This document shows positions 1-43,935 of a DNA stretch of 43,935 nucleotides, in pieces. The translations under genes were made by a program, and so were the position numbers. This DNA comes from a virus. Positions within the stretch are counted from its first letter, which is position 1. The number at the start of each line of letters is the position of its first letter. The stretch is taken from IMG/VR virus record IMGVR_UViG_3300031841_005775, positions 1 through 43,935 of that record; one strand, 5' to 3'. The notes under the pieces were generated by a model. The model ran no database searches and was not told the DNA's origin. It saw only the letters and a list, made by a program, of their open reading frames with translations.

Positions 1-1122
1 TATAATGGTAATCCTCGCAAGAAGATTAGTAGTATGGCTCATACTTCAATGTTCCAAGATGTACTTGAAGCAAACCAGAAAGGTTCTGATACTTACTTCT
101 ATATTAATGGTGGGCGTAAGCAATATGCTATAAATCAAATAGTCGCATGTTTCTGCGATATGGATGCTGGGCGTGATGATGAAGGTAAGTATTTTAAGCC
201 TAGCGTTGTAATGAAGCACAAAGAGCGGTTCTTGGAAAAGATCAATAGTTTTCCAGTTCCACCATCTTGGGTAGTAGATACTCGTAATGGGTATCAGTGC
301 TATTGGATTCTGACTGCTGAAGATAGAAATGTCAATAAGACTACTTGGAAGGGTGTGCAAAAGAAACTTGCAAATCATTTCGGTGGCGATCCTTTGGCAA
401 TCAAGATTAATCAGATTTTCAGAGTACCTTATACTTGGTGGCGTAAGGGGTGGGAGGGTAAGGCTCCTTACTTTACTAGCATACTTCCCGGTAGTGATGG
501 TCATACAGTACGATTTGACGATCTGAAAAATGCTCTTGATGGAACATCGGCTAATATTAATTATCGTGACATTAGCAAGAGTAGTAATGCTTGGTTTGAT
601 GCTTGGAAGGTGGTTGCTGACGAAGCAGCAAGCAACGGCACTCCGGTAGAAAATATGAACTGGAATGAGCGTAGAGAATTGCATCGCAAGGTTGCTGATG
701 TTGTTTTCCAAGCAACTCATGGTGCTAGTGATCAAGGCGTAGCCGTGATGAACAAGGTTCCTTCTTATGACGTAGAATCTGCGATTCGTAATTATAAGGA
801 AGATACTAGTAGTACTAATACTACTGATAGTATTATGAATCATGCAAGGGCTGTGATGGGTTCAGTCAGTCAAGATCGTGCTGATGAAATGGTTCAAAGA
901 ACTGTTGGCGAACCTCAACCAGTAGCACCCGCTGCGGTCGATACGGGTAGTCTGCCAAGTGTTGATTTAAACGCTGACACTCAGCAGACGTTCCTTTTAA
1001 AGAAAACCGTTGAGTTCCTCAATCAAGTCTCTACACCGCTATGGTTCAGCAAGAATCACTTCCTAAGTCGGGCTGCACGGGAACTGGCTGATGAAATTAG
1101 CGATAAGTTTTGCATAGGTTGA
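1..1122 (+). CDS. AEP-type (RepB/archaeo-eukaryotic) DNA primase, 5' end cut by window
   Basis: The reading frame is open to base 1, so the gene probably begins outside the window; the first internal ATG is at 34. Numbering from that ATG, the protein shows the pattern of phage and plasmid AEP primases. An acidic metal site (CDMDAG, D42 and D44) is followed by the strand NGYQCYWIL (85-93), where many relatives have His in place of Gln88. Then come GGDP (D119) and NQIFRVPYTWW (126-136), equivalent to the RVPGT motif. Such proteins make RNA or DNA primers at phage replication origins. The region after about residue 200 is low in recognisable motifs, and no helicase domain follows before the stop. 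A strong promoter overlaps the stop codon. Base composition looks less AT-rich than in the next genes. A plasmid-like Rep protein is the main alternative. Confidence 0.7.
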   Translation, partial: YNGNPRKKISSMAHTSMFQDVLEANQKGSDTYFYINGGRKQYAINQIVACFCDMDAGRDDEGKYFKPSVVMKHKERFLEKINSFPVPPSWVVDTRNGYQCYWILTAEDRNVNKTTWKGVQKKLANHFGGDPLAIKINQIFRVPYTWWRKGWEGKAPYFTSILPGSDGHTVRFDDLKNALDGTSANINYRDISKSSNAWFDAWKVVADEAASNGTPVENMNWNERRELHRKVADVVFQATHGASDQGVAVMNKVPSYDVESAIRNYKEDTSSTNTTDSIMNHARAVMGSVSQDRADEMVQRTVGEPQPVAPAAVDTGSLPSVDLNADTQQTFLLKKTVEFLNQVSTPLWFSKNHFLSRAARELADEISDKFCIG

Positions 1123-1147
1123 TTTAACTGGGGCCGTGGGGTATAAT
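1119..1147 (+). promoter_or_regulatory. Sigma70-type promoter (TTGATT-17-TATAAT)
   Basis: TTGATT at 1119-1124 and a perfect TATAAT at 1142-1147 are separated by 17 bases. The -35 overlaps the stop codon of the primase. Transcription would start near 1154 and serve the plus-strand genes from 1192 through the RuvB gene. The -10 lies in the loop of an inverted repeat at 1130-1175. Confidence 0.75.
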
Positions 1148-1175
1148 AAGGTAGTCAGCGTCACCCTGCGGCCCC
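1130..1175. repeat. GC-rich inverted repeat spanning the promoter
   Basis: GGGGCCG at 1130-1136 is complementary to CGGCCCC at 1169-1175. The stem extends inward through two G-T wobbles and three further G-C pairs to about 12 pairs, with a 22-base loop that contains the -10 box. No U-tract follows, so a simple intrinsic terminator is unlikely. It could be an operator whose arms flank the -10, or a hairpin that ends or protects the upstream transcript. Confidence 0.55.
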
Positions 1176-1191
1176 TTGAGAAAGGCACAAA

Positions 1192-1614
1192 ATGCATCAA
1201 GACCCAGAGCATGAAGATTATGACGATGATGAGTATAACCATTATCCTCAATATAATGATTACGGATATCCGTATAGTTCTAAAAAGTTTGATGTAGATT
1301 GGGCCGCTTGGGAAAAGTGGCTATCCAAGGCCATACAAGACATAGTGGAAGAGGATAAGAACGTATGGGTATTTGGTCACAATATAAATCCATCCAAAAA
1401 TTTTATTTCAAATGATTTACCTGCTAAAGATACGAAAAAAGATCAGTATTTTATGTATCTTGGAAGCAATCATTACGAAGAAGCAATTTGGAAATCAAAA
1501 TATTTTGTTGTCGATTATGTTGAGCAGGCTTATAAAAAGCATATAATAGCAAATGCTCCACACTTTTTAAAACAACCCAAGCACTATAAGGGATTATTTG
1601 AAATACTAAACTAG
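1192..1614 (+). CDS. Hypothetical protein with acidic, Tyr-rich N-terminus
   Basis: A 140-residue protein I do not recognise. The first 30 residues are dominated by Asp, Glu, His and Tyr and look disordered. The rest is a mixed helix/strand region with several Trp (WAAWEKWL, NVWVFGHN). It has no signal peptide or membrane segment. It is the first gene after the strong promoter at 1119-1147, with AGAAAGG at 1179-1185 as ribosome binding site and a suitable gap to the ATG. Its neighbours suggest an early or replication-linked phage protein, but there is no direct evidence of function. Confidence 0.65.
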   Translation: MHQDPEHEDYDDDEYNHYPQYNDYGYPYSSKKFDVDWAAWEKWLSKAIQDIVEEDKNVWVFGHNINPSKNFISNDLPAKDTKKDQYFMYLGSNHYEEAIWKSKYFVVDYVEQAYKKHIIANAPHFLKQPKHYKGLFEILN

Positions 1615-1630
1615 AAAGAAATAGCCGAGC

Positions 1631-2032
1631 ATGTGGTATACAATCAATGATATTGATAGGTTTGTAGAAAGCACCAGAGTACTGGTATATAGTATTTTCG
1701 GTGAACAAAATAAGAACATTGAAGAAATAGATTTAAGCATAACCAGCTTGAATGAGGAAAGTCTTAAAGAGATCAATAATTGCTTGACTCAACAAGAATC
1801 AATGACTATAGCATTTGAATTCATCAAGCCTGTGCAGAATAAAAAAAACCTATTCAAGATTTCTGAAAGCAGATACGTTGAATATATGGAATCTCTTAAT
1901 TCAAGACTAGTAAGTAATATACTGGTTAAATTAACCAAAGATGGTTTATTGGAAAGTGCATTTGATGAGGAGTCAAATGACTTTGTTTTTTGGGCAAAAT
2001 CAGATGAAAACAAAAAAGATCAAGGAAATTAA
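1631..2032 (+). CDS. Hypothetical phage protein
   Basis: A 133-residue acidic protein beginning MWYTINDIDRF. It is predicted mainly helical, with a C-terminal strand pair around DDGLLES...DFVFWAK that could be a winged-helix-like hairpin, though I cannot confirm this. No catalytic motif is evident. It starts 16 bases after the preceding gene. Its 3' end overlaps the start of the zinc-ribbon gene at 2004 by 29 bases, so it is co-transcribed with the RuvB pair. Confidence 0.6.
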   Translation: MWYTINDIDRFVESTRVLVYSIFGEQNKNIEEIDLSITSLNEESLKEINNCLTQQESMTIAFEFIKPVQNKKNLFKISESRYVEYMESLNSRLVSNILVKLTKDGLLESAFDEESNDFVFWAKSDENKKDQGN

Positions 2033-2468
2033 GCCTTCAAATATTGATGCAAGTTTTCAATATGTATGCACTAACTGTGGGTACTCTCATTGGTTATTTA
2101 TGAGAGAGGCTTCGGCTAAGAATTTTTTCGTGGTATGTGATTGTGGACTGAACATCAAACCTAAAAGAATCAGAAAAATAAAGGTTGAGTTTTGTGAAAC
2201 ACAACAAGAAAAGCCTAAGAAAAAAAAGAAGCCGAAGGAAGATAAAATAGAACCAGTAGAACAATTAGAGCAGGACGAACCAACAAAAGATATCAATATA
2301 GATATACTTAATAATGCGTCGAACGATCTGATGAAACTAGGTTTTACGAAGCAAGAATCTGAGGAACTTTTAAGAGAAAGTTACAAAATTATTGGTAGTG
2401 AAGATTGTGTAGCCTTGGTAAAAAAAGCAATTGATTTAGTAGGAGTTATTGATGACAAATGTAATTAG
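2004..2468 (+). CDS. Zinc-ribbon protein with RuvA-domain-III-like C-terminus
   Basis: A 154-residue protein if translation begins at the ATG at 2004. The frame is open further upstream, but that part lies inside the previous gene. The N-terminal third holds a zinc-ribbon pattern (CTNCG, then CDCG about 25 residues later). The middle is a Lys/Pro/Glu-rich flexible linker. The last ~45 residues (LMKLGFTKQESEELL ... VALVKKAIDLV) have the three-helix pattern of UBA-like RuvA domain III, the part of RuvA that binds RuvB. The gene ends inside the start of the RuvB gene (17-base overlap). I infer that it is a RuvB adaptor that replaces RuvA's DNA-binding tetramer with a zinc ribbon. The fold match is by eye and the C-terminal call is tentative. 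Confidence 0.55.
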   Translation: MKTKKIKEIKPSNIDASFQYVCTNCGYSHWLFMREASAKNFFVVCDCGLNIKPKRIRKIKVEFCETQQEKPKKKKKPKEDKIEPVEQLEQDEPTKDINIDILNNASNDLMKLGFTKQESEELLRESYKIIGSEDCVALVKKAIDLVGVIDDKCN

Positions 2469-3348
2469 ACCAACGAGTTTTGATGATATTACCGGACAGT
2501 CTGAAGTTATTGAGCGTCTAAGCATAATGGTTGCTGGCTGTAAAGATGGATCGACCGTGATGCCTCATGTTTTAATAGATGGGCCTCCTGGCCTCGGTAA
2601 GACCACCATAGCGGGTGCTATCGCTAATGCTCTTGGTGTTAATCTGTATACTGCCAATGCCGCAAATATCAGAAGCGTAAAGAATATCCTACCATATTTA
2701 ATGAATATTGAACCAAGATCGGTTCTTTTTCTTGACGAAATACACAGGTTGCCAATATCTGTAGAAGAATTTCTTTATCCGGTGATGGAGGACTTCAGAT
2801 TAGATATAACTGTGGAATCAAAAATAGAGTCTATTGATCTTCCTTTATTTACTATGGTTGGTGCTACAACTAGTGGCGGTAGTTTAAGTCAACCTTTCTA
2901 TGATCGTTTTACAATTAAGGAACATCTTACGTTTTATAGTGCTGATGAGCTATCTAAACTAGCAAGGTCGAATGCGGATAAGATGGGAATAAATATATCT
3001 GATGAAGATCTATTAGAAATAGCAAAAAGAAGCAAAGGAACTCCGAGAATTTTAAACGCACGATTAAAATGGTATAAAAGTTATGTGGCATATGCCGGTA
3101 ATAACGATATGTCCATTGACGAAATATTTAATAAACAAGGAATTGACAGTCTTGGTATGGATAAAAATGACAGAGCCTATGTAGAGGTATTGCAGAATAG
3201 TAGGTCTAGTCCATTGGGTCTAAAAAGCATTTCATCCCTTACTGGAATATCAATGGAAACTATAGAAAATAGCATAGAACCATTTATGATGAGAATGGGA
3301 TATGTTATTAGAACTCAGAAGGGCAGACTAATATCTGCTAAAATATAG
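2452..3348 (+). CDS. ruvB: RuvB-type Holliday junction branch-migration helicase
   Basis: A 298-residue AAA+ ATPase with the RuvB layout. It opens with RPTSFDDITGQ, followed by Walker A GPPGLGKT (44-51), Walker B FLDEIH (93-98), sensor 1 GATT with the downstream SQPFYDRF arginine-finger region, and the sensor 2 motif SKGTPRI (194-200). A C-terminal winged helix ends IEPFMMRMGYVIRT. Cellular RuvB is usually about 330-350 residues, so this is slightly short. The ATG at 2452 has AGGAG at 2441-2445. In cells RuvB rings pump DNA through Holliday junctions held by RuvA. Here the preceding gene carries a RuvA-domain-III-like tail. Phage clamp loaders are related, but the winged helix and the RuvB-specific motifs favour RuvB. 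Confidence 0.88.
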   Translation: MTNVIRPTSFDDITGQSEVIERLSIMVAGCKDGSTVMPHVLIDGPPGLGKTTIAGAIANALGVNLYTANAANIRSVKNILPYLMNIEPRSVLFLDEIHRLPISVEEFLYPVMEDFRLDITVESKIESIDLPLFTMVGATTSGGSLSQPFYDRFTIKEHLTFYSADELSKLARSNADKMGINISDEDLLEIAKRSKGTPRILNARLKWYKSYVAYAGNNDMSIDEIFNKQGIDSLGMDKNDRAYVEVLQNSRSSPLGLKSISSLTGISMETIENSIEPFMMRMGYVIRTQKGRLISAKI

Positions 3349-3360
3349 AGTAAATACATA

Positions 3361-3391
3361 TTGACAGATATCGTATGCTGAATAGTATAAG
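3361..3391 (+). promoter_or_regulatory. Candidate promoter before the capsule-type glycosyltransferase
   Basis: A perfect TTGACA lies at 3361-3366. The -10 is ambiguous: TAGTAT at 3383-3388 (16-base spacer) or TATAAG at 3386-3391 (19-base spacer). It lies in the 76-base gap after the RuvB gene and would give a short leader containing AAAGG at 3410-3414 before the ATG at 3425. Confidence 0.45.
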
Positions 3392-3424
3392 TGTAATGAA
3401 CACAAAACTAAAGGTATACTTAAT

Positions 3425-4252
3425 ATGGATATGCTATGTCATTTCGGTTTTAATAATCCTGTAGAACGAGCCAACCTGCAACATCTGGCAGGGCAATTGG
3501 GGCTTCAATACGTTTTTGCGTATACTGGCGATGATACTTTTAGGACTTCTGCGTTGGTTCTAGAAGCATCTCTTGTTTGTATATGGAACGGTAAACAGCT
3601 CGGTTCTTCGCTGATGACAGAAATATGCGAATCAAGAGGTATACCTAAATTCTATTTAGAGTGGGGTATGCTACCTCAATCTGAACATTATTTCGTTGAT
3701 CCTTGTGGATTTTGTGGAGATTCTATTTTAAATAGCGATTTGACATGGGTTACTGATGAAGACATACTGAAATACAAAGATATACAAAAAAGACTACAAG
3801 ATACATATACTTTGGAAGATAATGGTTATATATTAGTACCACTACAGAGATCAAGAGATAGTCAAATACTGTATTATACCAAATACAATAGTATGCAACA
3901 GTTTATAGATGAAGTTCAATATATGTATCCTAATAATAATATTCTAATAAAGCCACACCCGAAAGAAAGAAGATTATCATTTAATCCTGGCAAATGTAGA
4001 ATTGCTGATGTAGATGATGATTTTATGGAATTAGCATCAAAGGCTAGTGCAGTAGTCGGGCTTACTTCAACATCTCTATACGAAGCAGCAACACTGGGCA
4101 AAAATGTTATATCTTTAGGCAATCATCCAATATCTAATCAATTGCTAGACAATAGAGAAAGACTGCTAGCAGGCATAAATGCTTTAAACGTACATAGACA
4201 AGGCGCTGATATAAAAAAGATTCTAGATAGATTTGGAATTGAGCCTAGATAA
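3425..4252 (+). CDS. Capsule-polysaccharide-type (KpsC/KpsS-like) GT-B glycosyltransferase
   Basis: A 275-residue protein. Its C-terminal half has the hallmark order of the Capsule_synth family: YILVPLQRSRDSQI, FIDEVQYMYP, ILIKPHPKE, VVGLTSTSLYEAATLGK and VISLGNHP. In cellular relatives these residues bind a nucleotide sugar, typically CMP-Kdo, and the enzymes build capsule linkers. The N-terminal half lacks a matching motif, and the whole protein is shorter than KpsC or KpsS. It has its own promoter candidate, and its last eight bases overlap the converging gene at 4245. The donor sugar cannot be read from sequence; a CMP-sugar would fit the NeuA gene nearby. Confidence 0.65.
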   Translation: MDMLCHFGFNNPVERANLQHLAGQLGLQYVFAYTGDDTFRTSALVLEASLVCIWNGKQLGSSLMTEICESRGIPKFYLEWGMLPQSEHYFVDPCGFCGDSILNSDLTWVTDEDILKYKDIQKRLQDTYTLEDNGYILVPLQRSRDSQILYYTKYNSMQQFIDEVQYMYPNNNILIKPHPKERRLSFNPGKCRIADVDDDFMELASKASAVVGLTSTSLYEAATLGKNVISLGNHPISNQLLDNRERLLAGINALNVHRQGADIKKILDRFGIEPR

Positions 4253-4865
4253 AGTGAACTATATTCTGTTTATTATCTGCGAGTAATTTATCAAAAGTTT
4301 CTTTGTTCTTTTCCTTATTGTGGCCGTAAGAAGGAGCATTTTCTATTCCGCTAATATTACATTCTGAATAAAAATCAAACCCATAAATATCTATAGACTT
4401 TGGCTGATGTTCTAGAAGATGATGTAAAACAATCGTGCCTGTGTATAGTCTATTTTTAATATTAGTTGCATTTGGTATATATTTTTGACAAGTTTTTAGT
4501 GCGTACATTGTATCGCAAAAAATATTAAAAGAAAAACTATTTCTTAAAAGTTTAACGGAATTAGCGTACACAATAGAATAAAAAACATGATTAATTGGAA
4601 GTATGAAGAAGTTAAAAATATTATCGCTTTCTTCGTATAAAAGCAACTGTTCATCGAGTGGGCTATGGTTCATATCATTGTCAAAAAAACCGTTACTATA
4701 TATCGTATTGATGAAAGGAAAGTATTTGGTTTTGTATATTCTGTTAATTCCAACAACGTGATCATATGATTTAAAGTTGATATCATATCTCTCGGCGCTA
4801 GCACCAGAGCCAAGCAAGCATATTTTTTTATCTTTAATGAATTCTGAATAATTATCGTTAATCAT
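4245..4865 (-). CDS. GT42-like (sialyltransferase-fold) glycosyltransferase
   Basis: A 206-residue protein that matches the pattern of Campylobacter CstII-type sialyltransferases by eye. It has a Rossmann-like start KKICLLGSGASAERYD, then HVVGINRIY (Asn41), YTGTIVLHHLL, SIDIYGFDFY and SYGHNKEKN. His182 aligns with the catalytic His188 of CstII. Such enzymes transfer sialic acid from its CMP form. It is the last gene of the minus-strand cassette that also encodes NeuB- and NeuA-like enzymes, which supports a nonulosonate donor. A paralogue lies at 10306-10971. The gene overlaps the HAD gene by eight bases. A related DUF115-type function is the alternative. Confidence 0.6.
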   Translation of the reverse strand: MINDNYSEFIKDKKICLLGSGASAERYDINFKSYDHVVGINRIYKTKYFPFINTIYSNGFFDNDMNHSPLDEQLLLYEESDNIFNFFILPINHVFYSIVYANSVKLLRNSFSFNIFCDTMYALKTCQKYIPNATNIKNRLYTGTIVLHHLLEHQPKSIDIYGFDFYSECNISGIENAPSYGHNKEKNKETFDKLLADNKQNIVHFI

Positions 4866-5169
4866 TATTAAGCCTTTTAAAGTCTTCTATCGATAAATTT
4901 TTATCATCTATATAGTAGTCAGCGTGTATCTTAGACCCTACATATAATTCATGGTACAACACGCCCCATTCTTTTAACTGTTTATTTGTTAGGTCGTAGT
5001 AGTCAACTTTTGATATAGAACCCCTGGCAGTATTAATAATAATTTTGTTATCACTATATAACTTATTGATTTTTTCTATCATACTATCAATAGGTTCGGC
5101 GTTAGCATAATCAGTTCCATTGGTTTTACATATAGTGTTATCTAAATCAAAACAATAAACTTTAGTCAT
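4858..5169 (-). CDS. Small HAD-superfamily phosphatase
   Basis: A 103-residue minimal HAD enzyme. Motif I is CFDLDNTICKT, motif II is INTARG, and the acidic motif IV is ADYYIDDKN. There is no cap domain. Small HAD proteins of this type sit in capsule and sugar-nucleotide clusters and remove phosphate from sugar phosphates. The ATGA overlap with the NeuA-like gene suggests coupled translation and a shared pathway. It could be a nonulosonate-phosphate phosphatase by context, but the substrate is not visible in the sequence. Confidence 0.75.
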   Translation of the reverse strand: MTKVYCFDLDNTICKTNGTDYANAEPIDSMIEKINKLYSDNKIIINTARGSISKVDYYDLTNKQLKEWGVLYHELYVGSKIHADYYIDDKNLSIEDFKRLNND

Positions 5170-5798
5170 AATAATTTTTTGATAAGTTCTAAATCCTCTA
5201 AGGTATCAATTTGAAAACTTCTATTCATTGGTATCTCTAAAATACCGATCTTTCCACTGTATCTTAATTTAGAAGACATTAGTGCTGTTTTTTTTGTTAT
5301 ATAGATTGCTCCGTTCTCAACATATTTTTCTGGAACATCTTGCCTCATTGGTCTATTGTTAATATCCCATTCATTAGGGGTGCCATCTAAATTCCATCTA
5401 GGAATCCAATGTTCTTTATAAGCAGAAAAAACAGAATCATAGTCAGCCATCATTTCAAGCCCCTTGTTTATATCTTCTGATAAAATCAATGGAGATGTAG
5501 GTTGGATAAAAACCAAAATATCAAATTTTATTTTTTCCGCAAAATGCAGTAGAGCTTCTTCGCTCTTGGATTTATCTCCAGATATATTGTGTGGCCTCAT
5601 AATTACTTTAGCTTTACTTTGTACAGCAATTTGAGCAATCTTGGGGCAGTCTGTGCTTATCCATACGTCATTAGCATTAGATCTTTTTGCTGCTTCTACT
5701 GCATATTGAAGTAATGGCTTGTCATTTATATCCACTATGTTCTTATTGGGGATACTCTTACTGCCGCCCCTTGCTAAGATTATGGTTTTTATAGTCAT
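5166..5798 (-). CDS. neuA: CMP-nonulosonate (acylneuraminate) cytidylyltransferase
   Basis: A 210-residue nucleotidyltransferase with the NeuA signature TIILARGGSKSIPNKNI near the N-terminus (usual form PARGGSKGIPRKN). Later come the NeuA-like strands VWISTDCPKIAQIA, VFIQPTSPL, NGAIYITKK and FQIDTLEDLELI. It activates sialic, legionaminic, pseudaminic or Kdo-like acids with CTP to give the CMP sugar used by GT42 and related transferases. Its length fits single-domain NeuA. It has ATGA overlaps on both sides, with the HAD phosphatase downstream and a glycosyltransferase upstream. Which nine-carbon acid it uses cannot be told from sequence. Confidence 0.9.
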   Translation of the reverse strand: MTIKTIILARGGSKSIPNKNIVDINDKPLLQYAVEAAKRSNANDVWISTDCPKIAQIAVQSKAKVIMRPHNISGDKSKSEEALLHFAEKIKFDILVFIQPTSPLILSEDINKGLEMMADYDSVFSAYKEHWIPRWNLDGTPNEWDINNRPMRQDVPEKYVENGAIYITKKTALMSSKLRYSGKIGILEIPMNRSFQIDTLEDLELIKKLL

Positions 5799-6493
5799 TT
5801 AAATCTATCAATTGCTTGCCATTTTTTGTTCTTAAAAAATGTATGTTTATATGGTTTATTTTTATCTTGTTTCAAATGTTCGAAAAACATTGTTTTATTT
5901 GTATAAGCACCTTTATGCTCTCCAAGAAAAAATCTAGAAGAAAAATTATGATCAGAAGAAAAACCATTTAAATAAGTTTGCATAGGATATTTTATTAAAT
6001 AGCTACGAGGAATACAAGAAAAAGCAAAACTAATTAAGTAAGTATAAAATAAGTATGTGTCATTATTAATCTTTTGATTTAGTTCTGATTCCTCAATAAA
6101 ATAATACTTATCTAAAGTTAATTGTGGTTTTTTATTATCTACCATTTCTAGCGGCTTAAAACATATATTTGTTGTAGAAGAAGTTCTAGATAGTTTACAG
6201 AAACCTGTAACGACCTCTTGTCTGTCACTATCATGAAAATGTTTTGATATTTTTAGAACTTCATCTACAGGTTGTTTATGAAAAATAATATCATCAGCAG
6301 ATATTACATAGTGAGTATAAGAAGTAGACTGAATAAACTCATTGATTTTTTTACACACTTCTATTTCTGGAAATGCTTGAAAAAACATAGTAGGAATATT
6401 GACATTCTTATCGATAGAGTCGATAACTTCAGGAATATGTCTAGGTTTCATTACTAATAATACAGGATCGAACTTTATTATTTTATCATTCAT
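5795..6493 (-). CDS. Putative GT-A-type glycosyltransferase
   Basis: A 232-residue protein of no family I can name with certainty. The N-terminal segment (VLLVMKPRHIPEVIDSI) and the strand YVISADDIIFHKQP, with an acidic DD pair in the place of a DxD metal site, suggest a GT-A fold. The C-terminus is basic and aromatic. It is translationally coupled to the NeuA-like gene (ATGA) and overlaps the aminotransferase gene by eight bases. By context it adds a sugar in the same glycan pathway. Confidence 0.5.
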   Translation of the reverse strand: MNDKIIKFDPVLLVMKPRHIPEVIDSIDKNVNIPTMFFQAFPEIEVCKKINEFIQSTSYTHYVISADDIIFHKQPVDEVLKISKHFHDSDRQEVVTGFCKLSRTSSTTNICFKPLEMVDNKKPQLTLDKYYFIEESELNQKINNDTYLFYTYLISFAFSCIPRSYLIKYPMQTYLNGFSSDHNFSSRFFLGEHKGAYTNKTMFFEHLKQDKNKPYKHTFFKNKKWQAIDRFK

Positions 6494-7292
6494 AAATACC
6501 CTCTTTTATTTTTTTTGCAACGTTTTCTGCTATAGGGCAATAGTCATTTATTGCAAGTTTTTTATAAACTGGTTGATTGTATACTACTTCTGGATAGTGT
6601 CCTTGTTTTGGTCCCCTCAAGCCTAACTCTGCTTTTATTCCTGTCATATGAAGTTTCATTTGCTCTAAAGCCATCAAGCAAAGTGGTTCTGCTAGTCTAA
6701 AATTAAATCCTATATACTCGTGATAATACTTATTCGTTTGCCCTTGATCACAGATAGCTCTAATTTTTAATGCATCGAGTTTTGAATTTTTAGTGATGCA
6801 AATCATACCTCCTTCAAATGTCGATATATTTTTTGTCTTATAAAAACTAAAAGTGCCAGCGTCAGATAGCATACCGGCAAACCCATCCTCAGATTCAGCC
6901 CCAAATGCTTGTGCAGTATCTTCTATCACAACTAAATTGTGCTTTTTAGCAATTTCATTTATTTTGTTCATCTCGCAAATACGACCATAAAGATGAACAG
7001 GTAAAATAGCTTTAGTATTTGGTGTGATTTTGGCTTCAATAAGTTTTGGATCTAATAACAATGTTTTTGGATCTATATCAACAAAAATCGGTTTCGCTCC
7101 AGCAATAATAATAGCGTTTGATGTTGCTATAAAAGTAAATGGAGTTGTGATAACTTCGTCTTGTGGTTTAAGGTCCATAGACCATAAAGCCGCAATCAAA
7201 GCAGATGTTCCATTATTCACCGCTATGCAATCTTCAAGATCAAACGTCTCTTTTACATAGTTTTCAAAAATATTTCTTACAATAGCGGGCAT
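6486..7292 (-). CDS. DegT/DnrJ/EryC1-type sugar aminotransferase, shortened
   Basis: A 268-residue PLP-dependent aminotransferase; the family is normally about 360-400. Conserved parts are NNGTSALIAAL, DEVITTPFTFIATSNAI, ILPVHLYGR, VIEDTAQAFGA and SFYKTKNISTFEGGMI, where the second Lys is the expected PLP-binding residue. The first ~25 residues of the family are missing. After EQMKLHMTGIKA most of the small domain is absent, although the terminal GHYPEVVYNQPVYKKL and AENVAKKI motifs remain. Sequence and context match WlbC/WbpE, which transaminates the 3-keto sugar made by a WlbA-like oxidoreductase. The 3' end overlaps the next gene. It may still be active or may be a reduced form. Confidence 0.85.
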   Translation of the reverse strand: MPAIVRNIFENYVKETFDLEDCIAVNNGTSALIAALWSMDLKPQDEVITTPFTFIATSNAIIIAGAKPIFVDIDPKTLLLDPKLIEAKITPNTKAILPVHLYGRICEMNKINEIAKKHNLVVIEDTAQAFGAESEDGFAGMLSDAGTFSFYKTKNISTFEGGMICITKNSKLDALKIRAICDQGQTNKYYHEYIGFNFRLAEPLCLMALEQMKLHMTGIKAELGLRGPKQGHYPEVVYNQPVYKKLAINDYCPIAENVAKKIKEGIYE

Positions 7293-8002
7293 TATAATTC
7301 CAATTTCTTCATAAGAGTAATTTTAGGTTTCATCATATAAATTTCAGAAAAATACTTATTAATAAAATCGCATTCAAATATTTCTGAAACCTGATTATTA
7401 GTTAATGTGAGATTAGATAAATGATTCATATTTTGAAAAGGTTTAGATAATTGTTCCATTCTATAAGCAAAATGGTTAGATGGTTTGTTTTTGAATTCTA
7501 CTTTGGTTTGTTGAGAATTTTTTATATCTGTTGGAAACTCTATGTCTAGAGCTTTTTCTATTCGCTGCAAATTCGTAGGCAAAAAAAGATCACGATAAAG
7601 TAATTTGAGGTTCTTATTGTCTTCTATGATAGAGTCATATAATTTTAAGGTTTTCTTATACATCTCTACGGTGTGTTTGTCTAGTTCTGTTTGCAGCGTA
7701 TTCTTTGTATTCATGTTCCTTTTATTTAAAGAAGAAAATACATAGAGTGGATTTCTTACAATAAAAATTTTAAAGTATTCACGATGTCTATCATCTAAAT
7801 CAAGGGCGAAGGGCCATTTTGTTATAAAGTGTTTTGGTTCGCCATTTTTACAATTTCTGTTAGGAGAATATTGAGGAACAATAATTCTTTCTCGTAATCT
7901 ATTTTTATTGTCTCTATGCGCAAAAACTCCATTGCAATCCGAAATGATTTTTTGCAAGATAGTGGTTCCGCAATGCGGAAAACCGGATACAATTATATTC
8001 AT
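7292..8002 (-). CDS. Sulfotransferase-like P-loop protein
   Basis: A 236-residue protein starting at the ATG at 8002, which forms an ATGA overlap with the preceding acetyltransferase gene; a start further upstream is possible but less likely. It begins MNIIVSGFPHCGTTILQ, the 5'-phosphosulfate loop of PAPS-dependent sulfotransferases. IFIVRNPLYVFSSL matches the 3'-phosphate binding segment. LKLLYRDLF fits the usual third conserved block. It probably sulfates a sugar of the glycan built by this cluster. It is one of three sulfotransferase-like genes in the window. Confidence 0.7.
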   Translation of the reverse strand: MNIIVSGFPHCGTTILQKIISDCNGVFAHRDNKNRLRERIIVPQYSPNRNCKNGEPKHFITKWPFALDLDDRHREYFKIFIVRNPLYVFSSLNKRNMNTKNTLQTELDKHTVEMYKKTLKLYDSIIEDNKNLKLLYRDLFLPTNLQRIEKALDIEFPTDIKNSQQTKVEFKNKPSNHFAYRMEQLSKPFQNMNHLSNLTLTNNQVSEIFECDFINKYFSEIYMMKPKITLMKKLEL

Positions 8003-8457
8003 TTGAATCTCTTGTGGATGCAAGGGTTGCCATAACAAACTGAATTTGCTTTTATGTCTTTAGTCACAACAGAACCAGCCCCAATTAGTACATTTTCCCC
8101 AATAGTTATTCCACATATAATCGTGGTATTTGCTCCTATACTACTTCCTTTTTTGATGTAGGTTTCTTTAAATCTGTCACGCCAATCTAAATCGGCCTTG
8201 GGGTAAAGATCGTTTGTTGTTATCACATTAGGTCCAATGAATACGTTATCTTCTATATGTACACCCTCATATAGCAAAGAATGATTTTGAATCTTGCAAT
8301 TATTTCCTACGATTACATTTGGACCTATATAGACACCTTCCCCTATAATGCAATTATCTCCTACCTTAGCACCTGCACAAATATGAGTAAATGCCCATAT
8401 TTGAGTATTTTTTCCTATCGCATTCGTTTCTATAATAGCGGTTGGATGATAATTCAT
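7999..8457 (-). CDS. WlbB/WbpD-like sugar N-acetyltransferase (hexapeptide repeat)
   Basis: A 152-residue left-handed beta-helix acyltransferase. Many hexapeptide turns can be read (IGKNTQ, VGDNCI, IGPNVI, VGNNCK, IGANTT, IGENVL, IGAGSV). The protein closely follows WlbB in TQIWAFTHICAGAKVGDN, CKIQNHSLLYEGVHIEDN, VFIGPNVITTND and SSIGANTTIICGITIGE. WlbB acetylates the 3-amino group of a UDP-2-acetamido-3-amino-glucuronate from acetyl-CoA. The flanking oxidoreductase and aminotransferase genes complete the same three-step route. It has ATGA overlaps with both neighbours. Confidence 0.85.
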   Translation of the reverse strand: MNYHPTAIIETNAIGKNTQIWAFTHICAGAKVGDNCIIGEGVYIGPNVIVGNNCKIQNHSLLYEGVHIEDNVFIGPNVITTNDLYPKADLDWRDRFKETYIKKGSSIGANTTIICGITIGENVLIGAGSVVTKDIKANSVCYGNPCIHKRFK

Positions 8458-9266
8458 ATATTTTTTATCAGGTCTAACAATAACAAATGAGATTTTTTAA
8501 CATTGATATAATCAGGATTATTTGAAAAAAAGTTATTATGTTCATTTTCTATTGGAGAAGATTTTTCAATAAATAAAGATTTTGATACATGCTCACCATC
8601 ATTATGCCAATGTTTTATTACGGATTGTTCCTGTAGGTCAGCTTCATAAGTGCAGTCTGTTTGCCTAATAATAATTTTACGCTCTTTAAAAAACGTATCT
8701 TTGCTCCATATCATTCTGCATAACGGATTTAAAGATGTAAAAATAAAAGTATTATTTTGCTTTAAGATAGAGGGTCGCTCTATATTTTCTTTCTGTGTGA
8801 TATAAAATAAAAGATCTATATCATGAATACCTATATCAGTCATAGTACATACCTTGCTATTTTTATTTTCGCAGCATCTGCTAAAATCAATATTAATAAT
8901 CTTATTAACATCTATAGAATATTTCAATGTAGTTAACACTGGATTAAAACGCTCTACCATTCCAGCTATAACCTTTTTGTCATCTGTCATTTCTAATAAG
9001 TGTTCATATTCTATAGCAATTGGTTTTTCTACTAGAATATATCCCACATAACCAAGAGAACGAATGTGTTTATAGTTATCATAATGTTTGTTTTCTGGTG
9101 ATGATATTATAACTCTATCAAAGCTATGAATATCTGATAGGTCAGATCTTAATTCAGCAGGTCCGATGTTTGATGGATCGTACCATTTCCAAAGTATTTT
9201 ATTTTTAGATAAATATTTAGCATGTATCTTACCGATATTACCAAAACCCATTATTAAGCAATTCAT
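8454..9266 (-). CDS. Gfo/Idh/MocA-family NAD-dependent sugar oxidoreductase
   Basis: A 270-residue oxidoreductase. The start at 9266 gives the proper Rossmann opening MNCLIMGFGNIGKIHAKYL, whereas the longer frame runs into the previous gene. DRVIISSPENKHYDN and VEKPIA are the family's cofactor and catalytic-Lys motifs, and DIGIHDIDLL matches the usual GxHxxD helix. By position it is WlbA-like: it would oxidise C3 of a UDP-sugar before transamination and acetylation by the next two genes. It is shorter than typical members (about 310-340). An AGAGGGGG stretch within the end of the upstream gene may serve as ribosome binding site. Confidence 0.8.
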   Translation of the reverse strand: MNCLIMGFGNIGKIHAKYLSKNKILWKWYDPSNIGPAELRSDLSDIHSFDRVIISSPENKHYDNYKHIRSLGYVGYILVEKPIAIEYEHLLEMTDDKKVIAGMVERFNPVLTTLKYSIDVNKIINIDFSRCCENKNSKVCTMTDIGIHDIDLLFYITQKENIERPSILKQNNTFIFTSLNPLCRMIWSKDTFFKERKIIIRQTDCTYEADLQEQSVIKHWHNDGEHVSKSLFIEKSSPIENEHNNFFSNNPDYINVKKSHLLLLDLIKNI

Positions 9267-9270
9267 TTGA

Positions 9271-10284
9271 CTATAGCCGACCCCCTCTGTAACTATTAAA
9301 ATTAGCATTTTCTGCAATATCAGTATATTTATGCAATTCATTATTTAATACCCTCTCATAGAGAAGGCATCTTTCTTTTATCAATAGCTCTGGGTTCCAG
9401 AATTTTTCCATCCACGCTCTATTTTGTTTTCCTTGATGAATTATCTGATTAAGATTATTTTGTGTAATATTATTTTCTAGATACTCAAGTAATTCTTGTT
9501 TATTAGTAATATTCACATAAGGAACAGTAGTACCATAGAATGCTTCAAATAATTTTTGATTAGCTTCTGATACATTACCAATTACCACTCTACCCAAGGC
9601 TAAACCTTCAAAACCGCCCTGATTATAATTTCCGCTATTTATATCGTCTATAACTATATGTGATTGAGACTTGATTTTTAAACAATTTTCATAGCTTTGC
9701 CCTTCAATCAAAAAATAGTCAAAAGATTTTGGATAATTTTTTTTCAGTTTTTCCAAAACGTCAATAACTGCTGTTGTACCTTTATTGTGATAGTTATTTT
9801 TTAACCTATTGCGATATGGGGTAAAAGATACAGTAATTTTATTTAATAGTTTAGTTTTTAGATATTCTGATATTATTGTACTATGTATATCAATACCATA
9901 CCAATAAATCAATGGTATATATTTATTGTTATTATGTGGTAAGTCGCCGAGAGCAAAATGACCGTGATTGACAACGATTGGAATATTTTTACTTATTGCT
10001 TCTGGTATACATTGATTCTTTACACAAGATTTTATTCCATATTTTGGATGTGTATGAATTTGTAACAAAGATCTTTTTTCTTTGATAAAACTGTCATGTA
10101 TATGACTGTTATTAAAGCAATCATTTAGATGCAAGATGTGATTGTTGATATTTATCTTATCTGTGTAAATATTTATCAAAGAAGAGCTAGAATATTTTGT
10201 AAAAAGCATCTGCCACCTTTCAAGGTTCCTAGCTAAATTGGTTTGCCTATACATAGCTATCGATAATTTATTAGATCTGATCAT
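9271..10284 (-). CDS. GT-B-type glycosyltransferase (GT1/GT4-like)
   Basis: A 337-residue protein. The C-terminal half contains SHIVIDDINSGNYNQGGFEGLALGRVVIGN, which resembles the donor-binding segment of GT4-like enzymes (acidic/EGLALG loop). A following stretch, PYVNITNKQELLEYLENNI, looks like the usual terminal helices. The N-terminal half has LLQIHTHP and PIVVNHGHF, acceptor-domain strands typical of GT-B folds. The gene sits between the oxidoreductase (four bases away) and the second GT42-like gene. The sugar it transfers cannot be inferred. Confidence 0.65.
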   Translation of the reverse strand: MIRSNKLSIAMYRQTNLARNLERWQMLFTKYSSSSLINIYTDKININNHILHLNDCFNNSHIHDSFIKEKRSLLQIHTHPKYGIKSCVKNQCIPEAISKNIPIVVNHGHFALGDLPHNNNKYIPLIYWYGIDIHSTIISEYLKTKLLNKITVSFTPYRNRLKNNYHNKGTTAVIDVLEKLKKNYPKSFDYFLIEGQSYENCLKIKSQSHIVIDDINSGNYNQGGFEGLALGRVVIGNVSEANQKLFEAFYGTTVPYVNITNKQELLEYLENNITQNNLNQIIHQGKQNRAWMEKFWNPELLIKERCLLYERVLNNELHKYTDIAENANFNSYRGGRL

Positions 10285-10305
10285 AAAACTTTTGCCTCGT
10301 TTTTA

Positions 10306-10971
10306 TTATTTATCACTAATATGGTTGATTCTACAATTAGATGTAGATAGTATATTGTCAAATAAGTCTCGATTAATTTTCATATTATGCTGCTGTGGAT
10401 CATACGGTTTATCTGTAATGTCTGGGCGTTTTATATGCTTTAGATGGTAGCAGTAGTCTGAGTCATAGAAATCTATTCCATATATGTCAATAGAAGCAGG
10501 ATTAAATTGCAATAAATGAATTAAAGCTATCGTCCCACTGAATATGTCTGTTTTGTATTTTTTCTTAAGGTCACTTCTTAAATTCTCTAGTATTAAAATA
10601 CTTTCTGGGAATCTGCTTTCCGTTATCTTGCAATTTATAAAACTACGATGTTTTTTGTTTTTATAAGGAATTCCTAAAATAATTATATTTTTATTAAAAG
10701 TAAGTAAGTCTTTGATAAAATTACCTAGTAAATCCCATACGCTACAGTTATGATATAATATGTCTAACTCTTTGACTATGCTTTGCACTTGATATATCCT
10801 ATTCACTCCTACCACAACGTCGTAATCTTTTGCATTGGTAAACTTCTCAGCACTTGAACCGCAGGCAATCAAGCAAATTTTTTTATTCTGAATTAATGAA
10901 TTACCTATAAGTGATTCTGATAAACGATGCACACCATCGGTATCAACGAGACACTCCAGAAAACTAGTCAT
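10306..10971 (-). CDS. GT42-like (sialyltransferase-fold) glycosyltransferase, paralogue 2
   Basis: A 222-residue protein starting at the ATG at 10971, which overlaps the NeuB-like stop as ATGA. It repeats the plan of the gene at 4245-4865: KKICLIACGSSAEKF, DVVVGVNRIYQ, FSGTIALIHLLQFNP, ASIDIYGIDFYD and PQQHNMKINRDLF. His196 is in the place of the catalytic His of CstII. It is placed directly after the NeuB-like gene, so it may use the CMP-activated product of this cassette. The two paralogues differ widely outside the motifs, so they may transfer to different acceptors. Confidence 0.6.
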   Translation of the reverse strand: MTSFLECLVDTDGVHRLSESLIGNSLIQNKKICLIACGSSAEKFTNAKDYDVVVGVNRIYQVQSIVKELDILYHNCSVWDLLGNFIKDLLTFNKNIIILGIPYKNKKHRSFINCKITESRFPESILILENLRSDLKKKYKTDIFSGTIALIHLLQFNPASIDIYGIDFYDSDYCYHLKHIKRPDITDKPYDPQQHNMKINRDLFDNILSTSNCRINHISDK

Positions 10972-11789
10972 CCCCTTAGACTCCTTCTTTTTTCTTTTTC
11001 TGTAATTAATAAGGTTCTTTCTAATTCTGGATAACGCATACTGCATTCGATATCTCTTATACCCTTAACGAGCTTAAATAGTCCCGAAGGTTCTAAACTA
11101 CTTAAATGATCACTACCCCACATATTGTGATTAAGAGTAATATGTCTTTCTATCCAGTTAGCACCAAGAGCAACCGCTGCAAAAGTTGTGACTAAGCCAT
11201 ATTCATGACCGCTATATCCTATCTCAGAATTTTTCCATTTGTTTTTTAACCACTTAATATAGTTTAAATTCAGTTCGTTTATGGGGGAAGGATAAGTACT
11301 ATTAGTATGCATAATAATATCTGGGTTACAAGCCTCAATACATTTTTCAATTTCCTCTTCCGTACTCATGCCGGTAGAAATAATTAGGGTTGAAAAATTA
11401 TCTCTAGCATGTTTACACAAATCTAAATCTGTAATAAGTGCAGATGGTATCTTAGTAATCCCAGAATATTTTGACATAGTATCAGAGCTTGGAATATCCC
11501 ATACGCTACTGAAGAATATAATACCTTTATCTATAGAGTAATGGACTAGTTCAACTATCTGATCTTCACTGAACTCTATCTTTTTCTTGTAGTCTAAATA
11601 AGTCATAGACCCCCAAGGAGTATCCCTGATTTTGCCCTTTTGGGATTCCGGCACACACAAATCAGGTGTTCTTTTTTGTATTTTAACATAATCACATCCA
11701 GCAACAGCCGCTAAGTCTATTAACTTCTTGCAGTTTTCTATAGAACCATTATGGTTTATACCTATTTCTGCTATGATTTTTGTAGACAT
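10968..11789 (-). CDS. neuB: NeuB-type nonulosonic acid (sialic/legionaminic/pseudaminic) synthase lacking the SAF domain
   Basis: A 273-residue TIM-barrel enzyme with family motifs IIAEIGINHNGS, CDYVKIQKRTPDL, FFSSVWDIPS, LIISTGMSTEEEI, MHTNSTYPSP, IGYSGHEYG, WIERHITLNHNMWGSDH and SLEPSGL. NeuB-type enzymes condense phosphoenolpyruvate with an acylamino-hexose to make a nine-carbon acid. Full-length proteins are about 340-350 residues and end in a SAF (antifreeze-like) domain. This one stops just where that domain would begin (EKEKRRSLRG). It is first in the eleven-gene minus-strand cassette and diverges from the thioredoxin gene across 33 bases. I see no clear promoter or Shine-Dalgarno motif. 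Confidence 0.88.
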   Translation of the reverse strand: MSTKIIAEIGINHNGSIENCKKLIDLAAVAGCDYVKIQKRTPDLCVPESQKGKIRDTPWGSMTYLDYKKKIEFSEDQIVELVHYSIDKGIIFFSSVWDIPSSDTMSKYSGITKIPSALITDLDLCKHARDNFSTLIISTGMSTEEEIEKCIEACNPDIIMHTNSTYPSPINELNLNYIKWLKNKWKNSEIGYSGHEYGLVTTFAAVALGANWIERHITLNHNMWGSDHLSSLEPSGLFKLVKGIRDIECSMRYPELERTLLITEKEKRRSLRG

Positions 11790-11822
11790 TAAGGTGTATA
11801 TTAATAAAAGGAGTTTAATAAT

Positions 11823-12203
11823 ATGAAAAAAATAATACTAGCATTACTAATGTTTTTTATACCGGTTGTCACAAAAGCAAAGCCACCTGTATTCACCGAT
11901 AATTATAAGCAGTCATTGGAGTTGACGCAAGAGTTGGGATTGCCTATAGTTTTGATATTCGGAGCAGACTGGTGCAAATATTGCGTGGTACAGAAAAAGG
12001 ATCTATGGGACAATTTAGAATTATTGAACGATATGATTATCGTACCTATAGATATAGATGAAAGTCCACAGATTGCTGATGAATATGGGATTCGCAAAGT
12101 CCCAACAACAGTTTTCCTATTAAATAAGACTGAAAAAGCAAGAAAAAACGGATACTCAAACCTAAAAGACTTTAAAGCTTGGTTGAAAAACTTACCAAAT
12201 TAG
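11823..12203 (+). CDS. Exported thioredoxin-like protein
   Basis: A 126-residue protein with a clear signal peptide (MKKIILALLMFFIPVVTKA, cleavage near residue 19). A thioredoxin fold follows: ADWCKYC active site (Cys51, Cys54), DIDESPQIADEYGIRKVPT with cis-Pro94, and a terminal GYSNLKDFKAWL. AAGGAG at 11808-11813 is a good ribosome binding site. It would act in the periplasm or outside the membrane, reducing or forming disulfides, similar to the DsbD C-terminal or TlpA group. It is the first plus-strand gene in this block. Client proteins are unknown; the Cys-rich protein at 42017 is an attractive but unproven one. Confidence 0.88.
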   Translation: MKKIILALLMFFIPVVTKAKPPVFTDNYKQSLELTQELGLPIVLIFGADWCKYCVVQKKDLWDNLELLNDMIIVPIDIDESPQIADEYGIRKVPTTVFLLNKTEKARKNGYSNLKDFKAWLKNLPN

Positions 12204-12218
12204 GGTGTATATACAGAT

Positions 12219-12533
12219 ATGAGTACGAATTTAGAAATATTAATTATTATTTGTCTATCAATATTTATTTTTAGTGCTGGTATTTATATCGGTAGTATAT
12301 TATGTATGAAATCTAGTGCTCATCATGAAGAAGTCCCTGTAAGTTTCCTTAAAAAGAACAAAAGCGCTAAAAGTGATATGAAAACAAAAATTAGTATTGA
12401 CGATACGAAAGTAGTTACAAAAATAGAAACATCTGGCATGGAAAGAAAATTTGAAGAAATGGGCAAGAAATCAACAAAAGAGAATACAATCAAAAGCTCA
12501 ATCAGTAAACTGAAAAGCATGAAAGGTAATTAA
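12219..12533 (+). CDS. Small single-pass membrane protein with basic, helical tail
   Basis: A 104-residue protein with one N-terminal membrane span (LEILIIICLSIFIFSAGIYIGSIL, residues 5-28). A Lys/Ser/Glu-rich cytoplasmic tail of about 75 residues follows, probably disordered or helical. No family is recognised. The gene ends one base before the actin-like ATPase start, so the two are surely co-expressed. By analogy with membrane anchors of bacterial actins it could tether the filament, but this rests on gene order only. Confidence 0.6.
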   Translation: MSTNLEILIIICLSIFIFSAGIYIGSILCMKSSAHHEEVPVSFLKKNKSAKSDMKTKISIDDTKVVTKIETSGMERKFEEMGKKSTKENTIKSSISKLKSMKGN

Positions 12534-12534
12534 T

Positions 12535-13539
12535 ATGAGTAAAGGTCTTGATGTAGGTACTAGTTTTATTATCATGTCTCAATATGATGAAAAAGAAAAC
12601 ATATTGTTTAATGATTTTAGAGATGCATTTTATGTTATCAGACCTTCAACACCAGTTGCTAACAAAATGATAGAAAAGGGACTGAAGGGCAAAGTTTTTA
12701 TTAAAGATGTAGATGGTTCTTTCGTAGTGCTAGGGAAAGACGCTATTGAAAAGGCAGTAGAAAGAAATGAAACAGCACGAAGGCCCATGTATAGAGGTGT
12801 CGTATCCGTGAAGGAGAAAGATGCCAGAAGGATATTGGCTTATATACTAAAAGAAGTAGTCGGTGAAGCCGATGAACCAGGTGAAAAATTAGTTTTCTGT
12901 GTCCCCGCTCAACCAGTAGATCAAGAAGATGATGATTTTGATGTTGGATATCACGAGGATGTTGTTAAAACCATATTGTCAGAAGTCGGATATGATGCTA
13001 GGTCTGTTAATGAAGCAGAAGCGTTGTGCTATGCTGAATTAGAAGATACTGATTATACTGGTATTGGAATTAGTTGTGGCGCTGGTATGACAAATGTTTG
13101 TGTTATGCTTAATGGTGAGCCAACAGTAGTCTTTAGTACAACAAAGTCAGGCGATTGGGTAGATCGTATGAGTGCTGTGGCCACAGGTGAGCCAGATAGT
13201 GTTGTTCAGGTGGAGAAAGAGGGTGGAGGCTTTACAGTGGGTGAGCCTAATGATAATCCTGTTTTAAGTGCTGTAGCATCATATTATGAAAGATTAATAG
13301 AATATACAGCAAAGCAATTATCGGCTGCATTGTCTGGACACAAATCTCTTCCAAAGTTTAAGCATCCAATTAAGATTGTTGTCGCTGGTGGAACGTCGCA
13401 GGCTGATGGCTATATCGCAAAATTACAGGAAAAACTATTAGAAGCAGATTTTCCATTAGAAATAGAACAAGTTGCACATTCAGATGATCCTTTATATGCT
13501 GTGTCTAAAGGCTGCTTAATTGCTGCCCATCTTTTATAG
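12535..13539 (+). CDS. Actin/MreB/ParM-superfamily ATPase
   Basis: A 334-residue protein carrying all five ATP-site motifs of the actin-Hsp70 superfamily: phosphate 1 GLDVGTSFI (4-12), connect 1 NEAEALCYAE (159-168), phosphate 2 GIGISCGAGMTNVCV (176-190), adenosine motif IVVAGGTSQADGY (281-293) and connect 2 DPLYAVSKGCLIA (318-330). LVFCVPAQP and SGDWVDRM also fit. The length fits ParM, MreB or FtsA-like proteins and excludes Hsp70. Phage actins position DNA or replication sites in the cell. The preceding gene encodes a membrane protein. The following HNH gene offers no ParR candidate. It cannot be placed in a named actin clade by eye. Confidence 0.85.
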   Translation: MSKGLDVGTSFIIMSQYDEKENILFNDFRDAFYVIRPSTPVANKMIEKGLKGKVFIKDVDGSFVVLGKDAIEKAVERNETARRPMYRGVVSVKEKDARRILAYILKEVVGEADEPGEKLVFCVPAQPVDQEDDDFDVGYHEDVVKTILSEVGYDARSVNEAEALCYAELEDTDYTGIGISCGAGMTNVCVMLNGEPTVVFSTTKSGDWVDRMSAVATGEPDSVVQVEKEGGGFTVGEPNDNPVLSAVASYYERLIEYTAKQLSAALSGHKSLPKFKHPIKIVVAGGTSQADGYIAKLQEKLLEADFPLEIEQVAHSDDPLYAVSKGCLIAAHLL

Positions 13540-13551
13540 AAGAGTAAAATT

Positions 13552-13875
13552 GTGTTTAGCATATTATCATTTATTTCACATAAGTTAAGATATGCTATAA
13601 GATCGGGTAATTGGCCGGGAGTTAGGAAGAAACATTTAGAAAAACAGCCATGTTGCCAAGCGTGTGGCTCCTGCAAAAAACCGGAGGTTCATCATATAGT
13701 GCCTGTGCATTTGGATCCTTCAAAAGAATTAGATCCAGAAAATCTTATTACCTTATGCGATAAATATTGTCATTTTGTGTTTGGGCACTTAATGAATTAT
13801 AAAAGCTGGAATGAAAATGTAGTAGAAGATTCTAAGGTGTATTATAATAAGGTGAAGAATAAACCTTTTAAATAA
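13552..13875 (+). CDS. HNH endonuclease
   Basis: A 107-residue protein starting with GTG at 13552; no ATG is available in frame before the conserved region. The HNH core reads CCQACGSCKKPEVHHIVPVH, then DPENLITLCDKYCHF. The zinc pairs are CxxC and LCxxxCH, the catalytic pair is HH, and the Asn lies in ENL. It cuts DNA. Phage HNH proteins of this size either assist terminase in packaging or behave as free-standing homing enzymes. No terminase gene is visible nearby, so the role is open. The basic N-terminus (KLRYAIRSGNWPGVRKKHL) may contact DNA. Confidence 0.85.
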   Translation: MFSILSFISHKLRYAIRSGNWPGVRKKHLEKQPCCQACGSCKKPEVHHIVPVHLDPSKELDPENLITLCDKYCHFVFGHLMNYKSWNENVVEDSKVYYNKVKNKPFK

Positions 13876-13883
13876 AGGGGTAC

Positions 13884-14654
13884 ATGATGAGATACCTCCT
13901 AATATTGTTAATACTTATCTGTTCATTGATTACTCATGCTGGCACTATCGATCCTAATATACCAGATTCAAAATATATAGAATATGGGAAAAAATATGAG
14001 TGTGTACTAAAAATAAGAGGACTTTATGCGGATGAGTTGAATAGTGCATTTGCTGCATCCTGCGTACTGATTGACAGATATCATATTCTAACAGCTGCTC
14101 ATATAGTTGAAAATTCATTAACCCAGCATGTAATACATAACAACAAAGCTTATCCTTGCTCAATCGTGGCTATTCACATAGGGTATAAGTCTTCTGTTTT
14201 TGGTAAACACGATATAGCTCTAGCTAGATTGCAAAGGCCTATAGATATCGATTTTTATCCTGAACTATATAAGGATCGAGACGAAAAAGGTAAAGTTTGC
14301 GGCATATCTGGTTGGGGTATAGGTGGCAATTTTAAAAAAGGTGTTAAATCAGAGGAATTTGACAATAAAAGGCGAGCAGGATCAAATATTGTGGCAGATA
14401 TAGAGGACAATGTACTGATATGCAAGGCCAATGATTCACCCAGAACAGAGCTAGAGTTTTTAATTGCATCAGGCGATAGCGGTGGCGGATTATTTATAGA
14501 CAAAAAGATTGCTGGAATCAATTCTTGTGTATTATCTATTGATGGAAAAGCTGATTCTACATACAGAGATATGGGAGCTCATACTAGAATTAGTGACTAT
14601 ATTGAATGGATTGAAAAAACAAAATTATCAATAGAAAAAATACTAGAGAAATAA
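13884..14654 (+). CDS. Exported trypsin-like (S1 family) serine protease
   Basis: A 256-residue protein with a signal peptide (MMRYLLILLILICSLITHAG). A chymotrypsin fold follows with the full triad: His73 in LTAAHIV, Asp110 in KHDIALARL and Ser199 in SGDSGGGLF. SGWGIGG is the usual loop before the specificity pocket. AAAGGGG at 13874-13880 sits three bases from the first ATG and six from the second (13887), so the second may be the true start. Exported S1 proteases are uncommon in phages. It could process fibre proteins, cleave host envelope proteins or help lysis. A subtilase gene follows four bases on. Confidence 0.88.
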   Translation: MMRYLLILLILICSLITHAGTIDPNIPDSKYIEYGKKYECVLKIRGLYADELNSAFAASCVLIDRYHILTAAHIVENSLTQHVIHNNKAYPCSIVAIHIGYKSSVFGKHDIALARLQRPIDIDFYPELYKDRDEKGKVCGISGWGIGGNFKKGVKSEEFDNKRRAGSNIVADIEDNVLICKANDSPRTELEFLIASGDSGGGLFIDKKIAGINSCVLSIDGKADSTYRDMGAHTRISDYIEWIEKTKLSIEKILEK

Positions 14655-14657
14655 ATA

Positions 14658-15569
14658 ATGAGAAGACATGATTGTGAGCTACTGCCTTATATTAGAGAAG
14701 ATATATTTAGTCATAGCACAGCAAGTGCTCAACATATTGGCTGGGAAATAGAAAAGTTTGATATAGAAAGTAATTGGAGAAAGGCTCAAGGCGAAGGTGT
14801 AGTGGTCGCTGTTATTGATACAGGTTGTGATCTAGATCATCCAGACATAAAGGATAACTTAGTAGAAGGATTTAATATACTCAATAAATCTAAATTACCA
14901 GCAGACGATAATGGTCATGGTAGTCATGTTGCTGGTACTATTGCTGCCGTTAATAACGGTATTGGTATGGTGGGTGTTGCGCCAAAAACTAAAATAATGC
15001 CAATAAAAGCTTTGAACAAAGAAGGTACAGGCAGATCAATAGACATAGCTAATGGTATAGTCTTAGCAAGTGAAAATGGGGCAGATATCATAACGATGTC
15101 TCTTGGGTCAGAAGATAAAGACTATTATATATCAAAAGCAATAGATATAGCTGTTGCAAAGGGTTGTGTAATATTTTGTGCTGCTGGTAATGCTGGTCCA
15201 AGTAAGGATATTATGTATCCTGCAAAAAACCCAAAAACTATTGCAATCGGTGCTATTGATAAAAATTTAAGAAGGACTAGATTTACTTGTGCTGGAGATA
15301 CCCTTGACTTTTTGGCTCCTGGCCAGGATATTTTTAGTATAGTTCCAGACAATTCTTATGCGATGATGAGTGGGACGAGCATGAGTAATCCTTATGTTGT
15401 GGGTTGCGCTTCTTTGCTACTATCCTACGAAAGAAAAATAAATTCTTCTAAGATATTGAGTAAAGATGAGTACATAAAATATTTTCAAAAATGCACAATA
15501 CCACTAAAAAATGAATCTCAAAGAACAAAAGCATATCAAGGGTATGGTATACTGTCATTCAAAATATAA
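14658..15569 (+). CDS. Subtilase (S8) resembling intracellular subtilisin proteases
   Basis: A 303-residue subtilisin-like protease with an intact catalytic set: Asp54 in AVIDTGCDLDHPD, His87 in DNGHGSHVAGT, oxyanion Asn178 in CAAGNAG and Ser241 in GTSMSNP. There is no signal peptide. The N-terminus has ELLPYIRED, matching the LIPY inhibitory extension of Bacillus intracellular subtilisins. The C-terminal LSKDEYIKYFQKCTIPL and GYGILSF also follow that group. It probably acts in the host cytoplasm or during virion assembly and may be held inactive until its N-terminal extension is cut. It lies between the trypsin-like gene and two fibre-like genes. Confidence 0.9.
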   Translation: MRRHDCELLPYIREDIFSHSTASAQHIGWEIEKFDIESNWRKAQGEGVVVAVIDTGCDLDHPDIKDNLVEGFNILNKSKLPADDNGHGSHVAGTIAAVNNGIGMVGVAPKTKIMPIKALNKEGTGRSIDIANGIVLASENGADIITMSLGSEDKDYYISKAIDIAVAKGCVIFCAAGNAGPSKDIMYPAKNPKTIAIGAIDKNLRRTRFTCAGDTLDFLAPGQDIFSIVPDNSYAMMSGTSMSNPYVVGCASLLLSYERKINSSKILSKDEYIKYFQKCTIPLKNESQRTKAYQGYGILSFKI

Positions 15570-15585
15570 CAAGCAGGATTTGTAA

Positions 15586-16977
15586 ATGAGATATGAGACT
15601 AGTAATTTTATTGTAAAAGAAGTTACAGGAAATATGATTAAAGCTTCTGGGGAATGTTGCAGGGAGTTGGTTTATGGTGAGGATATAACTAAAATATTTC
15701 GTATAAAAAATGAAGGCAGTTCTTACTATCTTGTTGATGGAGTAAGAAATGGACTAATAGATGTAGAGAGAGGCAAAAATTATATTTTTGACATAAATTC
15801 TCCTGGCCATCCATTTATGGTTTTAACTTCTGGTACTTTTGATAATAATTCTTCTGGTTATATAGATTTTCCTCAATTGTCAGAAACAACAAGTATTTTA
15901 TTTACAGTAGAGAATGATGCTCCTGATATACTGTACTATTTTTGTCAAAATCATCCAACAGCTATGAGCGGAACAATCAACATGGATGGATACAGATCGA
16001 GTGGATGGGTAGATCCTGGTGGTGGATCGTCTTCAGGGAGCGGATCGTCTTCAGGAAGCGGATCGTCTTCAGGAGCGTCTACACAATGGCATCCTACAGA
16101 TATACTTTCAGAGTATGCTAGCCAAGGATTCTATCCAAAATTATGGCTAGATGCTGATGATCCTTCTACTTTAATTTTATCCAACAATAATGTGTCTAGC
16201 TGGACTGATAAAATAAATAATGTCGTATTTAGCGTAAATAATTCATCGTACTATCCAAATTATATTCTAAATGCACTTAATTCAAAGCCTATTGTTGGTA
16301 ATCTAAATACTGCTAATAGAAAAATATTACATGGAACATTTGATCAAAGTGATAGAATATTATCAAATCATATTTTTTATACATTCATGGTTATAAAAGA
16401 TTTGCAGAATGGTGATGTTTTATTAGATATGACAGGAAATAGCCCTACTAGATTGTACAATATAAATTTAGACACAGCTTTATTTGAAGGCTCAGCAGGA
16501 ATAGATGACTATGACGATTCATATAGTGTAGGATTTGTGACGACAGACACAAATGGTGATATATTAATGGTAAGTTATCAAGGATCGCAGTTTAATAGCG
16601 TTGACAGTAGGCGAAATAGATCTCACATAAAAACTCAAATAAATGCAAATACAACATCTGTAAAGAATAGTATGCTGTTTACTGCACTTCAAAATTCAGA
16701 TTATTTAGAAACACTATATTTGCTTGATATATCTAGCCCAATAACAGAACAGTCTCCAAGAGTATATGGTATTGCTGAAATCATACAAGTTGCAATAGAT
16801 GAGAACGAGGATATATATGCAGCCGAAGTGGAAGGAGGAGACAGCGCATCGTATACTTATTTCAGCAATAGTGGACTAAAACAAAAAATAGAAGGCTATT
16901 TGGCTCATAAGTGGGGAACTAATTCTAAATTACCAAGTACTCATCCTTATAAAAATCAGGCACCAACGAAGCAATAA
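15586..16977 (+). CDS. Fibre-like protein: cupredoxin-like plus LamG-like lectin domain
   Basis: A 463-residue protein in three parts. Residues ~30-135 form a cupredoxin-like domain whose spacing suits a type 1 copper site: His75 in SPGHPF, then Cys120, His123 and Met127 in YYFCQNHPTAMSG. Residues ~145-164 are a Gly/Ser linker coded by an 18-base tandem repeat. Residues ~165-463 resemble concanavalin-like/LamG domains, with KLWLDADDPST at the start and IEGYLAHKWGTNSKLPSTHPYK-type sequence (shortened here) at the end. There is no signal peptide, as expected for a virion protein. One base separates it from the following giant gene. A tail-fibre or decoration role is inferred from architecture. 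Confidence 0.72.
   Translation: MRYETSNFIVKEVTGNMIKASGECCRELVYGEDITKIFRIKNEGSSYYLVDGVRNGLIDVERGKNYIFDINSPGHPFMVLTSGTFDNNSSGYIDFPQLSETTSILFTVENDAPDILYYFCQNHPTAMSGTINMDGYRSSGWVDPGGGSSSGSGSSSGSGSSSGASTQWHPTDILSEYASQGFYPKLWLDADDPSTLILSNNNVSSWTDKINNVVFSVNNSSYYPNYILNALNSKPIVGNLNTANRKILHGTFDQSDRILSNHIFYTFMVIKDLQNGDVLLDMTGNSPTRLYNINLDTALFEGSAGIDDYDDSYSVGFVTTDTNGDILMVSYQGSQFNSVDSRRNRSHIKTQINANTTSVKNSMLFTALQNSDYLETLYLLDISSPITEQSPRVYGIAEIIQVAIDENEDIYAAEVEGGDSASYTYFSNSGLKQKIEGYLAHKWGTNSKLPSTHPYKNQAPTKQ
16024..16074 (+). repeat. 18-base tandem repeat coding a Gly/Ser linker
   Basis: The unit GGATCGTCTTCAGGGAGC occurs nearly three times in tandem, coding GSSSGS repeats. It joins the cupredoxin-like and LamG-like domains and could vary in copy number by slippage. 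Confidence 0.85.
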
Positions 16978-16978
16978 C

Positions 16979-19900
16979 ATGAAAAAACAAGCAAATAACA
17001 TATTTTCTATATTAGAAACAAATAAAACTTTACTTATAAAAACATACCCAGAAAATATTGCAAATATACGGATTGGAGAAACTGCTGTTTTTGAAATAGA
17101 GACAGAATCTTATAGATCGTCGGCAGTCAAGTATCAATGGCAAAGAGAGCGTCAGGACGATGATGGTAATTTTATATATGAGGATATACAAGGAGCAAAT
17201 GACAGAAGGTATTCCTTTGTTGTTTCATCAGAAAATCTTAATTCATCTTACAGGGTTGTGTGCACCAACGGATGCTCTCAAGTTGAAAGTAGTGTTAACT
17301 TAACTGATGGTAATATTTCTGCTCCGTATAATTTAAGTCTTACTGGGCCCTTGTCCTTGGAAGAGCAGCATATTGATGCGATAGTTGGAGCTATTTCTGC
17401 ATCAACTAATAACTACAACTCAGTGCACTATTACGAAATAGTAAATGACGATGGAAAGTTTTACATTGATGGTAACGTTTTGAAAAGTAAAGTTGGATTA
17501 AACTATGGTGAAGTAGGACCTGCAATAAATATTACTATTAAGGCTACAAATATATATGATTTAAGTATAACAAAAACTTTTCAAATAAGTCTTACCGAAA
17601 GAGCCCCTAATATATTTAGAAATACCAGATTCTATCCATATAATACTCGATCTTATGGCGCAAATGACGTTTGCAAACTAAATATAACATCTATAAATGA
17701 GTGGATTATAGATAATACTGTAGATATTTGTAGCGTTTATTACTGGCCAGACGGTAATTTTAGACCAGGACCTAATAACTATCAATACAATAGGGAAGAT
17801 TTATTTTTAGACCTACACGCAAGTAGATCAAGCGTTACTTCTCTGGGTTCTTTAAGTCAAAACGTGGTATTATCTGCTGGAAAACACATATTGTATTTTG
17901 ATTTATCAACCAATAATAGACAATATAATATTAACACTAAAAATTTAAAGCTTTCTGTAATCAACAAAAATTCTGGAGCTGTTGTATTTAATCAGATATT
18001 AGAAAATGTTTACGTGAGTCCTGTGGTAAATGCCATAAGTGTCACAAGACAAAGAATAGAATTAAATGTTGAAGATGCTGGAGAATATACGGTTTCTTTT
18101 AATAGTGTTCCTGAGATGGTTAATACGAATTATGATCACGGACCTATGATTGGAAGATTAAAATTAGTAGAAGAAATTGATGAAATACAGGAAGATAAAA
18201 AAATATACTTTACGGAACAGCCTGCCAGAATGGTGAACGGTAGTGTTATTGTATCTGCTGTAAGTACCACCAGTACAAATATACACTATATGATGCAGAG
18301 AACAGGTCCAAATGTAAATATTGACGATTATTATTCACCTGGTGGTGATTATGCAACAGGTCTAAGTGGTGATCAGGTCTTATTAGGATTAACCAACAAT
18401 ATAGACACTGATACTTATAGAGTAATAGCATTTGACGATAATGGTAACGCTACTATTAGTAATTTATTTATGTATAATGATTTCGAAACAGTAAGAATAA
18501 CTTGGGCAACTCCACAACAATCAACCGCCCAATCTGTTATAAGCGACCCTGAAAATATGCTAGAGGATATTAGTGTAGAGACAGTGGTTGAGGCTGGAGC
18601 GAATATCGTTGTAGCAAATAACCAACCTTGCGACAGAAGCATATTAGGTTTTAGCTGTGCGAATTTCAACTTATTAGACGATTCAGGGTATACACAATAT
18701 AGTACAACCACAGAGTCTACCCTGCAATATATTTTTAGTAATGAAACGAAAGATTTACTACTCTATATAGGTAGTCTAGGAGATTCTGTTAATTTATCAG
18801 CTTTAAAATTTGATGTTCCTTTTGAGATAGTTTGTAATAATTATTCTGCAAGGCATTGTGACTCAAGCGAAGTAACTCAAGCATTAAAACTGACTCAAGA
18901 CGGACTTGGTGTTGAAGGTAATCAGGGCTTTGGTATTATTAGATTTCCTGGAATACATAAAAGAATACTTGTTAGTTTAGTTAATCCTGGAGGGGGCACA
19001 TACTTAAGGTGGGGTGTTGATACTGGTAAAATGCCTCGTAATATATATCAGGTTTTGCCTTATTATAATGCTGATTGGTGGATATCGCCATCAACAGATC
19101 CTAATTTCATAGGACCTTACGAAAGAGAATATATAGTACCATCTGATGAGGTAGAGTACGAAGTTACCTTTGATCCTTGGGGATACCCTGATAAAGCTAT
19201 AATAAAAGCATATAGTACAGAAGATAATACAGAAATTGTTTTATTGGATACCGGTATAAAAGACCGTACAACAACTCAGTCAGACCCTGATTCTAATGGA
19301 TGCATAGAAATATTTGAGTATTGCCATGGTCCTTCACAGTATGCATATAAATACACAATAGTTAAACCATATGGATATGATAGAATAATAACAAGCACAG
19401 AAACGACTGAATCTGACACGGTAACTGGTCTTCATTTAAGTTTGGTGGCTACTGGCACTGGCACAGATACCGGAACAGGCACTGACACCGGAACGGACAC
19501 TGGCACTGACACCGGAACAGATAGCGGAACTGGCACTGACACCGGAACGGACACTGGCACTGACACCGGAACAGATAGCGGAACTAGCACTGACACCGGA
19601 ACGGACACTGGCACTGACACCGGAACGGGCACAGATACCGGAACTGACACCGGAACGGGCACAGATACCGGAACAGACACTGGCACTGACACTATAGCGC
19701 CTGTTGGTGCAACTCTATACTCCTGGGGAAGAAACAATGCATATCAACTTGGCGACGGCACAACAACCACCCGCTTTACACCAACACCAATATATCATCC
19801 ACTTGATAAAACATGGCAGTCAGTATCCGGTGGAAATTTCCATACCTTGGCTATAGACACTGACGGAAATCTATACGCTTGGGGAAATAACTCCTCTTAC

Positions 19901-20818
19901 CAACTTGGCGACGGCACAGCAACCAACCGCACCACGCCAACATCAATATTTCATCCGTTCGGTAAAACATGGGGATCAGTAACCGCTGGATGGTATTACA
20001 GCTTAGCCATAGACAGTGACGGACACATATACGCTTGGGGAGTTAACAATGTCGGCCAACTTGGCGAAGGCACAACAAGCACCCGCACCACGCTAACAAG
20101 GATCTCATCCGATCGATGGAGATCAGTAACCGCTGGGTCTAGCAGTAGCTTCGCCATAGACATTGACGGAGCTCTATACGCTTGGGGAAGTAACTCCTAT
20201 TACCATCTTGGCGACGGCACAACATCACGTCGCACCACGCCAACAAGGATATCTCACCCACTCGAAGAAACATGGAGATCAGTAACTACTGGAGGTGCTC
20301 ATGCCTTAGCCATAGACAGTGACGGAGACCTATACGGCTGGGGGAGAAACGATTACTGGCAAATTAGCAGATATGCACAGTCAGCTTATACTCCAACACT
20401 AATATCTTATCCACTTGATAAAAAGTGGCAATCAGTAACCGCTGGAAATTTCCATACCTTGGCTATAGATACTGATGGAAATCTATACTCTTGGGGAAGC
20501 AACTCTTACCAGCAGCTTGGACGGGAAGAAGCAGCTGGCCTCACCAATGAGGCAGGAAAGGTGAATCATCCACTTGGAAAAACGTGGAAATCAGTAACCG
20601 CTGGAAGTTATCACAGCTTAGCTATAGACATTGACGGAAATCTATACGCTTGGGGAGATAATACTACCGGAGAACTTGGGCTTGGAGAACCTGTCGTTTA
20701 CCCCTACACAAATAGCCGTACTCCGGCGTTAATAAATCACCCACTTGGAGAAGGAAAAACGTGGCAATCCGTAACTGCTGGGATCGATCATTCTATTGCT
20801 ATTAGTGCTCCCTCCTGA
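16979..20818 (+). CDS. Giant fibre-like protein: Ig/cadherin-like, Thr-Gly-Asp repeats, seven-repeat RCC1 propeller
   Basis: A 1279-residue modular protein. Residues ~22-115 look like an Ig-type domain (YQWQRER ... YRVVCTNG). Residues ~116-212 look cadherin-like. Residues ~213-820 contain several beta-rich segments I cannot name. Residues ~824-905 are almost pure Thr-Gly-Asp-Ser repeats, a long spacer. Residues ~913-1279 contain seven RCC1-type repeats, each with LYAWGxNxxxQLGDGT, W-SVTAG and LAIDxDG, the number needed for a closed seven-bladed propeller. The repeat part is visibly richer in G and C than the first half. Its position after another fibre-like gene suggests a phage tail fibre or adhesin whose RCC1 tip binds a receptor. 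It converges with the next gene, overlapping by 17 bases. Confidence 0.82.
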   Translation: MKKQANNIFSILETNKTLLIKTYPENIANIRIGETAVFEIETESYRSSAVKYQWQRERQDDDGNFIYEDIQGANDRRYSFVVSSENLNSSYRVVCTNGCSQVESSVNLTDGNISAPYNLSLTGPLSLEEQHIDAIVGAISASTNNYNSVHYYEIVNDDGKFYIDGNVLKSKVGLNYGEVGPAINITIKATNIYDLSITKTFQISLTERAPNIFRNTRFYPYNTRSYGANDVCKLNITSINEWIIDNTVDICSVYYWPDGNFRPGPNNYQYNREDLFLDLHASRSSVTSLGSLSQNVVLSAGKHILYFDLSTNNRQYNINTKNLKLSVINKNSGAVVFNQILENVYVSPVVNAISVTRQRIELNVEDAGEYTVSFNSVPEMVNTNYDHGPMIGRLKLVEEIDEIQEDKKIYFTEQPARMVNGSVIVSAVSTTSTNIHYMMQRTGPNVNIDDYYSPGGDYATGLSGDQVLLGLTNNIDTDTYRVIAFDDNGNATISNLFMYNDFETVRITWATPQQSTAQSVISDPENMLEDISVETVVEAGANIVVANNQPCDRSILGFSCANFNLLDDSGYTQYSTTTESTLQYIFSNETKDLLLYIGSLGDSVNLSALKFDVPFEIVCNNYSARHCDSSEVTQALKLTQDGLGVEGNQGFGIIRFPGIHKRILVSLVNPGGGTYLRWGVDTGKMPRNIYQVLPYYNADWWISPSTDPNFIGPYEREYIVPSDEVEYEVTFDPWGYPDKAIIKAYSTEDNTEIVLLDTGIKDRTTTQSDPDSNGCIEIFEYCHGPSQYAYKYTIVKPYGYDRIITSTETTESDTVTGLHLSLVATGTGTDTGTGTDTGTDTGTDTGTDSGTGTDTGTDTGTDTGTDSGTSTDTGTDTGTDTGTGTDTGTDTGTGTDTGTDTGTDTIAPVGATLYSWGRNNAYQLGDGTTTTRFTPTPIYHPLDKTWQSVSGGNFHTLAIDTDGNLYAWGNNSSYQLGDGTATNRTTPTSIFHPFGKTWGSVTAGWYYSLAIDSDGHIYAWGVNNVGQLGEGTTSTRTTLTRISSDRWRSVTAGSSSSFAIDIDGALYAWGSNSYYHLGDGTTSRRTTPTRISHPLEETWRSVTTGGAHALAIDSDGDLYGWGRNDYWQISRYAQSAYTPTLISYPLDKKWQSVTAGNFHTLAIDTDGNLYSWGSNSYQQLGREEAAGLTNEAGKVNHPLGKTWKSVTAGSYHSLAIDIDGNLYAWGDNTTGELGLGEPVVYPYTNSRTPALINHPLGEGKTWQSVTAGIDHSIAISAPS
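19449..19692 (+). repeat. Tandem repeat array coding Thr-Gly-Asp spacer
   Basis: Short units such as GGAACTGACACC and GGCACTGACACC are arranged in a higher-order unit of about 54 bases, in which two copies can be read between the GGAACAGATAGC segments. All units keep the frame and code TGTDTG-type repeats with occasional Ser. It is an internal repeat of the large fibre gene, not a CRISPR array. Confidence 0.9.
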
Positions 20819-22460
20819 TAGATTCCTCATAATGATCAAAACGATTATGAATCACTGGACTCAATAAAAGCAAAGCTGGCCTAATATACCCTTGAATAGT
20901 TTTTTGATAAATATAAGACATCCACGTTTGCTCATAAGGATGATCCCACTTAGTTTCAAGAAACATTTTTCTATTACCGTTCTTACTAACAATCTGAGGC
21001 CAATTGCAGTAATAAATTTCGCCTTCTGCGTAGCTGATGCTATTAAAGGATTTGATGTTTGTAAATTTGCATAACGGAGCATCTTGGTCATATCCATGTT
21101 TTGGTAATGATGGTTTATCTGGCCAATGTTTTTCTCTGAAGTCTTGAGGCACATTGTACCACGCCCACTGTGTTTTATTATCCCCAAAAAACTCAGTGAA
21201 ATTCCACTTGAGAAAATCGTAATGCTCCTTGTTCATGATCTCGATGATTGTTTCGTAAAGTTTTGGGTGATAGCAATGAAACCCATTCTTGCACCTTTTA
21301 TCGCTATATTCAGGGCCATTCATGCCCATATCATCTTCAAAAAATGTCATATACTTATTAAGTGTAGTCTCAAAATGTTCTGCTATAAATTGTCTTGCAC
21401 CACATATTCCTATGTTGTCTTTTTTAAATTCCGTGAAATTATATTGATTAAATAAATTAGAGTATTCATTGTCAGTAGATCTATCGATACTATTATTAAT
21501 AACATACTTATCGCTATTCTCAAACAAAAGCGGAGAAGCCTTAAGAATTTTATCAACAGTAAACTCAAATTGTGCAGGTGAATTGAAGGTAACAATATAA
21601 AGATCTGTTCTGTCATTTTTATTAACTGATACCGGTTGGTTCTGTAATTTTTCAAAAAAATCAAACACAAGACCATGATTAGGTATCATGCGTATATTGC
21701 ATCTATCAGAAAATAAATATGTCATGATGGTATATATAGATTCTTCCGTGCCCATATAACCTTCATCCAAGGTCTGATTGGACAAAGACCGGAACCTATC
21801 AGACATAAATATAACATCAGATTTATTACCACCAAAGAAAGTTCCTCTCGCCACCCTGGAAACACTATCATTTTTACAGTACCTTCTCATTGCATCAATA
21901 GCAAATCCATGTATTTCCGTATTGGAATGGTAGGGAAAACAAAGAAAAAGAAATTTATCCAGTTGCTTAACAAGTCTTTCTTCTAGCCACGGTTTAGAGA
22001 AATATCCAGGATGGCATTGTGCATTGGCTATTCCTGCGTCAATCCAAATAAAATACTCTGTGTCAAAAGGATTTTCGTTACCAACTTCTGAAAGAAAATG
22101 AATCTTATTGAAGATTAAGGGGTTGTAGAACTCCAGATTAGCCTGAGTGGAATCTTTTAGCCAGCCAACTTGATTTCTCCATTGTTCATCCAGTCTGATT
22201 TTTTGTATTCTCTCGTAATACTCAGAAGATTTAAGGTCATTTGTAGTTATAAGCTTAATAACAAGATTATTGGGCTTCGCTTTTTTTACAACCTCTTCAA
22301 GATCTTTGTGTATGTAAACAACTAAATTCAGATCTTTCATGTGGGCCAATAGTTTTTCGAATGTTTCAATGTATCTAGAAAAAGACCTGTTGAAGTCTTT
22401 AGACTCAAGCTTATCTCTTTTTATATCCAGCAAAGATGTTACGAAAGTTATATTAGACAT
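20802..22460 (-). CDS. Fused glycosyltransferase: HtrL/YibB-like plus GT-A domain
   Basis: A 552-residue protein starting at the ATG at 22460. Residues ~3-275 resemble the HtrL_YibB/WlaTC family: ITFVTSLLDIKRDKL, LVVYIHKDLE, EYFIWIDAGIAN, and a later GTFFGGNKSDV and GTEESIYTIMTY. Residues ~285-552 look like a second, GT2-like GT-A domain: LYIVTFNSPAQFEFTV, then YMTFFEDDMGMNG with a DDM acidic site. Such fusions can add two sugars in succession. It is the last gene of the minus-strand cassette 25484-20802, overlaps the sulfotransferase gene by eight bases, and converges on the fibre gene without a clear terminator. Confidence 0.7.
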   Translation of the reverse strand: MSNITFVTSLLDIKRDKLESKDFNRSFSRYIETFEKLLAHMKDLNLVVYIHKDLEEVVKKAKPNNLVIKLITTNDLKSSEYYERIQKIRLDEQWRNQVGWLKDSTQANLEFYNPLIFNKIHFLSEVGNENPFDTEYFIWIDAGIANAQCHPGYFSKPWLEERLVKQLDKFLFLCFPYHSNTEIHGFAIDAMRRYCKNDSVSRVARGTFFGGNKSDVIFMSDRFRSLSNQTLDEGYMGTEESIYTIMTYLFSDRCNIRMIPNHGLVFDFFEKLQNQPVSVNKNDRTDLYIVTFNSPAQFEFTVDKILKASPLLFENSDKYVINNSIDRSTDNEYSNLFNQYNFTEFKKDNIGICGARQFIAEHFETTLNKYMTFFEDDMGMNGPEYSDKRCKNGFHCYHPKLYETIIEIMNKEHYDFLKWNFTEFFGDNKTQWAWYNVPQDFREKHWPDKPSLPKHGYDQDAPLCKFTNIKSFNSISYAEGEIYYCNWPQIVSKNGNRKMFLETKWDHPYEQTWMSYIYQKTIQGYIRPALLLLSPVIHNRFDHYEESIRREH

Positions 22461-23217
22461 TTTCAAATATTTTCTTGTATAATTTTATGTCGTATCGATT
22501 TCTTTCTTTAATGAAATCTAGTACCTGACTTGGAATGTTTTTAGGATTACTTTTCCTGTGAGTAAATTGACTTTGAATATTGCAAATATTTAATATGCTG
22601 GACACGGACTCGGGGTATTGCTCAAACTTTCCTATAAAAACAAATTTAGATAGATTTGCTATGGCCATATTGTAAATATTATTATCAACTTCTATGTAGG
22701 GATTTGACAGATCCAATCCAGCAAATACTTTAGTCATGTAATTATTAAAACCATTTCTTTCGTGAGGCATCAATCCTACTGTTTTTTGTTCTTGGACGTA
22801 TATTTTATAATTGTACCAGAAGTTATCGTCACCAACGGCACCGTCTTCACATAAGTAGTCACGGAAAGTTCTCGATGTAGTAACCTTTTTGACAAAAGAA
22901 ATAACCCTATCTAAGGGATCTCTTACTATTGTAAAGTATTTATAGCTATATTCCTTGGGTAGATATTTTTCTATATTCAAAGAAAAGTGTCCAGAAAACA
23001 CTTTGCATGTTTTCCAGTGTTGTAATTTATTAATATCAATTTGTTTCCGCTTATCTTTAGCTATATTTTCTACAATAGATATTTTGTTTGGCCTTTGGTC
23101 GTTTGGCGTCCCGAAGAAATTTATGAATAAAGTAGGGTTCAATTTTTCTGAAATGATTGACTCAAGGTATGTGCCACCTGTTCTGGGTATATGAAGGAAG
23201 CCTAATTTCTGTTTCAT
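22453..23217 (-). CDS. Sulfotransferase (Sulfotransfer_2 / heparan-type family)
   Basis: A 254-residue protein. It opens with LGFLHIPRTGGTYLES, the 5'-phosphosulfate-binding motif of the membrane-type carbohydrate sulfotransferase family. YFTIVRDPLDRVISF is the 3'-phosphate motif. FVFIGKFEQYPESVS and the terminal QVLDFIKERNRYDIKLYKKI also match bacterial members. It would move sulfate from PAPS to a sugar. There is no membrane anchor, in line with bacterial and phage versions. It has an ATGA overlap with the preceding GT42-like gene. Confidence 0.85.
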   Translation of the reverse strand: MKQKLGFLHIPRTGGTYLESIISEKLNPTLFINFFGTPNDQRPNKISIVENIAKDKRKQIDINKLQHWKTCKVFSGHFSLNIEKYLPKEYSYKYFTIVRDPLDRVISFVKKVTTSRTFRDYLCEDGAVGDDNFWYNYKIYVQEQKTVGLMPHERNGFNNYMTKVFAGLDLSNPYIEVDNNIYNMAIANLSKFVFIGKFEQYPESVSSILNICNIQSQFTHRKSNPKNIPSQVLDFIKERNRYDIKLYKKIFENV

Positions 23218-23891
23218 GCTATACCTTCATATTTTATATAATTATTTTTAACCCAATAAGAATTTGCATTTGCGCATGTTACATTGATTCCAATAGATTC
23301 ACATTCTTTATTTATTATAGGTAATCCCCATTTTAGCATATTCATGCTATTATGATTTTGATTAATTGACGAGTGATCTAGTTTATTCTTTTTAGATCTA
23401 TCCGTCCAAAAATGAGTAGATGAACCACCATCCATACCCAATATTTTTATGTTGATTTTTGGATAAAGTATTGTTGCAGCATTAACAGCTGAACCTAAAA
23501 TAGAAGACCAAAACAAACTAGTGCTACTGTTCATTCTGTCTGCAAATTTTTTTCTATTTCTATTCATGTTAACGAGAGTATAATTAATTTTGCATCTATT
23601 TTCTAGATTTGAATTTTGTTGATCAAATATATACTTATTTTGTCGATAAGTTATCATATCTAATGATTCGTTATTTAGTATTGAATTGTATGCTATTTCT
23701 TTATTTTTATTATCGTCAAGAAAAATATATTTTTTGGGTTTTATGCCTATTAATTTCCAGAAAACTGGATATCTATTTACGCAGATATGGGGACTGTTAT
23801 TAATGTAGTATTTTTCCTCTATAGTTATATCTAAGAGAGAAGGGCCTGTGCATATAATAAAGCAAACATTATTGTATTTTGCCACCAACAT
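23214..23891 (-). CDS. GT42/DUF115-like protein (third sialyltransferase-fold candidate)
   Basis: A 225-residue protein whose plan follows CstII-type GT42 enzymes: VCFIICTGPSLLDIT, HICVNRYPVF, GSAVNAATILYP, INIKILGMDGG, then NHNSMNMLKW with His180 in the catalytic-His position. The end IGINVTCANANSYW parallels the CstII tail. It is more distant from the other two GT42-like proteins than they are from each other. DUF115 (MptE-like) proteins share the GPSL start and are the main alternative. It overlaps the cupin gene by 23 bases. Confidence 0.55.
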   Translation of the reverse strand: MLVAKYNNVCFIICTGPSLLDITIEEKYYINNSPHICVNRYPVFWKLIGIKPKKYIFLDDNKNKEIAYNSILNNESLDMITYRQNKYIFDQQNSNLENRCKINYTLVNMNRNRKKFADRMNSSTSLFWSSILGSAVNAATILYPKINIKILGMDGGSSTHFWTDRSKKNKLDHSSINQNHNSMNMLKWGLPIINKECESIGINVTCANANSYWVKNNYIKYEGIA

Positions 23892-24222
23892 TTTCCCTTA
23901 TTATGTCAGACTGAGAACATTCCGTCCAATATATCTCATACGCTACGGTATCTTCAAGGGCTTCAAACATATGCATTTCTCCAGGTCTGACTATAGTAGT
24001 TTGACTTTTTATTATAGTTGTTTCGTCCACTAAGTCATAATCATTCTTCCATACTTTTATTTTTAATTTACCGGACTCTATGAAAAAAGAGTTATATTTG
24101 TGCTCATGTTTATGTTTTGAGCAATAGCCTCCTTTGTTTACTTCTATTCTGTGCATAGAAATTCCGTTCTTATTAAATATATTACATGTGTTGCCCCAAA
24201 CTTTTCCTTCTATAACATTCAT
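23869..24222 (-). CDS. Single-domain cupin (sugar-phosphate isomerase-like)
   Basis: A 117-residue cupin. Motif 1 is HKHEHKYNSFFIESGKLKI, giving a HxHxxxxxxxxE-like metal site, and motif 2 is PGEMHMFEAL. The fold resembles the C-terminal cupin of mannose-6-phosphate isomerase/GDP-mannose pyrophosphorylase and small WxcM-type isomerases. In a sugar cassette it could isomerise or epimerise a nucleotide sugar, or only bind one. It has an ATGA overlap with the GT60-like gene. Confidence 0.8.
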   Translation of the reverse strand: MNVIEGKVWGNTCNIFNKNGISMHRIEVNKGGYCSKHKHEHKYNSFFIESGKLKIKVWKNDYDLVDETTIIKSQTTIVRPGEMHMFEALEDTVAYEIYWTECSQSDIIRENVGGKIQ

Positions 24223-25484
24223 TGCATTATATTTCCTTGTATCTGTTCTAACCAGCCCTTAGATTTAGAGTGAGGCCACACTATCCACTTAGATGGATAT
24301 TTTTTATCATTGAATTCTCTCCATAATTTAATATAATCATCGTCTTTCAATAATATCTCTATTTCTGTAATATCAGCATCTTTTCTGTATATTTCATTGC
24401 CTTCGCTGTCTTGAAAAATAACTGCCCAAAAATCATAATCTTGCTCTGTAAATTTGGATTTATCGATATCTATGCAATGTTTAAAGAATGTTGTAAGCTT
24501 TGATCGAAAATTTTCATCAGACATATTCATATTCTCTACATTTGGTGGTATTTTATCTACCACATCTTGAGTAATAGACCTGTCTGAAAAACAAATACCA
24601 GCATATTTTTCATACTGTCTTACAGTTCTTTTTTTCCCGAATCCATAATTACCAAATAAATTCATATTCGCATACTGACCATCAACTCCTAGTAACATTC
24701 TATTTCTTTTGTGCGATTTACTATTGCTCTTTGTCCAGTTATAATGATCGTCCCAATGTTTTGTTCTATTTTTTCTTGTGTATTCATGCCAAGTTATAAT
24801 TTCATTTGGATGGAAAAGATCATAACCATGCGTAAAAGCCCTAACGGCTATACTTATTTCTTCACCATGAAAATAGAATTCAGGATCATGCATAACTTCC
24901 TGAGAAAAGCAACCATCAGCAAAAGCAAAATGGGCGCTATAAAATCTAGCAGGTACTGGGTCATCTGTGTCATCCCACACATCAAATCTTGCCGGAAGAA
25001 AGAACACTGCACCTTCTGGTATAAATCTATCAAAATTCATTTTCCAACAGTGGTCTTCCCTGCCTTCAGGATATGTATCTGGATTGAAGCTAGGAGCATA
25101 CGCTGTCAATAAAGGCTTATCGTAGCCCTTTGCTCTTAAAGATTCAATCATATCTATTAACTTGCTGTCCCAATTCTCAACGAATCTATGATGACTATCT
25201 ATTTGCAGTGTATATTTCTGTCCGGAATATCTGCCCTGAACCATATTCCTGGCCCAGCAGACACCCTTGCTATCCATGAAATCTATATCAATAATTTCAA
25301 CATTTTTAGCAGAGCCAATTAGCTTGTCTTTATTCTCCCAAGAATCAGACTTTGAATTTTGCCAGGCTATGCATATATGGAGATTTTCTGGATTACTAGA
25401 ATTAATAACCATGTCATTTAAAGTATTATATATATCAGGATCCCTATAGCAAGCGATCTGAACAAAAATACTGTTGTTGGTCAT
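24219..25484 (-). CDS. GT60-like glycosyltransferase (GlcNAc-transferase family)
   Basis: A 421-residue protein. The ATG at 25484 is chosen because it lies about 40 bases after a predicted transcription start, while the upstream ATG at 25541 precedes it. It begins SIFVQIACYRDPDIYNTL, then LHICIAWQNSKS, KGVCWARNMVQGRYSG, TLQIDSHHRFVENWD (DSH metal site) and FYFHGEEISIAVRAFTHGYDLFHPN. These are the motifs of the GlcNAc family related to Skp1 hydroxyproline GlcNAc-transferase (GT60). It is the first gene of the minus-strand cassette. Acceptor and donor are unknown. Confidence 0.82.
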   Translation of the reverse strand: MTNNSIFVQIACYRDPDIYNTLNDMVINSSNPENLHICIAWQNSKSDSWENKDKLIGSAKNVEIIDIDFMDSKGVCWARNMVQGRYSGQKYTLQIDSHHRFVENWDSKLIDMIESLRAKGYDKPLLTAYAPSFNPDTYPEGREDHCWKMNFDRFIPEGAVFFLPARFDVWDDTDDPVPARFYSAHFAFADGCFSQEVMHDPEFYFHGEEISIAVRAFTHGYDLFHPNEIITWHEYTRKNRTKHWDDHYNWTKSNSKSHKRNRMLLGVDGQYANMNLFGNYGFGKKRTVRQYEKYAGICFSDRSITQDVVDKIPPNVENMNMSDENFRSKLTTFFKHCIDIDKSKFTEQDYDFWAVIFQDSEGNEIYRKDADITEIEILLKDDDYIKLWREFNDKKYPSKWIVWPHSKSKGWLEQIQGNIMQ

Positions 25485-25530
25485 AATGGTTAATGTAGGT
25501 ATTAGTATATTACTCTCGCACCCATGCTTA

Positions 25531-25558
25531 ATATTAATCAAAAAAACCGATTAGTCAA
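25531..25558 (-). promoter_or_regulatory. Sigma70-type promoter, minus strand
   Basis: Read on the minus strand, TTGACT (25558-25553) is followed after 16 bases by TAATAT (25536-25531). It drives the cassette beginning with the GT60-like gene, with transcription starting near 25524. It lies back to back with the plus-strand promoter; the two -35 boxes are 13 bases apart. Confidence 0.65.
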
Positions 25559-25571
25559 GATGAATTTACGC

Positions 25572-25600
25572 TTGACAGAATCATGGTGATGCTGTATAAT
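25572..25600 (+). promoter_or_regulatory. Perfect consensus sigma70 promoter (TTGACA-17-TATAAT)
   Basis: TTGACA at 25572-25577 and TATAAT at 25595-25600 are both perfect, with the ideal 17-base spacer. The start would be near 25607, giving a ~20-base leader with GGAGGTAGGAG before the ATG at 25627. It commands the long plus-strand block to the right. Confidence 0.9.
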
Positions 25601-25626
25601 AAAAAGCTTTAACGGAGGTAGGAGTA

Positions 25627-25803
25627 ATGTACGAAGATACAGGAAAGGCACATCCTAGAAAAAAGTCCAATAAAAAAGAAAGAAAAAGAAAAGATCAGGA
25701 AGGAAATTACGAGCAGGATAAAGTCAAGGACTTCAAGAGGAGAAAGAAAACATATCAAGAAGATGACGATGACTGGATGGAAGAAATAAACAGATACTAC
25801 TAA
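25627..25803 (+). CDS. Small, highly charged hypothetical protein (58 aa)
   Basis: A 58-residue protein made mostly of Lys, Arg, Glu and Asp. It has a basic first half (PRKKSNKKERKRKDQEG) and an acidic end (QEDDDDWMEEINRYY). Evidence for expression is strong: a perfect promoter, a GGAGGTAGGAG ribosome binding site and an uninterrupted frame ending 14 bases before the next gene. Such small charged early proteins of phages often bind host nucleic-acid machinery, but no family is recognised. Confidence 0.7.
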   Translation: MYEDTGKAHPRKKSNKKERKRKDQEGNYEQDKVKDFKRRKKTYQEDDDDWMEEINRYY

Positions 25804-25817
25804 AATAAAGAAAAAAG

Positions 25818-26060
25818 ATGAAATATATAGAAGAACTAAAGCCGGGCGATGCTTTTGTGTATCGCTCAAATTTTTTTGTAGCTACAGTAGATAAAAGAAG
25901 CGGAGGCAGGGTGTTGTGTTATAATCTAAAGGACGGAACTCCCAGATGGCTAAAGGCGCATGAAATGGTGGAAATTAGTCAAGTGTTCGTGCTAGATGAA
26001 GAAAATAATATTGTAGCTATTAAGGAAACTAAAAAAGAAGATGTTAATGCTGAGGCTTAA
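25818..26060 (+). CDS. Small beta-rich hypothetical protein
   Basis: An 80-residue protein beginning MKYIEELKPGDAFVYRSNFF. Alternating hydrophobic strands (FVATVDK, GRVLCYNL, WLKAHEMVEISQVFVLD) suggest a small SH3-like barrel, as in many phage hypotheticals. There is no catalytic motif. It is the second gene after the consensus promoter, and its end overlaps the zinc-ribbon gene by 20 bases. Confidence 0.65.
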   Translation: MKYIEELKPGDAFVYRSNFFVATVDKRSGGRVLCYNLKDGTPRWLKAHEMVEISQVFVLDEENNIVAIKETKKEDVNAEA

Positions 26061-26292
26061 AACATTTGTGAACTCATTGTGGTTTCACATCTGGTCTGGT
26101 TTTCCTAAAAGCAGTCTGGAGCAAATAAGAGATAGGTATCAGATATGTATTGTGTGCGAATCATATAACATTAAAGAAAAAATATGTGAAGAATGTGGGT
26201 GCAATATTAGTAATAAAAAAGCTTTCCTTAATAAGTTAGCTTGGGCAGACCAAGAGTGTCCTTTAAAGAAATGGAAAAGAGTTGACAAATGA
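26041..26292 (+). CDS. Small phage zinc-ribbon protein
   Basis: An 83-residue protein with YQICIVCESYN and IKEKICEECGCNISNKK, two cysteine pairs that form a zinc ribbon, and a terminal ECPLKKWKRVDK. This CxxC...CxxCGC...CPxxKW pattern occurs in many small phage proteins of unknown role. The N-terminus (SLWFHIWSGFPKSSLEQI) is aromatic. The second ATG at 26047 is an equally good start. It is coupled to the macro-domain gene by an ATGA overlap. Confidence 0.7.
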   Translation: MLMLRLKTFVNSLWFHIWSGFPKSSLEQIRDRYQICIVCESYNIKEKICEECGCNISNKKAFLNKLAWADQECPLKKWKRVDK

Positions 26293-26870
26293 CTAGAATC
26301 CATAGTAAAATAATAAAGAAGAATAAAAAGCCTAACAATATCTTTATAGTGAACAATAGAGATATATTCGACGCAATAAAAGATAAAACCTCGTGCAATA
26401 ATAATGGTTGCACAGTAATAGTCCCGCATACTTGCGATAATAAAAACTTATTTAGATCTAGATTTGCGAATGAAATTGCAGCAAGATTTCCTATTGTTAA
26501 AGAAAATTTTCACATGCTTGGTGCCTCATCAAAACTAGGAACAAGTCAATATGTTTCTGTATTCAGGAATGCAAAATATAATTACGAAATAATATTCTGT
26601 AATATGATTGTAGAAAATATGAATACCGATATATCAAGAAATCTGAATTATGGAGCACTAGTTTATAGTATGGTTGATATTAAACATTACATCCATAAAT
26701 ACAAACAACTTAATGACAATATCAGGGTTGAAATTCATTGTCCTAAAATTGGCTCAGGGTCTGCTGGTGGTAATTGGCATTTTGTAGAAGCCTTGATTGA
26801 AGATATATGGAATGGTACTGATGTTTTTGCGTATTTCCCTAATAAGAAAGATAGCCATGAAAACCATTGA
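26289..26870 (+). CDS. Macro-domain protein (ADP-ribose-phosphatase-like)
   Basis: A 193-residue protein whose central part resembles phage macro domains: TVIVPHTCDNKN, FRSRFANEIAARFP, GTSQYVSVFRN, IFCNMIVEN, RNLNYGALVYSM, and the diagnostic CPKIGSGSAGGNWHFVEAL followed by LIEDIW. Related proteins bind ADP-ribose or remove phosphate from ADP-ribose 1''-phosphate, a by-product of RNA repair or NAD turnover. In phages they may reverse host ADP-ribosylation defence or recycle NAD pieces. The next gene overlaps its end by 14 bases. Confidence 0.72.
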   Translation: MTRIHSKIIKKNKKPNNIFIVNNRDIFDAIKDKTSCNNNGCTVIVPHTCDNKNLFRSRFANEIAARFPIVKENFHMLGASSKLGTSQYVSVFRNAKYNYEIIFCNMIVENMNTDISRNLNYGALVYSMVDIKHYIHKYKQLNDNIRVEIHCPKIGSGSAGGNWHFVEALIEDIWNGTDVFAYFPNKKDSHENH

Positions 26871-27123
26871 ATGGTTCTATTTGAGATTAAAAAATAAATA
26901 TAAAGAAGGCGATGTGGTACTAAAATCTTTAGAGTCCATACTAAATAATAGCAGAATGATATCTAAAGAAATATCTAAAGAATACATTGATAATGTATGT
27001 AGAAAACATTTTCAAGATTATGATTTAGATAAATGTGAAGAATTTACTTTCGGTTTTACTGATCAGGACCGTGAAAACTATAGAAAGTTTGCAATAGATC
27101 TTATAGAAGGGCTTTCATCGTAA
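26857..27123 (+). CDS. Small hypothetical protein
   Basis: An 88-residue helical protein (MKTIEWFYLRLKNKYKEGDVVLKSLESIL ..., shown only in part) that I do not recognise. The ATG at 26857 is preferred because the longer frame lies within the macro-domain gene. It ends TAATG with the next glycosyltransferase. No motif suggests a function. Confidence 0.55.
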   Translation: MKTIEWFYLRLKNKYKEGDVVLKSLESILNNSRMISKEISKEYIDNVCRKHFQDYDLDKCEEFTFGFTDQDRENYRKFAIDLIEGLSS

Positions 27124-28076
27124 TGGAAATATCTTTTATTATAATCACAAATTTAGGTAATGAGCCTAAGATTATCAATCAGATAAAATCTATTAATCTA
27201 CAAAATATTCCTAAGCATGAAATAATCATATCTGGCAAAATACCTAATGAAGATAAAAGGTTATTGCGTGAACTATCGGATCATATCTCTTTTGCAGATT
27301 GTGTCGAGTCAGCTGAAAACGGCGATCTAGGAACCATGAGAAACAGAGCTTGTGACATAGCTTCTTTTGAAAATCTTGTAATATCTGATAATGATATGCT
27401 TTTTAGTAAAAATTGGTATAGCAATCTTTTATCTACTGAGGCTTTTGATATTTTAACACCAAGAGTTTTACTGCCAGATGGTACTAGATTCTGGGACTAT
27501 TGTTGCTATCAAAGTCCTGTGCACGGACACGTAATCTTAAACCCAGAAGAAAAAGATGACTATCTATATATGTCTGGCGGACAAAGCTGGATAATGAAAA
27601 AGAAAGTTTTTGAAAAATATAGATGGGATGAAAATTTAAGAATATATAATATGTCAAATCTAACCGACTACGCTAACGGTAAACATAACGAAGATACTGA
27701 ATACAGCCAGAGATGTAGACAAGATTTTACTATATCTCATGATCATAATCTTATAGTTATACATAATGATTCATCATATACTAATATTGGCAGAATGATC
27801 TTAAGAAGGCATAATAGGGCCCCAAACACATGGTGTAAAGATATCAATCTACCGCAAAAAATATTACAAAGTTTCGCAGCAACACTCATACAATCAAGAC
27901 TCGTTGCAGAAGGTCTCGATGTGTTAAGGAAAATCGTGATAGATTACCCGTCTGATTCTAACCATATTCAAAAATACATAAACTCTATACACAATCAGTA
28001 TGGAGGAAAACTTCATGGTTCAGAATTTACATTTAATAATACTGTATATTCGGAAATTTTAGATTGCATAGCATGA
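27123..28076 (+). CDS. GT2-like GT-A glycosyltransferase with helical C-terminus
   Basis: A 317-residue protein. The N-terminus ISFIIITNLGNEPKI and EIIISGKIPNEDKR, then GDLGTMRNRACDIASFENLVISDNDML (given in part), show a GT2-type nucleotide-sugar domain with the DND metal site near residue 93. YMSGGQSWIMKKKVFEKYRWDE and HNEDTEYSQRCR match the acceptor and catalytic-base region. The last ~80 residues are helical and of unknown role. It starts the third glycan cassette. Confidence 0.75.
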   Translation: MEISFIIITNLGNEPKIINQIKSINLQNIPKHEIIISGKIPNEDKRLLRELSDHISFADCVESAENGDLGTMRNRACDIASFENLVISDNDMLFSKNWYSNLLSTEAFDILTPRVLLPDGTRFWDYCCYQSPVHGHVILNPEEKDDYLYMSGGQSWIMKKKVFEKYRWDENLRIYNMSNLTDYANGKHNEDTEYSQRCRQDFTISHDHNLIVIHNDSSYTNIGRMILRRHNRAPNTWCKDINLPQKILQSFAATLIQSRLVAEGLDVLRKIVIDYPSDSNHIQKYINSIHNQYGGKLHGSEFTFNNTVYSEILDCIA

Positions 28077-28834
28077 ACAATATATGTACAACAGTATTAA
28101 TGGGCGGACTAGGCAATCTGCTTTTTCAAATAGCTCATGCCTATACATATAGCCTTAGATTCAACAAGAGCTTTGAGTTGTATAAAAATCTATACCAGAA
28201 AGCTCATCATACAGAAATATCTGAATATTCGAATAACTTATTTAATAATATCCACCTTAAAGATTCTTCAGTAGACATGCTTTCTTCTTCTTACGTATAC
28301 AGAGAACAAAATTTTGGGTATCGAGAAATTAATGAAATAGCTGGCAATGTAATATTTCACGGATATTTTCAATCATATAAATACATTGAAGAATTTAAAC
28401 CAGAACTTTTACAGTTATTCAACATAAAAGATATTCAACAAAATCATAATACATGTTCTATTCATGTGCGAAGAGGAGATTATGTATCTCTCCCCGATCA
28501 CCATCCTTTACAAACTATTGAATATTATCAAAACGCAATCAACAAAATCGGAAAATCAAATAAATTTCATGTTTTCTCAGACGATATAGATTGGTGCAAG
28601 AATAATTTTTCTTCTTTTGATGCGGATCTAATATATAGCAGCAATAAAACCGCTACAGAAGATTTCCAAGACATGCTCACTTGTGAAAATCATATTATAG
28701 CAAACAGTACGTTTAGCTGGTGGCCTGCATGGATCATAAACAATAGAGTAATAGCTCCGAATAAATGGTTTGGTAATTTTTACAAGAACTATAATCAATC
28801 AGATCTAATACCTAAAGAGTGGACATTGATATGA
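28073..28834 (+). CDS. GT11 family fucosyltransferase (alpha-1,2-type)
   Basis: A 253-residue protein with the three GT11 motifs: TVLMGGLGNLLFQIAHAY at the N-terminus, CSIHVRRGDYVSLP, and ANSTFSWWPAWI. FHVFSDDIDWCK also matches. Bacterial GT11 enzymes move fucose from GDP-fucose to galactose in an alpha-1,2 bond, making H-antigen-like glycans. The ATG at 28073 forms an ATGA overlap with the previous gene, and the end forms another with the GT6-like gene. Confidence 0.92.
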   Translation: MNNICTTVLMGGLGNLLFQIAHAYTYSLRFNKSFELYKNLYQKAHHTEISEYSNNLFNNIHLKDSSVDMLSSSYVYREQNFGYREINEIAGNVIFHGYFQSYKYIEEFKPELLQLFNIKDIQQNHNTCSIHVRRGDYVSLPDHHPLQTIEYYQNAINKIGKSNKFHVFSDDIDWCKNNFSSFDADLIYSSNKTATEDFQDMLTCENHIIANSTFSWWPAWIINNRVIAPNKWFGNFYKNYNQSDLIPKEWTLI

Positions 28835-29508
28835 ATGTCGGACTACTAATTATTGCTACAAACAAATACATTAAATTTGTTCAACCGCTAATAACCTCAG
28901 CTGACAAGTTCTTTTTACCCAATGATGAAGTAACATATTTTTTGTTTACAGATAGTGCTGAAAATATACAAACATCCAGAAGAATAGAACATATCAATAT
29001 ACAACATCAACCTTGGCCGTACCCAACATTATATAGATATAAGCACTTTATAGAAAATCATAATAAATTTGATAGTATGGATTACCTATTCTATACTGAT
29101 AGCGATATGCTGTTCGTAGATTATGTTGATACAGAAATTATTGGAGATCTTGTTGGTACTATACATCCAGGCTTTATGGGCGGCAGAGGCACCCCAGAAA
29201 CTAATCCCAAATCATTAGCCTGCGTATATCCGCACGAACATATGAAATATTGCGCTGGCGGCTTTAACGGAGGCTCAAAAGAATCATTTTTAAAAATGTC
29301 TAAAACCATATCAGACAATATAAACACCGACTTAAAAAAAGATATAATTGCTGTATGGCACGATGAGAGTCACATGAATAGATATTTTATCGATCATCCA
29401 CCTGAAAAATTCTTAAGCCCCAGTTATTGCTATCCAGAGTCTTGGAACATTCCATTAAAGAAAAAATTATTGGCTTTAGATAAAAATCATAAAGAAATAA
29501 GATCATGA
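28831..29508 (+). CDS. GT6 family glycosyltransferase (ABO histo-blood-group type)
   Basis: A 225-residue protein that follows the ABO/GT6 family along its whole length: GLLIIATNKYIKFVQPLI, WPYPTLYRYKHFI, YLFYTDSDMLFVDYV (DSD), GDLVGTIHPGF, YCAGGFNGGSKESFL, AVWHDESHMNRYFID, LSPSYCYPES and KKLLALDKNHKEIR. Bacterial and phage GT6 enzymes add alpha-1,3-linked GalNAc or Gal to fucosylated galactose. It has no membrane anchor, as in bacterial members. It is directly coupled to the GT11 gene that would make its acceptor. Confidence 0.94.
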   Translation: MNVGLLIIATNKYIKFVQPLITSADKFFLPNDEVTYFLFTDSAENIQTSRRIEHINIQHQPWPYPTLYRYKHFIENHNKFDSMDYLFYTDSDMLFVDYVDTEIIGDLVGTIHPGFMGGRGTPETNPKSLACVYPHEHMKYCAGGFNGGSKESFLKMSKTISDNINTDLKKDIIAVWHDESHMNRYFIDHPPEKFLSPSYCYPESWNIPLKKKLLALDKNHKEIRS

Positions 29509-30140
29509 TATCAATATTGCTTGCTGTTTATAATGGCCAAAAATACATACATCAAAGTATCGAATCCATACTAGGTCAAACCTTTAGCGAGTGGGAGCTG
29601 CTGATTGGTTTCAATGGCACGACGGACAATTCAAAAAAAATAGTAGCATCTTATCAAGACAACAGAATAAAAACCTTCGATTATGGACAAGATAAGGGTA
29701 AGGCTAAAACATTAAATAAACTTGTAAAAGAAAGTCAATATGATTGGCTAGCCATGCAGGACGATGACGATATATGGTTAAACAATAAGCTTGCCATACA
29801 AAATCAATATATTAATGACTATGATGTTATAGGCACATATATTAAATACATTGATGAACAGGGGTATACTATTGGTGGACCTTCTTTAGCAAGCTCACAC
29901 AATGACATAAAAACTTTATCGTTATCTGGAATAAATCAAATAGCAAATAGTAGTTCTATTTTTTCTAAAGCTTGCATTGAAAAAGTAGGAGGATGGAAAG
30001 AAGACGTTGATGGTATTGAAGACTTTGATTTATGGAAAAGACTGCTTTTGGAACGATATGAGTTTTATAATGTTCCTAATTATTTAACGCTACATAGAAT
30101 ACATTCGGCTAGTAATTTTAATGCTAAATCAAAAAAATAA
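29505..30140 (+). CDS. GT2 family glycosyltransferase
   Basis: A 211-residue classic GT2 domain: MISILLAVYNGQKYIHQSI, LLIGFNGTTDNS, ALTLNKL-type helix (KAKTLNKLVKES), WLAMQDDDDIWL with the DDD metal site, and GGWKEDVDGIEDFDLW with the catalytic ED pair. FYNVPNYLTLHRIH ends the domain. It is coupled to the GT6 gene by ATGA. The sugar it transfers is unknown. Confidence 0.9.
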   Translation: MISILLAVYNGQKYIHQSIESILGQTFSEWELLIGFNGTTDNSKKIVASYQDNRIKTFDYGQDKGKAKTLNKLVKESQYDWLAMQDDDDIWLNNKLAIQNQYINDYDVIGTYIKYIDEQGYTIGGPSLASSHNDIKTLSLSGINQIANSSSIFSKACIEKVGGWKEDVDGIEDFDLWKRLLLERYEFYNVPNYLTLHRIHSASNFNAKSKK

Positions 30141-30158
30141 TTCAAAGGACCAGACTAT

Positions 30159-30893
30159 ATGTATGATGCTTATATCAATACAATCAAAAATGAATTGAAT
30201 AAGAATCCAGAATTGTGGAATTTTAAAAGAGATACAAACTATAGAGCCATATTAGAGCATGTCAATTTATCTCAAGCTCTAGCATATATAGAACTGTGTT
30301 TTAAGAAGTTTGACACAGATAAAAAAAGCGAGTGGGCTGATATCTTCAAAAAGAACGATATGTATGGCAATCCAATTCAGGAAAATTTAGGTAGCAATAT
30401 TGGAAATTTTTCTCCTTCGAATGCTAGATATCTATATCATTCATTGCTTATACTAAAACACTTGCAAAGCCTAGAGATTAAAAATATTGTAGAAATAGGC
30501 GGAGGATATGGTGGCTTGTGTTTATATATAAATTCTCTCTCAAACAACACGTATAATTATTCAATATTTGATCTCCCAGAAGTTATGCTCCTACAGGCAA
30601 AATATCTTACTGCACACAATATGCAATGTAATTTTTTAGATTTTCATTCACAATTACCAGATAAATTTTACTTGATTAGTAATTATTGTTATAGCGAAAT
30701 TCCTGATCTCAGTATTAGAAAAAAATATCAAAATGTGATTGATCGATCTGATGCAGGCTTTATGTTATGGAACGCGGACGCTATGAAAAGTGGAGCCTCT
30801 ATTAGCGAAACATTTGCTAATAAAAATATAACAACCAGGATTGAAAATCCTTTGACGGCTCCTGGTAATCTTGAGATATATTGGAGTAATTAG
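30159..30893 (+). CDS. Putative sugar O-methyltransferase (NanM-type family)
   Basis: A 244-residue protein. The SAM-binding glycine loop is NIVEIGGGYGGLCLYI, followed by YSIFDLPEVMLLQ (acidic loop) and FYLISNYCYSEIPD. These match the putative sugar O-methyltransferase family found in surface-polysaccharide loci. ENLGSNIGNFSPSNARYLYH fits the family's conserved helix before the SAM domain. AAAGGA precedes the ATG at a good distance. It probably methylates a sugar of the glycan made by the neighbouring transferases. Confidence 0.75.
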   Translation: MYDAYINTIKNELNKNPELWNFKRDTNYRAILEHVNLSQALAYIELCFKKFDTDKKSEWADIFKKNDMYGNPIQENLGSNIGNFSPSNARYLYHSLLILKHLQSLEIKNIVEIGGGYGGLCLYINSLSNNTYNYSIFDLPEVMLLQAKYLTAHNMQCNFLDFHSQLPDKFYLISNYCYSEIPDLSIRKKYQNVIDRSDAGFMLWNADAMKSGASISETFANKNITTRIENPLTAPGNLEIYWSN

Positions 30894-30899
30894 TATAGA

Positions 30900-31559
30900 A
30901 TGAATTATCTTTTATCATATCCAAGAAGTGGGAATTCATGGTTTCGTTATTGCGTAGAAAATATATGCAAACAAAGAACAATAGGATATCTTTATTCTGA
31001 TCTGAAGGATAAGGGCATTATGCCAGAGTATAGGGGTAATAATCATTACATACTAATTAAGCGCCACGAGACATCTGATATAGAAAATACTGTTAATAAC
31101 AAATTACTTTTTATACTTAGAGACTATAATGAAGTTATCATTAGACATCGTGGCAGCGACCATAATATCATCAAAGAACATGAAGAGAAACACTTGGATC
31201 CATTTCAGGGTGGCTCATTCAATTATATATCCACGCTAGAGTTTTACGAGCAGTTTATTGGAGATAAATTATTGATTTACTATGAGGATCTTGTGCAAAA
31301 TACGGAACAAATTCTTTATCAAGCTATATCTTTCTTAACTAATCAGGATCGTTCAGAAGACATTATAAACTTCACAAGACATATAGTGGAACACAAACAG
31401 AAATCTATTGCCTTATATGGCGCATCGAAAACAAAAGGTAATTTAAGCATAAAACATTCAGCACACATAAGCCAAAAGCAAAAAAAGATTTACTCTGAGT
31501 TTTTAAAGCAGCAATATTCTTTACTCTTTGAAAAATACCTATACAGATATGAACCTTGA
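30900..31559 (+). CDS. Sulfotransferase-like protein
   Basis: A 219-residue protein. NYLLSYPRSGNSWFRY is the 5'-PSB motif of the cytosolic-type sulfotransferase family (YPKSGTTW in relatives). LLFILRDYNEVIIRHRG matches the 3'-PB segment. LLIYYEDLVQNTEQIL is the third conserved block. It is shorter than animal enzymes, as is usual in bacteria and phages. It is co-transcribed with the methyltransferase before it and the GT8-like gene after it. Confidence 0.82.
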   Translation: MNYLLSYPRSGNSWFRYCVENICKQRTIGYLYSDLKDKGIMPEYRGNNHYILIKRHETSDIENTVNNKLLFILRDYNEVIIRHRGSDHNIIKEHEEKHLDPFQGGSFNYISTLEFYEQFIGDKLLIYYEDLVQNTEQILYQAISFLTNQDRSEDIINFTRHIVEHKQKSIALYGASKTKGNLSIKHSAHISQKQKKIYSEFLKQQYSLLFEKYLYRYEP

Positions 31560-32223
31560 TACTGGCGTTGTGTACTATCTATTCGGTAATAATTTTCCAA
31601 ACGAATTAGAAAATTCTGTTAATTCTATCAGGAATTACAACAATATACCAATAGCATTAATAACAGAACAACCAAAGCATGCTAAATGCAAATTATTCGA
31701 TATCGTCATAGAATCTATTTCTAAAAAGAAACATGGGTGGCACAAAAGAACAGAATCTCTTTTATTAACACCTTTCACGAACACCTTGCATCTGGATACC
31801 GACACTATTATTACAGGTAGCCTCGATTATGGGTTTAGTAAATCCCAATTGTTTAATCTAGCCTTATGCCATGCTCCAGCGTATTATGCTAAAACTTTTT
31901 TTGATGACACATCGGATAACAGTATTAAACCGATAAATGATGAACAAATTATATACAATGCTGGTGTTATTTTTTACAAAAAATGTGAAACAATATGGAA
32001 TATGATTAGTGCGTGGATAGAATACAACGAAAAATGCTCAACAATACAAGATCAATGTGGACTATCTAATGCTATAGAATCCATGAATATTAATCCTTTT
32101 GTTTTGAGCAAAGGCTGGAACTTTAGGGCGGGTCTATATGCTGAAGGCTATGGACCAATTAAAGTATGGCATTCAAGACAGAGATTAAGAAGCACGAATA
32201 ATAAAGGATTTTTTAGACTATGA
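31549..32223 (+). CDS. GT8-like GT-A glycosyltransferase
   Basis: A 224-residue protein starting at the ATG at 31549, just inside the end of the sulfotransferase gene. GVVYYLFGNNFPNELENS leads into a GT-A fold, and NTLHLDTDTIITGSLD provides the DTD metal site. IYNAGVIFYKK is the N-AGV motif seen in GT8-like enzymes, and PIKVWHSRQ supplies the late His. It probably transfers a sugar in the same glycan pathway; donor unknown. Confidence 0.68.
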   Translation: MNLDTGVVYYLFGNNFPNELENSVNSIRNYNNIPIALITEQPKHAKCKLFDIVIESISKKKHGWHKRTESLLLTPFTNTLHLDTDTIITGSLDYGFSKSQLFNLALCHAPAYYAKTFFDDTSDNSIKPINDEQIIYNAGVIFYKKCETIWNMISAWIEYNEKCSTIQDQCGLSNAIESMNINPFVLSKGWNFRAGLYAEGYGPIKVWHSRQRLRSTNNKGFFRL

Positions 32224-32789
32224 ATATTGAACAAATTATATCTTCTAGACCAGATACTACAAATATAGGAGGTAGTGCCCCCTGGAAAATGAGACACCTG
32301 TATGAGATATGCAAGAGATTACAACCTAATCTTATCATAGAATCTGGAACATGGAAAGGTAATAGTCTATGGCTACTTAGAAAAGCCTTTATCAATTCAG
32401 AAATACACTCATATGATATAGATTATAGTCATTTATTATGGAAAGATAAAACAATAACATATCATAATTATGATATATCTATTGATAACAAAAAATTTAA
32501 CCCGAAATACAATGATGTTATTTTTTTTGATGACCATATTAACCAAAAGGAAAGATTAGAATGGGCATACAACAATGGATTTAAAAACCTAGTTTTTGAT
32601 GACAATGTGCCATCTTCAAAATTAGAGGCTTTTGGTATGCCACCTATACCAACAATTTCAATGCTTCAAGAACAGAATCGAATCCCTAATTATGTAGATT
32701 ATTTTGTTATTCTAGATTATGATAATTCTGATATTTCAACCAGAAATAAAGGACAAACATATCTGACCTATCTCAAAATTAAAAATTGA
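32220..32789 (+). CDS. Class I SAM-dependent methyltransferase-like protein
   Basis: A 189-residue protein. LIIESGTWKGNSLWLLR is a motif I-like loop (ExGxxxGxS), IHSYDIDYSH carries the acidic ribose contact, and VIFFDDHINQKERLE fits motif IV of small Rossmann methyltransferases found near glycosyltransferases. ATGA overlap links it to the GT8-like gene. It is the last gene before an internal promoter. Methyl transfer to a sugar is inferred; the substrate site is not visible. Confidence 0.6.
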   Translation: MNIEQIISSRPDTTNIGGSAPWKMRHLYEICKRLQPNLIIESGTWKGNSLWLLRKAFINSEIHSYDIDYSHLLWKDKTITYHNYDISIDNKKFNPKYNDVIFFDDHINQKERLEWAYNNGFKNLVFDDNVPSSKLEAFGMPPIPTISMLQEQNRIPNYVDYFVILDYDNSDISTRNKGQTYLTYLKIKN

Positions 32790-32807
32790 CCTACGATACA
32801 AATACTC

Positions 32808-32836
32808 TTGACATCGCATGTCTTGTGTGCTACAAT
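32808..32836 (+). promoter_or_regulatory. Sigma70-type promoter (TTGACA-17-TACAAT)
   Basis: TTGACA at 32808-32813 and TACAAT at 32831-32836 are spaced by exactly 17 bases in the gap between two operon segments. Transcription would begin at about 32843, at or just before the next ATG at 32844. Confidence 0.85.
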
Positions 32837-32843
32837 AACTATT

Positions 32844-33014
32844 ATGAACAATGAACATCTATTCCATCCCGTAGTCGTCGGCATCATAGTAATGGGTATC
32901 TTGGGTCTAATTCAGGGATACATGGAATGCAAAGCCGCAGAAAAAAATCCAATTAAAGATCAGCAAACGTCTAAATGCAGCAACGATTATTTCTTCTTTA
33001 TACATTGGGACTAA
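32844..33014 (+). CDS. Small single-pass membrane protein (56 aa), possibly from a leaderless mRNA
   Basis: A 56-residue protein with one membrane span (HPVVVGIIVMGILGLIQGYM) and a charged, Cys-containing tail. The longer frame would start at the TTG of the promoter -35 and is therefore unlikely. From the ATG at 32844 there is no ribosome binding site, and the predicted transcript starts within about two bases of it. No family is recognised. Small phage membrane proteins can act in lysis or superinfection exclusion, but there is no evidence for either here. Confidence 0.55.
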   Translation: MNNEHLFHPVVVGIIVMGILGLIQGYMECKAAEKNPIKDQQTSKCSNDYFFFIHWD

Positions 33015-33017
33015 ATT

Positions 33018-33839
33018 ATGGAAAATGTATTAATAGATAATCATCTATTATTTTATTACCCATCTAATGATCCTGTTGTTTTGCAATTATCAAGGAACAA
33101 AATTCTCTTTGGTAAAGCAAACTTCGATATGCTTAATTTTTTTATCAAAGAAGATGGGGCGATTGTTGACTGTGGCGCACACATAGGGACCTTTTGCTTT
33201 ACTCCTGCCCATAATGGTACAGAAGTTATAGCAATAGATGGTGCTGTTAGAAATGCACAATGCTTAAATAAAACATTTGAAAATATGACAAATGTGATAG
33301 TGGAAAATTGCATTCTACTAGATAAAGTAAAGAACTGCACATTTTCTACAACCTATGGACCATTTGGTTACGCTAAAAGTGATCATACCGGTCTTGATAT
33401 TTCTGACACATTGGATAACATAGTATCTAGACATAATAAAAAAATATCGGGCATCAAATACGATATAGAAGGCAATGAGATAGACGCTATTAATGGATCT
33501 CTAGAAACAATAGGCAAATACAAACCGCCATTGTTAATAGAAGTTAATGGTCATTGTTTAAGAATGAATGATAGGAAACCATATGATCTATTTGATCTTT
33601 TGGATAAAATAAGCTATTCGTATTTCCTTCCAATACAAAATAAATTCCTGTCTATCAATAAAAATCACAAATTCCCATTTTGCGTAACAGATATTATATG
33701 CATACATAATGATAATAGACACGAGTACAATATAGAAATATTACCTTCGCTACAGGAAGAACAAATTAATAATCTAATACAGGAAAACTACAGCAAGTCT
33801 AATCAGGACTGTAGAAAATATTTTGAATATATATTATGA
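33018..33839 (+). CDS. FkbM-family methyltransferase
   Basis: A 273-residue protein with the FkbM pattern: GAIVDCGAHIGTFCF (SAM motif I), EVIAIDGAVRNAQCL (motif II), and GIKYDIEGNEIDAINGS, the family's conserved KxDxEGxE signature. FkbM proteins methylate sugar or polyketide hydroxyls and are frequent in polysaccharide loci. ATGA overlap with the next gene. The C-terminal ~80 residues (YFLPIQNKFLSINKNH ...) are less typical. Confidence 0.85.
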   Translation: MENVLIDNHLLFYYPSNDPVVLQLSRNKILFGKANFDMLNFFIKEDGAIVDCGAHIGTFCFTPAHNGTEVIAIDGAVRNAQCLNKTFENMTNVIVENCILLDKVKNCTFSTTYGPFGYAKSDHTGLDISDTLDNIVSRHNKKISGIKYDIEGNEIDAINGSLETIGKYKPPLLIEVNGHCLRMNDRKPYDLFDLLDKISYSYFLPIQNKFLSINKNHKFPFCVTDIICIHNDNRHEYNIEILPSLQEEQINNLIQENYSKSNQDCRKYFEYIL

Positions 33840-34366
33840 ACAGACTAAACAAACAAAGGGTTTATCTAGCAGGTGCTATAGATAGGGTGCCAGATAGAGG
33901 TACAACATGGAGAAGTGAAATCACTCCATTCTTAGACGATTTAGGATTAACAATATTCAATCCTATCACCAAGCCTACAGATGTTGGTCTTGAAGATCAA
34001 GACTCACACACCATCAAAGCGAAATTAAAATCGCAAAAAAGATACGATGAACTTAGTAGCATGATGAAAGTTATTAGGTCTGTGGATCTTAGGCTCGTAG
34101 ACATTAGTGACTTTATGATTGTTAATCTGGATCTAGAGATTCATCCTTGCGGTACTCTTGAAGAAATTTTCTGGGCAAACAGACAAAAAAAGCCGATACT
34201 TATAAGAATGGTTCAGGGTAAAGAGAATACGCCAGACTGGCTATTTGGAACCATACCTCACCAAATGATTTTTTCAAATTGGGACGAGATGAAAAACTAT
34301 TTAGTCAATATTAATGAAGCAGAGAATATAGAGTCTCATAAGCGGTGGTATTTTTTCTCGGTATAA
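33836..34366 (+). CDS. Nucleoside 2-deoxyribosyltransferase-like protein
   Basis: A 176-residue protein. RVYLAGAIDRVPDRGTTWR at the start and LTIFNPITKPTD resemble the nucleotide-binding part of the nucleoside 2-deoxyribosyltransferase-like fold. SDFMIVNLDLEIHPCGTLEEIFWANRQKKPILI (given only by its ends: DFMIVNLD and CGTLEEIFWA) supplies the conserved Asp and Glu. Such enzymes swap or release bases of deoxynucleosides or deoxynucleotides. It precedes a GMP reductase gene by three bases, pointing to nucleotide-pool control. Confidence 0.75.
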   Translation: MNRLNKQRVYLAGAIDRVPDRGTTWRSEITPFLDDLGLTIFNPITKPTDVGLEDQDSHTIKAKLKSQKRYDELSSMMKVIRSVDLRLVDISDFMIVNLDLEIHPCGTLEEIFWANRQKKPILIRMVQGKENTPDWLFGTIPHQMIFSNWDEMKNYLVNINEAENIESHKRWYFFSV

Positions 34367-34369
34367 ACT

Positions 34370-35464
34370 ATGAAAATAATAAACGAAATTAAGCTGGATT
34401 TTGACAATGTTTTAATCAAACCTAAAAGATCTACACTGTCTAGCAGATCAGAAGTAGACTTACTGAGAGAATTCACGTTCCCCCATTCAAAAAGAAAATT
34501 GAACTGCGTTCCTATTGTATCTGCCAATATGGACACAACCGGCTCAATGGAGATGGCTAGAGCATTATCAGGGTTTGATTGCATCACATGTTTACATAAA
34601 CATTATTCAGCTACTGATTTATTAAATTATTTCAGTGATCCACAAGATCACACCTTTTACTCAACCGGTATTTCTGAATCTGATATTGAAAAACTTACTA
34701 CAGTCTACGATAAATTAACTCACAAGCCCAATCTTTGCATAGATGTAGCGAATGGATATAGCGAAAAATTTGTACAAACAATTAAAAAAATCAGGGATTG
34801 GTATCCAGATATTATTATCATGGCAGGCAATGTCGTTACGCCAGAGATGACTGAGGAATTAATATTACACGGAGGCGTTGATATCGTTAAAGTCGGTATT
34901 GGTTCCGGTAGTGTCTGTACTACTAGATTAAAAACTGGCGTAGGATACCCTCAATTGAGTGCAATTATAGAGTGTTCAGATGCGGCCCACGGCCTTAATG
35001 GACATGTCTGTAGTGACGGGGGATGTAAAATAGCAGGAGATGTTTGCAAAGCATTTGGTGCTAATACTGATTTTGTGATGCTTGGAAGTATGCTTGCCGG
35101 CACAGATTGCTGTGAAGGAGAATGGCAATATGAATATAGATGTGTTAGCAAAAAAGGTGAATGGTGGCAGTCTGCAAATCCCGGATATGATACAGAAAAA
35201 AGAAAAACATCTTTGAAATTTTATGGAATGAGCAGCAAAGAGGCTATGGACAAACATAACGGAGGAGTCTCGGACTACAGAACAAGTGAAGGGCGTTGCG
35301 TTACTATTCCATATAAAGGCACAACACATTCAATCATACTAGATATACTTGGAGGATTACGTAGTGCGTGTACTTATGTTGGCGCAAGAAAGCTAAAGGA
35401 TCTACCAAAGAAAACAACATTTATATTAGTCAATGATACCCATAATAGAGTTTACGAAAAATAA
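34370..35464 (+). CDS. guaC: GMP reductase
   Basis: A 364-residue IMPDH/GMPR barrel. LDFDNVLIKPKRSTLSSRS at the start, VSANMDTTGSMEMA, then VKVGIGSGSVCTTRLKTGV with the catalytic Cys, YPQLSAIIECSDAAHG, SDGGC and FVMLGSMLAGTD follow GuaC. The end EGRCVTIPYKG, ILGGLRSACTYVGA and KTTFILV are GuaC-type and differ from IMPDH; no CBS domain is present. The enzyme converts GMP to IMP and ammonia with NADPH. In a phage it would shift purines from guanine to adenine nucleotides, which would suit an AT-rich genome. TAATG junction with the next gene. Confidence 0.93.
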   Translation: MKIINEIKLDFDNVLIKPKRSTLSSRSEVDLLREFTFPHSKRKLNCVPIVSANMDTTGSMEMARALSGFDCITCLHKHYSATDLLNYFSDPQDHTFYSTGISESDIEKLTTVYDKLTHKPNLCIDVANGYSEKFVQTIKKIRDWYPDIIIMAGNVVTPEMTEELILHGGVDIVKVGIGSGSVCTTRLKTGVGYPQLSAIIECSDAAHGLNGHVCSDGGCKIAGDVCKAFGANTDFVMLGSMLAGTDCCEGEWQYEYRCVSKKGEWWQSANPGYDTEKRKTSLKFYGMSSKEAMDKHNGGVSDYRTSEGRCVTIPYKGTTHSIILDILGGLRSACTYVGARKLKDLPKKTTFILVNDTHNRVYEK

Positions 35465-36525
35465 TGAATATAAATCTCAATATACCAATTAATGATACCG
35501 GCTATGGTGTAGTTTCCAAAAATATAGCTAGATCATTACATAAGAATAATAATGTTTCAATATTTCCTATTGGACAAACAGTAGCCAGAAGCCAGCAAGA
35601 ATATGATGATTTTATGCAAATGATCAATAACTCTATAAACTTCGAGCACTCCGCACCAACTCTCAAAATTTGGCATCAATTTGATTTAGCACAGCATATT
35701 GGTAAAGGCAAATATACTGCATTTCCCTTTTTTGAATTAGACACTTTTGACGAAAGAGAAAAATGCCAGATGAAAGTACCAGATCAGTATGTCGTTGCTT
35801 CAAATTGGGCAAAAGAGGTGCTTATGCAAAATGGAATAACACAAGATATTCATGTGGTGCCTATGGGAGTTGACAGAGATATATTTAATGATGAGCTATA
35901 TAGAAATGATATCCTATCAAAAGATAAATATATATTTCTTACTATAGGCAAATGGGAAGTAAGAAAGGGTCATGATCTATTAAATGATATATTTTCCAAA
36001 GCTTTTCCAGTAGAAAAGGATGTAGAATTATGGATTTTAGCAGCAGAGCACACCTCTTCGTACTGCACAAAGGAAGAAATTGAACAATGGAAAAATAGAT
36101 ACTCAAATGATAATAGAATTAGAATTATAGGAGGAACAGAAACCCAAATAGATATCGCTAAAATTATTCAATATTCTGATTGTGGCTTATATATCTCTAG
36201 AGCGGAAGGATGGAATCTAGAGTTGCTAGAAACCATGTCCATGAATAAGCCATGTATTGCATCAAATTATTCTGGTCACACCGAATTTTGTGACAATAAT
36301 AACACCTATCTTGTAGATATTGAAGAAAAAGAACTTGCTTTTGATGGCAAAGCATTCAGAAAACAAGGAAATTGGGCCAAATTGTCTGAAAAACAGATAG
36401 AACAGACAGTAGAACATATGAGATATGTGTATAATAATAATATTAGAACAAATCCGCAAGGCTTGGAAACAGCACAAAAATTATCTTGGCAGAATACAGC
36501 TAACCAAATATTAAAAATTCTTTAA
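35464..36525 (+). CDS. GT4 family glycosyltransferase
   Basis: A 353-residue GT-B enzyme. INDTGYGVVSKNIARSL is the N-terminal glycine loop, VVASNWAKEVLMQNGI and VVPMGVDRDIF lie at the domain junction, FLTIGKWEVRKGHDLL starts the C-terminal domain, and SRAEGWNLELLETMSMNKP is the GT4 EX7E motif. The neighbours are nucleotide and structural-type genes rather than sugar genes, so it may modify a virion or DNA component. A sugar acceptor is not visible. Confidence 0.88.
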   Translation: MNINLNIPINDTGYGVVSKNIARSLHKNNNVSIFPIGQTVARSQQEYDDFMQMINNSINFEHSAPTLKIWHQFDLAQHIGKGKYTAFPFFELDTFDEREKCQMKVPDQYVVASNWAKEVLMQNGITQDIHVVPMGVDRDIFNDELYRNDILSKDKYIFLTIGKWEVRKGHDLLNDIFSKAFPVEKDVELWILAAEHTSSYCTKEEIEQWKNRYSNDNRIRIIGGTETQIDIAKIIQYSDCGLYISRAEGWNLELLETMSMNKPCIASNYSGHTEFCDNNNTYLVDIEEKELAFDGKAFRKQGNWAKLSEKQIEQTVEHMRYVYNNNIRTNPQGLETAQKLSWQNTANQILKIL

Positions 36526-36535
36526 GAGGAAAACG

Positions 36536-37048
36536 ATGCCATTACCAGATAAAAAACCAGATGAAGATAAACAGAAATTTGTATCTAGATGCATGTCTGA
36601 TCCCAAAATAAAAAAAGAATACCCAGATAGTAAACAGAGGGTAGCGGTATGTATGAATCAAGCAAGAGGAGAGGATTCATCTTTAGTAAATATGGTACAT
36701 GACATCATTCTTGCAGCTAATCAGCAGTGGGATGATGAGTGGGAAGAATTTGTTTATGAGGTTACAGCATCAGAAGTATATGATGAGGAAGGCAATGCTC
36801 TCGGATCAGAATACCAGGGAAGAAAAGTTCAACTAAACAAACCTTTCAGAACTCCTGATGGTCCAAAAAAATTCAGCGTTTATGTAAAAAACGAAAAAGG
36901 CAATGTCGTAAAAGTTAATTTTGGCGACCCTAATATGAAAATAAAAAAGAATATTCCAGAAAGACGCAAGAGTTTTAGGGCTAGACATAATTGCGACAAT
37001 CCTGGCCCAAAATGGAAAGCTAGATATTGGTCCTGTAAGGCTTGGTGA
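36536..37048 (+). CDS. Phage protein with two conserved short motifs, unknown function
   Basis: A 170-residue protein. The N-terminal QKFVSRCMSDPKIKKEYP with SKQRVAVCMNQ, and the C-terminal RRKSFRARHNCDNPGPK and KARYWSCKAW, are patterns I recall from hypothetical proteins of marine and other large phages, often near prohead or structural genes. The C-terminal His and Cys residues could bind metal. AGAGGA lies before the ATG. The middle part is acidic and beta-rich. A virion or assembly role is a guess from context. Confidence 0.6.
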   Translation: MPLPDKKPDEDKQKFVSRCMSDPKIKKEYPDSKQRVAVCMNQARGEDSSLVNMVHDIILAANQQWDDEWEEFVYEVTASEVYDEEGNALGSEYQGRKVQLNKPFRTPDGPKKFSVYVKNEKGNVVKVNFGDPNMKIKKNIPERRKSFRARHNCDNPGPKWKARYWSCKAW

Positions 37049-37049
37049 T

Positions 37050-37736
37050 ATGCGACTAATTTCTGCTATTCAAAACAATATTACCATAGATAATATTAAA
37101 TATGCTCAAAATTTTGAGTATATGAAAAGTTCGTACTCATTAATGAGTTTTCCAGAAATAGGCGATATAGATCTTTTTAGAATAGTAGATAACCCACCCG
37201 CTAATTCATCAGAAACAACTATCGACGAACTTCAAATAATATCTAGAATGGCAAATAATAGATCTCAGCAAGACATTGATCTTGTCTATCAAGTAGATTA
37301 TGAACCTCTCGGTATTTTTTATCCGGTAATAGAAGAGAATAATCTTGTTTTTGATGAAAATTTATTTTTTACATCTTACTACAAATGCGTCAGTGCTATA
37401 ATAGACCATCTCAAATTTTTCTATAACAGAGCTAGACCATTTCAAATAGCAGAGCATCATAATATTCACATTGATAGGATAATCACGAAAACCCATAAAA
37501 CCCCATCATATCCCAGCGGACACACAATGTATGCTGCTCTAGCGGCAGCTATTTTAACAGATGACTACCCAGAACATAAAACTAAATTTGACGCATTGGT
37601 TGACCAGTGTGGAACAGCCAGGGTGTTACAGGGTGTTCATTATCCATCCGACAACGAAGCATCTAAACGTATAATGAGTACCATATATCCAAGTATTAAG
37701 TCATATTTTACACAAAGGAGAAAAAATGAACTATAA
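37050..37736 (+). CDS. Soluble PAP2-type phosphatase / haloperoxidase-fold protein
   Basis: A 228-residue protein with all three PAP2 motifs: KFFYNRARPFQIA (phosphate contact), YPSGHTMYAA, and ARVLQGVHYPSDNEA with the catalytic His. No membrane spans are seen, so it resembles soluble class A acid phosphatases and not lipid phosphatases. It would remove phosphate from small molecules, perhaps nucleotides or sugar phosphates. The start follows two bases after the previous stop, and its end overlaps the next gene by 11 bases. Confidence 0.87.
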   Translation: MRLISAIQNNITIDNIKYAQNFEYMKSSYSLMSFPEIGDIDLFRIVDNPPANSSETTIDELQIISRMANNRSQQDIDLVYQVDYEPLGIFYPVIEENNLVFDENLFFTSYYKCVSAIIDHLKFFYNRARPFQIAEHHNIHIDRIITKTHKTPSYPSGHTMYAALAAAILTDDYPEHKTKFDALVDQCGTARVLQGVHYPSDNEASKRIMSTIYPSIKSYFTQRRKNEL

Positions 37737-38184
37737 ACAAATCATGAAAGGTGTTCAAGAGCAGCTAACCAAATCCAATGACATGGAAAATGAAACACCA
37801 GGACAGGAGTTAATGGAGTATAAGCAAGATTTTCTAGAAATGAATATAGGATCATTAAATGCTATTATGAGACATGCTCAGGATATTCTTGCTTCTCTTG
37901 ATGATCCCATGATCAAAGAAAACTTGACAGAAAGCTGGCTGCAGGGTAAAATTGCGATAACAGAAGATTACATGCGAACCATACACGATTTTGTAAAGTA
38001 TGTACCTCTGGGTGACGATGATACTTATGCGGCAGACAAGCCAGGACTTTGGGAAAATATCAGACGCAAAAAACAAAGAGAAGGCGACGATTACAAGCCT
38101 GCTAAACCCGGCGATCCTGATAGACCAGATCCAAAACAATGGAAAAGATTAACAAAAGAAGACAAAGACAAAAAGAAGCAATAA
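37726..38184 (+). CDS. Phage hypothetical protein, helical with basic tail
   Basis: A 152-residue protein. The central helical part EMNIGSLNAIMRHAQDILASL and SWLQGKIAITEDYMRTIHDFVKYV resembles a small domain I recall at the ends of phage head or scaffold-type proteins. The tail KPGLWENIRRKKQREG and DPKQWKRLTKED is basic, proline-rich and flexible. AAAGGAG before the ATG is a strong ribosome binding site, which suggests abundant production. Function is not established. Confidence 0.65.
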   Translation: MNYKQIMKGVQEQLTKSNDMENETPGQELMEYKQDFLEMNIGSLNAIMRHAQDILASLDDPMIKENLTESWLQGKIAITEDYMRTIHDFVKYVPLGDDDTYAADKPGLWENIRRKKQREGDDYKPAKPGDPDRPDPKQWKRLTKEDKDKKKQ

Positions 38185-38217
38185 TTACTTAACAAAAAAT
38201 TAGGAAAAGGAATTTTC

Positions 38218-38808
38218 ATGGAAATTAAATTTGAGACAATGAACACCTATTTAATGTTGGCCAAAAAAGTTATATCTAAATTTGGTCCACAATTTTACCC
38301 AGGACTTGCAAAAGAAATGTTGAGCAATGAGGAGGCTTTATCTGATGTTGCTGCAGCTATTATGAATGCAGACTGGAAATATGATCCAGAAAAACCTACA
38401 TCAAGTGGACAAAAGAAAACTCTCTATTCATATAGAAATCAATGTGGACTTTGGGCGATAAAAACCTATATTACCAATAAATACAAGAAAAGTAAAAAGG
38501 TAAGTCTAGATTTTTCAATTGATGATAATAGCGCCTTGGTAAGCACAATGGTTGATCATAAAAATTTGTCTCCAGCTATTATAGCGGAAACCAAAGAGAT
38601 AGAGGATAATTTGAAAGCCGATATTAATGAATTGCTAAATATTTCTCCTATCACAGACAAACAAAGAGAGCAAATTTCTTTATATTACCTACAGGGATTT
38701 ACATTATCCCAAATAGGTAGAAAATTTTCTATCTCAAGAGAAGCAGTCAGACAGAATATCAAAAGGGCACTTAACATAATCAGGAAGTATGATACAGTCT
38801 CGCATTAA
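38218..38808 (+). CDS. Phage sigma factor (sigma70 family, region 2 and region 4)
   Basis: A 196-residue protein. Region 2-like sequence runs from LSDVAAAIMNADWKYDPEKP to KTLYSYRNQCGLWAIKTYI, matching the core-binding and -10 segment (DxxQEG...KFDPERG...YxxWxIRxAI in cellular factors). Region 4 is ITDKQREQISLYYLQGFTLSQIGRKF and SREAVRQNIKRAL, a full helix-turn-helix. Region 3 is short or absent. AAAAGGA gives good translation. Such phage factors redirect host RNA polymerase to late genes. It lies before the ClpP-like and presumed structural genes. Confidence 0.85.
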   Translation: MEIKFETMNTYLMLAKKVISKFGPQFYPGLAKEMLSNEEALSDVAAAIMNADWKYDPEKPTSSGQKKTLYSYRNQCGLWAIKTYITNKYKKSKKVSLDFSIDDNSALVSTMVDHKNLSPAIIAETKEIEDNLKADINELLNISPITDKQREQISLYYLQGFTLSQIGRKFSISREAVRQNIKRALNIIRKYDTVSH

Positions 38809-39148
38809 TATATATTTCTTACTAGCTAGTAGATCAAAAACAGGTTTAATACATAATATTATTTCCTCAACAGATGATATACTAACGCCGCCGTCACGAA
38901 ATATAGACGGCGGCAGTAAGAATATCGATGAATACATCAAAGACATTACAAAAGAATTTATATCGGTAGATTATAACTCTTTAAATTTCATAGTTACGGA
39001 TATCAATATATCTAACAATATTCTTAATTTAAACTATATGTGTTGGTTACATCCTCAATATTTAAAGAAAGATGCACAATTTTCTCTAATTAACATACAA
39101 AATTTACTATATGATAAAAATGTTCAAGCGATTATTAAGTTTATTTAG
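38789..39148 (+). CDS. Hypothetical protein
   Basis: A 119-residue protein that overlaps the end of the sigma gene by 20 bases. It starts MIQSRINIYFLLASRSKTG; AGGAAG is present but only one base from the ATG. It consists of alternating strands and helices (LNFIVTDINISNN, LNLNYMCWLHPQYL) without a recognisable catalytic motif. It is expressed with the sigma gene if translated. Confidence 0.5.
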   Translation: MIQSRINIYFLLASRSKTGLIHNIISSTDDILTPPSRNIDGGSKNIDEYIKDITKEFISVDYNSLNFIVTDINISNNILNLNYMCWLHPQYLKKDAQFSLINIQNLLYDKNVQAIIKFI

Positions 39149-39557
39149 AGTCTTTACCTATAAAGACAATAGAACTGAACTTAATGTAAATAATAAAAAT
39201 GGTAGCGTATTATTTTCACATAATGATGATAATACTATGAATATAGAATTCTATCTACCATTTATCCTAAAAGATGATAATAGCGATATGTACAATGAAG
39301 AAGATATCGTTAAGAAATCTGAATTATATGCTCAAATGCTTGTATTAATCAATAGTGGGGCGTATAAACAAACTATCATAAATGGACTAAAATATATAGT
39401 TAATAATAACGATGATGTTAATCATAAATTATTAGCAAGCAATGTTTTATCTTTTTATCTCATCTTAGATAAAGCCCATTCTCATAATATAGCTGCTAGT
39501 GAGGCTTCCATAGAAGGACCAACTATAAAACCAACAGAAGTTTTTAAGATGCAGTAA
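39111..39557 (+). CDS. Hypothetical protein
   Basis: A 148-residue protein, or 145 from the second ATG at 39120. A basic amphipathic start (FKRLLSLFRVF) is followed by a strand-rich part and a helical half (AQMLVLINSGAYKQTIINGL, KLLASNVLSFYLILDKA). The C-terminal helices might be TPR-like, but only weakly. It overlaps the previous gene by 38 bases. No function is evident. Confidence 0.5.
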   Translation: MIKMFKRLLSLFRVFTYKDNRTELNVNNKNGSVLFSHNDDNTMNIEFYLPFILKDDNSDMYNEEDIVKKSELYAQMLVLINSGAYKQTIINGLKYIVNNNDDVNHKLLASNVLSFYLILDKAHSHNIAASEASIEGPTIKPTEVFKMQ

Positions 39558-39591
39558 TGTTGGAAAAAGCCCCAAATAGCTTAATATAATT

Positions 39592-40047
39592 ATGTACAAT
39601 CAATCAGAAATCAAAATAGTATGGCAAAAATGGTCTAATCCATTTGGATCTGAAGAAGAAATAGATGCGATGAATCATTATTTGCCTGAAGATATTGAAG
39701 AAGAAATACAACAACACGAAGAAGAACTATATGAACCTAATCCATTAGAAGATCATAATAAAGATATGTCTATGAATAAATTAAGAGTCATAGCAACTCC
39801 TATGGGGATATTGCCTCTTACAGAAAATACAGATATATGTAATATATTCAATTTCTGGATTGGTCATTCAAACTTTGATATTACACAAGATATTGCAAAT
39901 ATTATTGAGCAAGTACCTGGTGTTGAAACACTAGATATTTACACAAGGTATCGTTTCAGAGTTGGTGTTGGAAAAGCTTTTGTAGACTCTGATGTAATGA
40001 GAGATATTAATGATGAGGTATACGAGTATATAGAAAATGCCAACTAG
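39592..40047 (+). CDS. Phage hypothetical protein
   Basis: A 151-residue acidic protein. The first ~60 residues are Glu-rich; the second part (FNFWIGHSNFDITQDIANII, VETLDIYTRYRFRVGVGKAF) is a compact mixed domain that I recall from hypothetical proteins of large phages. No active site can be seen. The end overlaps the ClpP-like gene by 11 bases. A TATAAT seven bases before the ATG is too close to serve this gene as a promoter. Confidence 0.6.
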   Translation: MYNQSEIKIVWQKWSNPFGSEEEIDAMNHYLPEDIEEEIQQHEEELYEPNPLEDHNKDMSMNKLRVIATPMGILPLTENTDICNIFNFWIGHSNFDITQDIANIIEQVPGVETLDIYTRYRFRVGVGKAFVDSDVMRDINDEVYEYIENAN

Positions 40048-40705
40048 CTACACACAACATGATATTATACTAAATAATATACATAACTATAACATCAACA
40101 TTAAGACACGAGACATTTTCTTACATTCCGCAATAGATGGGGAAGAAGAGGGTGGAGTAGATTATAGATCAGCAATTAATTTAGAGAAAAATCTAAGGTT
40201 GCTTGATGGTATATCTAGAGAGCCCATACTTATACATATGCATCTTCCAGGTGGAGACTGGGAAGATTGTATGGCAATGTACGATACCATACAAATGTGC
40301 AAATCCCACATCACCATTCTTGCTTATGGCAAAATACAATCAGCAAGCAGCATATTACTGCAGGCTCCTGATCTCAGGATACTTATGCCCAACTCTACCA
40401 CACTAATACATTATGGCAGTATTAGCTTAGACGGAGAGCATAAAGCAGCTACCAGCGCACTACATTGGTCGGCAAGAGAAGCTGCGAAAATGATAGACAT
40501 ATTTGCTGATAGGTGTATTAAAGGTCAGATGGCTATTGAAAAGAATTGGAAAAAATTTATAGCAAAAAAACATATAGAAGCTCAACTTTCTAATAAATCA
40601 GATTGGATACTAAACGCAGAAGAAACTGTTCATTACGGTTTTGCAGATGGTATACTTGGCCAAAGAAAGTATATGAGTATAGATAGTCTCAAAAAACATA
40701 AATAA
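40037..40705 (+). CDS. ClpP-like serine protease (candidate prohead protease)
   Basis: A 222-residue ClpP/crotonase-fold protein. ILIHMHLPGGDWEDCMAMYDTI is the ClpP-type glycine strand. The catalytic Ser102 lies in GKIQSASSIL, His125 in STTLIHYGS and Asp189 in KSDWILNAEETVHYGFADGIL, so the triad is complete and spaced as in ClpP. Phages often use ClpP-like enzymes to cut scaffold or portal proteins during head assembly. The surrounding small phage genes and the possible structural protein at 41414 would fit that. A host-modifying role is the alternative. Confidence 0.82.
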   Translation: MPTSYTQHDIILNNIHNYNINIKTRDIFLHSAIDGEEEGGVDYRSAINLEKNLRLLDGISREPILIHMHLPGGDWEDCMAMYDTIQMCKSHITILAYGKIQSASSILLQAPDLRILMPNSTTLIHYGSISLDGEHKAATSALHWSAREAAKMIDIFADRCIKGQMAIEKNWKKFIAKKHIEAQLSNKSDWILNAEETVHYGFADGILGQRKYMSIDSLKKHK

Positions 40706-41352
40706 TGATTATAGAGTATGCACTACACGACCTTACAGAAAATGATCAAGAGACAAAGCAACAACTGCAAAAAGTAATTAATTTTCCAGTTAACTCTTTG
40801 TCTGTATACTCTCCTCATCTAAAACTAGCCAAATCTGTGGTTGGTGAAGCAAGATATCCTATAATGGTTAATGCTATGCTTGGATATCCCTATGGTCAAA
40901 CAGATTCTGAAACTAGACAAAAAATGGTCAAAGATGCTATAGATCTTGGGGCCAACATCATAACACTATCTTGCCAATGGCACTATGCTGTTAATCGTAA
41001 ATACGATAAAATGCGTAAAGATATTGATATGATGATAGAAGCCTGCTCAGCCAAACCAACAAGATTAAGATATATGCTAGAATACAGGGTTTTTTCATAC
41101 CAATTAATGCAAAAAATATCTGAAATCTTATTAGAAAAAAATATTAATACCATCTATATTTCTTCTGGTCAATATTTAGATAATATTTACGATAATCTTA
41201 TTGCAAGTGCGATGATTAACAAAAACGTCCCAGACATACAGATCATCTGCACGGCCAATATTTGGAATCGTGACCATATAGAGCTTTTGCATAAAAGTGA
41301 AATTTATGGTCAAACTGTACAATCTATAAATTCACTAGAATTACTATCGTAA
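40705..41352 (+). CDS. DeoC-like TIM-barrel protein lacking the Schiff-base lysine
   Basis: A 215-residue protein resembling deoxyribose-phosphate aldolase in outline: VNSLSVYSPHLKLAKSVV, YPIMVNAMLGYPYGQTDSETRQ, KDAIDLGANIITLSCQ and RYMLEYRVFSYQLM. At the place of the catalytic KTSTG motif it reads TIYISSGQY (149-157), so the Schiff-base Lys is Ile. It is therefore unlikely to be a normal DeoC aldolase. It follows the ClpP-like gene by TAATG. The family match is by eye. Confidence 0.5.
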   Translation: MIIEYALHDLTENDQETKQQLQKVINFPVNSLSVYSPHLKLAKSVVGEARYPIMVNAMLGYPYGQTDSETRQKMVKDAIDLGANIITLSCQWHYAVNRKYDKMRKDIDMMIEACSAKPTRLRYMLEYRVFSYQLMQKISEILLEKNINTIYISSGQYLDNIYDNLIASAMINKNVPDIQIICTANIWNRDHIELLHKSEIYGQTVQSINSLELLS

Positions 41353-41413
41353 AAACCTTTTTTGGTGTAGATAATTCTGTATCGTTAACTTTACAAAAAT
41401 GGAGAGATTTATT

Positions 41414-41875
41414 ATGGCAACAATGACAACTGGTTCAGCACCAGTAAATAACGGAGGCACCGCAAAAGGTATCAATACATCTAGCGTATTAGATAATTTG
41501 TCTGTTGCCTCAGAAACTGTAGACAAAACGCTTCCTAGCACAGATGTTTATGCTGCTAATGCAGATTCTCTACAACTAGACAATTTTCACACAGGTAACA
41601 CCCCAGTTGCCCGACAAATTACAGCTGGTCTTTTTGCTGGTGATCCAGATAATTTTGATGGAGTTCATGCTAGAGTAGGAACTGCTACGGTTTCCAAGTT
41701 CACTACAGCTCTTAGAAGCAATAGATTTAATGAATATACTGGAGAATGGCAATTAGGCTATCCTCAAACAACTAGCGAAACTTATGGAACTGCAGACAGT
41801 GGCGCTACTGGAGCAGGAGCTATTTCATACAAAGCTTCAAAACCATCCGTTGTCACAAAGGATTACGATGCATAA
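41414..41875 (+). CDS. Putative phage structural protein
   Basis: A 153-residue protein, with GGAGAG at 41401-41406 placing the start at the ATG at 41414. It is rich in Ala, Gly, Thr and Ser with few charged residues (ATMTTGSAPVNNGGTAKG, TADSGATGAGAISYKA), typical of virion coat, decoration or tail proteins. It has its own 61-base leader region and a strong terminator behind it, implying strong separate expression. No homologous fold is recognised. Confidence 0.6.
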   Translation: MATMTTGSAPVNNGGTAKGINTSSVLDNLSVASETVDKTLPSTDVYAANADSLQLDNFHTGNTPVARQITAGLFAGDPDNFDGVHARVGTATVSKFTTALRSNRFNEYTGEWQLGYPQTTSETYGTADSGATGAGAISYKASKPSVVTKDYDA

Positions 41876-41912
41876 TTCGCCTTGCTTCACTTAACTTTTT
41901 TACAAAAACATT

Positions 41913-41941
41913 AAACCAGGGTCAAGCTGCTCTGGTTTTTT
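41913..41941 (+). terminator. Intrinsic terminator
   Basis: AAACCAGGG (41913-41921) pairs with CTCTGGTTT (41930-41938) around an eight-base loop, giving nine pairs with one G-T, followed directly by a run of six T. It ends the plus-strand block after the presumed structural gene. The rest of the 141-base gap to 42017 shows no further clear element. Confidence 0.88.
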
Positions 41942-42016
41942 GTTTGATGTATTGATAAGGTTTGAGATCTAACTTGGATGTAGGATTTATAGAATTTTTC
42001 AAAAGGTTTATAATTT

Positions 42017-43684
42017 ATGGCTTGTAGTTGTATATGTGAATATGATGGGGTAGGCCCACCGAGTTACACAGTATATGATGCAGGCACCTGCGGAGACGGC
42101 AACCAGGCCTGTTGTAATTGTGACAGCATTTCTGTTTACTGTACCGAAGATAATAATCAAGAGATTTTCGACGCTGAATGCTATGATACCCCGGAATGTC
42201 AGGCTGATCAATATTGTGTGGAGGTATATACTGAGTGCTCTAATCAGGGGGCTGGTTGTGATGATGGGAACCAGCCTGATCCAGATCCATGCGCTCAATT
42301 CAGCGATGGTCCTATGACTAACGCAGAAGCAAATGCATATTTAACTAGCTTAGAGCCACCATGCGAAGGCACCATTAATGTGGCTGACGGAGATTGTGTA
42401 GTGGGCGGCGGTTCGTCAGGATCATGTCAGAGCGACGCTGATTGTGGTGATTGCAATGTCTGCGTAAATGGTGAATGTGCGCCTGGTGGTGGAAATCCTG
42501 GCGCCTGCACTGGTGATTGTAAATTTTGCGATAATGGAACGTGCAACGAGACAGGTCGGAATGGAAGCACATGTGAGAACAATGATTGCAAAGAATGTCA
42601 AGACGGAGCATGTCAAGCTGTTACAGCGAACAAAGCCTGCAAAGATTGCGGCAAATGCAGTGGTGGTGATTGCGTAGCAGACCCAAACAGACAGTGTGCC
42701 AACCCGTGTTGCCAAACTTGTGATCAGGGCGAATGTATAGTAAATAGTCAGTTAACTGGTAATTGCGGTATGACTTGTGATAATCAGGGGCAGCCAGTAC
42801 CGCCTGCATTAGGACCGTGCCAGCGATGTGTTCAAGGAGGTGGGCCTTGCGAATATAATAAACAAACAAGAGTAGGGCAAACTTGCGCAGAGTGCAAGAA
42901 ATGTGACGTTAATGGCGATTGCGTCAATGACGATACCCTGTCGTGCGATGACGGATCTGACAGCACATGTAAAAGGTGTAGAGGTGGATCATGTGTAACA
43001 GAAGATACATGCTCCACTCAGCCAGGCACATGCAACATATGCCTTGAAATAAACGGTTCAATGAAATGCAAACCAAATCCAGCGTTACCTTGTGTAAAAG
43101 ACAATGGAGAGTTTGAAAAGTGCTATGTTTGCGAAAACGGAAGTTGTAAGGGTCTAACAAAAAAAGAACTTTGCTATGAATGCAATGATGGAACATACAC
43201 AAGTTTTAATGGCAAAAACTGTGATATATGCAAATGGTGTAAAAATGATACGTGTCAATGCGATGACAGAGGCCTTGATGATTGTTATAGATGCAATAAT
43301 TGTAAAGTTGAATGCAGACCTACACTACCAGCATGTGACATTTCATGCCCTGGGTGTAGCAACTGTCCTTTTAGAAAAAGTGACGGCACTTGTCAGAATT
43401 GCGTATGCTCTAACATGAGCACATTCCCACCAACACCATTATGGCCAGAGCCAGGGATAACTAGGTGTGATCCCAATACTCGAACATGTCAACCTGTGCC
43501 ATGTCCTCCAGTCAATAGTGTGCTTGGTCCTTCAAATAGTGGCGGTGGTTTTACCGGTGGTGCTGGTGGCGGTGGTTTTATTGGTGGTGCTGGTGGCGGC
43601 GGTGGTGGCGGCGGTGGTGGAGGTGGAGCTGCATTTTTTAGTTTTGCTGCATTTGCTTTTGCAGTTCCTGGTGGAGCCCAATGA
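42017..43684 (+). CDS. Giant Cys-rich repeat protein with Gly-rich C-terminus
   Basis: A 555-residue protein with about 80 cysteines, nearly all before residue ~500. From about residue 135 the motif CxxCxxGxC recurs (CNVCVNGEC, CKFCDNGTC, CKECQDGAC, CGKCSGGDC, CQTCDQGEC, CKRCRGGSC, CYVCENGSC and others), each separated by a short loop with another CxxC. Asp, Asn and Gly are frequent. The last ~50 residues are poly-Gly with a hydrophobic end (AAFFSFAAFAFAVPGG). AAAAGG at 42001-42006 precedes the ATG. There is no signal peptide. The protein could be a disulfide-linked or metal-binding virion fibre. I know of no named family for it. Its 3' end is antisense to another open frame. Confidence 0.8.
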   Translation: MACSCICEYDGVGPPSYTVYDAGTCGDGNQACCNCDSISVYCTEDNNQEIFDAECYDTPECQADQYCVEVYTECSNQGAGCDDGNQPDPDPCAQFSDGPMTNAEANAYLTSLEPPCEGTINVADGDCVVGGGSSGSCQSDADCGDCNVCVNGECAPGGGNPGACTGDCKFCDNGTCNETGRNGSTCENNDCKECQDGACQAVTANKACKDCGKCSGGDCVADPNRQCANPCCQTCDQGECIVNSQLTGNCGMTCDNQGQPVPPALGPCQRCVQGGGPCEYNKQTRVGQTCAECKKCDVNGDCVNDDTLSCDDGSDSTCKRCRGGSCVTEDTCSTQPGTCNICLEINGSMKCKPNPALPCVKDNGEFEKCYVCENGSCKGLTKKELCYECNDGTYTSFNGKNCDICKWCKNDTCQCDDRGLDDCYRCNNCKVECRPTLPACDISCPGCSNCPFRKSDGTCQNCVCSNMSTFPPTPLWPEPGITRCDPNTRTCQPVPCPPVNSVLGPSNSGGGFTGGAGGGGFIGGAGGGGGGGGGGGGAAFFSFAAFAFAVPGGAQ

Positions 43685-43935
43685 ACTAAAGTGTTTATTA
43701 TACTATTCTGAGCAGTTTGGTAAAATACTCCTCCCTTTGTTTGTAGGGATTGTAAGGCAGTTGCTCCTAAAACATTTTGCCCTACTCTGCTAGATGGTAC
43801 ATTTGAGTGTTTATCAACATCTGCTTGAGTGTATTGCTTTGGGGTCCATGTTGCCCCACCATCTGATGATTCCGCAGCTAGAACATATCCTTGAGAGTTA
43901 AATCCTTCTCCAGTATTTTCATTACCTCTTTTCCA
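43489..43935 (-). CDS. Presumed structural protein, 3' end only, with Pro-rich C-terminus
   Basis: An open frame of 148 codons enters from the right edge on the minus strand and ends at TGA (43491-43489). The first part reads as ordinary protein (GFNSQGYVLAAESSDGGATW, SRVGQNVLGATALQSL, GGVFYQTAQNSIINTL). The C-terminus is proline-rich (VHWAPPGTAKANAAKLKN, then a run of Pro with Lys and Ala). No start is in the window. Its last 196 bases lie antisense to the Gly-rich end of the Cys-rich gene. The natural look of the upstream half, outside the overlap, supports a real gene; a phage virion protein is most likely. Confidence 0.6.
   Translation of the reverse strand, partial: WKRGNENTGEGFNSQGYVLAAESSDGGATWTPKQYTQADVDKHSNVPSSRVGQNVLGATALQSLQTKGGVFYQTAQNSIINTLVHWAPPGTAKANAAKLKNAAPPPPPPPPPPPPAPPIKPPPPAPPVKPPPLFEGPSTLLTGGHGTG

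Follow-up and report, generated by a model that had tools for sequence, protein, structure and literature searches.

In a 43,935-base stretch of viral DNA (the window), probably a fragment of a phage genome, a gene of the alpha-1,2-fucosyltransferase family (GT11) adjoins a gene for an ABO-type transferase (GT6). Chance is ruled out as an account of this pairing, and the two genes make up a real two-step module of a familiar type that probably functions. Our favored reading, held with moderate confidence and built on sequence comparison and structural modeling, is that the two products would act one after the other in a single glycan-capping pathway, whose genes sit on an exchangeable phage cassette. 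The genes concerned and their surroundings are as follows.

26289-26870, plus strand: conserved left flank (PHROG 335, phosphatase), 26-42% identical to its counterparts at this site in related phages
26868-33835, no strand assigned: variable glycosylation island containing the pair, from comparison with the related loci L315-L321
27123-28076, plus strand: GT2a, a weak GT2-like gene (PF00535, E 0.0034, below cut-off)
28073-28834, plus strand: GT11 gene, alpha-1,2-fucosyltransferase family, 253 aa (PF01531, PHROG 2644, model)
28831-28834, plus strand: ATGA stop/start overlap of GT11 and GT6, read from the sequence
28831-29508, plus strand: GT6 gene, ABO-type transferase of the DxD (metal) type, 225 aa (PF03414, PHROG 3317, model, residue map)
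29505-30140, plus strand: GT2b, a GT2 gene (PF00535, 74.7 bits)
30159-30893, plus strand: sugar O-methyltransferase-like gene (TIGR04371, 50.4 bits, cut-off 44)
30900-31559, plus strand: sulfotransferase-like gene, weak (PF00685, 16.4 bits, below the cut-off of 22)
31528-32223, plus strand: glycosyltransferase-like gene, weak, best match Mannosyl_trans3 (PF11051, E 0.037, below cut-off)
32220-32789, plus strand: methyltransferase-like gene, weak (PF04989, E 0.015, below cut-off)
33018-33839, plus strand: FkbM methyltransferase (PF05050, 33.2 bits)
33836-35464, plus strand: conserved right flank, nucleoside deoxyribosyltransferase-like and IMP dehydrogenase-family genes, from identity at the site

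The preliminary description had reported that the two genes overlap by ATGA and that both keep their family motifs, and each observation was borne out: both reading frames are intact across the overlap, and four motifs were found in each product. Four-base ATGA overlaps also join GT2a to GT11 (at 28073) and GT6 to GT2b (at 29505), making GT2a-GT11-GT6-GT2b a single chain of four transferase genes.

The GT6 product belongs to its family by profile, fold and active-site residues. It matched PF03414 with an E value of 2.6e-40 (138.6 bits, cut-off 25) and was assigned to PHROG 3317; with 206.8 bits against the cut-off of 250 for NCBIfam NF041524, a named GT6 subset, it falls outside that subfamily. 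The protein carries the motifs DSD, HPGF, CAGGFNGG and WHDESHMN, and its AlphaFold2 model (mean pLDDT 97.0) superposes on the human ABO and BoGT6a structures with a TMq of about 0.93-0.95, identifying a GT-A fold. Residues D90, D92, H112, G114, T121 and G144 correspond to D211, D213, H233, G235, T245 and G268 of human GTA, and W176, H177, D178, E179, K218, H220 and R224 to W300, H301, D302, E303, K346, H348 and R352. The metal-binding Asp pair, the acceptor residues His233 and Trp300, the catalytic Glu303 (E179) and the C-terminal Lys346, His348 and Arg352 are therefore all kept, with W176, H112, K218 and R224 lying in the donor and acceptor sites. Loss of donor-binding residues, which had been proposed as grounds for doubting the pathway, was looked for in the model, and none was lost. 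Some of the residue roles used here are general knowledge of the GT6 family. Others were taken from published work (PMC4202792, PMC3961637).

The window protein has Gly at GTA positions 235 and 268, matching the A enzyme, which uses GalNAc, and its Ala at position 266 matches that of BoGT6a, another GalNAc transferase; this pattern suggests that GalNAc is a likelier donor than Gal. Human GTA and GTB thus share with the phage protein the DxD motif, the A-type residues at 235 and 268, and the C-terminal Lys/His/Arg residues that contact the donor phosphate, but the human ABO enzyme is a type II membrane protein with a stem and only about 32% identical, and the phage GT6 has Ala 266 and Pro 326. 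Among relatives with solved structures, BoGT6a of Bacteroides ovatus is closest in sequence (34% identity when aligned by Foldseek) and is alike in fold and acceptor-site residues, although it is a metal-independent NxN enzyme whereas the window protein has DSD. It makes A-antigen-like products from 2'-fucosyllactose (PMC3961637). The DxD type was found in 133 of 134 viral GT6 domains, the exception coming from an unverified fecal contig, while the 78 cellular domains included 40 with NxN and 36 with DxD. In published work a bacterial GT6 with DxD was metal-dependent, and NxN accompanied metal independence (PMC3961637). That viral GT6 genes are of the DxD type, unlike the characterized NxN bacterial enzymes, is an apparently new observation. 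Outside viruses, DxD-type GT6 is frequent in MAGs of Dependentiae/Babeliales and Chlamydiae (loci L108-L124), mostly without a nearby GT11. A close kinship between the human ABO gene and phage GT6 was also considered and not adopted; the trees did not fix the placement, and one joining ABO to the NxN group even scored higher.

The GT11 product matched PF01531 over residues 119-251 (E 1.1e-25, 90.9 bits, cut-off 23.9) and PHROG 2644 over residues 10-252. Its motifs are GGLGNLLFQ, HVRRGDY, SDD and NSTFSWW, the second of which is the HxRRxD motif of the family. The AlphaFold2 model (mean pLDDT 92.8) has the GT-B fold of GDP-fucose-type enzymes, its nearest folds being the GT-B fucosyltransferases POFUT1, FUT8 and NodZ at a TMq of only 0.43-0.58.

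GT6 had been described as rare outside animals and a few bacteria and phages, and this proved wrong: the family is present in 71 of 50,697 phage records and in hundreds of viral and bacterial contigs, including 123 IMG/VR stretches in one scan and 198 stretches of the GTDB genome set. The literature of 2014 counted GT6 in two cyanophages (PMC3961637). Nor is the arrangement itself unprecedented, since the isolated T4-like cyanophages Bellamy, B23, S-CAM9, SynMITS9220M01 and DSL-LC02 carry the same two families, adjacent, in the same order and overlapping by 1-4 bases, and GenBank already labels these genes as glycosyltransferases, in some cases with the family named. An epimerase gene often lies upstream of these pairs, and DSL-LC02 has a GDP-fucose synthase gene near its pair. 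The cyanophage GT6 proteins group in a well-supported clade of their own and are 29-34% identical to the window protein. The phage-record GT6 proteins nearest to it are those of 635-642 kb phages, and a backbone kinship of the window with these phages gained no support from the clamp-loader gene; a megablast search of window positions 1-25000 against the phage records gave no match.

Linkage across many loci argues that GT11 and GT6 are coupled. Among loci picked by likeness to the window GT6, a GT11 lies within 6 kb of GT6 in 66 of 80 viral loci, compared to 3 of 36 viral NeuB control loci (p 1e-14), and after dereplication in 37 of 49 compared to 2 of 26 (p 1e-8). Direct adjacency is confined to 6 of the 66 viral loci holding both genes. 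In cellular GT6 loci, GT11 is present in 46 of 80, and in 23 the two either adjoin each other on one strand or lie within the same ORF. Single-ORF fusions of GT6 and GT11 occur in a Planctomycetota MAG (L169, 5998-7629) and a Hoeflea MAG (L170, 5416-7590); each of these proteins might make a blood-group-like motif on its own. In the GT11 tree, a single clade of the viral GT11 proteins that adjoin GT6 was rejected (AU p 0.0005), ruling out a single viral origin of the adjacent pair, though the window GT11 and that of locus L004, taken alone, were not separated (p 0.47). It follows that pairing, or replacement of the partner, has happened on more than one occasion. Starting from GT11 seeds, GT6 was nearby in 1 of 15, a rarity expected if GT6 depends on GT11 and not the reverse. 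A cyanophage set anchored on GT25 showed GT11 to be no commoner with GT6 (16 of 39) than without it (22 of 41); in this set, though, many GT6 genes lie so close to the locus edge that any upstream GT11 would be lost, which partly accounts for the result.

The gene that follows GT6 is linked to it as well. Relatives of GT2b were found in 36 of 160 GT6 loci and in 0 of 131 control loci, in both phages and bacteria, and in 33 loci GT2b, GT11 and GT6 occur together in shuffled gene order, suggesting a possible unit of three, GT2-GT11-GT6. The matches of GT2b are unspecific, falling on several GT2 enzymes that are unrelated to one another; by analogy with the GT2 enzyme of the O86-like route, GT2b could be a candidate maker of the galactose acceptor. 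GT2 domains are also fused to GT6 in L107 (2-1354), L016 (4660-6672), L102 (14227-15828) and L140, and one of the first three fusions sits in the 642-kb phage record LR756502. The GT2 part of the L107 fusion, in the same ORF as GT6, resembles GT2a (30% in tblastn).

Comparison with related phages placed the pair in a variable island at a fixed site, a location absent from the preliminary description and seemingly new. The window shares backbone genes with the records G045, G058, G059, G060 and G074; on the right flank, the deoxyribosyltransferase-like gene is 70-74% identical and the IMP dehydrogenase-family gene 46-76% identical at the same site (L315/L316, L317, L318, L320), and across the five records the IMP dehydrogenase-family protein is 48-77% identical. 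Between the flanks, where the window has at least eight sugar-related genes, related phages carry a UDP-galactopyranose mutase, aminotransferases, a GDP-mannose dehydratase-family protein and other GT2 genes, and G058 and G074 have almost nothing. Because related phages hold other sugar genes or almost nothing at this site, the pair is best described as cargo of the island. None of the five related records had a GT6 match, an absence of limited weight because the records may be fragments, although G060 spans 244 kb. Beside the island, a PAP2-superfamily phosphatase gene (37050-37736, plus strand) is conserved in related phages.

From these comparisons we infer the donors, the acceptor, the order of steps, the product and its location on virion or host. 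GT11 would most likely transfer alpha-1,2-linked L-fucose, or a close GDP-deoxysugar, onto a galactose-type acceptor that the adjoining GT2b may supply; GT6, with a divalent metal, would next attach alpha-1,3-linked GalNAc (Gal being the less likely choice) to that same sugar and so create an A/B-antigen-like tip. The pair would be exchangeable cargo of a large tailed phage, at a site where related phages hold other sets of sugar genes. A described parallel is E. coli O86, whose B-like repeat is built by WbnH, WbnJ, WbnK and WbnI in sequence (PMC4506291, PMC4202792) and whose WbnJ, GT11 fucosyltransferase and WbnI form a sequential GT11 and GT6 set, but there the genes lie in a chromosomal O-antigen operon with lipid-linked assembly, unlike the phage pair. 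A gene for GDP-fucose synthesis (gmd) gave no match within the window; gmd scored above the NCBIfam cut-off in 5 of 21 records searched (P-SSM2, ACG-2014f, DSL-LC02 and two IMG/VR records), all of them GT6-bearing. Of the two-step A/B-like synthesis put forward in the preliminary description, the coupled GT11-then-GT6 pathway is well supported by the ATGA overlap, the linkage, the recurrence with different GT11 lineages, the two fusions elsewhere and the intact residues, whereas the accompanying claim of GT6 rarity falls.

The product could cap the virion or the surface of the infected host, and we slightly prefer the virion because no lipid-linked export genes were recognized and fibre-like genes lie close by. 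Remodeling of the host's surface polysaccharide by the pair, for instance to keep out rival phages or alter grazing, is a near-equal rival that we judge quite possible, if short of even. Such remodeling is the usual suggestion for cyanophage LPS genes, and clusters of cyanophage glycosyltransferase genes, with GDP-fucose genes among them, have been interpreted in this way (PMC9602691); the same chemistry operates in the E. coli O86 O-antigen (PMC4202792), and the widespread bacterial GT6-GT11-GT2b loci would act on the bacterium's own glycans. Relocation of the product to the cell surface would, however, need host machinery, as the window proteins scanned (a part of the ORFs for Pfam) included no recognizable flippase, polymerase or lipid-linked initiating transferase. 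The most far-reaching version of the virion reading, in which a complete GT2-GT11-GT6 set lets a jumbo phage dress its own virion proteins with an ABO-type trisaccharide and is one of several interchangeable glycan-coat cassettes at a fixed site, strikes us as improbable; if true, related phages would wear different sugar coats.

GT11 and GT6 might instead perform unrelated steps of a larger glycan, GT11 transferring a sugar such as fucose or colitose and GT6 acting on a different residue, with no A/B-like motif made. Fucose is not certain as the GT11 donor, because GT11-type enzymes, as we place them, include the colitosyltransferase WbgN. This broader donor use (PMC12723683), the number of sugar-related genes in the same island and the lack of a positive association in the GT25-anchored set are consistent with separate steps, but the GT6-GT11 fusions, the repeated pairing with different GT11 lineages and the acceptor-site residues that the window protein has in common with the ABO and BoGT6a enzymes argue against them, and we regard this alternative as rather unlikely. 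Decay of the pair into non-functional cargo is very improbable: its one favorable point is that donor-synthesis genes are absent from this fragment, against which stand intact frames, conserved catalytic residues, confident models and a gapless overlap chain of transferase genes. If consecutive capping gives the predicted product, the capacity for ABO-type antigen synthesis would have a reservoir in phages, with metal-type GT6 enzymes unlike the characterized bacterial ones. The island also offers related phages with different sets of sugar genes at one site, and these differences make the choice between virion and host as the target of phage glycosyltransferases testable by comparison.

Several other glycan-related genes were seen in the window. 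A nonulosonic (sialic/legionaminic-type) acid cluster on the minus strand (4245-11789) encodes NeuB, a NeuA-like cytidylyltransferase, a DegT aminotransferase and a Gfo/Idh oxidoreductase, and, judged by eye, two of its ORFs have sialyltransferase-like motifs. The cluster resembles a second variable island, with L315 and L322 almost empty between the same backbone genes. A GT60-family gene (24219-25541, minus strand; PF11397, E 4e-75) lies near an HtrL/YibB-like gene and is conserved in related phages without GT6. We take GT60 to be a family of polypeptide alpha-GlcNAc transferases, making its product a possible candidate for a protein-glycosylating phage enzyme. A Skp1/mucin-like pathway with a protein-linked core made by GT60 was considered and set aside: among GT6-bearing records GT60 occurs only in the window, and it therefore lies outside the GT6 module. 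Lastly, a fibre-like protein of 1279 aa (16979-20818, plus strand) has Thr-rich TDTGTG repeats (about 19446-19692) and C-terminal RCC1-like repeats; its gene has a G+C content above its surroundings, and the protein is a candidate O-glycosylation substrate.
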